Assembly: GCA_950295325.1 (NCBI GenBank)
Contig: OX485806.1
Location: 43,395,169 to 43,459,168 of the forward strand
Reading direction: 5' to 3'
Origin: Polytrichum commune
Lineage: Eukaryota > Streptophyta > Polytrichopsida > Polytrichales > Polytrichaceae
DNA length: 64,000 bases
Shown here: in pieces, positions 1 through 64,000 of the stretch
How the letters are laid out: every line of letters starts with the position of its first letter
How positions within the stretch are numbered: position 1 is the first letter of the stretch
Translations under genes and position numbers: made by a program
The notes under the pieces: model-generated
Told to the model about the DNA's origin: nothing
Databases searched by the model: none
Seen by the model: the letters and a program-made list of their open reading frames with translations, nothing else

Positions 1-16
1 ACATCATGAGTCAGGT

Positions 17-268
17 CTATAAAAATCCGAGCATTTGTCTGATGCCTCCCTTCTTGAGACAAACATCCAGCTGTGTTTGTGCCTGGTTATAATCTGCAGT
101 GTTTTCCAATAAGTGTCTTGGCCTTGCTCTTTCCAGCTCATTGTCATTAATGTCAACAATCTCTCCCACTCTCCTTAACTTTCTGACTCTCTTAAGCAGG
201 CTGGGTTCAGATATATGTACACCAATCCCTCCAACTGGATGAACCATAAGCTGACATATCCTTTCCAA
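17..268 (-). CDS. Short unrecognised ORF
   Basis: An open frame of 83 codons, rich in Arg, Leu and Glu, ends just before the solo LTR at 314. I do not recognise a family. It has a charged, helix-prone look (RVRKLRRVGEI) but no clear motif. It may be a piece of an older element or an exon whose remainder lies left of the window. Confidence 0.15.
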   Translation of the reverse strand: MERICQLMVHPVGGIGVHISEPSLLKRVRKLRRVGEIVDINDNELERARPRHLLENTADYNQAQTQLDVCLKKGGIRQMLGFL

Positions 269-313
269 CCACTTTTTCCCTCACAATTAAAGTGGGGCAC
301 TTCATACTTTTAT

Positions 314-1286
314 TGTCGCAACCCTTGCTAGCCCCCTTAGCAATCTTGCCAATTTTCGTTTCTAGCAAAGGTTACGAGCGCTAACCCTTCGCATACCGCC
401 ATGCTAATGGTTAGCTCCTCCTACCCCGGACCTTATAGTTCATAGGAGGGAACCAACCCTCCTACTTTGCTTTCGGGACTCACCCCTTAATCGGTAACCC
501 ATTCCTAGAGGTGGACTTCCATCCATGGAAGTCCAATCCCATGTTGATCATCGCATTGCCGGAGCAACACTACAACAACCCGAACCATACTAGGCAACTA
601 TGGCCTCACAATGGGCCAATGCCCATGGAGGCCTTGCCGTTCGGCCTCGGGTGGGTGAGGCCACACCACCTCACCCATATAAGCCTCTAGGACTCTACAC
701 GGAGCCCCTACCCCACCGCCAACCAACCTCTTGTCTCTCTACCAAGAGTTGGGGCCAAGTGGACATTTTCCCTTAGCTGCTGGGCCTAGAACCCCCCCAG
801 CAGCTTCAGACCATCATAACTTCCTTGTATGATGTCTGATCATAACAACCAACCGCTCCATCCTCATCTACGCTTCACGTAGATGCCGATGGACTCCTCG
901 CTTGCCCCATTCGGGCAAGTCTTGAGGAAGTTATGCCTGTTTGAACCTTGGCAGTCCCGGGAATCACTCCCAGGCACTGCTGTACCAGGGCGCTGTCCCG
1001 GGACAGCACCCCACTCAAATGGCCATAACTCCTAGCTCACACCTCCGATTGAGGTGATCTTGAGCATTCTAGAATCACCACGCCATGAGCTACGCATAGC
1101 TCATGGCCTCACCCTCATGCCTCCTAGTCTTTGTGGGTGGGAGGCGTTCCCAACGCCCGGGGCCCTCACCCGCACTAGGATCACTTGGGCCCTCTCACCA
1201 ACGGCGCCACAAGTCCCGGGTGTCACTCCGGGGTCCCCCTTGTGTCCATGGTGTTTCGGCCACTCCTCATGGAGAGGTGCGCGACA
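314..1286 (+). mobile_element. Solo LTR, family A, copy 1 (973 bp)
   Basis: The copy begins TGTCGCAACC and ends GTGCGCGACA, so the ends form the inverted pair TGTCGC/GCGACA typical of LTRs. It is flanked by a perfect 5-bp duplication TTTAT (309-313 and 1287-1291). No coding internal region adjoins it, so it is a solo LTR of an unassigned LTR retrotransposon. Three other copies of exactly 973 bp lie at 24442, 29520 and 48035 (the last on the minus strand). The exact TSD and close similarity to copies 2 and 4 suggest a fairly young insertion. Confidence 0.88.
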
Positions 1287-2097
1287 TTTATCCACATTTC
1301 GCAATTTCCCCTTCCAATTCATTTCAAACCTCATCATCTCACCATCACTTGAGGTACCTCATTCAAATGTGGGTGTTTCTGACATGAGCTGAAGGTGGCA
1401 TTGTGTTGAACTTGTTTCAGTTCAAGCGAGTGTTGTGAGTCCAGGAGATGGTGGAGATGGTGGAGAAGGTGCATTCCACATTGCTTTGTGGGGTTTATTT
1501 ATTCATTCCAATTTCATGATGTTTGGTATTGCATTCCAATTTTGTGAATGAACCTTGTCGATTATGAGGTGCGTACATTGTTAGGGGTCATTCACCATGT
1601 AGTCAAATGCCTCTCTTCTTCTGATATTTTAGAAATCGAGTTCATTTTGTTTGCACACAATTTTATTATGACTTTTATTGACTGATATGGCATTGTGCGC
1701 TTCCTCAGCTTCTTCGGGTGAGCCTGCCGGTGGTACGTTCTGCGTCGGTCACGAGTCCAAACCTGGCTGTCATTTGTTCAATTTGCAGTTTACTATTAAC
1801 TCATTAGTGGGATTTTCAAAATAAACATTCACTCACGATTTTGGCTCTGTATTCACGTATTGCTTTCTGGACTGCTGATATACATGTCACATTCTCTTGA
1901 GGCAGAAGTCTCATGCAATATCTCATGCAATATCTGATGAATTTGCCTTCATTTTCAGACAATCCAATAGATGCTCGCTCGAAGCTCCATTTCATGGTCT
2001 CTAATGAGATTCCCAGCACCAAATCCAGGATTGAGGGACTTAGATTTCAACCGAAGAACAAGTCCAAGATCTTCATTCCTCTATGTCGAATGTCGAA
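1287..2097. other. No gene recognised
   Basis: AT-rich sequence between the solo LTR and the point where similarity to the 61-kb copy begins. Short open frames here lack recognisable motifs. Confidence 0.4.
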
Positions 2098-2571
2098 TGG
2101 GCGGACGTCGTAGGGGACGCCTATCAAGGACGGTCGCTGGTCCCAAAAAATGGGCTTCAAGACCTTGAGGTATTGGGGGGAAGCGGGGTTGTTTGGTTTT
2201 TTGACGGCTTTGCCGTCCTGTGTGTACAATATTCTACAGGCTTCCTGTGCTAGGACCATGCAGGGGGGCTCGATGCCCTTGAAGATGAACTCCACGACGG
2301 CATTGGTGTTCTCGGCCTTCATGGAGCTCCACACGACCACCCACCATCGTTGTTGGGCGACCTGGAGGAAGGTCCGAAGCCACGGGCGGAGGTGAACTAG
2401 CTTGCTCTTTATGAACGTGGGCGGCCCGTCGTAATTCACGTCCTTGGGCTTGCAAAAGGGCACCGTGGGGGTCCTAGGGCAATGAACGCATTGGACGAGG
2501 ACCCCGTTCAGGTCTAACACCAGGAATCGTTTCTTCGGCCGCGGGGGCGGGGCGGGTAAAATCGGGGGCAC
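2098..2571 (-). pseudogene. FCP1/HAD-like phosphatase domain, truncated copy A
   Basis: The frame encodes a Pro-rich leader followed by KKRFLVLDLNGVLVQC, then WWVVVWSSMKAEN and a segment ending at GVPYDVRP. This matches the start and middle of an FCP1/NIF-type HAD domain (CTD phosphatase or TIM50-like). The usual first motif DLDxT is here DLNGV: the nucleophile Asp is kept but the second Asp is Asn. Compared with the copy at 61010-61760, similarity stops at about 2098, so the last third, including the DDS motif, is missing and the frame runs into unrelated sequence to about 2047. No ATG is clear; the frame is open upstream and GTG is the first usable triplet, so the 5' end is uncertain. It lies downstream of, and codirectional with, the ParB/methyltransferase-like gene. 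Confidence 0.6.
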
Positions 2572-3248
2572 CGCTGCGCTGCCCTCTCCGCTCCTTGGAG
2601 AAGAACGTCGGGGAGCCGCTACGCTATGCTCCGAGCCCTGCGGATACGATCGAGAGAAAACGGTGTCGACTTATGTCATGCTATGTCCAAACAAAGCATT
2701 AAAGAAACAAGTGTTCTCGGTGCAAACACAAAACCATTTGATTCATTTTGGAGGGGGTGCAACAAAGGATACAAGAGAGGCAAGAGCATACAACATACAT
2801 TCAAACACAGGATACAAGTATATAGGAGTAAAAAATGGCGATTATATTGTATACAATGCTCTATGTACATCTTGATTGGGGGGAGCCGCGTTGAACGATG
2901 CGTTCAAACTAGCCTACTTCTACATCTAGCAAAAATTGAAGAGACGGGCCGCCGTGATGAAGACTTCGTCGCAAGCCGGGGGGTATGTGGACGAACGAAT
3001 GGTCGGGGGGATGTGGCGAAGGGCGCGAGTGCCGGGGGGGGGGCGACGTGTGCGTGAGTTTAGGGTAGCTAGGGGACACGACCAAGGCAAGAAAACAAAG
3101 GCCGATGGAGTTTGGGTCGACCGACCCAAACTGAGTGGGGTTAGTGCATTACCTCGCCTTGGTCGCGCCTTGACGACGTGGATATCGTCACCGCGTGCGC
3201 TGCCCCACCTCTGTCACCGCCGCCTCCGACGACAAATTCAGCCTCAAC
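2572..3248. other. Spacer between the FCP1-like and ParB/MTase-like genes
   Basis: Noncoding spacer matching 61761-62410 of the second copy, with a 35-bp length difference (extra sequence near 2735-2770 in this copy) and scattered substitutions. It contains one copy of the palindrome at 3111-3130. No promoter can be defined. Confidence 0.5.
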
Positions 3249-6200
3249 CTACTCATGCAAAGGCTGACTGTCAGGCCTTTGTCCCAACCCAACCTCCGCA
3301 TGCGCATCATGCATTGGTTCATCGACTGGGTTAGGAATAGAGGTATCACCAGACCCTTGTGGGCCTTCAACATCTAACATGGGCTCGTCCACCGGGGTCT
3401 GATCGGGGACGGGGTTTGGGTCGGCCGACCCAAACCCTGCTGCTTGGCGAGTGTCGCTCTGGGACGCTGCAACGTCGGCACTGTTTGGGTCGGATGACCC
3501 AAACATGTGGGGGTCGTCCCGTTGGTGGTGTGGGGGCGAGAGGATGGGAGGCCGGAGCGGCGGGGGCGCCAACGACTTGGACGCTCCGGGGACGCGCCAA
3601 AGGTTGGGGACGTCCACCTGCTGGACGGGCGCGTAAGGACGGGCGTGCGGCTGCAGCAACTGCGCGAAGCTGAAGGAATGCTGCAGCGTGGGCCGCGGGG
3701 CGATATCCTGTGGCGGGAAGCCTGCGGGCAAGTGCGGGAATGAACTCGGGGGAGCCATCACCAATCCCTGCGCCAGCATGCCCTGGATCACTTGCGTTAT
3801 GAGCTCCGTTTGGGACGAAGGTTGGGCCATCGCCCTTTGCCGCTCCTGCTCCAACAGGAGAGCCCTCAACTCCGCGACTTCGTTGCGGACCGAGGGCTCC
3901 TTGGCGGCAGCCTTCTCCAATCGGACGCGCTGCTCCTCGTCCCGGTGCATTTTGGCGTTGGCCTCTTCCACGGTGAGGACCTCCGGTTTCACCCTCACCA
4001 TCCCGGCGAACGCTGTGGGGGAGGCAAGATCCGACCTCAGCCTCTTCGCGAGCTCCATGTCGTCCTCGTCTTCGGAGCTTATGGCGATCGTCTCCTCCAC
4101 CGCATAGTCCCCGTACAGCTTCTTGCCCTTCAGCATTCGCCGCTCCCTGAAGGTGGCCGTCGTGTCCCTCGAATACATGTCCTTCCCGTCGGCCACCGTG
4201 AGGACGGGCACTAGTTTGCTCTGCGGCGTGGCAGCCCGCATGGCCTTCTTCCTCTGAGGGGCCTCGGATTCTTGAGTGAATCCTGTTGCCCCTTCCTCCA
4301 CCTCTCCTCCCACTTTCTCCTCCTCCTCCTCTTCCTCTTCCTCCTCCGCAACCTCGCCACCTGCCTCCACGGACGGATTGCCCGGATGCAATCCGATGAG
4401 GGGTTCTGGCAATTGAACGGGGGCCCGCATGGCGAATTCGCCTGGATTGATTCGCCTGGCCATATCCAACGGGTTCTCGCCCCCGTCGACGATCTCTTCG
4501 ACGTAGGATCCGGGTATCCAGTCGAGGATGTCCATTCTCTTCGCCAGTGCCTTCTGGGTCCTGTAGAATTGAACATCGGTATCCTCCACATAGGAGTAGA
4601 TGTTCAACCCAGACATCTACACAATCCAAATCAATAGTATTAGTATCACAAATGAAGAATGAGCAAAAATAACACCCAAAACAAAACAAGAATATTTAGT
4701 TTGGGTCGGTCGACCCAAACCAAGCATGCCCTAGTTTGGGTCGCTCGACCCAAACCACGCATATAGATCCATGAGGTTAGTTTCTTACCATTGGTGTAAA
4801 AACCGGTTTGGAGCCCCCGAAGACGTTGAAGATGAAATCCCCCCTCTTCGTGAGGGTCCTCATCATCCGCAGGTAAAAATCCATCCGCAGCTCATCTGCG
4901 GGGTAGTTGGTGTACTTCGCCTCGTCGTACAAGCTCCTGCTGGTGCCCAACCCTTCTGGGACTTGGAAAAGCTTTTCCATCCGGGCTATAGGATGGTTTG
5001 GCACCTTCAGCAGCTCAGCTTTGTACACGAAGTACAAGCACAACACTCAGACTATCCTGGTCTTCTTGTCTTTCAATGAGCTGTACGCCCCCTCCGCCGA
5101 TGCAGCAACGTAATGAGATTTTGAGACGGCGTACTCTGGTTGCAATTTACGCACGATCTCGTACACCTGCTCCGCCCTCCTGTCCTCGACAATCCACAAC
5201 CAGACGTCGACCTCCTTGAATTTGGGGCTGGCGTAGTCCACGAACTTGGTGAAGAACGGCTCGTAAAACGGGGTGCTCATTGTCCCCTCGAATGAGGCTC
5301 TAGGAATGTTCCTGAAGTCTATCATTCCGAAGGGGAAGCGGTCCCCGGCTGCAGTCCTGATCACCATCCTAGCATCAGAGCCCGGCCAACCTTGGATCTT
5401 TAGAGGCTCGAGGGAGACCAAGTTGAAGTGAGCTTCATCCTCGAACATGACGATCTTCTTCTCCTTTATAAAGTTGGAGAAGGCACGCGCGGAGTGTTCG
5501 GGAAGCGCCCGGTTCCTTCCCCCCTTCACGAGCTTGGACCAGAGGAAGTCGTCTCCCACCTCCCTCATGAGTGCCGCCATGGACGCACTGGTGAACTTAT
5601 ACTCGGCTTTGAATGCCCTCCAGTGCGCCTCGTCAACCTCTCCGTCCACGATGAGCTTCTTCTCGGGCACCAGCTTGTGCAGCTCTTGGACGATGGTCGT
5701 CTTCTTCTTCCTGTTCTCCGTCCATTCCTTCAAGGTGTAGCATGAAGGGACGCCGCCTTTCCCACCTCTCTCTCCGAGAGACCTTGAAGAGCTCTGAAAA
5801 ACTCCCTCACCAGTGGCTTCATTTGCTTGAAGCGCGCAGTCTGGTTGTACAGAATGCCGGTGTCGGGATCAATGAGGTCTCCCGTCTCGTGTTTTTCGAA
5901 GACAGTCTTCCATTTTGTCCACACGGAGTCGGACGCTGTAATCAAGTAGATTTCTCCTCTTAGCTCGTTATATTTTTTTTGCTTGTAGCTAGCATTGTCA
6001 ATAGAGGATAATGTATTGATCATCTGGTATTTGAAGTCATGTACATGAAGTCAAGAACATATGTTAGAGAACACATCATGAAAAAATGGAACAGCAGTTT
6101 GGGTCGATCGACCCAAACTTTAAATCTGATGAAAACTATAAGACAATCCAAGAGTTTGGGTCGATCGACCCAATCTACAAAACTTGCGAAGAAAATAAAA

Positions 6201-7682
6201 CAATACAAGAGTTTGGGTCGATCGACCCAAACTTACTCACCTCCCATTTTGGGTTCTTGTCTTTTGCATTCTCCCTTTCCTTGGGAGGCCTGCCATAGAA
6301 CTCCCACACATCTCTAGAGGCCATTATATTCCTAATCCAGGATGCCTGATACGCCCTCTTTTTATTCCCCATGTTGAAAAACCTGGAGATGTCACTGAGG
6401 ACGGTCTCGTTGTCCGACCAAACCACCAGTGCCTTCCATACCTTCAGCTTCTCCTTCTGGTTGTTGGAGTCGTCCCATTCAGTCATCAGCTGGATTTTTT
6501 GGAGGCCTCGACACTGTGCTGGCCGTCAATCAGCCAGAAATCTCCTTTAGAAATCGCCGGCCACATATCAGCCGTAGGCATTCTTTTTAGCCCCTGGGGC
6601 ATCACGACAATTGTCTGCCTGTCGTCCTTGAACTGCCCGCCCGAGATTTGAACGACCATCCAGTCGACATAGGCATCCTCCTTGGCTCGGACACACTTTT
6701 CAGGTGGCGCAAGGTGGCATTGTGAAATGTTCACCTCGAACTTGAAGTCCTTGCCCATGAAGAAGCAATGGAGGCATTTCGTCTCAAAATTGTCGTTGAT
6801 TTTTTGAATTTCCCTAGCATCAACCTCTTGGCCAGGCTTGGGCATCCGCAACTCTGGCGAAACTGGCTCGGTGGTCATGACTGATGACTCTTTTGCCCTT
6901 TTCGACGGGGTCGTCTGCCGGCTTCCTGAAGGCGTTGGCGTCTCGCTGTCAGCCGGAGTCGAGGTAGTGCTCGTTCTTCTAGAATCTGCCGGGACCGCCC
7001 GCGGAATCCTCACAGATTGGGGTCTAGAGGAACCTGCTCCTTCTTCTGTCTTGGCCTTCCGCCTGACAGGTTGTTGCGTTTTTGGTTTGCTTTGCAACGC
7101 CTTATTCATAACCGTGATCGCTTGTTTCAGTTTTGTGAACCTGCTAGCGACCTTGGTGTTCGATACAGTGCCATCTATGAAGATGGTCTCCGGGCCAACG
7201 CACGTCTCCTTGGCATATAGGGGGTCGAAAGCCTCGGAGAATTGGTGCATGAACATATGCACGTTCTGCACGGCGGAGTTCTCTAGAATAACGTCCACGT
7301 GCTCCCCGAGAGCTTGGACGGAAGCAACCTCCCATCCCGTCAGCGTTGCCCAGGTGTGTTGCTCGTGGGTCCCCACTTTCACCACGAACAAGAGCTTATA
7401 CTGGGAGGCTTTCACAACCTGAACGGACCACGCAAGAACGATCCCATCCTTTGGGACGTATGAGTCGTCCTGTGGAGTTTCGTACTCCTCCCAAAGGTGG
7501 TCTGGGGCGAGCATGAACCACCTCTCTCCAGGTCTCTTTTTAGGGGCCATCTGTAAGTCCAGAAACAAAATTGTTAGTTTAGGTCGATCGACCCAAAGTT
7601 TTTCAACTTGGATGTAACATAAGTGCGAATTGAAGGGTGCTCTACTGGCCATCATGAATAGGTTTGGGTCGACCGACCCAAA
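3111..7682. repeat. Ten dispersed 20-bp palindromes, cluster A
   Basis: Sites of the form TTTGGGTCG-NN-CGACCCAAA occur at 3111, 3415, 3484, 4700, 4735, 6098, 6155, 6212, 7578 and 7663. The 9-bp arms are nearly invariant, with one arm mismatch each at 3484, 6155 and 7578. The central two bases vary (AC, GC, GA, GT, CT, AT). Five lie in introns, two in coding sequence of the last exon, one in the 3' spacer and two around the 5' end. I saw none outside this block and its second copy. Confidence 0.92.
3249..7550 (-). pseudogene. ParB-like domain plus degenerate DNA-methyltransferase-like protein, copy A
   Basis: A minus-strand gene of at least three exons. Exon 1 (7550-6241) starts MAPKKRPGERW and contains a Ser/Thr/Pro-rich linker. 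It then has a segment with WPAISKGDFWLIDGQHSVEASKK, which fits the GxHR-like core of ParB N-terminal domains. Exon 2 (6023-4789) contains VDVWLWIVEDRRAEQVYEIVRKL and, at its end, GDFIFNVFGGSKPVFTPM. This joins exon 3 (4616-3249) SGLNIYSYVEDTDVQFY. The join resembles motif I and the following SAM-binding strand of N4/N6 DNA methylases. The expected DPPY motif is not seen; MIDFRNIP sits about where it should be, so catalysis is doubtful. Exon 3 continues with an acidic Glu run, a coiled-coil-like stretch and a Pro-rich tail. Introns 4617-4788 and 6024-6240 have GT-AG ends. About three reading-frame interruptions lie between 5.0 and 6.5 kb, and the C-terminus is 36 residues shorter than in the 62-kb copy, so this copy is probably dead. 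Domain assignment is by eye only. Confidence 0.5.
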
Positions 7683-8400
7683 CCCAAGCCTCGAATAGCC
7701 TAATCGTATAAGAATTATTGGTAGAGTTAGGGTCTTAAGAATATGAATATATTGAATATTGTGTAGTGGTCAAATTATCCAACAGGAGAGCAATTTGTGG
7801 TGACCTTCTAGAGCCGTGCTGGACGTATGTGGACATGCCAACAAATATCAGACGATTTCAAATTATAGCCATTTGAATATAATTTCTTGCTGATGGTGGG
7901 AAGGATGTTTATTTTGGGATATTGGATTTGTAGGTTGCAAAGTTTGGGTAGAACTTACGAATACTATATTGTTTGGAGTTGGATGAATATCCATTTACTA
8001 TATTTCAAAAAAAAATGAAATTCATCTTATTATTATGTTTTGGACTATATTGTCGAATGAAGAAATATGCATTTATTACATGCACTTTGTATGTTGCAAT
8101 GTCTATATTCTATTGAACATGCTAATAATATAAATCCTTTTATATATATTTTTGGGTGAAACTTGTTTGGAGTGCTCTACCCAATGTGTTTTTGTTGATG
8201 AAGTTGGTGTCGAGTGCTCTACCATATATGCTTATGTCCGCACATCATAGATTTGGGATATTAGAACATATAATATAATTGAGATTGTTGACAATATAGT
8301 TTCGGGCCTCTTCAAGTTCTTTGATCCATATATTAATTTGAGACTAGAGAAAGTCTCAATTTAACGAATATAGTGTTCTTTAGAGAGCGACTCTATGTTC
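7683..8400. other. No gene recognised
   Basis: AT-rich sequence upstream of the ParB/MTase-like gene. It could contain that gene's promoter, but no element can be pinned down. The right boundary of the duplicated block cannot be set because the second copy leaves the window. Confidence 0.35.
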
Positions 8401-8401
8401 T

Positions 8402-8856
8402 TTTTTGAAGTCCTTGAACCCCTGGCAGTTCCACCTCCAAATGCTTCGACTTTCTCTACTGCGGGCGACCTGAGTGATGATGACGAGGCCATTCCAGATG
8501 CCCCTTTGCACGATATATGTGAGTAAGTCAATGCCTTCGTTGGTTGATATTTTTTTTCTATTTATCTCTTACTTGTAATCCATCCTTTGTCCATCCCTAA
8601 ATCTTGCTATGAACATGGTAGTTTGACAAATTCAGGGAGACCGCTACGAACTCCACCTTCAACTTGGTACTTTCCGTCGCCGCCCCCAAGTCCTCGTGGC
8701 TTACCTGTATATGCTGAAGCCATGGCCTTGGCGTATGCCCATGGTAGCTCTGGGAATTCGACATCCTTATTCACTCCTAAGAATCATGTTGACCCTCAAG
8801 TTCTACGCTACTTTGATTTAGAAGCAGTGTCGAGCCCTCTATGTAGCAGTGATTGA
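8402..8856 (+). CDS. Possible two-exon fragment, function unknown
   Basis: An open segment at about 8402-8521 encodes an acidic, Pro-containing peptide (FEVLEPLAVPPPNAS, then LSDDDEAIPDAPLHD). It ends at a good donor, GA-GTAAGT. A second open segment from about 8636 follows a possible acceptor (ATTCAG) and reads a Pro/Ser-rich peptide ending CSSD, stop at 8856. I do not recognise the product. The splice sites and composition make it worth listing, but it may be chance. Confidence 0.2.
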
Positions 8857-10274
8857 AGTAATGGCGACCTTCTTGATCATACAAAGTATTTTGAGCTCCC
8901 AGGAATTGTCATGGATATAGGCCCCTTTAATAAAAATTGTGTTCTAAAACTTTCAAGTTTTAAGTGAAAACCACGGTCATAGAGCTCAAAAGTTCTCAAA
9001 TTCTTGCTCTAGTCCTGATTATAGGGCTTTATTTTCAATACAAAATTTCTAAAACTCTAGAAGTTATCGCTCACCGCTCACCGCTCACAAAATAGCATTC
9101 CTCCACCCGTACCACGAATTGAGTGCACTTCATCTCTACTTCCATCTATAAAAACATCCCCCGTTGTACTTCCGCCTCCAACTCCAAGGCCACTTGTTCC
9201 ATTGGATTGACTGTGTGGAAGTGAAACTGATGCGGATGGAATTGCAATTGGTATGTTCTCAACAACATGTCGACGAACAGATTGACGACGTGGCGCCTCT
9301 GTAGTAACATTTCTTGAAACATTGTGTATAGCAACCAAAGTAGCACCCACCGCAGTTGCACGTGAAACACCCAATCTAGAAGTATTGGCAATACTTCGAG
9401 TGAGAGGACGACGTTGACCTTATGCATGCACTTGTACCGTAGAGGTGGATGCAGTTCTTTGAAGAGCACGGAATCGAGTTGTAGGTATTTCAGGAACATT
9501 GGGCGTTTGATCTTCTATACGATGATTGGATATGAGGGAGGCGTCCATGGATTCAGAATGTACTCGGGCTGGAAATGGATCCTGTTGAACGTGCGTTGGT
9601 TCATTTGTGGGTAGTACATTGTCACCTTCACCAAAAGAAAGAGAATCGCTCCGAGGTTGCAAGGAATGTACTTCAATTCCTACATTCTCACTTGTCCCCA
9701 TAGCAACATTATGGTCAGGGCGAAACCCTTGTCCAGTGTGGAGAGTTTCAAAAGGCGGTCCTCCAATAGACCCCTCATGATCGTCATGCATTCCGTCATT
9801 ATGTTGGGGGACATCCGGTTCATCAAAATCAAACACCCCAAGCTTTCCATCACCACCATTGCCATCCTCATCTTCTGAATCATGATTCTCGGAATCGAGG
9901 TCATCCAAATCAAAGTCGATGTCATCAACATTGTTGTCATCATCATTTCCGGCCCTATCATTTGGATCCACGTCATCTTCTTCGTCAAGGTCATCGGCAG
10001 AATGGACCTCATTCAATTCGTACCATTGCGTAGGTCTTGGGCCCCTCCGATGTCGAATGAGCCTACTATTGGTATATATGTAGACGAGGTCCTCAGCACG
10101 ACTATGCTTCAAGCGATTGCGACTCTTGTTGTGAACATATGACACTAGTAGAAAATTTTGCGTCCGGATCAACAGAAAGGCGTTGGTCGCGGTTGTTACT
10201 TAGGACGCGTTGACCTGGACATGATGTAACACAATTTTGTTGATTTTTTCTGTTGATATGGTCACAAAAATATT

Positions 10275-10530
10275 TTTTTAAAAAAACTTATTATATATAT
10301 ATATATATATATACAACATTAAAAAATAAAAAACGAATAAATGTCAGATCTGCAATTCCTAACCCCTCTCCCACGTAACCCTCAACATATACCTCACCTA
10401 CAAGTATAGACTACCTACCACTCACATAGGTGGCAAGGCCAAGGCCGAAGGTGCCGGCCACGGGAATCGAACCTTGCACCTAGTGATACCCACACATGTG
10501 CCTTAACCACTAGGTCATCACATCACACAT
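10275..10530 (-). mobile_element. tRNA-derived SINE
   Basis: On the minus strand an A-box-like TAGTGGTTAAGG (complement of 10501-10512) is followed by a perfect B box GGTTCGATTCC (complement of 10463-10473). The spacing and tRNA-like sequence suit a pol III promoter. The sequence continues about 190 bp past the B box and ends in an A/T-rich tail near 10275-10310. That is the layout of a tRNA-derived SINE, not of a functional tRNA: no acceptor stem pairing or CCA-proximal structure is seen. Ends are approximate. Confidence 0.65.
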
Positions 10531-10611
10531 GATATAAACGGAGTGTTTTAAACCTTTCTAGAATAAGGCCACTAATTTCTCTTTACTACCTACTTGATGT
10601 ATATATTTACA

Positions 10612-11870
10612 GCAAATATATACAGTATATAATTACAGTATATATTTACAGTAAATATATACAGTATATAATTACAGTATATATTTACAGTAAATATATA
10701 CAGTATATAATTACAGTATATAATTACAGTAAATATATACAGTATATAATTACAGTAAATATATACAGTATATAATTACAGTAAATATATACAGTATATA
10801 ATTATAGTAAATATATACAGTATATAATTACAGTAAATATATACAGTATATAATTACAGTAAATATTTACAGTATATAATTACAGTAAATATATACAGTA
10901 TATAATTACAGTATATAATTACAGTAAATATATACAGTATATAATTACAGTAAATATATACAGTATATAATTACAGTAAATATATACAGTATATAATTAC
11001 AGTATATAATTACAGTAAATATATACAGTATATAATTACAGTAAATATATACAGTATATAATTACAGTAAATATATACAGTATATAATTACAGTAAATAT
11101 ATACAGTATATAATTACAGTAAATATATACAGTATATAATTACAGTAAATATATACAGTATATAATTACAGTAAATATATACAGTATATAATTACAGTAA
11201 ATATATACAGTATATAATTACAGTAAATATATACAGTATATAATTACAGTAAATATATACAGTATATAATTACAGTAAATATATACAGTATATAATTACA
11301 GTAAATATATACAGTATATAATTACAGTAAATATATACAGTATATAATTACAGTAAATATATACAGTATATAATTACAGTAAATATATACAGTATATAAT
11401 TACAGTAAATATATACAGTATATAATTACAGTAAATATATACAGTATATAATTACAGTAAATATATACAGTATATAATTACAGTAAATATATACAGTATA
11501 TAATTACAGTAAATATATACAGTATATAATTACAGTAAATATATACAGTATATAATTACAGTAAATATATACAGTATATAATTACAGTAAATATATACAG
11601 TATATAATTACAGTAATTATATACAGTATATAATTACAGTAAATATATACAGTATATAATTACAGTAAATATATACAGTATATAATTACAGTAATTATAT
11701 ACTGTATATAATTACAGTAAATATATACTGTATATAATTACAGTAAATATATACAGTATATAATTACAGTAAATATATACAGTATATAATTACTGTATAT
11801 ATACTGTATATATTTACTGTAATTATATACTGTATATAATTACAGTAAATATATACTGTATGTATTTACT
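10612..11870. repeat. 26-bp AT-rich minisatellite
   Basis: About 48 units built from two half-units, TATATACAGTATATAATTA and CAGTAAA. Most of the array has an exact 26-bp period. The left edge has shorter mixed units, and from about 11690 the sense of the core flips from ACAGT to ACTGT. An irregular TATA/CATA-rich tail continues to about 12065. Confidence 0.95.
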
Positions 11871-12034
11871 ATAAATGTATACATATTTATATATTATATA
11901 TTATATACATACATGTTACATATATGTTACATATATTATATACATATATGTTACATATATTATATATATACATATATACATACATACATATACATACATA
12001 TATACAGACATATATATACATATTATACATATTA

Positions 12035-12066
<32 letters not shown>

Positions 12067-14502
12067 CTATCAACTAATATAATATTTATAATATTTAAAC
12101 ACCTTTGAATTCGTAATTATTTCCATACCCATACACTTACAAGTCCATAAATTGCAAAAAATTAAAAAGATTTTACAATATTCCAATAGATCCTAGAATA
12201 TTCCAAAAAAGATTCAAAAAAGATTTCACATTTACTAAAATTTTGTTGATTTGGTCATTGTACTATTCTAATCAACAAAAATGTAGGCAGTAAACTGTTG
12301 ATTTTTACAAAAATTCAAAAATCAGTGAAATCGGTCATTGCAGTGCCCGGATCGACAAAGATCTGTTGATTTTTTGTTGATTTGGTCATGATTTTCTAGT
12401 AGTGTGAATACATGCTCCAATTGCGTTCACATGCGGATGCGGAACATACTTGTGCAAGGATACGTCTTGCTATTGTTTGGAGGGCTTTAGCTCCACCTCC
12501 CATTGCATCCCACCATTCATGGAGAGGTGCGGCATGCACGCTCGGGTCAGTAGAATCAGCAAAAGGCCCTCGATTTTCAAGGAAATCTTGGTACTGGTGG
12601 AGGATTTGGACATAAGTGTCCTCATCTTGAGCAAGCCTACGAAGAACTCGATTTAGGATTGTCCTCGAATTGTCATCCTCATGGAGTGGGGCCCAACCAC
12701 GTAGAAGCGGATTTAACATCGCTCCAGCCTAATGTAGATCATTCAACATCAACCTCCATCTATTTTGAAACGTTAGCATAGCATTTGCAGCAAGCTCAGG
12801 GCTTAAGCGAAATGGAGGTTTACTGAATCCACGAATATGGGTTTGTAAATCATGCATGACCCTCCAAGCCATTCCCATTGCAGGCGCCTTGCCATCAAAT
12901 ACACGAAGAGCTTTAACAACCGGGATCATCATATACAAGAAATTTTCGCACGTGTTCGAGAATCCATCAGAACGTATAAAGCTTCGCACAGCAGAGCCCT
13001 TCATGTAAGAGGTGCAAGATCTCCTCTTCATATCACGCATTAGAGTAGGCCAATCCTCATCAACCACCATTTTTTCCAAAGCATTGCGTACTTGGAGAAG
13101 ACGTTCTATCATGATGATGTTCGTTGCAAAACGGGTCTCTACAGGTAGGCGGAGTGAGAGATTTGGTGACAACCTCCGGAATATAGCTTGAGAAGCATGA
13201 TGGTTTTTAACAAATACACAAATATGGCGCACTTTTTTTACCAACTTTTTCACCCATTCCTCCTTCCCCCAATCTTCTAAGAGGAGATCTAGGCAATGTG
13301 CAGCACATCCTTGAAAATATAGATCGGGATTTGCTCGAATCAAGTTGCGAGCAGCGGAGGCCATAACTGGGGCATTGTCGGTGCAAACTTGGACCACATT
13401 ATGTCGACCAACCTTTTCCATAAATGGTTGAATTTGAGCAGCAACGTAGACATGATCCTTGGGATTTCCCGTGGTGTCAATGGTACCCAAGAAAACGTCT
13501 CCCTTTGTGCCACATTGAAGAACGTTTAGGAGAGGTCAGTTTTGCACGTTGTCCCATCCATCGCAACATATTGTAACGCCATATTTGTCAACGGAATTGC
13601 CCAGCTTCTCCTTCACTTGCCTATCTAGGTCAACATTTTTATCAGTTAACAACTTCGTACGGATGGCATTGTATGATGGTGGTGTGTAGGTTGGCATTCG
13701 ATGACGGGCAGTTTCACGCACAGCATGAACAAATGCAAGATGCCTCACAATGTTGAAAGGAATGTTAGCTTCATAAAAAGCCGTTGCCCATGCTCTATCA
13801 AGGAGTTGTTTTGTTGACACATTAAACCCCTCCGTTATGTTGAGTTGACGTAGTTCACGAGGAGGTGTGCCATATATCACAACATCAGAATGTTGAGTGG
13901 ATTGGGACATAAGCAAAGGCTCTGTTTCACTAATTACGGAGTTCGCTATAATAGGCTCCAGAGGTACAATATCTGGCACCGGAGAGTCCTCATTTACAAT
14001 GCCTACATATAAGGGCACAATGCCTCCGCAATGTTCAAACAAGACCCTAATATGCGGGGGAACCATCTTACATGTGGAAACATCACAAGCACCCCTTACA
14101 GGAGGTCTATAACCAAGGTGGGCCAACATTCTATTTCCTCGGTAAGATATGACGAACGGGCAAAACCTACATTTAACCTGCCTTTGTGATTTACCGGGAA
14201 CCATCCCCTTATCCTCGTACCAATGATCCCATGCATCATTTCGGCGTTACATGACTTCAACAAAACCTGCAAATACAAACAAGTTAGAGCAAGTAACTTT
14301 GATCGCATACTAGGTCATGTTCAAGAGTGCCACAAGGGCAACCCTAATTCACAGTCACTAGATTGGACAAAGTATCCTCTGCATTTCGGGTCTCACGCAT
14401 TCAATCCTCACTCCTCAAAGGAGAATCAAAAGACTTGAGACACACTATGTCAGTGGAGGCAAAAATGGCACCTTGAACCCTCAATTTATAGTATTCGAAT
14501 CG

Positions 14503-14720
14503 GACGGGGGAGCGGACGGAGGGGGGGACGAGAGAGGGTGGGAAGCGGACGGGGGGCGGACGGGGGGGGGGGGGGGGGGCGGACGGGAGAGGGGGGGGGG
14601 GGAGCGGACGAGGGGGGCGGACGGAGGGGGGGGGAGCGGACGGGGCGGGGACGGGGCGGGGAACGGGAGCGGACGGGGGGGAACGTGGGTGAACGGGGGT
14701 TGGGAACAGGGGCGGACGGG
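14503..14720 (+). repeat. G-tract array
   Basis: Imperfect repeats of GGAGCGGACGGGG-like units, including one run of about 20 G. The plus strand is almost pure purine with frequent C at GCGGAC. It lies just upstream of the hAT coding region and may be subterminal hAT sequence or an independent simple repeat. Confidence 0.85.
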
Positions 14721-14866
14721 CTCTAGTAAATTTTTCCCCACTTTACCTTTATTTTGCTGACATGTCATCACACGTGGACATTGTAAATCCTACGTGTCCG
14801 AATTGGGTTAATGTAATTACACAAAAAAATCGGTAAAATTCAAGTCCGTCAGGATAAAGACAGCAT

Positions 14867-14918
14867 CCGGCATAATGTCGTGACGGATCCGTGTCGTGAC
14901 GGCACGACATTATACCGG
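14867..14918. repeat. Inverted repeat (hairpin)
   Basis: Arms 14867-14882 and 14903-14918 pair over 15 of 16 bases (CCGG, one mismatch, ATAATGTCGTG), with a 20-base loop that itself contains GTCGTGACGG. It lies at the left edge of the TCCGGA-rich block. Confidence 0.8.
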
Positions 14919-15686
14919 GATTACCCTCCGTCACGACACAATAGACAACCCTGCCGGCGGGTACTCTATCCGGGTCCGCCTGGGTCCCCTACAGGAACCC
15001 TGTACGAGGTAGTTGGCGAGGTCGCTCTAGTTCAGAACCCGCCAACGTCTGCAGGACCCAGCCAGCAGGGAGGAGGCTCTCGGCCGGCTAGTTCCAGGAG
15101 AGCTCCGGAAGGGGTCCGTTCTCCCCAGGTGAGGAGGAAGAGTACCGGGTCGGTCAGATCCGGAAGAGGCCAGTCCCCTGTTCCACGGAACTTGGATCGG
15201 TCCCGGGCTCCAAACAGGGCTAGGACACCAATCCGGCATCAGACGTCGGATCGAGAGGCAACTCCGAATAAGGGCAAGGCCCCTATGGCCCACGCCTCGC
15301 CGTCGTCTCCTCCGGACTGCCAAATGGTCAACCCCTTTCCTCCGCCACCCTCAAGAGCGGCCTCCAACAGGGATCTGCGGACTGCCTCGATGTCGGGCGG
15401 GCAAAATTCGGAACAAGGCACCGGAAGCGATCCTTCTCCGGTCCGGAGCATCCGGAAAGGGACAATTTCCGAAACCCCAGGGATAGTCTCCGGAACACCA
15501 AGGACCGGGACACCCCGGACCGAGGGAGCAGCGGACTCGGAGGACGAGATTGCCCCGTCTCCAAACATGAGGAGGATGCTCACATGGCTCCAGAAGGCAT
15601 CACCGGGTGGAGGCTCATCCGCCGTCAGCGGACTCGGCAGTCATTCGAAGGAAGGATCGGCTCAAAAGAAGCACCGCTCTTCTTAG
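14880..15686 (+). CDS. Ser/Pro/Arg/Gly-rich ORF of 268 codons, function unknown
   Basis: A long open frame coding for a disordered, basic, Ser/Pro/Gly-rich protein. It contains phosphosite-like SPxR repeats and ends with a short structured-looking piece (SPNMRRMLTWLQKA) and a basic tail (KKHRSS). There is no recognised domain. It is followed by a long noncoding, TCCGGA-rich region, so it may be the tail of a retroelement-type reading frame or a low-complexity ORF kept open by high GC. The first ATG lies in the hairpin and may not be the true start. Confidence 0.3.
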   Translation: MTDPCRDGTTLYRDYPPSRHNRQPCRRVLYPGPPGSPTGTLYEVVGEVALVQNPPTSAGPSQQGGGSRPASSRRAPEGVRSPQVRRKSTGSVRSGRGQSPVPRNLDRSRAPNRARTPIRHQTSDREATPNKGKAPMAHASPSSPPDCQMVNPFPPPPSRAASNRDLRTASMSGGQNSEQGTGSDPSPVRSIRKGTISETPGIVSGTPRTGTPRTEGAADSEDEIAPSPNMRRMLTWLQKASPGGGSSAVSGLGSHSKEGSAQKKHRSS

Positions 15687-16995
15687 CTTAGAAAGGCATC
15701 TAGATTAGTGAGGTAGAAAGGTAGAACTTAGGAGTTTTGTAAATGAGGAATAAAATTCTCTCTTGGGTGTATCAGCGGGAAATCCGGATCTTGATCCGGG
15801 AAATCCGGGAGAACGAGTGTAGTTAGGGTTTTCCTTAGCGGCGGCCGCTTGGGCCGCCGCCCTCAGTTTAGGGATTTTGGGCCTCTACTTAAGGCTGAAT
15901 AAGGAGTTGGGGAAGGGTTCCTTCTCCATTGTTGTATTGTGATTACTCCTACTCTAAATAAATGCCTTGGCTTCTCACTCCTTGACTTTCCTTTATTGAT
16001 GTTTGTGTGAATGATCCGGAGATCATTAGCGGAGGAGAGAGAGAGCATGAGGGATAGGAGTTCCGGATAGGACATGAGAGAGGAGACCCGGATCAGATCT
16101 GGTTATTACCTTGTAGATCATCTCTGGGTGTAGTGGGAGGGAAACCTCACTAATCCGGTGGGTTGAATAATGTCTAGGTGGGATAGCCGCTGGGAAGATT
16201 GGATGAGATCCGGAAGGGGTCCGAACTTACGCCAATCTGATCTTCTGAAGAGGTCCCACCGCCCTTAGACGGACCCATCCGGATGGTGGTACGGATCGCC
16301 CAGTTAGCTCAGATTGAGTGAAACCCAAGGTAGAGGTAGCCGGACAAATCCGTCAGAAGGAGAAGGGAAGGTCCGGATCAGTAAGGGTTCCGGGTTGGAG
16401 GCCACCTCCGGAGTGTAGTAGGAAGAGATCCTCATTGTTCCGGATGTCTGGGTAACGTTCCGGTGAGACAGCCGTGGGGAAAATTAGGTAAAGGTCCGGA
16501 AGGGATCCGGACTTACCATCCAATCATCCCGTTGAGTCAGATCTCCGATCGGAATCCGGACTCCTCTAGTCACTATGGTCCCAAGAAACAATCCGGATCT
16601 CTCTGTGTGACCTGCCAAGACGGATCTGATCAATCCGGATTGGTTGTGAGGGAGTTTCCAGATTGTAATCTTATCAAGGACGGCTTCACCTGAAGAAACC
16701 ACCTATTCTAGAGGGTAGACGTAGAGGGGTCAGTGAGCATTATAATTAGGACCTAAAGGTACCATCCGGAAAGGCACACTCCGGAAAAAGGCTAAGAGTG
16801 TCCCTAAAGACCTAAATTCCGGAAATTAGGGTTTCCAAAAAATTGGCTAAAGAAGAGGAAATAAGCAGGTACGGAGAGTTCTAGACCTCCTACACTTCAC
16901 AGAATCCCTGGACGATACTAGGGTCATCCGGACAGACCGGATTAGGCACTTAAAACCGCCAATCCGGATATGTTGGTGTTCGCGTGTTCCCACAA
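15687..16995. repeat. TCCGGA-rich block, probable retroelement-derived noncoding
   Basis: Together with the preceding ORF this block carries roughly forty TCCGG or CCGGA hexamer-like sites, far above the surrounding sequence. It lacks good ORFs. It stops abruptly at 16995, where the repeat shared with 31.5-33.7 kb begins. An LTR-like origin is possible, but no ends or TSD were identified. Confidence 0.45.
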
Positions 16996-18965
16996 TGCAT
17001 TCTCAATGGCCTAAAAGAAACGCTTGAGAACCTCCTCTACTCTCTCTCCTAGTTAGAATGTGTGTTTATTAACACACCAACAAAATGATTCCTTCTTTTG
17101 TAGAGGTAGGTTGGATGGTAGAGTTTTGAGTGGAGGCATTGTAGACCTCATCTGCCAATGCCCTGAAGGCTTAGTTCAAAAGCTAGAAAAATATACTTAT
17201 CATTTTTCTCTTAGAGACATTTCCTATAGCTATCCATAGCCGTTTCCCATTTGTGATTTGGTTAAGATGACAATTAGTTATGGATTTTCAAAGATGGAGT
17301 AGAAAAAACTGGGTGGTCTTGTGGGTAGCGGCTGCTGGATCAGACCTGCAAGCCCAATAGGAATTTTAATTCTAAGAAGTTATATTTTTTCCAAGTAGAA
17401 CTTTTGTGTAGCTTTCCAAAATGGCTTAGAACATTTGATTTGAGCATGATTTGAATTAGATATGAATTGTTGAAGATGGGACACATAGTTTGAGAACTTT
17501 TGGTTGACTGCTACATTACAAAGGATCTGCTAGGTTCACGTCGGCTAACCTTTCTAATCACATATTTTTTTCAAATACATCTTTTTAATATCTCTTCAGG
17601 GTCATATAGAACGTTTTATTTGAATAAGATTTGAATTAGATATGAATTGTTGAAGGCGAGATACATAGTTTAAGCCTTCTTGATTGACTGTTGTGTTACA
17701 AGGAATCTGCTGAATTTCTATTAGCTTAACTTGCTGATGTCATAATTTTCCTAGTTAGAACATATTCATAGCTTTCCAATGGTATAAGGAAAGCCTAGAC
17801 CCAAGTAGTAAGGAATGTGCTATGAATTTTTGAAGGTAGAAGTTAGATAGGTGGGTTGGAAGGGTCGGCTGAATCGACCTCACACTTCCAACCCTCATAA
17901 CTTTTGCATTTCTTATCCGATTAGAGTGATTTTTAGATCATTGGAAAGATTATTAGGTGAACTAAGTATAAATATTATGCTTAGGATTAAATTACAGTGC
18001 AGAATAAACACTTTATATTTTAATTGTTAACTAAGGTACGCTTACTACCAAACTAGTTACAAAGAAGGAGGCAAGGTCGACGCTCGGAAAGTGGAGCAAG
18101 GAAGGAGGTAGCGGCTCGGCCTACATCAAGCCCAAATCAACCGAGGAGAATTGAGGTAAATTAACTAACCTTAAGCCTTCCATTTAGGATTGGGGGGAGC
18201 GCGGCTAAGGTTCCAGTGTAAACACATTTAACAATCAAAACATATAAAATAAATCGTGAACCCTTGTTGGCAAGAGACCCGAATCGGAAACTTAACTCGG
18301 TAGAGTGACACCACCCTTCGAACCATTGATGTTCGAATGGATTTGAGATGTCACTCAACCTTCAAAGGACCTGCACGAGGCCTTAGAAGGTTCCGAGGTA
18401 AGAGGTGCACCAACCAGGTAAGGGGTGATGCCTAATATGTGAATGTAGTGAAGTAAGAGGTGCAAACGAAAGTAAATAATTAAGAAGGAATTTGTGTGAA
18501 GGGTGGGACTTAGGCCAAGTTCCCCCGCTTAGAAAACTAAATAGAACTAAGTAAATAAATAGGAAGAATTGAATGGTCCATCAAATTGTCGTTATTCCGT
18601 TCATTGAGCTAGGGTGGTATGAGTCACACCCGGTTGGTATGTATCAGAACCATCATAATTCACAAATTAGGATTGCCTTGGTTTCAAGGCTGGTGCGTCT
18701 GCGCGTAAAATAGGTTGTAGGTTAAGGTTAGAACTAGATATGAAATTGGTTTGTGGAGTTTAGAGCCACACTAGTAAAAAACTAAGGCCCAACCTCCGGA
18801 GGTACTACGACGCATATTTAATCTCCCTTAAAAATCTAACTACTGACGTTATACACCTATCATCCGGGTTCGGCTTGGGCGCCTGCAAGTGAAGGCCACC
18901 TTCACCGAAGGGCTTGTGTGATACTTTTAGGCTCCCTCGAAAGGGGGTGGCCCAAAAGTACCACA
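16996..18965 (-). mobile_element. Partial LTR-like repeat X, inverted relative to 31543-33720
   Basis: Read on the minus strand it begins TGTGGTACTTTTGG and is highly similar to the first about 2.2 kb of the element at 31543-34380, with a few internal length differences. The matching far end of that element is not present here; similarity stops at the TCCGGA block. No TSD is seen. It is a fossil, incomplete copy of the same family. Confidence 0.7.
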
Positions 18966-19089
18966 TGAGCTTACCATCCACCCCCATTCACAAGCCATCT
19001 CCATCCTCCCTCCGATCCACCTTCGTTACCCCACCTTTTTGTGTCCTCTTCCTCCATCCCCTGCCAAACCATCCATTCCCATTCTTCAA

Positions 19090-22000
19090 TGTCTACGTAC
19101 TCTTGCTGCCATGCCCAGTAGGAAAAAATCCTCAAGATGCTAGATTATGATACCTTGCAACTTGAAGAAATGAATTTCCTCCCGCCTCACTTTGATGGGA
19201 ATCGGATGTTTGTCCTCCCCCCCGTTGGTGTCATCCTCTCATACGAAGGCCAAATCCATGGACGGCATGGACAAATGCTACGATGGCCATGTCTGGACCA
19301 AAACCCAGACCACCAATATTAGCAATGACATAGGCCTTGTTTTTCGCTCCTCCAGTGCCAAAATCCTCATTGCGACTACCTCCAACGTGTTCATCGTACC
19401 TCCTCAGTCAATGATATTGAATTCGATGGATTTACCAAGGACCCCTTTCCCGTTGGTGGTCCCATGCCTACCTTCTCCACTCTAGTGTGCAATATTTGCA
19501 AGGAGCCACCCAAATGCATTGCACCCTCCGTTGCCAAAATCTTCTACATCCACGGCAACGACTCAACGGGCGTGCATTCATCTTGGCAATCATCATCAAC
19601 CCGTCAAGATCAGCAATTGCAGGGATAGCCGCCAGCTCATCGACGCCCTAATCGAGGAGCATGTCGAGTGAACGCCCCAAGCCACTCATAGCAAAATTGT
19701 ACTTGAAGCCAGCAAGGACCTTGTGGGTGAGTTCCTCCTCCGCAATGATAGTGATCCTCATCAAGTTCTTTCGTTGCAGGAACTTGAACTCGTTTTTTAT
19801 CGCTGCAAGGAGTTGAATTTCCCCCACCTCCGAAACAAGGTTACCACTTTCAAATACTTACGTAGGTTAAGGGTTATGGATGGCAGCGCCAAGCTTCGAG
19901 GTGTCAACACCTAGGCCTATGTCCAGCGGTATCAATTCCTCCTCCGCAATGATAGTGATCCTCATCAAGTTCTTTCGTTGCAGGAACTTGAGCCCGTCTT
20001 TTATCACTGCAAAGAGTTGAATTCCCCCCACCTTCGAAACAAGGTTACCACTTTCAAATACTTACGTAGGTTAGGGGTTATGGATGGCATCGCCAAGCTT
20101 CGAGGTGTCAGCATCTAGGCCTATGTCCAACGGTATCAATTCCCAGGCCAGGGTGACGAGACAGAGTTTTCGTCTTCAAGATGTCCGAGGTTGGCCCCGG
20201 TAGTGGGGTTGACTTGGTTAAGCGCATGCAACCTGGCGGGGATCTCAAGCATGCTTGGATCATGTTAGACCATGTCAAACGCATCGCCAAGTGGACCACC
20301 ATGGCCTGCCATGTATACAACGGAACCTACCAACGCGTCATGACCATCGCTTGATGCGACTTCCAATCCGAGGACAAGGATGCTCAAGTGTTTTTCAAGC
20401 ATAACCTCAACCATGTTATAGCTTGCTATGGAATCCCCAAGCCTCACTTTAAAGGCTTCATGGCGGACATTACGCAAGTCAATTGGAATGTCGTCAGGAT
20501 TGTCTATGGGTCCGGAGATCCAAAAGTTCCCATCGATGGGCGTGAGAGAACCTGTTACTTCCATTGGACCCAGTCTTTGGAGAAACACACCAAACTCTAT
20601 ATCAAACACGACTTGCAAGACCAACACAAGCGTCTCTGCCTCCAATATCGCGACGCATCCTCTATGCAGGAGGCTGAGACGAGGTACCTCGCCATCAAGG
20701 CCTGGTGGGCTTCGTCTAACTACACCTTCAAGGATGGACTGAAACACCTTCAACTTTGGCTTGCCTTCTGGCACTTCCGATATCGACAATGGGATGGCTT
20801 CATGGAATTGGTGCGTCTTTAGTGTTATTGCTTATTATTTTTTGTTTTATCTTTTCTTTTCCCAACCTTTGCTTATTTCTTACACTGCCATTCCATTGGG
20901 CAGGAGAAAATCATGACCGCCGAGGAATTTGCACAAATGCCCAATGGCAACCTTCCTGAATTCATTCACAACAAATGGCTACAAGCGTCCGGCAACAAGG
21001 GTGGCGATCTTTACGTGGCCACTGTGGATGACTATATTCGAGCGTTCCTCCAAGTTTTGGTGTACCATCAATTTCTAAAGGGTGGCGTTGGGGGGGATGG
21101 CCCTAGCAAAGAAGAACTCAAGCTTCGATGTGCTCAACGTTGTGTTCAACGTACCGGTGACCCCGCTGTTCAAAAGAAGGTTCTCCTCGACATGCCCGGC
21201 AGGGACGAATTCTGCACCCGTAGTCCCCACCTCGAGGATGCCGAGGTATTTGGTCCGCAAAAACGCAAACCCGACACTCCCATTGGAGATGACAATGAAA
21301 CCCACCGCCCCGATACCATCAACTTCACTCGTCCTCGTGTCGCTCAAAGAACCACAAGATCTCATGCTTCACTTTTGCCTACCATCGTTGAGGAATCTTC
21401 TCCGTCAGTGCTAGATGTTCCACCAACCCCTCCTACTGGTCTTGATTTTCGCCGCGTCACTGCCGTACAAGAATCCAAAGTGGACGAGAAGCTCTGGCAT
21501 ATTGCTCGCCTTCCTTACAATTCATCCAATGCATGTTGGGCCATGCATGCTGTCACCAAGAAAAAATGCACTGCCAAAATCGTCTCCAACTCCAAGAGCA
21601 CCCCTGCCCTGGCATACCTTGGAGTTTGAAACTATTACAAATTCACAACACCTAAAGTCAAGAAGTTCTTTTTTTGCCTGGACGACATTGAGCGTTGTGT
21701 CAAAGGTTTGCGTCACAAGTGGGTCGACAAATTCTTTGCTTACCAAGAACGACCTCCAATCCCGCCCGTGTGGCTAGTCAAGCTTGGTACCAACCTCACT
21801 TGTCCGAAGTTTCTGAAGCTTGAAAATGTCGGCTTTCAGCTCCTGCAGAAAGAACGCATCATGCCCACTCGCCTCTTTAGCACATCCGCTCTCCCCTCGA
21901 CCTCTCCGGAGTGGACGTTCCAGTCAACCCAGACGATTATCCTTCTTCCAGGCAGTCCAAGTCTACAAAACGGTTTGCCACCACACCATCAATAAAACAA

Positions 22001-22336
22001 ATACAGATGGTGGCATCTGCATGAGCTATGGACGGGACCATCTTGAAGGTCACCATTATTCCACGCCCTGGATTCGGTTGTATGATCATGTTGCAGTCCA
22101 AACCTACACCTAAACAATCAATTTACCAACTAGCAATGAGTTCTCTGCCCGAGTGTAATTGCCCAGCCTTCAAGGATATGATATCAAAGTTTGGCCGCAA
22201 ACAAAATTCGTTCCTGCATTGTAAGCACATGTACTTCATCTTTGTCAATGTCTCTAATGTAGACTTTGACTTGTTCATTCACGCCCCGACATTTAGCTTC
22301 AATGAGGTCAAACTCATCCTCAAAGGGGCCTCTTGA
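19090..22336 (+). pseudogene. MULE-type transposase with SWIM zinc finger, copy 1
   Basis: Several frames together show a MULE transposase. The N-terminal part has NFLPPHFDG and a Cys-containing stretch (CQNPHCDYLQRVHRT). The central part has FKGFMADITQVNWNVVRIVYG followed by CYFHWTQSLEKHTKLYI, matching the second catalytic Asp region and the C-x2-H motif of MULE DDE domains. The C-terminal SWIM finger is CNC...HCKHMYF at about 22160-22240. A 93-bp intron, 20811-20903 (GTGCGT...GCAG), joins FMELV-less exon 1 to EKIMTAEEF. Frames shift several times and in-frame stops occur (for example near 20355 and 21628), so the gene is dead. It aligns along its whole length with the minus-strand copy at 46683-52627. 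Terminal inverted repeats were not found. Confidence 0.8.
19732..20139 (+). repeat. Tandem duplication of 204 bp within MULE copy 1
   Basis: Units 19732-19935 and 19936-20139 are nearly identical, both starting TTCCTCCTCCGCAATG. The unit is 68 codons, so the duplication keeps the frame. The second MULE copy lacks it. Confidence 0.92.
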
Positions 22337-22570
22337 TACAATCTACTTCCTAGAATTCCTCTCAGCCTAGCACTAGATTGTGCCCTAATAGATGTGGCCA
22401 TTTATGAACCTCATGTGATCTCATAATTGTTTGCTATAATAAATATAATTTCATGGATTATTTTTATTCCCTTCAAAATGTTGTATTATAATACTCAATT
22501 GTACCATGTGTCACTCTCCCGGTTGAACACTATATATTCAATTTGGAGGTGATTCCTATATCTATCAAAT

Positions 22571-23107
22571 CTACTTCCGTGTTACCAACCTCCTAGATGA
22601 TTCAGACTTCATTTCATCGTCCCTTCTTGATGGAGGTGGACCCGGTCGAAACAAATCAACGTAGGAAACCGTTTTATCCCTCATTCGATACTTCAATGGA
22701 CGATGATGCGGCGATAATCCTTTCATCCTCTCGCAAAACGACAAAGACCTCGAAGATTCGCCTACCACCTTGACCTCCGGCTTCGTGTCGATTGACTTGT
22801 CTTCATTCAAATCAGCCGCATCATTTGCCTCACTATTCATGCACCTTGTGGCGTCCTTCTCTTGCACATCCGCTCGTCTTTTATCATTTTTTGCATATCG
22901 TTTCTAGTCCTCCTGCATCTTCCACCTCCAGGCTTGTGTGGACTGTGAAAATGGAACCAGCTCGTAGTCATCACTATATCGATTTCCAACACCTATGTCA
23001 TATTCCGGCGATGGATTAAAAGGAACATGTGGATCTCCTAGACTTCTAATTTCCTTCTCCCATCCTAGGCCAGCAAACATGTTTCTTTCCTCTCCCATTA
23101 TGTGCAT
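22571..23107 (-). pseudogene. Unknown protein fragment downstream of MULE copy 1
   Basis: Two minus-strand frames are in phase and separated by one stop near 22905: first MHIMGEERNMFAGLGWEKE through AWRWKMQED, then RYAKNDKRRADVQEKDA through SSRRLVTRK. Together they are about 175 codons, charged and Ser-rich, with codon use more protein-like than the surroundings. I recognise no domain. It may be a host exon, a gene piece carried by the MULE, or part of another element. Confidence 0.3.
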
Positions 23108-24436
23108 GTGTATCTACATTCATATATGGTATGAGTCTAAATTGTGTCCTCATATATATTCAGCTCAAGATAATCTCGTCGACCACAAACAATAATTGTT
23201 GAAGTCCAAGCTCTAAAGTTGGCTCACACATAGGACAAAGACAAAAGTAATGGAATAAAAATGAAGCAAGTTGGTCGCCCTTTGTATTTTGATTGACTCA
23301 TTCTTCAATTATACCAATCTCAAAAAAAACATTTTCATTTCTTTTTTCTTAGGATCATCATTGGTTTTAATCATATACTTATATATTACATCACAATTTT
23401 CCTATCATTTTAGCACTTCACAGTTTCCAAACTTAATGAGACCATTTCAAATTCAGGGCCTTTTTATTTAATTTAAGACCTATACATTCCACAGAAATAT
23501 GACTTTTTAACTATTTTTAGAATAATCTTCAATATTCCGAATATATTCAAATGTTATTTAAAATATTTCTAAATTTAGTTTGTGAAGTTTATTATTTTTA
23601 CTTCCTCTCCGCTTTCCGCTCTCCAAATCTCTGCTCTCCGCTCACATAGGAGTGTCGTCATTTTTTCAATGAAACCAAATTTTTTAAAAATTGGCTCCAC
23701 AATTAGCACTTCATCTCATACCCATGGAGACATTTGCTTAACACAGTACTTCCACCATACACTCACCCTTTTCCATGTATGCAAGGTTCTTTCAGATCAC
23801 AAGATTATCATCATCCAAAGACCCATCCATGGTGTTATCACCAATACAACCCAATTTTTGCATAAGTTGTCCAAATGGAGTGCTACCATAATTTGTTTTT
23901 TGAATGTGCATTACACAACCAAATTAATATTATACTTTACAAAAAATGGAAGTTGTAGTAATTACACCAAAAATTGCTTTACTTTGTACTAGAAGAAGCA
24001 ATTGCCTTTCCTGTCAACTCTAAGGGCCCTATATTTGCACAATATTGTACGACTTAATTAAGATACTTCATTCTCCACACTTTGCACTCACATCATGGAA
24101 ATCACATACAACTAAATGGAGGGCCCCAAAAATTGCCCATATGGATTTTTTCTTTGATGCAACCTCCAAACTATATAACACATAACAAAGGAAATAATAA
24201 TAATGATGTTCACACTCATACAAATTAACACCATTTATGCCTTCACCACCCAACCTCTCCTCCCATCAGATACTACTCTCAAAGTAGTTTATCCTATAGA
24301 AGTGATCATATGCCACATACTCCTTAACCATTGCATCAACTACGTTCCTTGTGTTCTCATCATAATCTTTCCAATCAATTTTTGACATTTGATACGGAAT
24401 CTAGTCATTGAAGTGATAACCAATTGAAATTGAACC
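23108..24436. other. No gene recognised
   Basis: AT-rich sequence. At 23608-23645 there is a short run of CCGCTTTCC/CCGCTCTCC motifs that resembles the GAGCGG repeats flanking the hAT. No coding region is supported. Confidence 0.35.
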
Positions 24437-24441
24437 CATAT

Positions 24442-25414
24442 TGTCGCAACCCTTGCTAATCCCCCTTGACAATCTTGCCAATTTTCAATTCTAGCAAAGG
24501 TTACGAGCGCTAACCATTCGCATTCCGCCATGCTAATGGTTAGCTCCTCCTACCCCGGACCTTATAGTTCATAGGAGGGAACCAACCCTCCTACTTTGCT
24601 TTCGGGACTCACCCCTTAATCGGTAACCCATTTCCCCAATGTGGACTTCCATCCATGGAAGTCCAATCCTATGTTGATCATCGCGTTGCCGGAGCAACAC
24701 TACAACAACCCGAACCATACTAGGCAACTATGGCCTCACATTGGGCCAATGCCCATGGAGGCCGTGCCGTTCGGCCTCGGGTGGGTGAGGCCACACCACC
24801 TCACCCATATAAGCCTCTAGGACTCTACGCGGGGCCCCTACCCCACCGTCAACCAACCTCTTGTCTCTCTACCAAGAGTTGGGGCCAAGTGGACATTTTC
24901 CCTTAGCCGCTGGGCCTGGAAGCCCCCACAGCTTCAGACCATCATAACTTCCTTGTATGATGTCTGATGCTAACACTTGACCACTCCATCTTCATCTACG
25001 CTTCACGTAGATGCCGATGCACTCCTCACTTGCCCCATTCGGGCAAGTGGTGAGGAAGTTATGCCTGTTTGAACCTTGGCAGTCCCAGGAATCACTCCCA
25101 GGCACTGCTGTACCAGGGCGCTGTCCCGGGACAGCGCCCCACTCAAATGGCCATAACTCCTAGCTCACACCTCCGATTAAGGTGTTCTTGAGCATTCTAG
25201 AATCACCACGCCATGAGCTACGCATAGCTTATGGCCTTACCCTTGTGCATCCTATCCTCCGTGGGTGGGGGGCGTTCCCAACGCCCGGGGCCCTCACCCA
25301 CACTAGGATCACTTGGGCCCTCTCACCAACGGCGCCACAAGTCCCGGGTGTCACTCCGGGGTCCCCCTTGTGCCCATGGTGTTTCGGGCACTCCTCATGG
25401 AAAGGTGCGCGACA
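24442..25414 (+). mobile_element. Solo LTR, family A, copy 2 (973 bp)
   Basis: Same ends as copy 1 (TGTCGCAACC and GTGCGCGACA) and the same length. Flanks CATAT (24437-24441) and CATGT (25415-25419) agree at four of five bases, as expected for a slightly aged TSD. No internal region adjoins. Confidence 0.87.
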
Positions 25415-25419
25415 CATGT

Positions 25420-28400
25420 CGCCCTGCCGCACTAGTGTATCAATATTTTGTATTGCATTTAACAAATGAAAATCTCAACATATTTGCTACTAAACATCCC
25501 CACCTATGCCTCTGGGTCATATTAGTTAGTGCTCATGTTTGTGGTGATATACATGCGCATGTCATTGCTGGGTAGTAATAATACCAATCATCAATTTTTT
25601 TTGGTTCACCTTCACCATTGTGCACATCCTTCAAGACCCCTCTAAGGCCAATTAGAACATGGATAGGTAACAATGTAAGCAAAGCCACAAGGTTGTACAC
25701 TGGAAACTATGACCCAACTTAGTTCCCATCTTAGTATTATCAAGGTGTCAATAAGATTTCCTAAAACTTTTTTTTTAAACCAAACACAATCATATCAACC
25801 ATAAAACATTCTCAACCAGTTGTTTATGGATTAAGAAAAAGATAAATAAGGTATTGACCCTGTAAACCATCTCCATCGCATTTAACTTCATTCAAAGTCC
25901 ACATGACATCCATGGCCGAAACTCAAACCCATTTCATAGGGTTGCATGGCTCCAATAAATGAGGAAGAATGTTGTGCACCACAAGATCATTGAGGAGGTC
26001 AAGAATTTACAAAATATTATGTTCCTCCAAGGTGTACCTAATAATAAGGTTGTCTCCAAACCATGGGTGATAAAATCCCAGTCCATGGGCTCGAATTCCA
26101 CATTGAGGTTGATAAAATCCCAAGGCAGGGAACATGTTATGGAATAACATCCATCAACATGTGCACAACCAAACCAATAGCCATCACTAATGGTCACATG
26201 ACTTAGCTTATTCCACATCGATAATGGACTTAACTATGTGATAAAGAGGCAAAGTGAACACACCAAAATGATAGAAGGCTATGGTATTAAAGAGGAATTG
26301 ATCACATTTTGAGTGCATAAATTGATGTTCCAAACGGAAGTTGCATGAATCCTCAACATAAAGAAGAAGCATTACAATGGAGCTTGGACAATATAATGAA
26401 GATGATTACATATGCTCTAGATGGTTATGGGTGCCAACAATTGCATAAGTTTGCTTGCAAACATCCTCAATAGCCACACCAATCCACTCACGTGGAGGAT
26501 CCCCATTCCAATAGAGATAGGTTTTCCAACATATAATTTTCATTGCAATAGCCACAAATGAAGCTAGAAACGAAAAAAACTGCAAATTGACACAAATTCC
26601 CATTTTAATCATGACGCAAACTTGCAATTAAAATAGCCACACATGGAACTTATACAATAGAGACTACATATTAAACTTAGAGACCATTGCCACACACGAG
26701 GTTGATTCCTACAAAACAAATTCCAAACAGAGGACATGGAGGTATCAAATATGAAAGAAACTTATTCAATATGCTCCTAACCTCTCACATTGTCACATTC
26801 TATGCAACCGTAGTATGCCATGAATGCACATGCAAGCTAATCCAAGATGCTCTTAATTTGTCACAATGTTGCAAACTTAAACCTCAAACATGCCATAAGT
26901 GCAAAATGGGAAGCACATATCTAAGTGATTAGGAGCAAAAACCTTGGAATAGGAATTTCCTTTGATCTCCTGGCTCCTTCCATCTAGCATTTATCTCTGA
27001 TGTCCATTTCATATCCAAGGTCCCATAATTTGGCACTAATCTCCAATTATTTTTGAGTTTCCTCTAAGTTTTTAACTCCATCGATCTAGTGTTAACCTCC
27101 CTCAATCTACTGCTAGTTTCCTAGCTTCCAAGTTTCAAATTTGAGCAATTTATTATCAACACCTTGGATATCCCAGCTCCTCTGATCTACCGCTCACTTG
27201 GACTAACTCCTCCAGCTTCCAAATCTATCTGCAACTAGCCTTGGTCCCCCTTGACTTCCCTCAAAACCTGAACATTAATTGCAATGGAGCAAGAACACAA
27301 AACAATACACATAGAGGAGCTCAATCTTGTGCGGGAAGCAAATGAAAAGGATAGAATAAAGGAGGATGTGTGTGACGTTTCAAACGCAAGAGTGAGGCCC
27401 AATTTCCTTTGTGGCCCCATAAGAACATCGACGGTAGTTTGATATTGAATTTGTTTGTGGCACCTTGATACACATGGCCAAAATAGAAAAAACCACAAGG
27501 CCCAAGACCACAAGGCCTCTATGACCCGATTATGGCAAATTCATGGATAATTTTATGATACCCAAGATTTTGAACCTCATTATAATCCTCTCCAATTGTT
27601 GCTTCCATAAACTAACATTGAATCCATCCATGCCCTCAACATGTAAATACATAAAGTTTGATAGGTACTTAGTTCTTTGATGTCGATTTCCCCAATAGTA
27701 TTAATTGTAATTTGTATTGACAAAAATGCTATGCAAATGCAAAGTAGATTTGCCCAGAAAAATTATTGTTTGCCAAACCAAAAATGTTACAACTCATCAT
27801 GTGATTGGTTGGAACCTTTTTAAAACGTGACATGTGATTGGTTGGAACCTTTTTAAAACGTGACATGTAGTTTGAAGTTTGGTGTGAACATGTCCAATCA
27901 TACACAAACAAATGGTAAATTGTTGGCCTTGTTTTGAAAGGTAAATGAATTAAGCTATAATATCGAAAAACAAAGAACAAATGTTCAATTTTTTTCTCAT
28001 GAATGAAGTCACTAGAATCATCCCATAACTCACATTTAAAACATGAAACACTATAATGTCATCCATATATGGTTCATCAGTCAAACATTGTCGCCATTTC
28101 GGCTTCCTTGAAAAGTTGGGAATAGGTTGGTAATTGTCCATCATTCACGTCAAGTATAGGTCTTGTGTCTTGACCTCAACATAGGCAATGACGATCTCAA
28201 CGTTTAATTTCACCACTCTAGACGATGCCCCCCCCCCTTTAAAGTTTGCTTCGTAGTAATGGCCCAATATTAATCTAGGGAGAGAATGAGAAAAAACTCA
28301 AGAGAGCGCCCAAGAAACAGGCATTGTGGCACAATTACCCTTGACATATGATCGCTCCAATACAAATCCCTCCATTAGAAATATAAATGCAAGTTGTGAG

Positions 28401-29514
28401 CCAAATTTTTAGGTTAGGTTCACTATACGCACTTTAAGGATATTTCGAGGATGATTGTACATAGATGGATGAAAGCAGTGAACCATGGACAAAAGCACAC
28501 CCTTGAAACTATAATGGGTTTAGGAGCCCTTAGTTGGTTGTAACTATCATATTCCTTGCCTCGTGAGGAGTCAAGGCAAACCGAGGTAGGCAAACATTCC
28601 CTTGGACAAATTTGAGCACATTGTTGAACTCAGTTGTTTGGTTTCCTATGACACAATGTTTGTGCGAGGATAATAGTTAAACTACTATATGTGAACCAAT
28701 TGGCAATTGGTGCAGTGATTGTGGGATTCCAACTTTGAGATAAAATTTATTGTTATTTTTAATATAACTTATACATTAATGCCGATGATTGGCTAATCTA
28801 TTTCTTTGTGTGTGAGATTGCAAAAATTGTCTTTGGTAGCGAATGCAATGGATAATATTAAAACCTATAAGAGATTTGAGAATGAAAGACTGCTTGAGAT
28901 TATAAGCGTATGTGTTCATGACTTGGAAATATTCTTTTTGAATTGAATTAAATTTGATCACGGATGTGAAAAAAAATATGATGATTGAATAATTAAAATC
29001 AATCTCCGAGAAGGATAATGAATCCGAGAGAACCATTGTAGTGGAAATTAAGTAGACAAAAAAGAACTATATAAAGAAATTGCCACCACTAAAGAAAGGG
29101 GGGAGATACAAAACTAAACCATATGCTTTGAGAAAAAGTTGGCATGGTGACACCATTGTCTAGGATCTAAGAGTATTTCAATAGCAAAAAAAGACAATCA
29201 TAAGGGTTTGCCTAAAAATACAAAAAACTATTAAAAAATGACAAAAAACAAATTATAGATGCTTAAGAGCCAACGTAAAACCATTGGCCAAAAAAAATGT
29301 TAATGCAAAACATTACATAAACTGTAGTCGACCAATTCTTTAAGTGAGAGTAACTAGATAAATTGAAACATAAATGGATCAAGAAGATGTGGAGAATAAC
29401 GACCAATATTGATTGATGTAAAAAATGTGTTATCATGTGGTAGGGAAAAATTGGGAGCTACCAAGAGTTATTTGAAAAATGAATCATTTGTATATCATTA
29501 AGTCTTGTGAAAGG
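25420..29514. other. No gene recognised
   Basis: About 4.1 kb of AT-rich, A/C-leaning sequence. Short frames such as the minus-strand 94-codon frame at 25934-26218 lack motifs. Apart from a small tandem duplication at 27798, I see nothing I can name; it may be long-decayed elements. Confidence 0.4.
27798..27863. repeat. Perfect 33-bp tandem duplication
   Basis: Two identical units (27798-27830 and 27831-27863) starting CATGTGATTGGTTGGAAC. A third partial unit begins CATGT. Confidence 0.93.
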
Positions 29515-29519
29515 TAGAG

Positions 29520-30492
29520 TGTCACAACCTTCGCTAGCTCTCTTTAACTAAATTGACCATTTTCATTTCTAGCAAGTGTCATGAGCGCTAACCCTTCGCA
29601 TTCCGCCATGATTCCGCCATACCAATGGTTAGCTCCTCCTACCCCGGACCTTATAGTTAATAGGATGGAAACCAACCCTTCTACTTTGCTTTTCGGATTC
29701 ACCCCTTAATCAGTAACCAATTTTAAGATGTACACTTCTATTCATGGAAATCCAATCTTATGTTTGTCAGAGCAACACTATAACAACCCAAACCATACTA
29801 GGCAACTGTACCCTCATATTGGGCCAAAGCCCATGGAGGCCGTGCCGTTCGGCCTCGGGTGGGTTTGGCCAGACCACCTCACCCATACAAGCCTTTAGGA
29901 CTTTTGGCTGGGCCCCTACCCCACCGTCAAAAAGAAATTTGTCTCTCTACCAAGAGTTGGAACCAAGTAGACAATTCTCCTTAGGCGCTTGGGCTAGAAG
30001 CCCTAGCAGCTTCAGAACATAAAAAAAAAATTATGATATCTCATGCTAATAAACAACCACTCCATCGGCATCTACGTTTTACGTTTTACGTAGATGCCAA
30101 AGGACGTCTCACGTGCCCCATTTGGACAAATATCGAGGAAGTCATGCATGTTCAAACCTTGGCAATCTTGGGAGCCACTCCCAGGCCACTACTGTACCAG
30201 GGTGTTGTCCCGGGACAACGCCCAATTCATATCGCCATAACTCCTAGCTCAAACCTTTCATTGAGATAAGCATTCTAGAATCAACACGCCATAAGCTACG
30301 CATAGCTGATGGCCTAACCCTCATGCCACTTAAACTCCATAGGTGGGAGGCGTTACCAACGCCCGGGGCTTTCATCCACACTAGGAGCACTTGGGCCCTC
30401 TCACCAATGGCGCCACAAGTCCCGGGTGTCACTCTGGGGTCCCCCTCGTGCCCATGGTGTTTTAGGCATTCTTCATGGAGAGGTACGTGGCA
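29520..30492 (+). mobile_element. Solo LTR, family A, copy 3 (diverged, 973 bp)
   Basis: Aligns end to end with the other family-A LTRs and keeps the 973-bp length, but is clearly the most diverged, including its termini (TGTCACAACC and CGTGGCA). Flanks TAGAG and TAAAA match at three of five positions. This is the oldest insertion of the four. Confidence 0.78.
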
Positions 30493-31029
30493 TAAAAAAA
30501 AATGTTTGAAAGATGGGAGATCAAGGGTTAGTCTAAGTGAGGCCATTTGACAAATGTTAAGACCTACGAAATGTGAAGAAAAGATGGTCATAACTATTAA
30601 CTTCAAAATTTGTAAGTAATAATTAAATATTAGAAACAATAAATAATTTTTTTGCATTGCATTGGAATTAACATTGATTATTTACTGAAAGAACTTGTTG
30701 TGATTTAACAATGCATTTGCCAATGGTTAAAAAGACAATTGCTACACTAGAAAACCTACTTTTACCAAAAACTATAATTGCATCTTACTATCAAGCAATG
30801 GAAACTTCCTAACCACATGCGAAAGACAAGATTGAATAAGATATTAAAAGTGAGGTCCTAAGAGGAACCCTTAAGAGAAAGAGAAGTGAAAGACATGTCA
30901 ATTGTGTTTTTAAAATGAAATTAGAACCTTTTTGACTAGTTAATAAACTATAATGTGCCAGATGCTTGTAAGAGATACCACCATCCTTGACAACCTCTTA
31001 TTAAAGGTTTTTGTTATTTTAAATCATCG
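30493..31029. other. No gene recognised
   Basis: AT-rich sequence between LTR copy 3 and the start of the A/C-rich LINE-like body. Confidence 0.35.
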
Positions 31030-31372
31030 AAAAGAACCTAACTACACGAGCAACAGAGAACCACAACACAGCAAACAAACACCTAGAGGACCACCGACGA
31101 CCCTCAACCTACAATCCTAACAAACACAAGCAAACAGATCCGCAACATCAGCGCAACCCAACTGCAAACTCAACTACCAAGACAAACCTAGGAACAGGTA
31201 GCAATGCAAGGAACTCCAGCAGTGGTCCGGACAGGAGAACAGTATCCCACCACATTTGCAGAATACAAGCCTACAAAGTGAGGGAGGCGATCCCAACAAA
31301 CCATCGGTGGATTCAACATCCCACCACGCTAGCATTGCTGCTACTAATTACTTTTCTACTTCAGTGTCTTTA

Positions 31373-31537
31373 CACACTATATTCTCACACAAAAACCATC
31401 CCGACAACACCATATCTCTTTTCATCAAGTCCTCCCATCAAAGCACCTCAGTGTGTTTACACACTACACTCTCCCAAAATATCATCCAATAGCACCATAT
31501 CCATTATCAACATGTCCTCCCATCAATATACCTAAGT
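31373..31537 (+). repeat. About 83-bp tandem repeat, third unit split by an LTR insertion
   Basis: Two units with the common phrase CAGCACCATATC and CCTCCCATCAA lie here. The start of a third (TAAGTGTGTT) runs to 31542, and the rest of that unit resumes at 34386. The split unit independently fixes the insertion point of the 31543-34380 element. Confidence 0.8.
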
Positions 31538-31542
31538 GTGTT

Positions 31543-34380
31543 TGTGGTACTTTTGGGCCACCCCCTTTCGAGGGAGCCTAAAAGTATCACACAAGCCCTT
31601 CGGTGAAGGTGGCCTGCATTTGCAGGCGCCCAAGTCGAACCCGGATGATAGGTGTATAACGTGAGTAGTTAGATTTTTAAGGGAGATTAAATATGCGTCG
31701 TAGTACCTCCGGAAGTTAGGCCTTAGTTTTTTACTAGTGTGGCTTTAAACTCCACTAACCAATTTCATATCTAGTTCTAACCTTAACCTACAACCTATTC
31801 TACGCGCAGACGCACCAGCCTTGAAACCAAGGCAATCCTAATTTGTGAATTGGGATGGTTCTGATACACCCAACCGGGTGTGACTCATACCACCCTAACT
31901 CAACGAACGGAATAACGACAATTTGATGGACCATTCAATTCTTCCTATTTCTTTATTTAGTTCTATTTAGTTTTCTAAGCGGGGGAACTTGGCCTAGGTC
32001 CCACCCTTCACACAAATTCCTTCTTAATTACTTACTTTTGTTTGCACGTCCTAACTCACTACATTAACATATTAGGCATCACCCCTTACCTCGGGTCTCT
32101 TGCCAACAAGGGTTTACGATTTATTTTGTATGTTTTGATTGTTAAATGTGTTTACACTGGATAGACCACGAAATGCAACTCAATGGGACCAGGGTGACGG
32201 GCAACCTGTAGGTTCAACCTGTTGCGCAATCTTCATAAATTGGGGCCATTACTCCCAATCTATGGGGCCAACAACATAATAGTGGATTCGCGGGTCATTA
32301 ACCCCACCTTTCCACCAACAACATTCAGAGTGGTCGTGTCGGTGATTAATCCGACTTACCACACACGAAACTTGCTAATAAATGAAGCTACTACCACAAA
32401 ACATACCAAGGGCCCCGAAAACAATGGAATTGGGTACTCCCTTGGCGGTCAAGTGGTCAAGCCACTTGACCTTACGAGATAGGTGAGTGGGTTTAGAGAT
32501 GCGTACCTTAGCCGTGCTCCCTCCAATCCTAAATGGAAGGCTTAAGGTTAGTTAATTTACCTCAATTTTCCTCGGTTGATTTGGGCTTGATGTAGGCCGA
32601 GCCGCTACCTCCTTCCTTGCTCCACTTTCCGAGCGTCGACCTTGCCTCCTTCTTTGTAACTAGTTTGGTAGTAAGCGTACCTTAGTTAACAATTAAAATA
32701 TAAAGTGTTATTCTGCCCTGTAATTTAATCCTAAGCATAATATTTATACTTAGTGCACCAAATTATCTTTCCAATGATCTAAAAATCACTCTAATCGGAT
32801 AAGAAATGCAAAAGTTATGAGGGTTGGAAGTGTGAGGTCGATTCAACCGGCCCTTCCAACCCACCTATCTACCTTCTAACTTCAAAAATTCATAGCACAT
32901 TCCTTACTACTTGGATCTAGGCTTTCCTTATACCATTGGAAAGCTATGAACAAGCTCTAACTAGAAAAATTATGACATCAGCAGGTTAAGCTAATAGAAA
33001 TTCAGCGGACTCCTTGTAACACAGCAGTCAATCAAGAAGGCTTAAACTATGTATCTCGCCTTCAACAATTCATATCTAATTCAAATCTTCGTCAAATCAA
33101 ACGTTCTATATGACCCTGGAGAGATATTAAAAAGATGTATTTGATAAAAATATGTGATTAGAAAGGTAAGCCGAAGTGAACCCAGCAGGTCCTCTGTAAT
33201 GCAGCAGTCAACCAAAAGTTCTCAAACTATGTGTCCCATCTTGCACAATTCATATCTAATTCAAATCATGCTCAAATCAAATGTTCTAAGCCATTTTGGA
33301 AAGCTACACAAAAGTTCTACTTGGGAAAAATATAATTTCTTGGAATTAAAATTCCTATTGGGCTCGCAGGTCTGATCCAGCAGCCGCTACCCACAAGACC
33401 ACCCAGTTTTTCTACTCCATCTTTGAAAATCCATAACTAATTGTCATCTCAACCAAATCACAAATGGGAAACGGCTATGGATAGCTATATGAAATCTCTC
33501 TAAGAGAAAAATGATAAGTATCTTGTTCTAGCTTTTGAACTAAGCCTTCAGGGCATTGGCAGATGAGGTCTATAATGCCTCTACTCAAAACTCTACCATC
33601 CAACCTACCTCTACAAAAGAAGGAATAATTTTGTTGGTGTGTTAATAAACACACAACCTAACTAGGAGAGAGAGAGTAGAGGAGGTTCTCAAGCCTTTCT
33701 TTTAGACCATTGAGAATACATGCTAAAGGATTGTTTCCTAACTACATTGAAGCAGGGCTTCGCCCAAAAACTAGAGAAAGAGAGAGAGCTACAAGGTGGA
33801 AGGAGGGGTTTTTAAACCCTCTCACAAAAGGGTTGGACCCCTCCTCCACCGGATCCATTTTTCAAACCCTTTCCCGAAATTTTGGCTCGGGGGTTTTCCC
33901 GGTTGAGGTTGCCACCCTCTCGCCGAGGTGGCTCCGACAAAAAACCTTTAGAAATCTTTCTAATTTTTCCGCCATCGAGTTGGCAAGGGGGCAAGTGGGC
34001 AAGTATCCCCCTTGCTCTCTTTCTTTTTTTCTTCAAAATTCTTCACGCCGATTTTATCTTCTTACGTAAAACACCTCCAATAGTCTTGTGTGCCTCACAC
34101 TAACTAATAAACTAACACTTGCTTAGCTAGCATCTACTAACATTTGCTTAATAACTAGCATCTACTAATATTTGCTTAGCTAGTTGTTTTTACTAGCTAG
34201 CACATTTTTTCTACTTTGCTATCTTCTAGCACTACTTAGTTTCATTTTGACCTTCCTTCTTCTAGGCTAAATGCTAAATGAACTAATTTTTCCTAAATTC
34301 CCTATCAATTCTAACTTTTAATGCTAACATTCTAACTAAAAGTGATCCCGCAGAGTGGTGGACCACTCAAAGGGTTCACA
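31543..34380 (+). mobile_element. LTR-like insertion Y (2838 bp) with 5-bp TSD
   Basis: Starts TGTGGTAC and ends GGTTCACA (inverted TGTG/CACA). It is flanked by a perfect GTGTT duplication (31538-31542 and 34381-34385) and sits inside one unit of an 83-bp tandem repeat. No long ORF with retroviral-type motifs is present, so it is best read as a very long solo LTR or a non-autonomous LTR element. The first about 2.2 kb is shared, inverted, with 16996-18965. Confidence 0.78.
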
Positions 34381-35322
34381 GTGTTCATACACTACATTCT
34401 TAAACAAATATTCATACCAACAGCACCATATCTACTTCCATCAAATCCTCTCATGAATACTCCTCAAAGACATCCAACCAATCCTACTGCTCATACCCCC
34501 TCCAAGCGCGCTGGAAAATGCTCTCTATATCTCACTTCGAGGTCACAAATCAAATCCCCGCAAGCTCAACAACATGCACATACCTATACTAACCCTAACT
34601 ATTCTCCCACACTCAGGCTCTACCGCTCCTCAAGCAGACACATCCACATCAACACCTCAGGTCCCTGCGTATACAATAGCTCCACCAAGATCGCCACTCA
34701 AGCAAGCTTCAACAACCGCTCCCACAAAAATTCAACCTCCCACTCACGATCTCCTATGAACATCTGCACTTTCACATATCCCTACACAGACACTCACCCA
34801 CATTCAGCGATCAAAAACATCCCCACACCACAAACAACACACAAAAATCAAAACTACTTCCAGTCCAACTGCGCAACGACTCAATTACCAACAACCTAGC
34901 ACGATAGCCACCCCACCTCGCCTCCCAAATCCGCAAACCAATACCGCACATTTCAAACCACCACCAATGCTCCACACAACTACCCCAAAATTCCACAACA
35001 AACTAGTAAAGACTCCCCGTTCTTACCAGAACACGCAAAACCCCTCAAAATAAGGGTTTAATAAAAAAACAGACAACAGCCAACCAGAAACCTACCTTCA
35101 ACAGTGCTCGCTCTACCTCATCGCCACAAAACTCCATTCCTTCACCCTCCTCCCCACCACATCCCCCATACTCCCCCACATGTCAGCACTCCCCGAATAT
35201 CCCAACCACACTAACTGTGCACCAACCCCACCGCCCCAAAAAAACCACAACCACCCAGAAATGCCGAGCAGCCAAAACTCAGCTTGCAACCAGCAAGTTA
35301 TCAACCTCGCTTATACCCATGA

Positions 35323-37280
35323 TGTGAGCCCAAAAGGGTGCCCACATTTAGTCTTAGACCCTTGAAACGTTAGTTGATGCACTTTGAAGTAGCATGTTAC
35401 TTCACAAAAATATAAAAAGAGTGAAATGTTAGTCTTAGAAGTACCATGTTGTAAGAGGCTAGGATGTGAGTTGTTATTGTGTTTTTACCTTCGGAAGGAT
35501 TTGAGTGAATGAGGATAGGTAAGGAGAACTTGGATTGAGTAGTTAGTGAGTAGGCTAGTACAAATGGATGGAGACAACCAAAGTGACTCAAGAGGCAAGT
35601 GCATTCGAATTGGCATGAATGGAGGATCACATGGAGCGCACAAGTGGACCACCTCATCATGGCCACTTAATGGGGAAGGCCCAAGGAAGAATGCAAGGTG
35701 GAGGATAAGCAAATTCTCAAAGCACCAATCAAATCACGAGTTAAGCATCGTGGTTTGAATTAAGTGGTGAGCGACGATTTGGGAAAGTAAGGGGAGAAAG
35801 TTATGGCGGCGGAAAGCGAAGGAGGCTAAGTTTGGGTTGAAGCATCCCAAGTTTGGTAAAGTGTGGTAGGTAGAAAGCCAAGGCTAGTTAAATGTTCGAA
35901 TTAGGATCCTTGTTGATCATTTGAGGGAGGAAGGCTTAGAAGATAGGATTGGCGCCTACTAAGTAGGAGGAAATCTCAAGGGCTTATCGTGAGCCTTGAG
36001 GGTGCTCACCCCCTCAAGCTTACTATATAATCCTTCATTCTTCTCTCTCTTTCCTTTGTGCTCCAAGGCACCCCACGAGTTATAAGTGTGGGTGTGGGAA
36101 GCCATATTGGAGCACATGTGTGTGCTTAGTTTTTAGTTTGAGAGCCAAGGCTTGTTAGCCTTGAAGAGGGCTTGACCTCTTGGTAGAATTAGTGTTGACG
36201 TGAAGGATTTTAAAGTTAATTCATGATTCCAATTTGTGGTACTTAAAGTTCATGTTTTGAATACACGTGGTTGCAAGTTCCATGTTTAAGAGTTGAGCAC
36301 TTGATGTTGTGATGAGTGCAAAAATATACTTGTGTGGATTAGTTAGTCTTAGTGAAGTTAGGAAATTCTCTCTCCCCCTCTCCTCTCTAGGATTTTAGGA
36401 TTTTAGGATTAGAGAAGAATTGTGTGATTAGAAAGGGGTTGTTAGTAGAATTAGGGAAATTAGGTAGGAAGATTAGTTAAGGGCTTGAATAATTAGTGAG
36501 GTAGTTGGGGATTACAACTACAAAGTTGTGGGTTCATGAAGGAGCTGGGTTTATGAAGGAGCTGGGTTTGTTTAGTTAGAAAGTAAAGAGCTGGGTTTAT
36601 GAAGGACCTGGGTTTGTTTAGTTAGAAGCTAAGGAGCTGGGTTTATGAAGGAGCTGGGTTTATGAAGGAGCTGGGTTTGTTTAGTTAGAAAGTAAAGAGC
36701 TGGGTTTATGAAGGACCTGGGTTTGTTTAGTTAGAAGCTAAGGAGCTGGGTTCATGAAGGACCTGGGTTTATGAAGGACCTGGGTTTGTTTAGTTAGAAG
36801 CTAAGGAGCTGGGTTCATGAAGGAGCTGGGTTTGTTTAGTTAGAAAGTAAAGAGCTGGGTTTATGAAGGACCTGGGTTTGTGTAATTAGAAAGTAAAGAG
36901 ATGGGTTCATGAAGGAGCTTAGTAGATAGCCTACCTAATTAGCTCATAGACAAGTAGTTAGTTACATTATGCTAGTTAGTGTTATGTGTGGCTTTCACAA
37001 GTAAATGTATTTGAGATTGACTATAGAGAATAGTGTTTTTTTTAACACTTGCATCCTCTCTTTAAAAATAAACCACGTGCACAACTTAATGGAGAATGTG
37101 GAGCACTCTCGCGATGGCAAGACAAAGGAAGCAAAGACCAAAGTTAAATCCAAGACCACTTGAAGGGTGAACCTTGCACTATGGACTCATCCAAGTCCAA
37201 ATCCAATACCGCGGAGGAATGTGAGCCCAAACCCACTACTCGGACTACGGACGCTTAAGGGTGGGGGGTTTGGCCTCACA
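35323..37280 (+). mobile_element. Solo LTR, family B, copy P (1958 bp)
   Basis: Begins TGTGAGCCCAAAAG and ends GGTTTGGCCTCACA (inverted TGTGAG/CTCACA), flanked by a perfect CATGA duplication (35318-35322 and 37281-37285). It has no coding interior. The ends match the copies at 44815-46304 and 50729-51959. It is nested in the A/C-rich LINE-like body. Confidence 0.88.
36536..36915 (+). repeat. Tandem repeat inside LTR copy P
   Basis: Alternating units GAGCTGGGTTTATGAAG and GACCTGGGTTTGTTTAG followed by TTAGAAAGTAAA or TTAGAAGCTAAG, in mixed-order arrays. The array is absent from the other two family-B LTRs and accounts for part of this copy's extra length. Confidence 0.88.
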
Positions 37281-39170
37281 CATGACCAACACACCGCCCC
37301 ACCTACAACTCGCACTTAACTAACACACCCAGAATCGGCATACAACTACAACCAAAAACCTTCGGCACACTCCAGCAAAACTGAACTACATGCAGCACTG
37401 CCTACAATGGCCATAATTGCCCAAAACTGCCAAGCAGACAAGGCCTCATCTAACAGCCAAAATGCTGCCAACCTTGTACAACTATGAACACATATCATGA
37501 AAGCCACCTCCTCCAAGCCACAACAAGAACCAAGAACTAGCGTTAACGCCCGACCACCGCCAAATACTGCAGCTATCAACTAGCAACGGCAAATTGCATG
37601 CCACACTGGTTGCAATTATTCGCCACAAAATCCACTCAAGTTCCCAATGCATGAAAATCACTCCAGGAAACACCTCCAACGGAACCTCGATCGTAACACG
37701 ACAAAAACCTTGGCAACAACCCACATTCCATCAATCCACAACAACCATGACTACAAATACATGAGGAAGCAAGTACTACAAATGACGAGCTCAGGGCGGT
37801 CCCAACAAGGATACAGGAGACCAAGGAGCCGAGATGGATGCCCAGGCTACACGTGCAAGACCAGAATGACATGGATGGAGCAGCAGACAAGGAGAGTACC
37901 TCAGTCAACAACGAGGAGCTAGCTTTAACGAAGGAGGCAGCCACATTAGACATCTAATCCATGACCAAAAACATGACCCACATCATGATGAGGTCTTCAA
38001 TATGGAATTAGAAAACAAATCTCCGGTACACAGTGGGAGTTCATTGCAAATTTCTACACCACAAGAATGCCACCTTCGCAATTAACTTCAAGCTGACCAA
38101 ATCCATGACATCATTCAACATGGCAAAGAGCATCCCTGACCTTGCCATACAGGAGCCCGCAAATGGACGCGGCTAGCAACTCATACCATGCCAAAAAAGG
38201 AAATCGAAAGTAGAGGAATTCACCGCAACATACAATCCGAGCAAGCTCTGAGTCAAATACAACATAAGATCCCAAACATCGAATTGATTATAGAACTGTG
38301 CTCACGTATCCCATACACGAGGCCATGGCATCTCAAAAGGGTACAAGGATAGTGAAGGAGAAGCACACGAACAAAAAATTCCTCACCGCAGGCACGTCAT
38401 TGAGCAAAGTGGAAGAATTCCGAACATTCTGAAGAGCATTTCTGAGAATCTAACAACGACTTTAACCGCAAGAGCGTCCGGATGTTATACTGGGCAATTA
38501 CCTTCATTTCAGTCAATTTCCACGTCATGAGAAGGTAAATAAAGAAACTGGCCTTTCCGATGGCTTCCGCATCACCTTACACTTTGACGGAAGATTCAAG
38601 AACATCAATCAAAGTCAAGCAAAAGGAACATGTCTTGAGCGACTCCGCAGAATGTGCATCCACTTTGGCTCAGACTACATCAACCCATTGGACATCGGAC
38701 TCAACATCATCACTAAGAATTTGGCGGGCTCCATCTAAAATACCCACACAAAGACGGCATTACACTTGTGAAGGGTGAGTGGGCATTCTTGATGGAAACG
38801 GAGCATGTAGAGAAGGTCATAAGGCAAAGAAGGGCTTAGAATTGACCACCCAAGTACGAAACCTCTGCCTCTACCTCAAAGGTCACACCCTCCGAGACAA
38901 CTCCGCACATGTAGTCGTTGAGGAGCTAGTGAGAGAATGCTACTATGCAGATAGACATGATGAATCTTTGACATTGACCAAGCCGGACCTGAGAAGGATT
39001 TTACCTTCCTTACACTTGCTACCGAGGAAGCAAGAAACACCATCCTAGAGAACGGGCTCAAATACAAATATGAGAAGCTTGTAATAAGTGCCTCTTGTGA
39101 TTGTGAAGCCACCTATACGAGTTTTGCATTAGTACCACTCCATTTGTAAACAACCTTCCTCAAAAAAAAG

Positions 39171-40734
39171 TCTCAATTTACTAGGGCGCAAGCATGGTCA
39201 AGTACGCACCTCCATTACCTTACATAGGTTTCACTCAAAGTGATTTAAGACTATATACTAACTTTGGATTTATGAAGGAAAAATAAACCTAACCCTAAAA
39301 TTCTGAGGTGACGTGGCCGCCTGAGAGGGCGGCATTTTGGGAATAGGCTATAAGCCTTCTCCTCGAAAAAACACACATAAACATTTGAAAAACACATTGA
39401 TTTACAAAGCCAAGCAAATTATGTTGATTTTTTTTCCAGAAAAATCTACATATTTTAGAAGACGGTGCAAGTAGTGTGCAAATAGGTATATTGAACACAT
39501 AATTGTATAGAATTTGTTTAAAACAATATAAATGTACAATAAATCAATGTTTTCTACAATGTTTTGTAATAATGCTCTCAAGTTTATAGTGAATTCACAA
39601 AACATGAAGAGAGAAAAATCCAATCTCAAAATATTTAAGGTCATGAAATCTATGTCAAAAACCAAATTTAACCATTACCTTTCAAGTATTATATTTAATG
39701 ATGAGTTTAAAATATCTCATCTTAATATTCTATATTTGAATACCTAACATGCTACTACTAATTTTTTGACATTTGACCAAAAAAATTGGTTTTAGTATAT
39801 TGGAGCATTTTTCCCGTATACTTGATTGTGCTTGCTCCCACCATCATGAAGACAATCAAGAAGTTTTTTGGGGACACATCATTATTGGAGTAAATTTTGG
39901 CCACACATTGAACCACAAGAAAATAAACAATATAAATGGTAACACATTCAATGTTTGAATGCCGCGGACAACACCGAATGGATGAATAAGAATGCATGCA
40001 TTGTTGGAAGCAGAGTCAACTTCATAGACACAATCGAAAGCATCAACAAAACAAAACCAAACAACATCACCCTACGCCTTGCCCAAGCTCCAACAAATGA
40101 GGTGATCGTTCAAACAATTCAAGCAATAAACAACATCACAATCGCCAACCCACCAATCACCGAAAAACACCTCAATTCTGACATGCATGGTTGAGAGGAG
40201 AAGCTCAACAAAAAATTTGCCACAATGGTGTGTGCGGTCAACCTCAACACCGATTAGCAAGTGGAGTTGGCCGACGACAACATCATCACCCAAGCCAACA
40301 ACCTCCATGAATCGATGGTTCTTTGGCATACAAAATTCAAATGTTAAACTAACAAATGCAAGGTATTGTCCAAAATTTAACCACACAATATCCAATAATC
40401 CTTCAATGCCCACACAACCCACAAATGCCAAGCACACCAATGCACACTGCCACACCGACACTCCAATTCCAACCTCTGTCGAACTTCCATAATGGACCTT
40501 CATCACATCCTCCTCACAATTCACACCAACGCTATAATCCTTACAATGGATAGATTTTTTACCATTAATCATCAATGGTTCTTCAAACTTTTATTATGTT
40601 ATTTTTTATATATATATATATATGTATCATTTTTTGGATTGTACAAGCTCATTCCTTGGATTTTCAAAATATTCTCACAATTCATCAACACAAGTAGGCA
40701 TCTCAACCACATAACAACCAGTAAAGTATTATGA
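39171..40734. other. Unrecognised AT-rich then A/C-rich sequence
   Basis: Up to about 39950 there is AT-rich sequence without a supported gene. From 39955 a plus-strand frame reads a His/Asn/Thr-rich peptide (for example QVELADDNIITQANNLHESM after a stop). It may be another degraded element related to the A/C-rich LINEs; I cannot name it. Confidence 0.3.
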
Positions 40735-43700
40735 ATGGGATGGAGGCAATGTATATTCATGTGTGATCAAATATGTATGCATTGTGTCTTTGGATTTGGA
40801 TATTGGGTTGACTTGTGTGAATGTTTTTGTCCAAGTTGCATTTTTTAATGTTCAAAGTTGAATGTGGGGCTTCAATGGAGGTTTCATGAGTCAATGGTCT
40901 TTGGTTTGGGAGAAATTGATGAATGATTCTTACGCAGTCAATGTGGTTTTCTTGTAGGTGTCTTGTGTAAATTTGTGGAATAGGCTCAGATTGAAACTTA
41001 AGGCAATGTTGTATGTGTAATGTGGTTGGGTTTTTTTCTACCCACTTAGTGGTGATTGGAATTATATTTCATTGGCCTAAGTAAAATTTCTTGGTAACTT
41101 GGACTTCCCATTTGCCCTTGCTAGAGATGGATTTTTATGTCAGTGATGACATTTATTTGTCTGCAAATGTATTGGTGATTAGGGCATGTGTTTGTTTTTG
41201 TGATGGGGGTGTTACTAGCAAATGTGTGTTGGGGTGGCTTCTTTGATTAGTTTTGGGGCGGCTTTAAACTTCATCTTGAATTCTTGTGGGATAGGATGTG
41301 TTGGGTGGCTGGGTTTTGGATTCGGGTGATAATGGTGACGTATACATGTGGAGTCTATTGAGGTATTTGTAGGTTATGTTTTTTGGTCTTGGGGAAGAAA
41401 AACATTTGTGGTACGTGTTTCCATGCAAGTTCAATTGGGAATTTTTATTGGAGTTCCTTTATTGGTGGTATTTGTGATTATCTTTTATCATTTTTCTAGC
41501 AAAAACATGGTGTGGGTAATAGGTTATCTTGAGCATGCTTGATAGTAGACTTTGGGGAGGTGTTTTGATCCATTGTAATTGGTGGTGATGTGTTGGGCTA
41601 ATCTTTGGTATATAAACCCTAATTGTCCTAGGTAATTGAGTGCAAATATTGGTTGTTTACCTATGCAATGTATGTAGTCTGGTAGTAAAGATGGTGTGTT
41701 GATGCCAAAGTCATTAGTGGAGAGGTTGGTGAGAATATTTGTTGTTTTTTGGAGATGTTGCAAGGTTTTTTTTGGTAAGTTTGCTAAGAACTTTGTCTAG
41801 ATTTTTTATATCAGGTTTGGACAAAAGAATGCATAATAGGCATAGGATATGCATGGTTTAATGATAATATTAAGATGTGGGTTTTTTGTTTGATGGTGGC
41901 TACTGATGCCATAAGTTGTTTAATTTTTTTGTTTTTTCCATTTTTATATCTCTAAGTTCAAATTGAATGAGGGGATGAGGTGTATGTCCATGTATATGTA
42001 AGCTTTGTTTTGGGATAGAGTGGGGAAGGCTAATTTTTAGTAAGATATTTGGGTTTGTATGTAGGTTTTGGATACATTTGGTTTGAGTTTGTATTTGTTG
42101 GGGTTGCATATGATGGCACATTTAATTAAGTTTAGGTCCAAGTATGCAATTTATGAAAGAAAGGAAAAATTTGATAATTTATCTGTGATGATGAACTAGG
42201 TCATTAGCATATGTTGTCGTACTACATATGGCTATAGAGGTGTTTAAGTGTTATTTGAGGTTGTTTTTTTAATACCAACGTAGGAATGGATCTAGGAAGA
42301 TGATAAAGAGGTATGGGTTGAGTGTGTTTTTAGATAGTTCCGTTGTGGATCTAGATTGGCAGTATGGCACCAAAGTTGTTGCCATGGAAGGAGGTGGTGG
42401 AGTTTGTGTAAATGGTACTGAGTGAATCTACTATGTTTTTGGGGTAGCCCAAGTCTTCTATTGGGGCAAGTTGTCTCGCATGATCAAAGGAGCCAAAGGC
42501 ATTTTGAAGGTCTATGTATGTGAGGTAGATGTCGTTATTTGTGAGTCTAGCGGCTTCAAACGGGGGACTAATTATTTGTATTTGTCTTGTGGTATTTTTT
42601 GTGGTCTTAGTCCTTCTTGACTAAAGTGTAATATTTGTGGTTTCACCATAGTTTGGAAGGAGAGCAATGAAGGTATTAATGTAGAATTTGTAAATAATGT
42701 TGGCTAAGGGTATTGGTTTATAGTTATTAGGTAATAAGGGGTTTTTCTTAATAAATAATATGGTTTTATTGTGTTTCCAACATCATTTATCATTCTTTTG
42801 GAGATAGCCGAAAGAATAGGAAACACATGTTGTGAAAGGTCGTGGGTAAAACTTTGAGGATTTTATTGGGGATATTATCGAGGCCGGGTGTTTTTCCTTT
42901 TGCAAGTTTTTTAGGACTATTGTCAAAGACTCTTCTTGTGAAATCATTGGATATGATGGCATTGTTGGGGCGTCTTGCCTCAAGGATGAAGCCATATGGG
43001 CCATGCCATAAATATTCCTAGATGGTGCATTGGAATGTTGGAAGGTGGTTGGTAGGGTTTTTGCATATGGGCGTTTGCCTTTGAAGAAAGTTTGTTTTGA
43101 ATGCCATATTTATTGACTTGTGTCTTGAGGTCGCATAAGGATGTTGTTATTTGTGTTTCTTAGGTAATCTAGATATGCGTTGGTGGAACGTTTAAATATT
43201 CTTTTATGTTTTATTTTGGGTTTGTGGTTTAGTATGGCTTTGTATTTGGTGATGATTTTCCTTCACAATCTATCGTTGTTTTCTTAGAGGTAATTTTGTG
43301 GGCTTTAATTTTGGCAGTTTGCCCTATAGTGGAAAATTTGCTAACTATTGATTTGTGTTGTGGATAGGTGATATGATGGTGTTTGTGAGGGTTTATAGTT
43401 GTTGGATGTCCATGTGATAATCTAGATAGGGTAAAGTTGGTTGTTGATAATGCGTATGGTTTTCCTTATTCAATGGTACATTTTTAGATGTTGTTTAGGA
43501 TTTTTTGTTCTTTCAAAGGAAAATCGCCTTGTTGGACAACATCGTGTGATAAGGAAAAATAACCTTGTTTGTTTATGTATGTTTATTTTGCATGCATGTA
43601 AACTCCAAATGTATTTATAATTTTTTGGAATTTGTCTTAGGTAATCTCCCATCTAGTGGGGGTCATTGTTAATACATGTATGTCTAAGTAGGTGGTTTTT

Positions 43701-44790
43701 GGGAACATAATGAAAAGTGTTTGTATATTTGTTGGTGATATAAGGTAGGTAGTTTTTGGATGGTGTATATAAGGTAGGTAGTTTTTAGGTGGTTGATATG
43801 ATTTCTAGACTACATGTATGGAATTGAGTGCAACGGTAACTTGGTAGTGGTCTAAGTTTTTGTTTTCGTTCATTAGGATTTGCCAAGTTTGGTAAGGTGT
43901 GTAGTTGTACATTGGTAAATAAACCATCTACAAGGCTAGTAGAGGTGTAGTCATTGAAATCTTGTCTTCAATAGGTTTTATTATTGTGGTTAAGGTGTAA
44001 AGCAAGGCCTTGCATAAATTGTGTCTAGTCTCTATCCTCTCAACTGTGTTCTCTAGAGTGTTGTCATGTAAGCATTCAACTACAAAGATGTTTCTACTGG
44101 AGTCACTTGCTAAAATCACTTTGTACGTGGGATAGTTTATGATGAGGACTTTGATTAGGTATCTGATCTCTAGGATAAGTGGGAGGTCAATTGTATGTGA
44201 GGGCATGTATTATAAGCTCATCATGAATAATATTGTAAGTGGTTTGTTGAATGTATTGAACATTCATAGATATGGTGATATGTTACTCATGGTGGTGTTG
44301 TGAATTGTGGGTTTTCTATTAGGTTTGTATCATTTGTATTATTCTAAAGGATTTTGTAATCCAATAATCAATTGCCTATGTGGGTGGTAGATTCGTGCTC
44401 CAAGAGTTTGGTCTCTTGTAAGAGAATATTGGAGAGTTTACCATGCAAGGTTCTATTAGTTCCATAATGCATGGGAAGTTGGAATTGATGTGGCCTGTGT
44501 TTCATGTGATAACGTGAGTATGCTCAATGGTGGTTTGTGTTAGAGTAAATAACTTTTTCCGACCACTACCCAATGAATAACATTGTTAAGGGGATGTTTG
44601 TATTTGGCATGAGTTTGGTTATTGGGAAACTACATTTGATGAGTTTGCAAATCAATTGTCTTGGGGTAAATGAAATGTTTTGTTGGAGTTGTTGTTGTGT
44701 GATATTTTTGCTTGAACAATGTATAGGTTAATATACTCATAGGCGGTTGTGGTTGGGGAGGTTGATGGTGTGTGTGCCATAATTAATTGA
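40735..44790 (-). mobile_element. LINE retrotransposon with degraded reverse transcriptase
   Basis: On the minus strand, 43000-42190 reads LINE reverse transcriptase motifs in order: KTILFIKKNPLLPNNYKPIPLANIIYK (fingers), QEGLRPQK (usual QxGFRxxR), LTYIDLQNAFGSFDH (motif A), LNPYLFIIFLDPFLRW (end of motif B) and YANDLV (usual YADDLV). The frame changes several times and stops interrupt it. Upstream, 44206-43928 and the region to about 44790 may be the endonuclease part; downstream, 41763-41524 fits a C-terminal region. The coding strand is strongly A/C-rich. The 5' side meets the family-B LTR at 44815. The poly-A end is not obvious, so the left boundary rests on composition. Confidence 0.75.
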
Positions 44791-44814
44791 GACGGGTGGG
44801 GATCCCATGTGTTG

Positions 44815-46304
44815 TGTGAGACTTAAACCCCCACCTTTGTGCGTCGTAGTCCAGGTGAGAGTTCAGGACTCACATGCCCTTGATTCATCCACTTTCCTCT
44901 TCAAGCCCATCACACTTCATTCACCCCATGATGAATTTCAAACACACCACTATTTTTATTATCCTTTTTGTGTCCCCACAAGGCTCATACTCCTCTTTTC
45001 TAAATCAACATCACAAGCCTAAGTCAAATTGCCACTACCTAATACAATACTAACCTAACCTAAGTTGCCTGATTTTATTCCCATTACATAGCCTGGTCAC
45101 CTTATGACCCCTTCCAACTAATAAGCTTAACCCTTAACCCCAACTAACTACTCATTACCCCCTGGCTATCACTAATCCTATCTTTAATCACTTGCCAGTT
45201 TTGGTTGCCCCCTGTCCTTGCTCGATAACCTCAGCTCATGTGCCCCGGTGGTCCCAGGGGCTTCCGCAAGAGTCCCTTCCTTCCCCTTACAACTTGGAGG
45301 GAGTACCTGCAACCTAGCCTTCCCATTACCGGTCACCGGCTTGCGGGAGACTCATCCCTGCCCCTCAGACTTCCTCACCTGTCCAAACAGTGCTGCTAGC
45401 TCTCCCCTAGTCACTCCCCCAATTCAAATTGTCGGGCATCTTTCACAGATGCTGCTGTGAACACCGAGGCTAGTGCCATTTCTCCTTGCCAAACCCCGAA
45501 TTACCTGCAATATCATCACTCCGAATGAACAACCAGGCAATTTCAATTTTGGTCTAGTAGCGAATTCGAGCAGTCCCCCTGAGGGTGCTTGCATTCTTCT
45601 CTTCCAGCTTGCTTTGAATTGGTATTTAATCATGTCCTTCTCCCCTGCCCATTCTAGTGGCTTTGCATGTCTTGACGCTCCTGTGCAACCTTCCTGCATT
45701 AGCTACTTCCTCCGCTGATTCTTCCCACAGGACCCTCACACGTCCCCAAGTGCCTCAATTTTCCAGTCAATCCTCTCTGAGCCCCTCCCTCCTTCTGCCG
45801 AAGCCTAATGCAGTGTATTCGCCGCCCCCGAAGAAGGAACAACCCCCTTATTCTACCTAATTTGCCCCCTCTTCAGCTGTCGGCTAGCTGAGCTCTCTAG
45901 GCGACGCCCCCCTGTCGCAGCTAAAACCCTGAACCCTCCTTGGGTGTCTCTGTGGGTCCAGGACCACCAAACTCAACTGTCTTCTGATCCTGAAAACAGG
46001 GCCTGATCCGAGGTTGAAGGGCACCCCCCCTTCCCTTAATGCGAATACCCAATAGCCCAATTCAGTCACTGTAACACCATCCTCCTTCTCTATCCTAATT
46101 CTCATCATCATCTAACTAATTCCTAATTAGTTCCTCACCCCTCTCCTAATTCTAATAACCACAATATAAGCCTATTGTTTAAAATCACAATCCAACCCAT
46201 CCCCACTCTGTTTAAGTTTTTAAAAGAAGCAACAAAAATCCTAATGCAAATTCTTAATGAATTCTAAACTCAAGAACACATGAGGGCACTGTTTTGGGCT
46301 CACA
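44815..46304 (-). mobile_element. Solo LTR, family B, copy Q (1490 bp)
   Basis: On the plus strand it begins TGTGAGACTTAAACC and ends TTTTGGGCTCACA, the reverse complement of the ends of copy P. A perfect TGTTG duplication flanks it (44810-44814 and 46305-46309). It has no coding interior; the short open frames in it are chance. It is inserted at or near the 5' side of the LINE. Confidence 0.87.
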
Positions 46305-46682
46305 TGTTGGAATGTGCATATGCCTAGGCTTCAAATCGTCATAGTATGGTGAGACACCTTGGATTTAGTTTCTTAGAAACTTGTTGGCACATTGGTGAGG
46401 GAGGGAAGCTAAGATATGAGCAATGAGCAATGAGCATTAACCTGTGAGTGGTAACACATGAGTAGTGAGCGGTAACATGTGAGCAATGATGCCATATTTA
46501 GTAAGCATGCACAATTTAAGGGTCCATACTTTAAATTTGGTAATATTTTTATAGCAATTTTCAATTGTAAAGTACTAATATTTTGAATGAACAACAATGA
46601 AGGAGGCCTATTACCATGGATACTTTAAAAAAACTATCAGTCCATTGTTGATTCTTAATATAACATTCCACACCAATACATG
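46305..46682. other. No gene recognised
   Basis: Contains a short run of GTGAGCGGT/ATGAGCAAT-like motifs (about 46428-46486), similar to the GAGCGG repeats next to the hAT. Otherwise it is featureless. Confidence 0.35.
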
Positions 46683-48034
46683 TCACTTATTGACACTTTC
46701 AAGCATGCGGTTGAACACAACACTCGCAAGTTCAAGTAGCTACATGACCTTGTTGTAGGCATACATTGGAGCGAGTATAAACTTATCATTGTCGTAAGCC
46801 ACCTTGCACATAAATCTAAACATATAATAAAGATGTTTGCAGTGCATTCATTTCCCTTTATTTCCCAAAGCCTAAGATGACATTATTGTGATTTCCGTGC
46901 ATGTGCAATGCGGGATGTCGCCAATTATGATACGGTATGGGATATCCTCCATGAAGATGATGTTGATTATCATTCCAAATCCTAGATATGGAATGGCAGT
47001 CACTCCAACAATATAGTAATCGTCCATGAGTCCAACGTTGTCCCATTTGTTTTTGTGATTTGTTGTGGGTGCTATTGGATTCCAACGCATTGACTTTGAG
47101 AATTTGGTAGTTGGGTGGGTGTCTGCGCTCGGGGGCACACAAAATGTGACTGAGGAATCGGGAGTGTCAAAATTGTTGAAAACATGCGACATGGAGAATG
47201 GGCTTCCCTCTGCTACAATTAGAACATGAAGTCTTCGAGCGCCAACACCTCCTTCTTTGAGAGATTGGTACCTATCTTTACCGGCCATGTGTTGGGGACT
47301 ACATGCTAGTCCATAAGGGTTTTTTTTTTTGCCACTCACACAACGCTTAATGTCATCAGGACAAAACCAAAACCCATGCTCCACATTGTTGGTAAAACGA
47401 AACTCCCTTTTCAACCCTTTGTAAGTTGGAGTAGGAGTGCCATGTTTTCCAATAATGATTTTTGCATTGCATAAAGAACATGTATTGGCTTGCATTGTCC
47501 AACATCTTCTGGCCAAGGTTGGGGGCAATCTAGCAATGTGCCACTAAGAAGTAAGGCAGTCAGTCTCTAACACGGATGTGGTATAAGCCATACCATGCTC
47601 TCCAAAATTCAAAGACTCCTCTATGCATGCTCTTTTAGTCCGACGAGTGTTAGGGTGAGGAATTGAGTAGTTTACTTTGTCGAGTTGATGTGAGTCACAA
47701 TCAGCTTTAAGTGGCAATTTAAGCTTCCATTTAATGGACCCAAACAACTACAAGTCCTCCAAAACACAATCCCTAATGTTAAAATCTTCTACCCCCGAAT
47801 AAGACTTCATGGCATTTGCTAGTAGCTTGGGAGTTTTATATGGCAGCAACCTTCAATTTCAATGATGATGAATTAAGGCCTTTATTAATGGAACCCCCTT
47901 TCAACCATGACCTATAATTTGCAATTTGCAATCTTCATGAATCAAATATTTCACTGTCTCTTTGTAGAGACAAATCATTTTGTTGCCGGACTATTGGAGC
48001 CACTTGTTGTGCACCGTCTTTACAATACTACATG

Positions 48035-49007
48035 TGTCGTGCACCTCTCCATGAGGAGTGGCCGAAACACCATGGGCACAAGGGGGACCCCGGAGTGACA
48101 CCCGGGACTTGTGGCGCCGTTGGTGAGAGGGCCCAAGTGATCCTAGTGTGGGTGAGGGCCCCGGGCGTTGGGAACGCCTCCCACCCACAAAGATTAGGAG
48201 GCACAAGGGTAAGGCCATGAGTTATGCGTAGCTCATGGCGTGGTGATTCTAGAATGCTCAAGATCACCTCAATCGGAGGTGTGAGCTAGGAGTTATGGCC
48301 ATTTGAGTGGGGTGCTGTCCCGGGACAGCGCCCTGGTACAGCAGTGCCTGGGAGTGATTCCCGGGACTGCCAAGGTTCAAACAGGCATAACTTCCTCAAG
48401 ACTTGCCCGAATGGGGCAAGTGAGGAGTCCATCGGCATCTACGTGAAGCGTAGATGAGCATGGAGTGGGTGGTTGTTATGATCAGACATCATACAAGGAA
48501 GTTATGATGGTCTGAAGCTGCTGGGGGGGTTCTAGGCCCAGCAGCTAAGGGAAAATGTCCACTTGGCCCCAACTCTTGGTAGAGAGACAAGAGGTTGGTT
48601 GGCGGTGGGGTAGGGGCTCCGTGTAGAGTCCTAGAGGCTTATATGGGTGAGGTGGTGTGGCCTCACCCACCCGAGGCCGAACGGCAAGGCCTCCATGGGC
48701 TTTGGCCTATTGTGAGGCCATAGTTGCTTAGTATGGTTCGGGTTGTTGTAGTGTTGCTCCGGCAACGCAATGATCAACATAGGATTGGACTTCCATGGAT
48801 GGAAGTCCACATTGGGGAAATGGGTTACCGATTAGGGGGTGAGTCCCGAAAGCAAAGTAGGAGGGTTGGTTCCCTCCTATGAACTATTGGTCCGGGGTAA
48901 GAGGAGCTATCCATTAGCATGGTGGAATGCGAAGGGTTAGCGCTCGTAACCTTTGCTAGAAACAAAAATTGGTAAGATTGTTAACGGACCTAGTAAGGGT
49001 TGCGACA
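48035..49007 (-). mobile_element. Solo LTR, family A, copy 4 (973 bp), nested in MULE copy 2
   Basis: Reverse complement of copies 1 and 2. On the plus strand it runs TGTCGTGCACC to GGTTGCGACA, with a perfect ACATG duplication (48030-48034 and 49008-49012). It lies between the DDE and C-terminal parts of the MULE. Confidence 0.9.
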
Positions 49008-50728
49008 ACATGTTGGCATTTCTGCATGTTCATCTATTGTCATATCCTACGAACAACACAATTATAAATTGTAGTAGATTAAAGATATATTTCTTAGATG
49101 TTCAAAATAAAATAACACTCAAGAATATAATTTAGCAATGCACTTACAATAAGCATATGACCACCACATTGCTTGTAATTGAAGTGCCAAAATCCCAACT
49201 ACTCAGAAAGCCAAGAATGTATTTTTTTGTGGTAGCTCCAAATGGCAACAACCATGAACGAAACACATAATATTTAGTCTCAGCTTCATCCATTGTCTTT
49301 GTGTCCCTGTAATCCTTGCGTATTTACTTACAATGATGATGAAATTACAATGATGGTTTAATATACTTATCCGTCACCTTCTTCAAACTTGTACATTAAT
49401 AGACATGTGTGCTCACGATCGACCTTTGGATAGACGTGGTTCAACGTCCCCATAGATTTTCCTCACTGCATTCTAATTAACTTGAGCATTGTTTGCCATG
49501 AAACCCTTGAAGTTTACAGTTGGCACTCCATTCTCTGCCATGACAAAATTTAAGTTTTGTCAGAAGAGTGTTTGTGCTCTACCATTTCCAGATTGCATGT
49601 TACAACATGCAATTGTCAACACCTTATAATATTTGCTATCGTACACATTGTACGCCAAGGTGGTCCCATCCTTCAAATGTTTGATATGGTCAAACATTAT
49701 TCATGAATTCTCCATGTCCCCTTCAACTTGCATATGCTTCATAAGATCTATATTCCCAAGAAGATCTATTGACATCTTGAAAACAAACATTTTGTATTTG
49801 GATTGCCCTGTAAACCTACTACCATAGATGTATTTGAAATCTGAATGGTCTTTGAGCACCATTATACTATCCATCATACCCATTTTACTATGAACAAAAT
49901 GCTTCGAACATGGTACGAACTTATAACAATTTGGAAAGGCAAAAATACTAGATACATCCACAACCACCTTCAATGACAAACTTGCCAATAATATCATGGA
50001 TGGCCATCACCATTTGATGGAGATTTTAGAAGATAGTCTACCAAGAATTGTATGTTTGCTGCCATTACTATAGCAAAATAGTTGGCAGTGGGTGTTTTCA
50101 TGACCTCTTGAGCAACGCACTTGTAAGCCATGTCCAGTGATTTACAATATGTACATTTGGACATATGTTGGTCATGTACACCTAGATAAATACAAACCTT
50201 TGACATCCCAAGGGATGTCGAGTGGACATATATTATGCAAGCATGACCTAATGCAATGCACACAAGTGTTAACCAACATACCTTACACTTCATTGTTGAT
50301 TTTTCAGGGGCCACATTTCACATATAAAATGGAATAGGAGTTGATCCTATCCATTTGTTGTTGTTGCGAATATTTTTGATGCAATACTTGTAATCACAAT
50401 AATCATTTGGGCATTGATCCAACACAAGAAGAACGTCTGAATGAAAATCCAAAATCATTTTCGATATTAGTTGTTTTTGCTGTGCACCAAGGTTGTCTAT
50501 CACACATCTTGTCCATGCCATCCATGGAATGACCATACGCCCTTGGAACTCCCATTTCCAAAGGGGGCAACAAAAAAAAATCACCATCAAAAGATGGTGG
50601 CAAGTATTTGACATCATGAACATCAATGTTGTGAAAGTTAATAGTTGTAATATCAAATTTAGACTTCTTCCTATATTTTGTTAGTTTCAATGCCTCGACA
50701 ATATTCAAACTTGAAGATGATACACAAT

Positions 50729-51959
50729 TATGAGCCCAAAATGGTTGCTCATATTTGTTTTATGTTTAGAATTTACTTAGAATTGCATTTGAAGTCATTA
50801 TTGAAATCTCAAAAAGAATTAAAAAAAATGAGGCTTGGTGTGAATTTATGTTTTAGGCCTTAGGCTTATTTTATGTGGTTAATTAAAAGATTAGTGTAAG
50901 TAAGGGTTGAAATTTAGAACATAGTGGTTGTGGGTTAAAGCAAGGGAAGGGGCATCGGGGTTTAAGTGTTTGAATTGGGACCTATCTTGTTGGTTTAGGG
51001 GGTGAGGGTTTAGTGGATAGGATGAGGTCCTATTATGTAGGAAAGGGGTAAGGGGTTAAGCCCTCTCGGGTGGTTGTGTGTGGTCTCTTTCCTCTTTTTG
51101 TGTTGAGCGGGGAAGGAGCTCAAGGAGCTCGGAAGAGCTACTGGGAGAAAGCCCAAGCTCGAAATGTTGTTGGGTTTTGAAGCTTTGAATTCGAAAGCTG
51201 CTGTTTTCGAGCCTAGTGCTCTGATTCGACTGGGAGGAAGCCCAAGCTCGGCATGCTGCTGGATTTTGAAGCTTTGAATTCGGGAGTTGCTGGTGTTGAG
51301 CCTAGCGCTCTGATTCGACTGGGAGGAAGCCCAAGCTCGGACTGCTGCTGGGTTTTTGAAGCTTTGAATTCAGGAGTTGTTGGTTTTGAGCCTAGCGCTC
51401 TGATTCGACTGGGAGGAAGCCCAAGCTCGGAATGCTGCTAGATTTTGAGCCAAGCGCTCTGATTCGACTGGGAGGAAGCCCAAGCTCGGGAGCTGTTGGT
51501 TTCTAAAGCTTTGAATTCGGGAGCTGCTGGGTATTGAGACCGGTCATGGGACCGGTAATGAGCTCGGACCGGTTATGGGAAGGGCCATGGGTACTAATGT
51601 CACCTCATATGGTGGGCCAGCTAATTAGGAAAGGGGGGAAAGATTAAACTAGGAACTCAACTCATTAGTGAATTTGGGGGGTTGGCCTCACATAAATTAG
51701 AGGGTGGCATAGAGGGATGAGTTTTTGGTAGGGATTTGAGGGTTGGTTCGTAAGTTAGTGCAGGGAGAAGGGAATGAATAGAGAAGAACATTTTTTTAAT
51801 GCTTGTACTCGTATTATGGAATAAATTGGTGTGCAAGAGTTGATGGGAAATGTAATGGATTTTTACGAAGTTGGGAAGAGGGAGTTATGTGAACATGAAT
51901 GTGATCCCCATGCCCTCACCCGGACTAGGACGCATAAGGGTGGGTGGTTTGGCCTCACA
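50729..51959 (+). mobile_element. Solo LTR, family B, copy R (1231 bp), nested in MULE copy 2
   Basis: Begins TATGAGCCCAAAATGG and ends GGTTTGGCCTCACA, matching copy P at both ends with one change at the first dinucleotide. Flanks ACAAT and TAAAT agree at three of five bases, so the TSD has decayed or is imperfect. It lies within the N-terminal part of MULE copy 2. Confidence 0.78.
51146..51500 (+). repeat. About 90-bp tandem repeat inside LTR copy R
   Basis: About four units, each starting GAAGCCCAAGCTCGG and including TTTTGAAGCTTTGAATTC and GCTCTGATTCGACTGG. Not present in LTR copies P or Q. Confidence 0.9.
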
Positions 51960-52853
51960 TAAATGATGCAAAGGTGGACATTGAGATGGAGTTTTATAGT
52001 GAGCCAACCTCATATAATGTAAATTGGAAGGCGTTTTATCAACATCCACCAAGTCTTTGGATGGAGTAGGAGTTGGTTTTCTAATAAGAAAAGGTGACAT
52101 GTAAAGAAGAACAACTGCGAGATAAATTTTGTCATCAGAATCAGACAACACAAAACACCATCTTCAATAGGTTTTAATTTAACAGTTACAACTTTTGGGA
52201 TTTGGACTGTCGATGTGACCAATTTGTTCATTAAAATGACAAGTATAAATTTGCAATTGGGAAGTCCTATAACCCTTAATGTTCCCGGACCCAAAATCCA
52301 TACATGACCATCCTCACTCCGGTTCTTTTGCATCAACATTAATTCTGATATATTACCATCCACTATGTATATATCTTGCTCCACGTATATAGTACCTATT
52401 CGGAAATTGAACCTCAAACCAAGTAAATCCTTTGAAACACTCACATGATCATCATCCTCAAGAGGCAATGTAAAGGGCACAAACGATCCATGAGCACGGA
52501 TAGTAGCCATGATTAAATAATGAATGAGATGCATGTCACAATGTGGGCAAATGCACTTATTTGTACTAAATGTCATATAGTGAAATACATATTTAATTGG
52601 GAACCCTAGCCACCACCTCTGACACATGGCGCATGGGTAGGTTATAGTTAGTTCTTATAGTCATAATATATTTTAGAAGGGAAGGACATTAAAATTGGGA
52701 GGCCCTAAATCACCAAAACCCTAAACTCATAAGATACAAATTCAAATAAATGGAATACAATAAATCATGTGGTTCATTATGGCAAATGATGATATTTAAC
52801 AACAATGTCCAAAATAACACAAAGTGTGAGCACACCATGTGAGTGAACAACAT

Positions 52854-53135
52854 TTAAAAGGAGAAAAAAATCTTCTTTTCGAATCGGTACCAAGAAATAA
52901 TCAAAAAAAATCCGTGGATGGGCAAGCGTTTATCATGAGAGGGGGAAGGCAATGCCATAGATACAACAAGGATTGTACCATTTGAAAGAGGTTTAACATT
53001 GTGCACCGAACAAGCAGACCAGCCGGAACTCCATATTTTTGCACACATGGTCATCGTCTCAAATTCCAACTCCAATAACGAGACACATATACACAACTTG
53101 CTATTTTGTTTGTAATCGATCTCTAGAAGACGCAT
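52854..53135 (-). CDS. Unrecognised ORF of 93 codons
   Basis: A Leu/Ser-rich frame with two Cys pairs spread out (LCICVSLLELEFETMTMCAKIW, then CSVHNVKPLSNGTILVVSMALP) and a hydrophobic stretch near the end. No family is recognised. It sits upstream of and codirectional with MULE copy 2, so it may be a 5' part of that element or an older gene remnant. Confidence 0.25.
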   Translation of the reverse strand: MRLLEIDYKQNSKLCICVSLLELEFETMTMCAKIWSSGWSACSVHNVKPLSNGTILVVSMALPSPSHDKRLPIHGFFLIISWYRFEKKIFFSF

Positions 53136-53450
53136 TGGTCATCGGTACTTTGTTTGTAATCGTAGTATATAGCTAGAAATTATGGTTGAATGTCTCATGG
53201 TCGATGAAAAGTCATATAGGACCTTCAAAATTGGAAAATATTATATCTTTAATTTACCTAAACTCCTAGGTAAACCCCAACTAGCACAACCAACCAACCT
53301 AATTAACCCTACACCTAACCCCTAGCTAACGCCCGGTTAAACCCTAACTAGGAACAAGTTCTCAAGATGAATGTTGGAAGGAGGACAATGAGCCTCTATG
53401 GGCTGCAACATCGAGATGCAAGCTATAAGCAAGCAACCACAAGCCAGTAG

Positions 53451-53720
53451 ATGCGAACTGAGAATTTTGAGCCTTGGACATTGGGTGGAGGGACAACAAC
53501 AGCGTGTAGGCGCAACGGCGCAATGGAGTGGGAAGGGAGGCAAACAAGGGGGATAACCAAGGAGCAAAGAGTAATGGCAACAAGCCAAGAACTTGAAAAA
53601 TGGACCCAAAACTCCGAATTACTGACTCAATCTGAAGAGGGGAGGAACGATGAGAGAGGATCCAAGAGCGAAGAACTTGGAATGAGAAACCCAATGCCTC
53701 CACCAAATTTAATGACCAAG
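53451..53720 (+). CDS. Exon-like segment ending at a GTATGT donor
   Basis: An open frame rich in Glu, Gln, Arg and Thr. It ends GMRNPMPPPNLMTK and is followed directly by a consensus donor, AAG-GTATGT at 53721. The same phrase plus donor recurs four times in the array at 57.0-57.7 kb. The product is unknown. It may be spliced toward the exon-like piece at 58711, but that distance is filled by repeats and an LTR. Confidence 0.3.
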
Positions 53721-54039
53721 GTATGTTTACATTTGTGTGTGTTTGTGTATGTGTGATAGAAAGATTGTATGCATATGTGTGTATCCGTGTGCGCATGTGT
53801 GATTGAAGTTAGATTCAATATTAAACCTCACACACACACCCACATCCATACAACCTTAAACATGTGTATGCATATTTTGGAAGTTTTGGATGTGGGTGTG
53901 TATGAATCTCAATGTTCATTTTTGAGATTTTGGAATTCAATTTTGATAAATGTTTTCAGTTTGGGCTTCCTTTTTTGAAATGTGTGTGTGTAAGGGTTTG
54001 TGGGATTGTGGAAAAATTTTGGGGGTGGGGGGGGGGTAG

Positions 54040-56680
54040 AATTCTTATTTCAAAATGACCTCTTCGATCCTGTCTACAAGTTTTCATATTCAATAACACA
54101 TGTGTCCTCAAATTTCTATTGCCAAGTGTATGTTGATCTAACAAAATATCGGATTTTTGAAATTTTCTCGGAACTCGATTGAATTCTTTGTAAACATTTG
54201 TAGGAAGGGGATGGATGTTTGGTTTCAAAGTGCCATTTTATGAGAAAAAAATGATGTACCCCCATTAAAAATCAACAAACAAATGATTCAAAACAAAATT
54301 CAGAAAAATTGACAAATTTGTCCTCGCACATGAATGGTGAGCTCAATAACTTTAGATTTTGTGTTTTTTTGGAATTTTCTTAGAATAGTTTGTAAAAAAT
54401 TCTAGACAAGGGGGATAGTTTATTTTTTTTAAATGGCATCTCAGATCCAAGATACCATTTAAAAAAAAAGTAAACGATCCCCCCCTCCAGGAAAGTTTCA
54501 TAGTTGATTCCAAAAACTTCCGAAAACTTCCAAATAAATCTTAAAAAATTAATTAAAAAATCTTTATTCACACAAGAGCTCAATAGTCTTACATTTTGTG
54601 GTTTTTTGAATTTTTTTGAATTTTCTTAAAATTGTTTGTAAAATATTCTAGCAAGTAGATGGTTTTTTTGTAAGAAAATGGCATCTTGGATCCAAGATGC
54701 CACTTTCAAAAGAATGATTGATCCCTCTTGCCTAGAAAGTTTCATAGATGGTTCCAAATATTCCAAAAATTCACAAATTTGTCTTCACACAAGAGCTCAA
54801 TAGTTTTGGGTTTTGTGATATTTTGAATTGTTTGTAAAACATTTCGGGAGGTAGATGGTTTTTCTTAAAAGTGGCATCTCGGATCATAGATGGCACTTTA
54901 AAGTAAAACAATTAATCATGCTGTGATACCATTTTTTGGACAGAATGTGTAATTTTTAGTCTTGAAGGGTAGATGAAGGACAAATTTCATTCAAGACAGT
55001 TAAATAGTGAAGAACTAGGCAATTAGTTACTTAGAAGCGGAAACAGGCAAGTAAGATAGGATTTTTCTTGCTGCCCGTAGTATAGAAGATATCAGGAGTC
55101 ATGGAATTCACATGTGACAATTGGAAGCAGCATTTGATATCTTAGCTAGGGTCAGTCACCACCTTTCGGTATAGGAAGATAAGTAGAGGAAGGAAGAAGA
55201 CAAAAGGGAGTGAATCCAATTCTCTGAATATCCTCTCGGGAAAAGAGTGAATGTTTCCAACTTATCTCGAACTCTTGTAATTATCAACAATACATGGGTG
55301 CGAAACCCATTGTTTTTCTTGTGAATCTTCCTTGGAAATATAACAAGCTGACTTTCAAATCTCTATATCTTGTCAAGTGTGTTCTTGTGTGTGTGGAAGT
55401 GGCGAGTCTTGTTAATTAATCTGAAATAAATTTGGGAGTGTGATACTCTCGTATGAAAGATTGTGGAAATTGTGTCTATCTCAAAATCAGTTTGAGCCAA
55501 TAATCTCTTGAACAGTACCTTAAGGTCTCATTATAAAAGAGTAATTTCTTGGTAATTAGAAGTGTCCGGATGTGAAATCCGAGAAGTTTATTGTGATACA
55601 TATGTGATTACAATCCAGACCCTCATATTCCCCCTCACACTTAAATTTCTTTGCCCGAGAATACTGCATACTTGAAATTTGAGCAGTGCATTACAATCCG
55701 TGGGAGAAAGGGATAATCTGGTTTCTTATTACTTTTTTTCCTTGAGTGTGAAACTCTTGTGCAAGGGAAGTGTGTGATTCAATCACACTGTGTCCAACCA
55801 AATACCTTCAAGTGAATAAAAAGTTATAAATTGTTCAACTGGTGAGAAGAGTGTGTGAAGTGGGCTTGAGAGGAGTTCCACTGTATGAGTGTGAGAATCG
55901 TATTTGTATAAACCATGTTCTAAAATCTAAATTAGATTAATCAAGAGATTCTCTGATACCATGTTACGGTTGTTAATGCAGAAGAGTGAATTCCTAATGA
56001 TCAAGGTAGATTGGGTGTGAAGCTCATAATCCTCCCTGTTCACTCTTGGAAACAGATTAATTCCAATTCAGTGTTCCACCTCCTGAAACGCATTCCTCTT
56101 CGCTTCCTAAGTAGGATCTCGCATTAATAAGTGAGGCGTGCACTTGAATGTGTGCGGAGAGTGGAAGTTTGATTTTATCATGAACCACCTGTGAAAGGGT
56201 GAAGTTATGATTACGTAAGAGAGGTTGATGGTTTAGATCACCTCAAGCTCGACAAGGAATAGCCTAAATCAAATTTTCGAGCTGGAACCCTGGATGAAAA
56301 AACTAACTACACATGCCCTTCCCAAGAAATTCCAAAAACTTTCAAACAAATTCACAAATTTTTCTTCACACATGAGCTCAATAATCTTAGATTTTTGGAT
56401 TTTAAAAATTATTTTTGTATTTATTCAAATTATTTTGGATTGTTTGTAAATTTTTCTGGCAAGTGGATGATTTTTAAAATAAAAAATAATGTCTCAAATC
56501 TGAGATGCCACTTTCAAAAGACTGAATGATCCCTCTTGCCTAGGAAGTTAAATAGATGGTTCAAAAAAATTCTAGAAATTCACATATTTGTCTTCACAAA
56601 AGAACTCAATAGTTTTGGATTTTTGGAGTTTATCGTAAAAAAATTCAAGAGGTAGATCATGTATTAGGTCTTTAATAGTA
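54040..56680. repeat. About 230-bp tandem repeat, split by LTR family C
   Basis: Units share CACACAAGAGCTCAATAGT, GTTTGTAAAA and GGATCCAAGATGCCA phrases, with anchors near 54332, 54575, 54788, 56368 and 56600. The copies diverge by an estimated 15-25 percent. The array is interrupted at 54922-56311 by an LTR-type insertion. Confidence 0.75.
54922..56311. mobile_element. LTR-type insertion, family C (1390 bp), probably a solo LTR
   Basis: Runs from TGTGATACC to AACTAACTACA, with a perfect CATGC duplication on both sides (54917-54921 and 56312-56316), inside a 230-bp tandem array. The phrase CTCTGATACCATGTTACGG at about 55949 is the reverse of an LTR end followed by a methionine-tRNA primer site, so a Copia-like origin is likely. 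No coding region is present. The orientation is not certain. Confidence 0.75.
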
Positions 56681-58560
56681 GGGTTTATCATGAGTGTGTG
56701 AGTGTGATTGTATGAGTGTGTGAATGAAAATTTGTGTGAGTGTGAGTGAATATATAACATTATGAATGAGAATATTTGTGTTTGTATAACTGTGAATGTA
56801 AGATAGATATGTATGTGGGTGTGAGTAAGAATATAGTTGTGAGTGTGAGAATAAAAATGTAAGTGTGGGTATGAAAAACAAACCAAAAGCGACAAACTTG
56901 AGTATGCAACCCAATGTTTTTAGTATTAGGATTTATCATAAATGGGTGAGAAATTGAATGAGAATGAGAGTGTTCATGTGGGTATAAAGCATAAATCAAA
57001 AGGAAAGAACTTGCAGTGTGCAACCCCAATGTTTTCACCAAATTTAATGACAAAGGTATGTGTGTGTATGAATAAAAATGTGTATGTGTGTGTGAATGTG
57101 TGAGAGTGTAAATGCGAATGTGTGTATGGGTATAAGTAAGAATATGTGTGTTAGCATAAGAATGAAAATGTTAACGTGGGTATGAGAGATAAGCTAAAAG
57201 TTAGGAACTTTGAGTGTAAAACCTTAATGTCTTCACCAAATCCAATGACAAAGGTATGTGTGTGTGAGAATGTGAATGCAAATGTATGTAGGAATATAAG
57301 TGAGAATGTGTATGTGAGTGAGAATATGTGTGTGAGTGTAAGAATGAGAGTGTTAGTATGGGTATAAGAGATAAGCTAAAAGTTAGAAATTTGGAATGTG
57401 AAACCTAATGTCTTCACCAAATTTAATGACAAAGGTATGTGTTTGTGAATGAAAATGTGTGTATGTGGGTATGAGTGTGAATGAGAATGTATGTGTGTGA
57501 ATCTGAGAGTTTGTGAATGAGAATTTGCATGAGTGTATATATATGAGAGTATGAGAGTGGGAGAGTGTCAATGTGAATGTGTGTATGAATATAGGTGAAA
57601 ATGTTTATGTGAGTGAAAATATGTATGTAAGTGTAAGAATGTGAGTGTTAGTGTATGTATGAGAGATAGCCCAAAAGTTATGAACTTGGAGTGTGCAACC
57701 CAATCAAATCCAATGACAAAGGTATATGTATATGTGTATTAATGAAAATGAGTGTATATATGAAAGAGTATGAATAAAAATGTGTGTGTATAAAAGTGTG
57801 AATGAAAATGCATGTACTTGAGTGTGAGTATGAGACAATGTGAATGAAAATGTGTATGAGTATCTATATGTGAGAGTGTGAACAAAAATGTGAGTATGAG
57901 TGATAATATGTGTGTATAGGTGTAAGATTATATATGTGAATATGAGTGATAATATGTATGTGAGTGTATATGTGTGAAAGTGTGTATGTGAGTATGAATG
58001 ATAATATGTATGTGAATGTATATGTGAGTGTAAGTGATAGTATGTACATGAGTGTGTATGTGTAAGAGTGTATATGTATGTAAGTGTAAGTGATAATATG
58101 TACATGAGTGTGACTGTAAATGTGAGTGATAAAACGTATGTGAGTGTGTATATGAGTGTGAGTGATAAGATGTACACGAGTGTATGTGAATGAAAGTGTT
58201 AATATATACGTGACTAATAATATGTATATGAGTGTATATGTGTGAGAGTGTGTATGTGAGTGTGATTAATAATATGTATGTGAGTGTATATGTGTGAGAG
58301 TGTGTATGTGAATGTGACTAATAATATGTATGTGAGTGTGTATGTGAGTGTGAATGATAATATGTATATGAGTGTGTGAATATATGTATAAAAGAGTTTG
58401 AATGAGAATGTGTGAGTGTGTATGTATGAGAATATAAGTGTGTGTGATTATAAATAAGAATATATATGTAAGAGTGTCAAGGTGAGTGTAAGTAATAATA
58501 TGTGTGTGTATGTAAATTTGAATGAAAATGTGTGGGTATGTGTGTGAATAATAATATGTG
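56680..58560 (+). repeat. GT-rich array of TGTGTGAGTGTGAATG-like units
   Basis: About 1.9 kb of degenerate TG-rich repeats with recurrent GATAATATGTATGTGAG phrases in the right half. In the left half it is interspersed at 160-290 bp intervals by an exon-like phrase ending AAAG-GTATGTG (donors at about 57056, 57254, 57435, 57722). Confidence 0.9.
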
Positions 58561-58710
58561 TGAGTTTGAAATCATGTTTATTTAGTATATTTGAATTTTA
58601 AAAATTTGAAGCTTACTTAATTTCATATTTGATTTTTCATTTTTTAATTATCATTTTTTTGATTGAATTTTCATATTACATCATTGATTATTTGTGTTTT
58701 TTTTATTCAG

Positions 58711-58917
58711 GATTGTAACCCCATTGATTGTGATGATGATGCAAATGTTGAGTCATTGGAAGATGTTGAAAAAATTGTCAATGAAATGCAAAGATCACAT
58801 AAATCATACTACAATTATGTAATCAACAGCTTGTGCATTAAACCACCAGGGAAGTCTAGGATTTTTCATTCTTATCTGTTGTTTGGTATCATTAACTGTG
58901 GTTTGACTTGTGCTTGA
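58711..58917 (+). CDS. Exon-like segment, function unknown
   Basis: Preceded by a strong acceptor (a T-rich tract then ATTCAG at 58710). It encodes DCNPIDCDDDANVESLEDVEKIVNEM, then HKSYYNYVINSLCIKPPGK and a hydrophobic end, with a stop at 58917. Composition and splice site look genuine, but I do not recognise the family. It may be the last exon of a gene whose upstream parts include 53451-53720, or a remnant of an element. Confidence 0.35.
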   Translation, partial: DCNPIDCDDDANVESLEDVEKIVNEMQRSHKSYYNYVINSLCIKPPGKSRIFHSYLLFGIINCGLTCA

Positions 58918-60063
58918 GGTTGACGTGAAATTCTTAGAGAATGAGTTTATCAATGGGTATAGAAAAGGCAATAGGGTTCTCTATGTATCAATTTATGATA
59001 ATAAAAAACAATTAATTTTAAATAAAATTTGAAATGGAAGCAACTTGAATTGTTCATTGGCGGGCAGCTAATGCCTCATTTGAGGAAAAAAAACTTAATA
59101 TTGATGATGATTATGTCATTTTGGGCAACAAAATGTTTTTTCGGGCAAAAAATCCCCTAGTAACTACATGACGACGATATATAGAACGTTCTCTTGCTGA
59201 GGATCCATAATGACATTATGCAGTTCATTACATGTGTTTGAATGTATTTGGGAATGTTGGAGGTCTTTTTGAAGCGATGCATGATGTGAACACGTATAAA
59301 TTTCATATTTATGTTTTAAAAATTATATGGTTGCTTGATTTTTATCATTTTAATTAATATTTTCATTTTTTCTACGTCCACCAAAAGTGACCGTTAGAAG
59401 ACCAATTTTCTTTACAAACTTTATCGCATTCATAATTTGGTGTTCTACTTCTTAAGGATTTCAAATCATTAATTTCAGTTGGTAATTATAGAATGAATGA
59501 AAAATAAAGCTAATTTGATTTGGTATGCTTTAACAATTGATGCATTTAACACTATATTCGTTAAATTGAGACTTTTTGGGCATTTTGAGACATTCACAGA
59601 AATAAGAACAAGGATAAATGGAACACATATTGGTGAAAGTTGTAAGATGCGAACACTTTGAAGCGGGTGTTTAGACCAAGAACCCCATTAATAACTCATA
59701 TTTGTGATGGTATAGGGTGGGCAATCGAAACCTTAGACCAAATTGAAGGGGACATCTTAAAACATTCATATTAATGTACACAAAATATGAGAGCTTGTAT
59801 GAATATGGTTTAGGTAGGGCACTCCAAACCATAGATCTTATTGAAGGGGAAATCTTAAAACATTCATATTAATGCACACAATAAGGCACTCCAAACCTTA
59901 GACCATATTGAAGGCAAAATCATGTGACACTTATATTATTGCAAAAAAAAAACATACAAAGTATGGCACGTAAAATGCATAGCATGCTAACACCACACAT
60001 CCATTGGATAGTGCAACCCAAAATCATATTGCCTATGGTCCAAAACCCTACGCCTACTATGGC
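58918..60063. other. AT-rich sequence with a short tandem repeat
   Basis: No coding region is supported. Around 59715-59935 a phrase (CACTCCAAACCTTAGACC, then ATTGAAGGGG and CATTCATATTAATG) recurs three times at 65-100 bp spacing. Confidence 0.5.
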
Positions 60064-60857
60064 CTATCTAGCCTCGGAGACTGCCTCTATCTCTTTTGCC
60101 TTTTTTTCTTTTGCCTTTTTTTCTTTTGCTGCGGCTTCTTTTGCTCGCATTGCTTCAACATTCCTGAAAATCTCCACCCCACGACTATAGCCATTCTTGG
60201 GGTGACCGCCATCAATAACACATTTTGGATTCCGTCGGCCGCCCGAATTATACGACGAAGAATTCGAATACGATGAAGTGGGCTGTCTTGCATTTCTGGT
60301 CATGGAGTACAAACGCTCCAACTCGACGGACACACTAGCCCGCATAGGTTTACGGGTGGGAGCAACCTGCAACGCGTGAATGCAAGAACACACGTGTTAG
60401 TTTAGGGAGGAAGACCCAAACGTGTTACACGTTCATTTTTTAGGTGCGGGATGATTGTAATGCGCGGTTAACCATGTTTTTTTTTTGGGGGGGGGGGGTT
60501 CACCTTGTCACCGGGGGCGTTCCCGTCGGAGTTGGCGAGGAGGGGCAATGCGTCTCGCAAAGGAATAGGAAGGGTTCCACTCTTCGTTGGCCGAGCGTCC
60601 ATCCGCAGCCGCCGTTGAGGTGTACTATTGCCGCCGGGCCGAGAGGGGGATGTCTGGACGCATTTGCGATTTATGCCCTTGAGCGGCGACGGGGACGCAG
60701 ATCGCAGGAAGATTTGCTTGGGTGGGGGGCTATTGACGACGCCGGCGTCAAGAGGCTCCTTGGAGTAGTCAATGGTTGACGCGGCGTCGTAAACGGTCTC
60801 GTAGAAGAAGCTCCCCAAGTCTGACTCGCTGACGATGTCAATCGAGGGCTCCAAACG
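60064..60857 (-). CDS. Two-exon reading frame downstream of the FCP1-like gene, function unknown
   Basis: Exon 60857-60504 follows an acceptor (TTTTTTGCGCCAG) and reads RLEPSIDIVSESDLGSFFYETVYD. It ends GDK at the donor AAG-GTGAAC. A 137-bp intron (60503-60367) ends TTGCAG, and exon 60366-60064 continues in frame VAPTRKPMRASVSVELERLY. That exon ends in a Lys/Ala/Glu-rich coil (AKEAAAKEKKAKEKKAKE) and a stop. It could be the 3' part of the FCP1-like transcript, but that frame has its own stop at 61010 and no clear donor there, so I list it apart. Copy A has no counterpart because it is truncated. Confidence 0.45.
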
Positions 60858-61009
60858 CTGGCGCAAAAAAGAAACGAAACAAAACCCAAGGGAGGAGGGT
60901 TTGATAGAGCGCGTGAAAATCAAGATACATATGAAGCATATATTACACAAAATGAACGGGTGCGCGCGCGCACACATACATACATACACATACAAACACA
61001 CGTAGTGTC

Positions 61010-61760
61010 TCAAATGAGCTTGTTAAATTTCGCGTGAGATAACAACTCTCTGTACAAATGGTCTCGTGGATCCAAGTATCGCTCGCCTATGGGATTATTC
61101 CTAACAAAATTGTTTACGGGCAGTCCGCTTCCGCAGAGCGCCTGGAGGTATTTACCAAGGTCTAACAAAAATCGGTCCCGGACCTTCTCGACCGTCCACG
61201 TAGGGCAAACTATGAGGTTGGCCGTCGGGTTCAACATGTTCTTTGCGGCGCTGTCGTCCACCATGAGCGTGTTCTCGCGGGTGGGGCGGACGTCGTAGGG
61301 GATGCCTATCAAGGACGGTCGCTGGTCCCAAAAAATGGGCTTCAAGACCTTGAGGTATTGGGGGGAAGCGGGGTTGTTTGGTTTTTTGACGACTTTGCCG
61401 TCCTGTGTGTACAATATTCTACAGGCTTCCTGTGCTAGGACCATGCAGGGGGGCTCGATGCCCTTGAAGATGAACTCCACGACGGCATTGGTGTTCTCGG
61501 CCTTCATGGAGCTCCACACGACCACCCACCATCGTTGTTGGGCGATCTGGAGGAAGGTCCAAAGCCACGGGCGGAGGTGAACTAGCTTGCTCTTTATGAA
61601 CGTGGGCGGCCCGTCGTAATTCGCGTCCTCGGGCTTGCAAAAGGGCACCGTGGGGGTCCTAGGGCAATGAACGCATTGGACGAGGACCCCGTTCAGGTCT
61701 AACACCAGGAATCGTTTCTTCGGCCGCGGGGGCGGGGCGGGGCGGGTAAAATCGGGGGCG
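61010..61760 (-). CDS. FCP1/HAD-like phosphatase domain protein, copy B
   Basis: The frame encodes a Pro/Arg-rich leader, LVLDLNGVLVQCVHCPRTP (HAD motif I region), VVVWSSMKAENTNAVVEF (motif II region, Ser), GIPYDVRPTRENTLMVDDSAAKN (motif III, DDS), and a C-terminal helix-rich part ending HAKFNKLI. This is the layout of FCP1/TIM50-type domains. Motif I has Asn in place of the second Asp, so catalysis may be weak or absent while the fold is kept. The start is uncertain; no upstream ATG was found in frame, and an upstream exon is possible. It lies about 0.55 kb downstream of the ParB/MTase-like gene on the same strand, repeating the arrangement at 2-7.5 kb. Unlike copy A, the domain is complete. 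Confidence 0.65.
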
Positions 61761-62271
61761 CCACCGCGCTGCCCTCTCCGCTCCTTGGAGAAGAGCGTCG
61801 AGGAGCCGCTACGCTATGCTCCGAGCCCTGCGGATACGATCGAGAGAAAACGGTGGGCGACTTATGTCATGCTATGTCCAAACAAAGCATTAAAGAAACG
61901 AGTGTTCTCGGTGCAAACACAAAACCAAGGGACACAAGAGAGGCAAGAGCATACAACATACATTCAAACACAAGATACAAGTATATAGAAGTAAAAAATG
62001 GCGATTATATTGTATACAATGCTCTATGTACATCTTGATTGGGGGGAGCCGCGTTGAACGATGCGTTCAAACTAGCCTACTTCTACATCTAGCAAAAATT
62101 GAAGAGACGGGCCGCCGTGATGAAGACTTCATCGCAAGCCGGGGGGTATGTGGACGAACGAATGGTCGGGGGGATGTGGCGAAGGGCGCGAGTGCCGGGG
62201 GGGGAGACGTGTGCGTGAGTTTAGGGTAGCTAGGGGACACGACCAAGGTAAGAAGACAAAGACCCAGGGAG

Positions 62272-63915
62272 TTTGGGTCGACCGACCCAAACTGAGTGGG
62301 GTCAGTGCATTACCTCGCCTTGGTCGCGCCTTGACGACGTCAATGCCGTCACCGCGTGCGCTGCCCCACCTCTGTCACCGCCGCCTCCGACGATGACGTC
62401 AGCCGCAACCTGCTCCTGCAAAGGCTGACTGTCAGGCCTTTGTCCCAACCCAACCTCCGCATGCGCATCATGCATTGGTTCATCGACTGGGTTAGGAATA
62501 GAGGTATCACCAGACCCTTGTGGGCCTTCAACATCTAACATGGGCTCGTCCACCGGGGTCTGATCGGGGACGGGGTTTGGGTCGGCCGACCCAAACCCTG
62601 CTGCTTGGCGAGTGTCGCTCTGGGACGCTGCAACGTCGGCACTGTTTGGGTCGGATGACCCAAACATGTGGGGGTCGTCCCGTTGGTGGTGTGGGGGCGA
62701 GAGGATGGGAGGCCGGAGCGGCGGGGGCGCCAACGACTTGGACGCTCCGGGGACGCGCCAAAGGTTGGGGACGTCCACCTGCTGGACGGGCGCGTAAGGA
62801 CGGGCGTGCGGCTGCAGCAACTGCGCGAAGCTGAAGGAATGCTGCAGCGTGGGCCGCGGGGCGATATCCTGTGGCGGGAAGCCTGCGGGCAAGTGCGGGA
62901 ATGAACTCGGGGGAGCCATCACCAATCCCTGCGCCAGCATGCCCTGGATCACTTGCGTTATGAGCTCCGTTTGGGACGAAGGTTGGGCCATCGCCCTTTG
63001 CCGCTCCTGCTCCAACAGGAGAGCCCTCAACTCCGCGACTTCGTTGCGGACCGAGGGCTCCTTGGCGGCAGCCTTCTCCAATCGGACGCGCTGCTCCTCG
63101 TCCCGGTGCATTTTGGCGTTGGCCTCTTCCACGGTGAGGACCTCCGGTTTCACCCTCACCATCCCGGCGAACGCTGTGGGGGAGGCAAGATCCGACCTCA
63201 GCCTCTTCGCGAGCTCCATGTCGTCCTCGTCTTCGGAGCTTATGGCGATCGTCTCCTCCACCGCATAGTCCCCGTACAGCTTCTTGCCCTTCAGCATTCG
63301 CCGCTCCCTGAAGGTGGCCGTCGTGTCCCTCGAATACATGTCCTTCCCGTCGGCCACCGTGAGGACGGGCACTAGTTTGCTCTGCGGCGTGGCAGCCCGC
63401 ATGGCCTTCTTCCTCTGAGGGGCCTCGGATTCTTGAGTGAATCCTGTTGCCCCTTCCTCCACCTCTCCTCCCACTTTCTCCTCCTCCTCCTCTTCCTCTT
63501 CCTCCTCCGCAACCTCGCCACCTGCCTCCACGGACGGATTGCCCGGATGCAATCCGATGAGGGGTTCTGGCAATTGAACGGGGGCCCGCATGGCGAATTC
63601 GCCTGGATTGATTCGCCTGGCCATATCCAACGGGTTCTCGCCCCCGTCGACGATCTCTTCGACGTAGGATCCGGGTATCCAGTCGAGGATGTCCATTCTC
63701 TTCGCCAGTGCCTTCTGGGTCCTGTAGAATTGAACATCGGTATCCTCCACATAGGAGTAGATGTTCAACCCAGACATCTACACAATCCAAATCAATAGTA
63801 TTAGTATCACAAATGAAGAATGAGCAAAAATAACACCCAAAACAAAACAAGAATATTTAGTTTGGGTCGGTCGACCCAAACCAAGCATGCCCTAGTTTGG
63901 GTCGCTCGACCCAAA
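62272..63915. repeat. Five dispersed 20-bp palindromes, cluster B
   Basis: Sites at 62272, 62576, 62645, 63861 and 63896, each at the position equivalent to one in cluster A and with the same central dinucleotides (AC, GC, GA, GT, CT). Confidence 0.92.
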
Positions 63916-64000
63916 CCACGCATATAGATCCATGAGGTTAGTTTCTTACCATTGGTGTAAAAACCGGTTTGGAGCCCCCGAAGACGTTGAAGATGAAATC
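62302..64000 (-). CDS. ParB/methyltransferase-like protein, copy B (C-terminal part, runs off the window)
   Basis: The last exon (63777-62302) starts at an acceptor GTGTAG with MSGLNIYSYVEDTDVQFY and is open for 491 codons. It has the SAM-strand-like start, an acidic run (EEEEEEEEEE near residue 95), a coiled-coil-like stretch (about residues 215-265), a Pro/Gln-rich part and a Gly-rich end ...GEVMH. The intron at 63778-63949 carries two palindromes, and the preceding exon begins at 63950. By eye, the sequence matches copy A (offset 59161) without a difference I could find over about 1.6 kb. It then diverges at the 3' end, where copy A stops 36 codons earlier. Whether upstream exons are intact cannot be seen. 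Confidence 0.6.

Follow-up and report, generated by a model that had tools for sequence, protein, structure and literature searches.

A 22-bp palindrome in two types of DNA transposon of Polytrichum commune, a putative binding site for a transposon-encoded regulator

This study analyzed a 64-kb stretch of P. commune DNA, referred to as the window, and a palindrome that is repeated within it. All 15 palindromic sites in the window lie inside two damaged copies of one 17-18 kb DNA transposon, the arms of the palindrome are under constraint at the DNA level, and the same palindrome occurs in a second, apparently unrelated type of transposon. The palindrome looks like a putative binding site for a regulator encoded by one or both transposon types.

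Palindromic sites, arm constraint and centre rule

We searched the window with up to three mismatches allowed and obtained 15 matches, ten in 3111-7682 and five in 62272-63915, at the places where the earlier note had reported ten copies in 4.6 kb and five in a second block. Dinucleotide shuffles of the window gave a mean expectation of 0.01 matches, and a chance origin was therefore rejected. The full unit is G-TTTGGGTCG-NN-CGACCCAAA-C, a palindrome of 22 bp and not of the 20 bp first described, because the outer G...C flank was found in 147 of 166 sites, a set that takes in three weak sites with three mismatches and the centre CA, which occupy the same position close to the right-hand end in transposon copies E1-E3.

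Eight of the ten sites in 3111-7682 are intronic or 5' of the start codon of a ParB-like gene and two lie in its coding exon 3, which narrows the earlier distribution over introns, exons, the 3' spacer and the 5' region; the exon and intron limits were taken from splice signals in the sequence and are least certain for intron 3 and the 5' intron. The sites were located 5' of the gene (7663..7682, centre AC), in the inferred 5' intron (7578..7597, one mismatch, AT), in intron 1 (6212..6231, AT, 9 bp past the intron start; 6155..6174, one mismatch, AT; 6098..6117, AT), in intron 2 (4735..4754, CT; 4700..4719, GT), in exon 3 (3484..3503, FGSSDPN, one mismatch, GA; 3415..3434, FGSADPN, GC), and in the inferred intron 3 (3111..3130, AC). 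Seven are perfect, as previously noted, with the centres AC, GC, GT, CT, AT, AT, and AC; GA had been counted among the centres of perfect sites and belongs to the imperfect site at 3484, whereas the other values stand. The five sites of the second copy, 62272..62291, 62576..62595, 62645..62664, 63861..63880, and 63896..63915, are the counterparts of those at 3111, 3415, 3484, 4700, and 4735, respectively. A degenerate pattern with two mismatches added only a decayed remnant at 60401..60420, in an apparent later intron of the second gene copy. The sites at 6098, 6155, and 6212 are spaced by 57 bp, the spacers of the first two being 69% in common, and longer copies carry regular tandem arrays; flanking sequence is therefore partly shared, in contrast to the earlier claim that it is not.

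The genome-wide search that the earlier note had proposed revealed 9,731 perfect sites in the 407.8-Mb genome and 12,519 with one mismatch allowed, and a reversed-sequence control of the same genome yielded none. The statement that the palindrome occurs nowhere else thus applies to the window, the decayed remnant excepted, but not beyond it. All ten site groups examined, each from the first part of one contig (C1), were inside the two transposon types.

Between copies 79% identical, the arms agreed at 160 of 162 positions, the centres at 8 of 18, and the intron background at 528 of 760, and simple recent duplication was rejected as the cause of arm conservation. The positions of the sites were likewise conserved across copies of about 79% identity. 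A pyrimidine-purine step at the centre was found in none of 169 sites with at most one mismatch, a count that leaves out the three weak CA-centre sites of E1-E3, and the centre CG was absent genome-wide. A synonymous test on the exonic palindromes gave Fisher p values of 0.054 and 0.021, although the test was small and its comparisons were not independent.

The two transposon types

The transposon of the window has 28-bp terminal inverted repeats beginning AACACTATATTCG... and a 4-bp target-site duplication (AAGT in copy E1, ATAA in copy E3). It contains a transposase-like gene, which matched PF25273 (DUF7869; E=7e-38), and a divergent gene combining a ParB fold with a NIF phosphatase. We take DUF7869 to be the mark of a transposase; our literature search found no paper naming this domain. 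The two blocks described earlier are indeed two copies, more precisely two truncated copies of this one transposon. In blastn comparison with E1, copy 1 (2099..8377, minus strand) has its 5' end at 8377, an internal deletion, and no 3' part beyond 2099; positions 2099-7620 correspond to E1 12394-18109 and 7937-8377 to E1 1758-2199. Its 5' terminal inverted repeat (8350..8377, minus strand) matches the ends of E1 and E3 at 28 of 28 positions. Copy 2 (59548..64000, minus strand) has its 3' end at 59548, marked by a terminal inverted repeat with the same 28/28 identity (59548..59575, plus strand), bears an internal deletion, and runs past the window into the adjoining locus L010. In longer copies, 5-21 sites are arrayed in the direction of each of the two divergent gene starts, in addition to intronic sites.

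The observed/expected CpG ratio was 0.87 and 0.99 in the two window copies versus 0.54 in 7720-60070, a contrast confounded by coding content and age. The ratio was likewise high (0.81-0.84) in window 8001-16000.

In the second transposon type the palindrome recurs in arrays with a 32-bp period; this type is bounded by terminal inverted repeats and the 10-bp target-site duplications ACTTTTCCAC and CACCATGGCT. It resembles Mutator-like elements in its terminal inverted repeats and 10-bp duplications, a resemblance that makes it a candidate member only; its putative transposase ORFs (L018:3229-4581 and 4861-7086) matched no Pfam family. With regard to a methylase domain, a match to PF01555 (E=0.13, below the cut-off) was confined to this type. 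The accessory proteins of the two types showed no significant similarity (hhalign P 0.17), and the model of the second-type accessory protein was of low confidence (mean pLDDT 48.8).

The ParB-like gene and its homologues

The accessory gene lies on the minus strand. Exon 1 (6241..7550), with one frame change near 6500 in copy 1, is predicted from the model of a homologue to encode a PH-like domain, a linker, and a ParB fold; exon 2 (4789..5935) has a frame change and one stop in copy 1; exon 3 (3153..4617) is acidic and of low complexity and includes the two coding palindromes (FGSxDPN). A NIF/FCP1-like phosphatase exon follows, truncated in copy 1 (2099..2637; PF03031, E=6.7e-09) and also detected in copy 2 (61013-61813; PF03031, E=2.9e-14). 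The predicted structure places the ParB-like protein in the ParB/sulfiredoxin fold. The ParB-like domain proposed earlier is thus supported by the fold of the homologue's model but not by a recognizable sequence profile, since neither the exon of the window (E cut-off 0.1) nor homologue P0004 (E cut-off 1) matched any Pfam family. Bacterial ParB reads its palindrome by a helix-turn-helix domain, and no domain of that type was found in the ParB-like protein.

A putative methyltransferase domain in exons 2-3 found no support in Pfam: neither the read-through exons nor the E1 ORFs of exons 2-3 matched such a family, the sole Pfam match being a weak, unrelated one to TAF1C. Searching the PDB by sequence gave no ParB-family or other convincing match, and NCBIfam gave sub-threshold matches only. 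Two divergent relatives, P0053 and P0056, weakly matched PHROGs families of unknown function (phrog_2260, E 0.005, and phrog_10099, E 0.016, respectively). Viral contigs, bacterial and archaeal genomes, phages, and plasmids, collections that may omit records near this genome, yielded neither a relative of the gene nor an exact copy of the palindrome; the one viral match (L001) was a phage in which the short 'GDFWLID' match falls in an unrelated protein.

Homologues retain the positions of the palindromic sites. The exon-1 end KNPKWEV was kept in 32 of 57 homologues of the ParB exon; a palindrome-capable peptide followed it in 20 of the 32, or 22 of the 57 with two that have a variant end, and was lacking in the other 12, whose tails were short and two of which had a partial form. 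Among 43 exon-3 homologues, 22 had FGSxDPN, one had it in another frame (P0071), three had FRAxARN, two had FGPxGPN-like forms (P0083, P0100), one had other-frame forms alone (P0093), and 14 had no motif, mostly ending or shifting frame before the motif region. The codon-choice script also yields chance matches elsewhere in proteins; single matches therefore mean little, and repeated matches at fixed places count. Among the homologues, FRAxARN, VSGDRPK, ISVDRPK, and FGPAGPN replace FGSxDPN or VWVDRPK. In a divergent group, back-translation of the proteins gives arms that are both changed symmetrically (TTTCGGGCG, TTTCGGTCG). Neither alternate arm occurs in this genome.

Candidate binders and alternative explanations

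The earlier note had read the palindrome as the site of a dimeric binder or as a tiny mobile element, an interpretation that is partly supported here. We give about even chances to the reading that a dimeric, sequence-specific protein acting on large DNA transposons binds these palindromes and keeps the element active. Its targets would be the arrays that run towards the starts of the divergent transposase-like and accessory genes, together with the further sites in accessory-gene introns and one disordered coding stretch. The binder would most likely be the transposon-encoded ParB-fold protein, or the second-type protein using an identical site, and it may cover its own element, for example by opposing host silencing, as VANC does on VANDAL. 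We infer the ParB-like protein as binder and its dimerization; the anti-silencing role is suggested by the VANC analogy together with the CpG contrast.

The second type has the same site and an accessory protein dissimilar to the ParB-like one, which fits a shared or host factor equally. The palindrome may be bound by a transcription factor or a chromatin protein of the host, each transposon type having recruited arrays as promoter and intronic enhancer, with specificity differing by host species; the absence of both tested alternate arms from this genome points the same way, as the kind of arm seems to depend on the genome and not on the transposon family. We consider this explanation possible but doubtful, given that sites are kept in the introns and the coding exon of the accessory gene itself, that none of the examined groups fell outside the two transposon types, and that a nearly invariant 22-bp palindrome is long for such a factor. 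Repeated transposase sites are present in many DNA transposons, and one array adjoins the transposase-like gene; binding of the transposase for excision and insertion is nevertheless improbable, since the E1 sites with at most one mismatch leave 5.3 kb free at the left end and 2.7 kb at the right end and are thus away from the terminal repeats, and one site would have to serve two different transposases.

The intronic or 5' position of most window sites, including that just inside intron 1, would suit hairpins acting in the transcript through splicing or RNA-protein binding. This appears very unlikely, as arrays also occur between the divergent genes, arm positions 9/12 are mostly kept as G/C even though a loop of 2 nt could not be closed, and the imperfect sites have no G-U bias, the transcript pairing G-U at 7578 and A-C at 3484. 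The great number of copies and the diversity of their surroundings would accord with a self-inserting mobile palindrome, the least credible reading, against which stand the conserved positions, the element-specific tandem periods (78, 64/56, and 32 bp), the confinement of the examined groups to two transposon types, and the lack of a clean insertion among the site-bearing copies compared.

If the preferred reading of a transposon-acting binder is extended to a eukaryotic counterpart of ParB-parS, the ParB-fold protein would load at palindromes, spread, and shield the element from silencing, and the palindrome would be a species-wide 'password' of unrelated transposons, both arms changing together with the protein; we regard this extension as unlikely. 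Compared with ParB-parS, Noc, and KorB, the present system belongs to a eukaryotic transposon and showed no Pfam match and no ParB-type DNA-reading domain. It resembles DUF7869-bearing DNA transposons in its transposase-like gene and terminal inverted repeats but has the additional ParB/NIF gene and palindrome arrays.

Among the matches listed, literature searches on the arm TTTGGGTCG returned no paper with such a repeat as its subject, and those on ParB with methyltransferase, moss, transposon, and palindrome returned nothing relevant; narrower ParB, transposon, and methylase searches gave no match, and those on both arms with transposon and palindrome gave nothing relevant by title and abstract. 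Two reports on Arabidopsis VANDAL elements describe an accessory gene, VANC, and a short motif of 8-9 bp, not called a palindrome in the main text, that is multiplied in tandem repeats in noncoding parts, differs between related elements, and recurs in the unrelated transposon AT9TSD1 (PMC5735166, PMC10398659). The likeness extends to an accessory-gene transposon, noncoding tandem arrays (here with periods of 78, 64/56, 57, 36, and 32 bp), a motif differing between related elements (here at the protein level only), and a motif common to an unrelated transposon (here the second type). The present case differs in its 22-bp palindrome with two spacer bases under a rule, its sites in coding sequence, and its accessory protein of predicted ParB fold with an adjoining NIF phosphatase exon. 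By appearance, it is a second, independent case of motif-based transposon self-recognition; if so, a bacterial partition fold would enter eukaryotic transposon biology. The co-evolution of a binder with its genome-wide sites is directly testable here, because natural sites number in the thousands, the recognition sequence is long and symmetric, its centre obeys a clear rule, and other genomes hold natural variants.

Palindromic sites and the transposon that carries them

A pattern search allowing up to three mismatches identified 15 matches to TTTGGGTCGNNCGACCCAAA in the window (0.01 expected), ten at 3111-7682 and five at 62272-63915, in agreement with the two blocks reported in the earlier note. 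The constant arms of the 20-bp unit proposed there were confirmed, but the unit is 22 bp long, because G and C flanked 147 of the 166 sites in the window and the fetched copies (up to three mismatches). The genome (407.8 Mb, 64 contigs; the window is C4:43395169-43459168) contained 9,731 perfect sites, and the genome-wide search with up to one mismatch that the note had called for yielded 12,519; TTTNGGNCGNNCGNCCNAAA matched 10,839 times, and the reversed pattern was absent in all three cases. Whole-genome searches revealed no perfect TTTCGGGCG or TTTCGGTCG sites and no sites with a CG centre.

The minus strand of the first block was readable, from its sequence, as the exons of a single gene, which opens with a start codon at 7550; splice signals bound intron 1 (6240/5936) and intron 2 (4788/4618), and a third intron probably runs from 3152 to 2638. 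By these splice signals, eight of the ten block-1 sites were intronic or 5' of the start codon, and exon 3 held two, encoding FGSSDPN and FGSADPN. In the second window copy, a decayed palindrome was observed at 60401-60420, within what seems to be a further intron downstream in this gene; given this site, the pattern may extend further down the ParB-like gene.

Three fuller copies, E1 (fetched stretches L012 and L013), E2 (L014 and L015) and E3 (L016 and L017, reversed), matched the window block and extended beyond both its sides. An identical 28-bp inverted repeat terminated E1 (18,084 bp) and E3 (16,952 bp), which were flanked by 4-bp duplications (AAGT and ATAA); the right end of E2 exhibited three changes, and its fetched stretch stopped short of the left end. 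The palindrome-bearing gene block is a transposon, and because the same 28 bp is present in the window at 8350-8377 and 59548-59575, the two window blocks represent two copies with deletions. In E1, the left gene encoded DUF7869 (PF25273, E=7e-38), and the right gene was the ParB-like gene followed by a NIF phosphatase exon (PF03031, E=4.4e-15). Interruptions or loss of frame affected E1 and the window copies in places. The CpG observed/expected ratio was 0.87 (2099-7720) and 0.99 (60070-64000) in the two window copies and 0.54 in 7720-60070.

With up to three mismatches, E1 contained 41 sites: on the start side of the transposase-like ORF, 17 formed a 78-bp tandem array beginning approximately 110 bp away, another 13 preceded the ParB-like start codon, and more occurred in the introns and exon 3 of that gene. 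E2, at the same threshold, carried 13 sites by the transposase-like gene and 5 ahead of the ParB-like gene, and E3 carried 21 and 5. The array periods of E2 and E3 (56-66 bp) and their spacers were unlike those of E1.

Constraint on the arms and the centre

Eleven sites shared alignment columns across several copies in the gene-region alignment. Between E1 and E2, the arms agreed at 160 of 162 positions, whereas background agreement was 528/760 in introns outside the sites and 5572/7034 across everything outside them (Fisher p 3e-20); the centre agreed at 8/18. The corresponding E1-E3 values were 179/180 for the arms, 9/20 for the centre and 536/773 for introns. Synonymous codon differences in exon 3 amounted to 1/12 (E2 and window copy 1) and 0/12 (E1 and E2) inside the sites and to 117/307 and 25/75 outside them, or 44/113 and 13/37 for the same six amino acids (p 0.054 and 0.021, with E2 common to both comparisons). 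Judged from sequence comparison, the conservation of the palindrome is one that acts on DNA.

The centre, described as free in the earlier note, follows a rule. Among 169 sites (up to one mismatch; fetched loci used and window), the centres comprised 92 RY, 77 RR/YY and no YR. All 12 non-YR dinucleotides were present. YR constituted 25% of spacer dinucleotides (p 5e-22 for its absence at centres, and 3e-9 when each cluster-centre combination was counted once). Among 42 FGSxDPN peptides of homologues, none had H, R, Y or C at x; a YR centre would produce one of these residues in that frame. We infer that such a limited step at the centre is consistent with a dimer that recognises the site by indirect readout.

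Sites in homologues and in a second transposon type

Searches recovered 57 relatives of the ParB-like exon and 43 of exon 3; P0056, from a cyanobacterial metagenome bin (28% identical), is perhaps contamination. By back-translation, a palindrome-capable peptide was located behind exon 1 in 22 of the 57; the 32 relatives retaining the exon 1 end comprised 20 with such a peptide and 12 with none. FGSxDPN occurred in 22 of the 43 exon 3 homologues (36 copies), and a recognisable form was absent in 14 of the 43, mostly truncated. Back-translation from a divergent group revealed both arms altered at matching places: FRAxARN (P0082, P0084, P0085) and VSGDRPK (P0029, P0030, P0034) corresponded to TTTCGGGCG arms, ISVDRPK and VSVARPK (P0032, P0033) to TTTCGGTCG, and FGPAGPN (P0083) to TTTGGGCC. 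Half-changed sites (FGSGDRN, FRSGDPN, FRAVDRN) also occurred. Because the longest contig is 5,065 bp for both P0034 and P0082, we guess that both may derive from a single gene whose intron and exon sites have been altered alike.

The fetched site groups were among the matches listed, from the beginning of contig C1 (0.43-3.5 Mb), an interval that may contain further groups. Three of the ten fetched groups were E1-E3, and seven belonged to a second element by blastn to its copy N18 (L022, L023, two in L024, L025, L018 and L020); the two L024 groups are probably a single array split by an insertion. N18 (L018 and L019) and N20 (L020 and L021) both start with GAGGGAAGCTATC, and the inverted copy at their other end differs by five changes; 10-bp target-site duplications (ACTTTTCCAC and CACCATGGCT) flank them. 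Both carried the same palindrome as 32-bp arrays, which in N18 lay ahead of a plus-strand gene and between two minus-strand ORFs. A DGNHR-like motif was visible by eye in the plus-strand protein, which also matched a methylase family below threshold (PF01555, E=0.13) and showed no significant similarity to the ParB-like protein. A Pfam search of this type identified no transposase; its target-site duplication and resemblance suggest the label 'Mutator-like'.

Two second-type copies shared a 2.27-kb stretch (L022:4742-7017 and L024:5451-7726) that was 99.9% identical, and a peptide at its edge recurred in the E1 transposase-like ORF. Window ORFs at 20355-21629 and 46872-47543 resembled the N18 transposase-like ORFs by eye and had no nearby palindrome.

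Candidate users of the site and other repeats

The site pattern resembles the VANC/VANDAL system, as described in published accounts (Hosaka et al.; PMC5735166, PMC10398659), in its motif arrays by gene starts and in introns, their tandem multiplication, the retained arms, the symmetric change in relatives, and a motif common to another transposon type. The likeness concerns the way of working, and membership in the VANC family is not claimed. Because of this resemblance, we favour as the site user a putative dimeric regulator, most likely the ParB-like protein, which would be encoded by the transposon, would recognise its own element through the palindrome and is predicted to counter silencing. 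A host factor that uses the palindrome is nevertheless a serious rival, because one site is common to two transposon types whose accessory proteins are dissimilar, and homologues elsewhere use other sites.

Other repeats were also observed in the window. An AT-rich tandem and inverted array of TATATACTGTAATTATA-like units at 10590-11813 was mostly self-complementary across 1.2 kb. A dispersed repeat occurred in both orientations at 332-1287, 24461-25419, 29710-30493 and 48030-48887 (71-97% by piece), three copies of which carried their own 24-bp palindrome, TGGACTTCCATCCATGGAAGTCCA. The stretch at 12729-14246 was a hAT-like remnant with DUF659 (E=4e-24) and a sub-threshold BED finger match.
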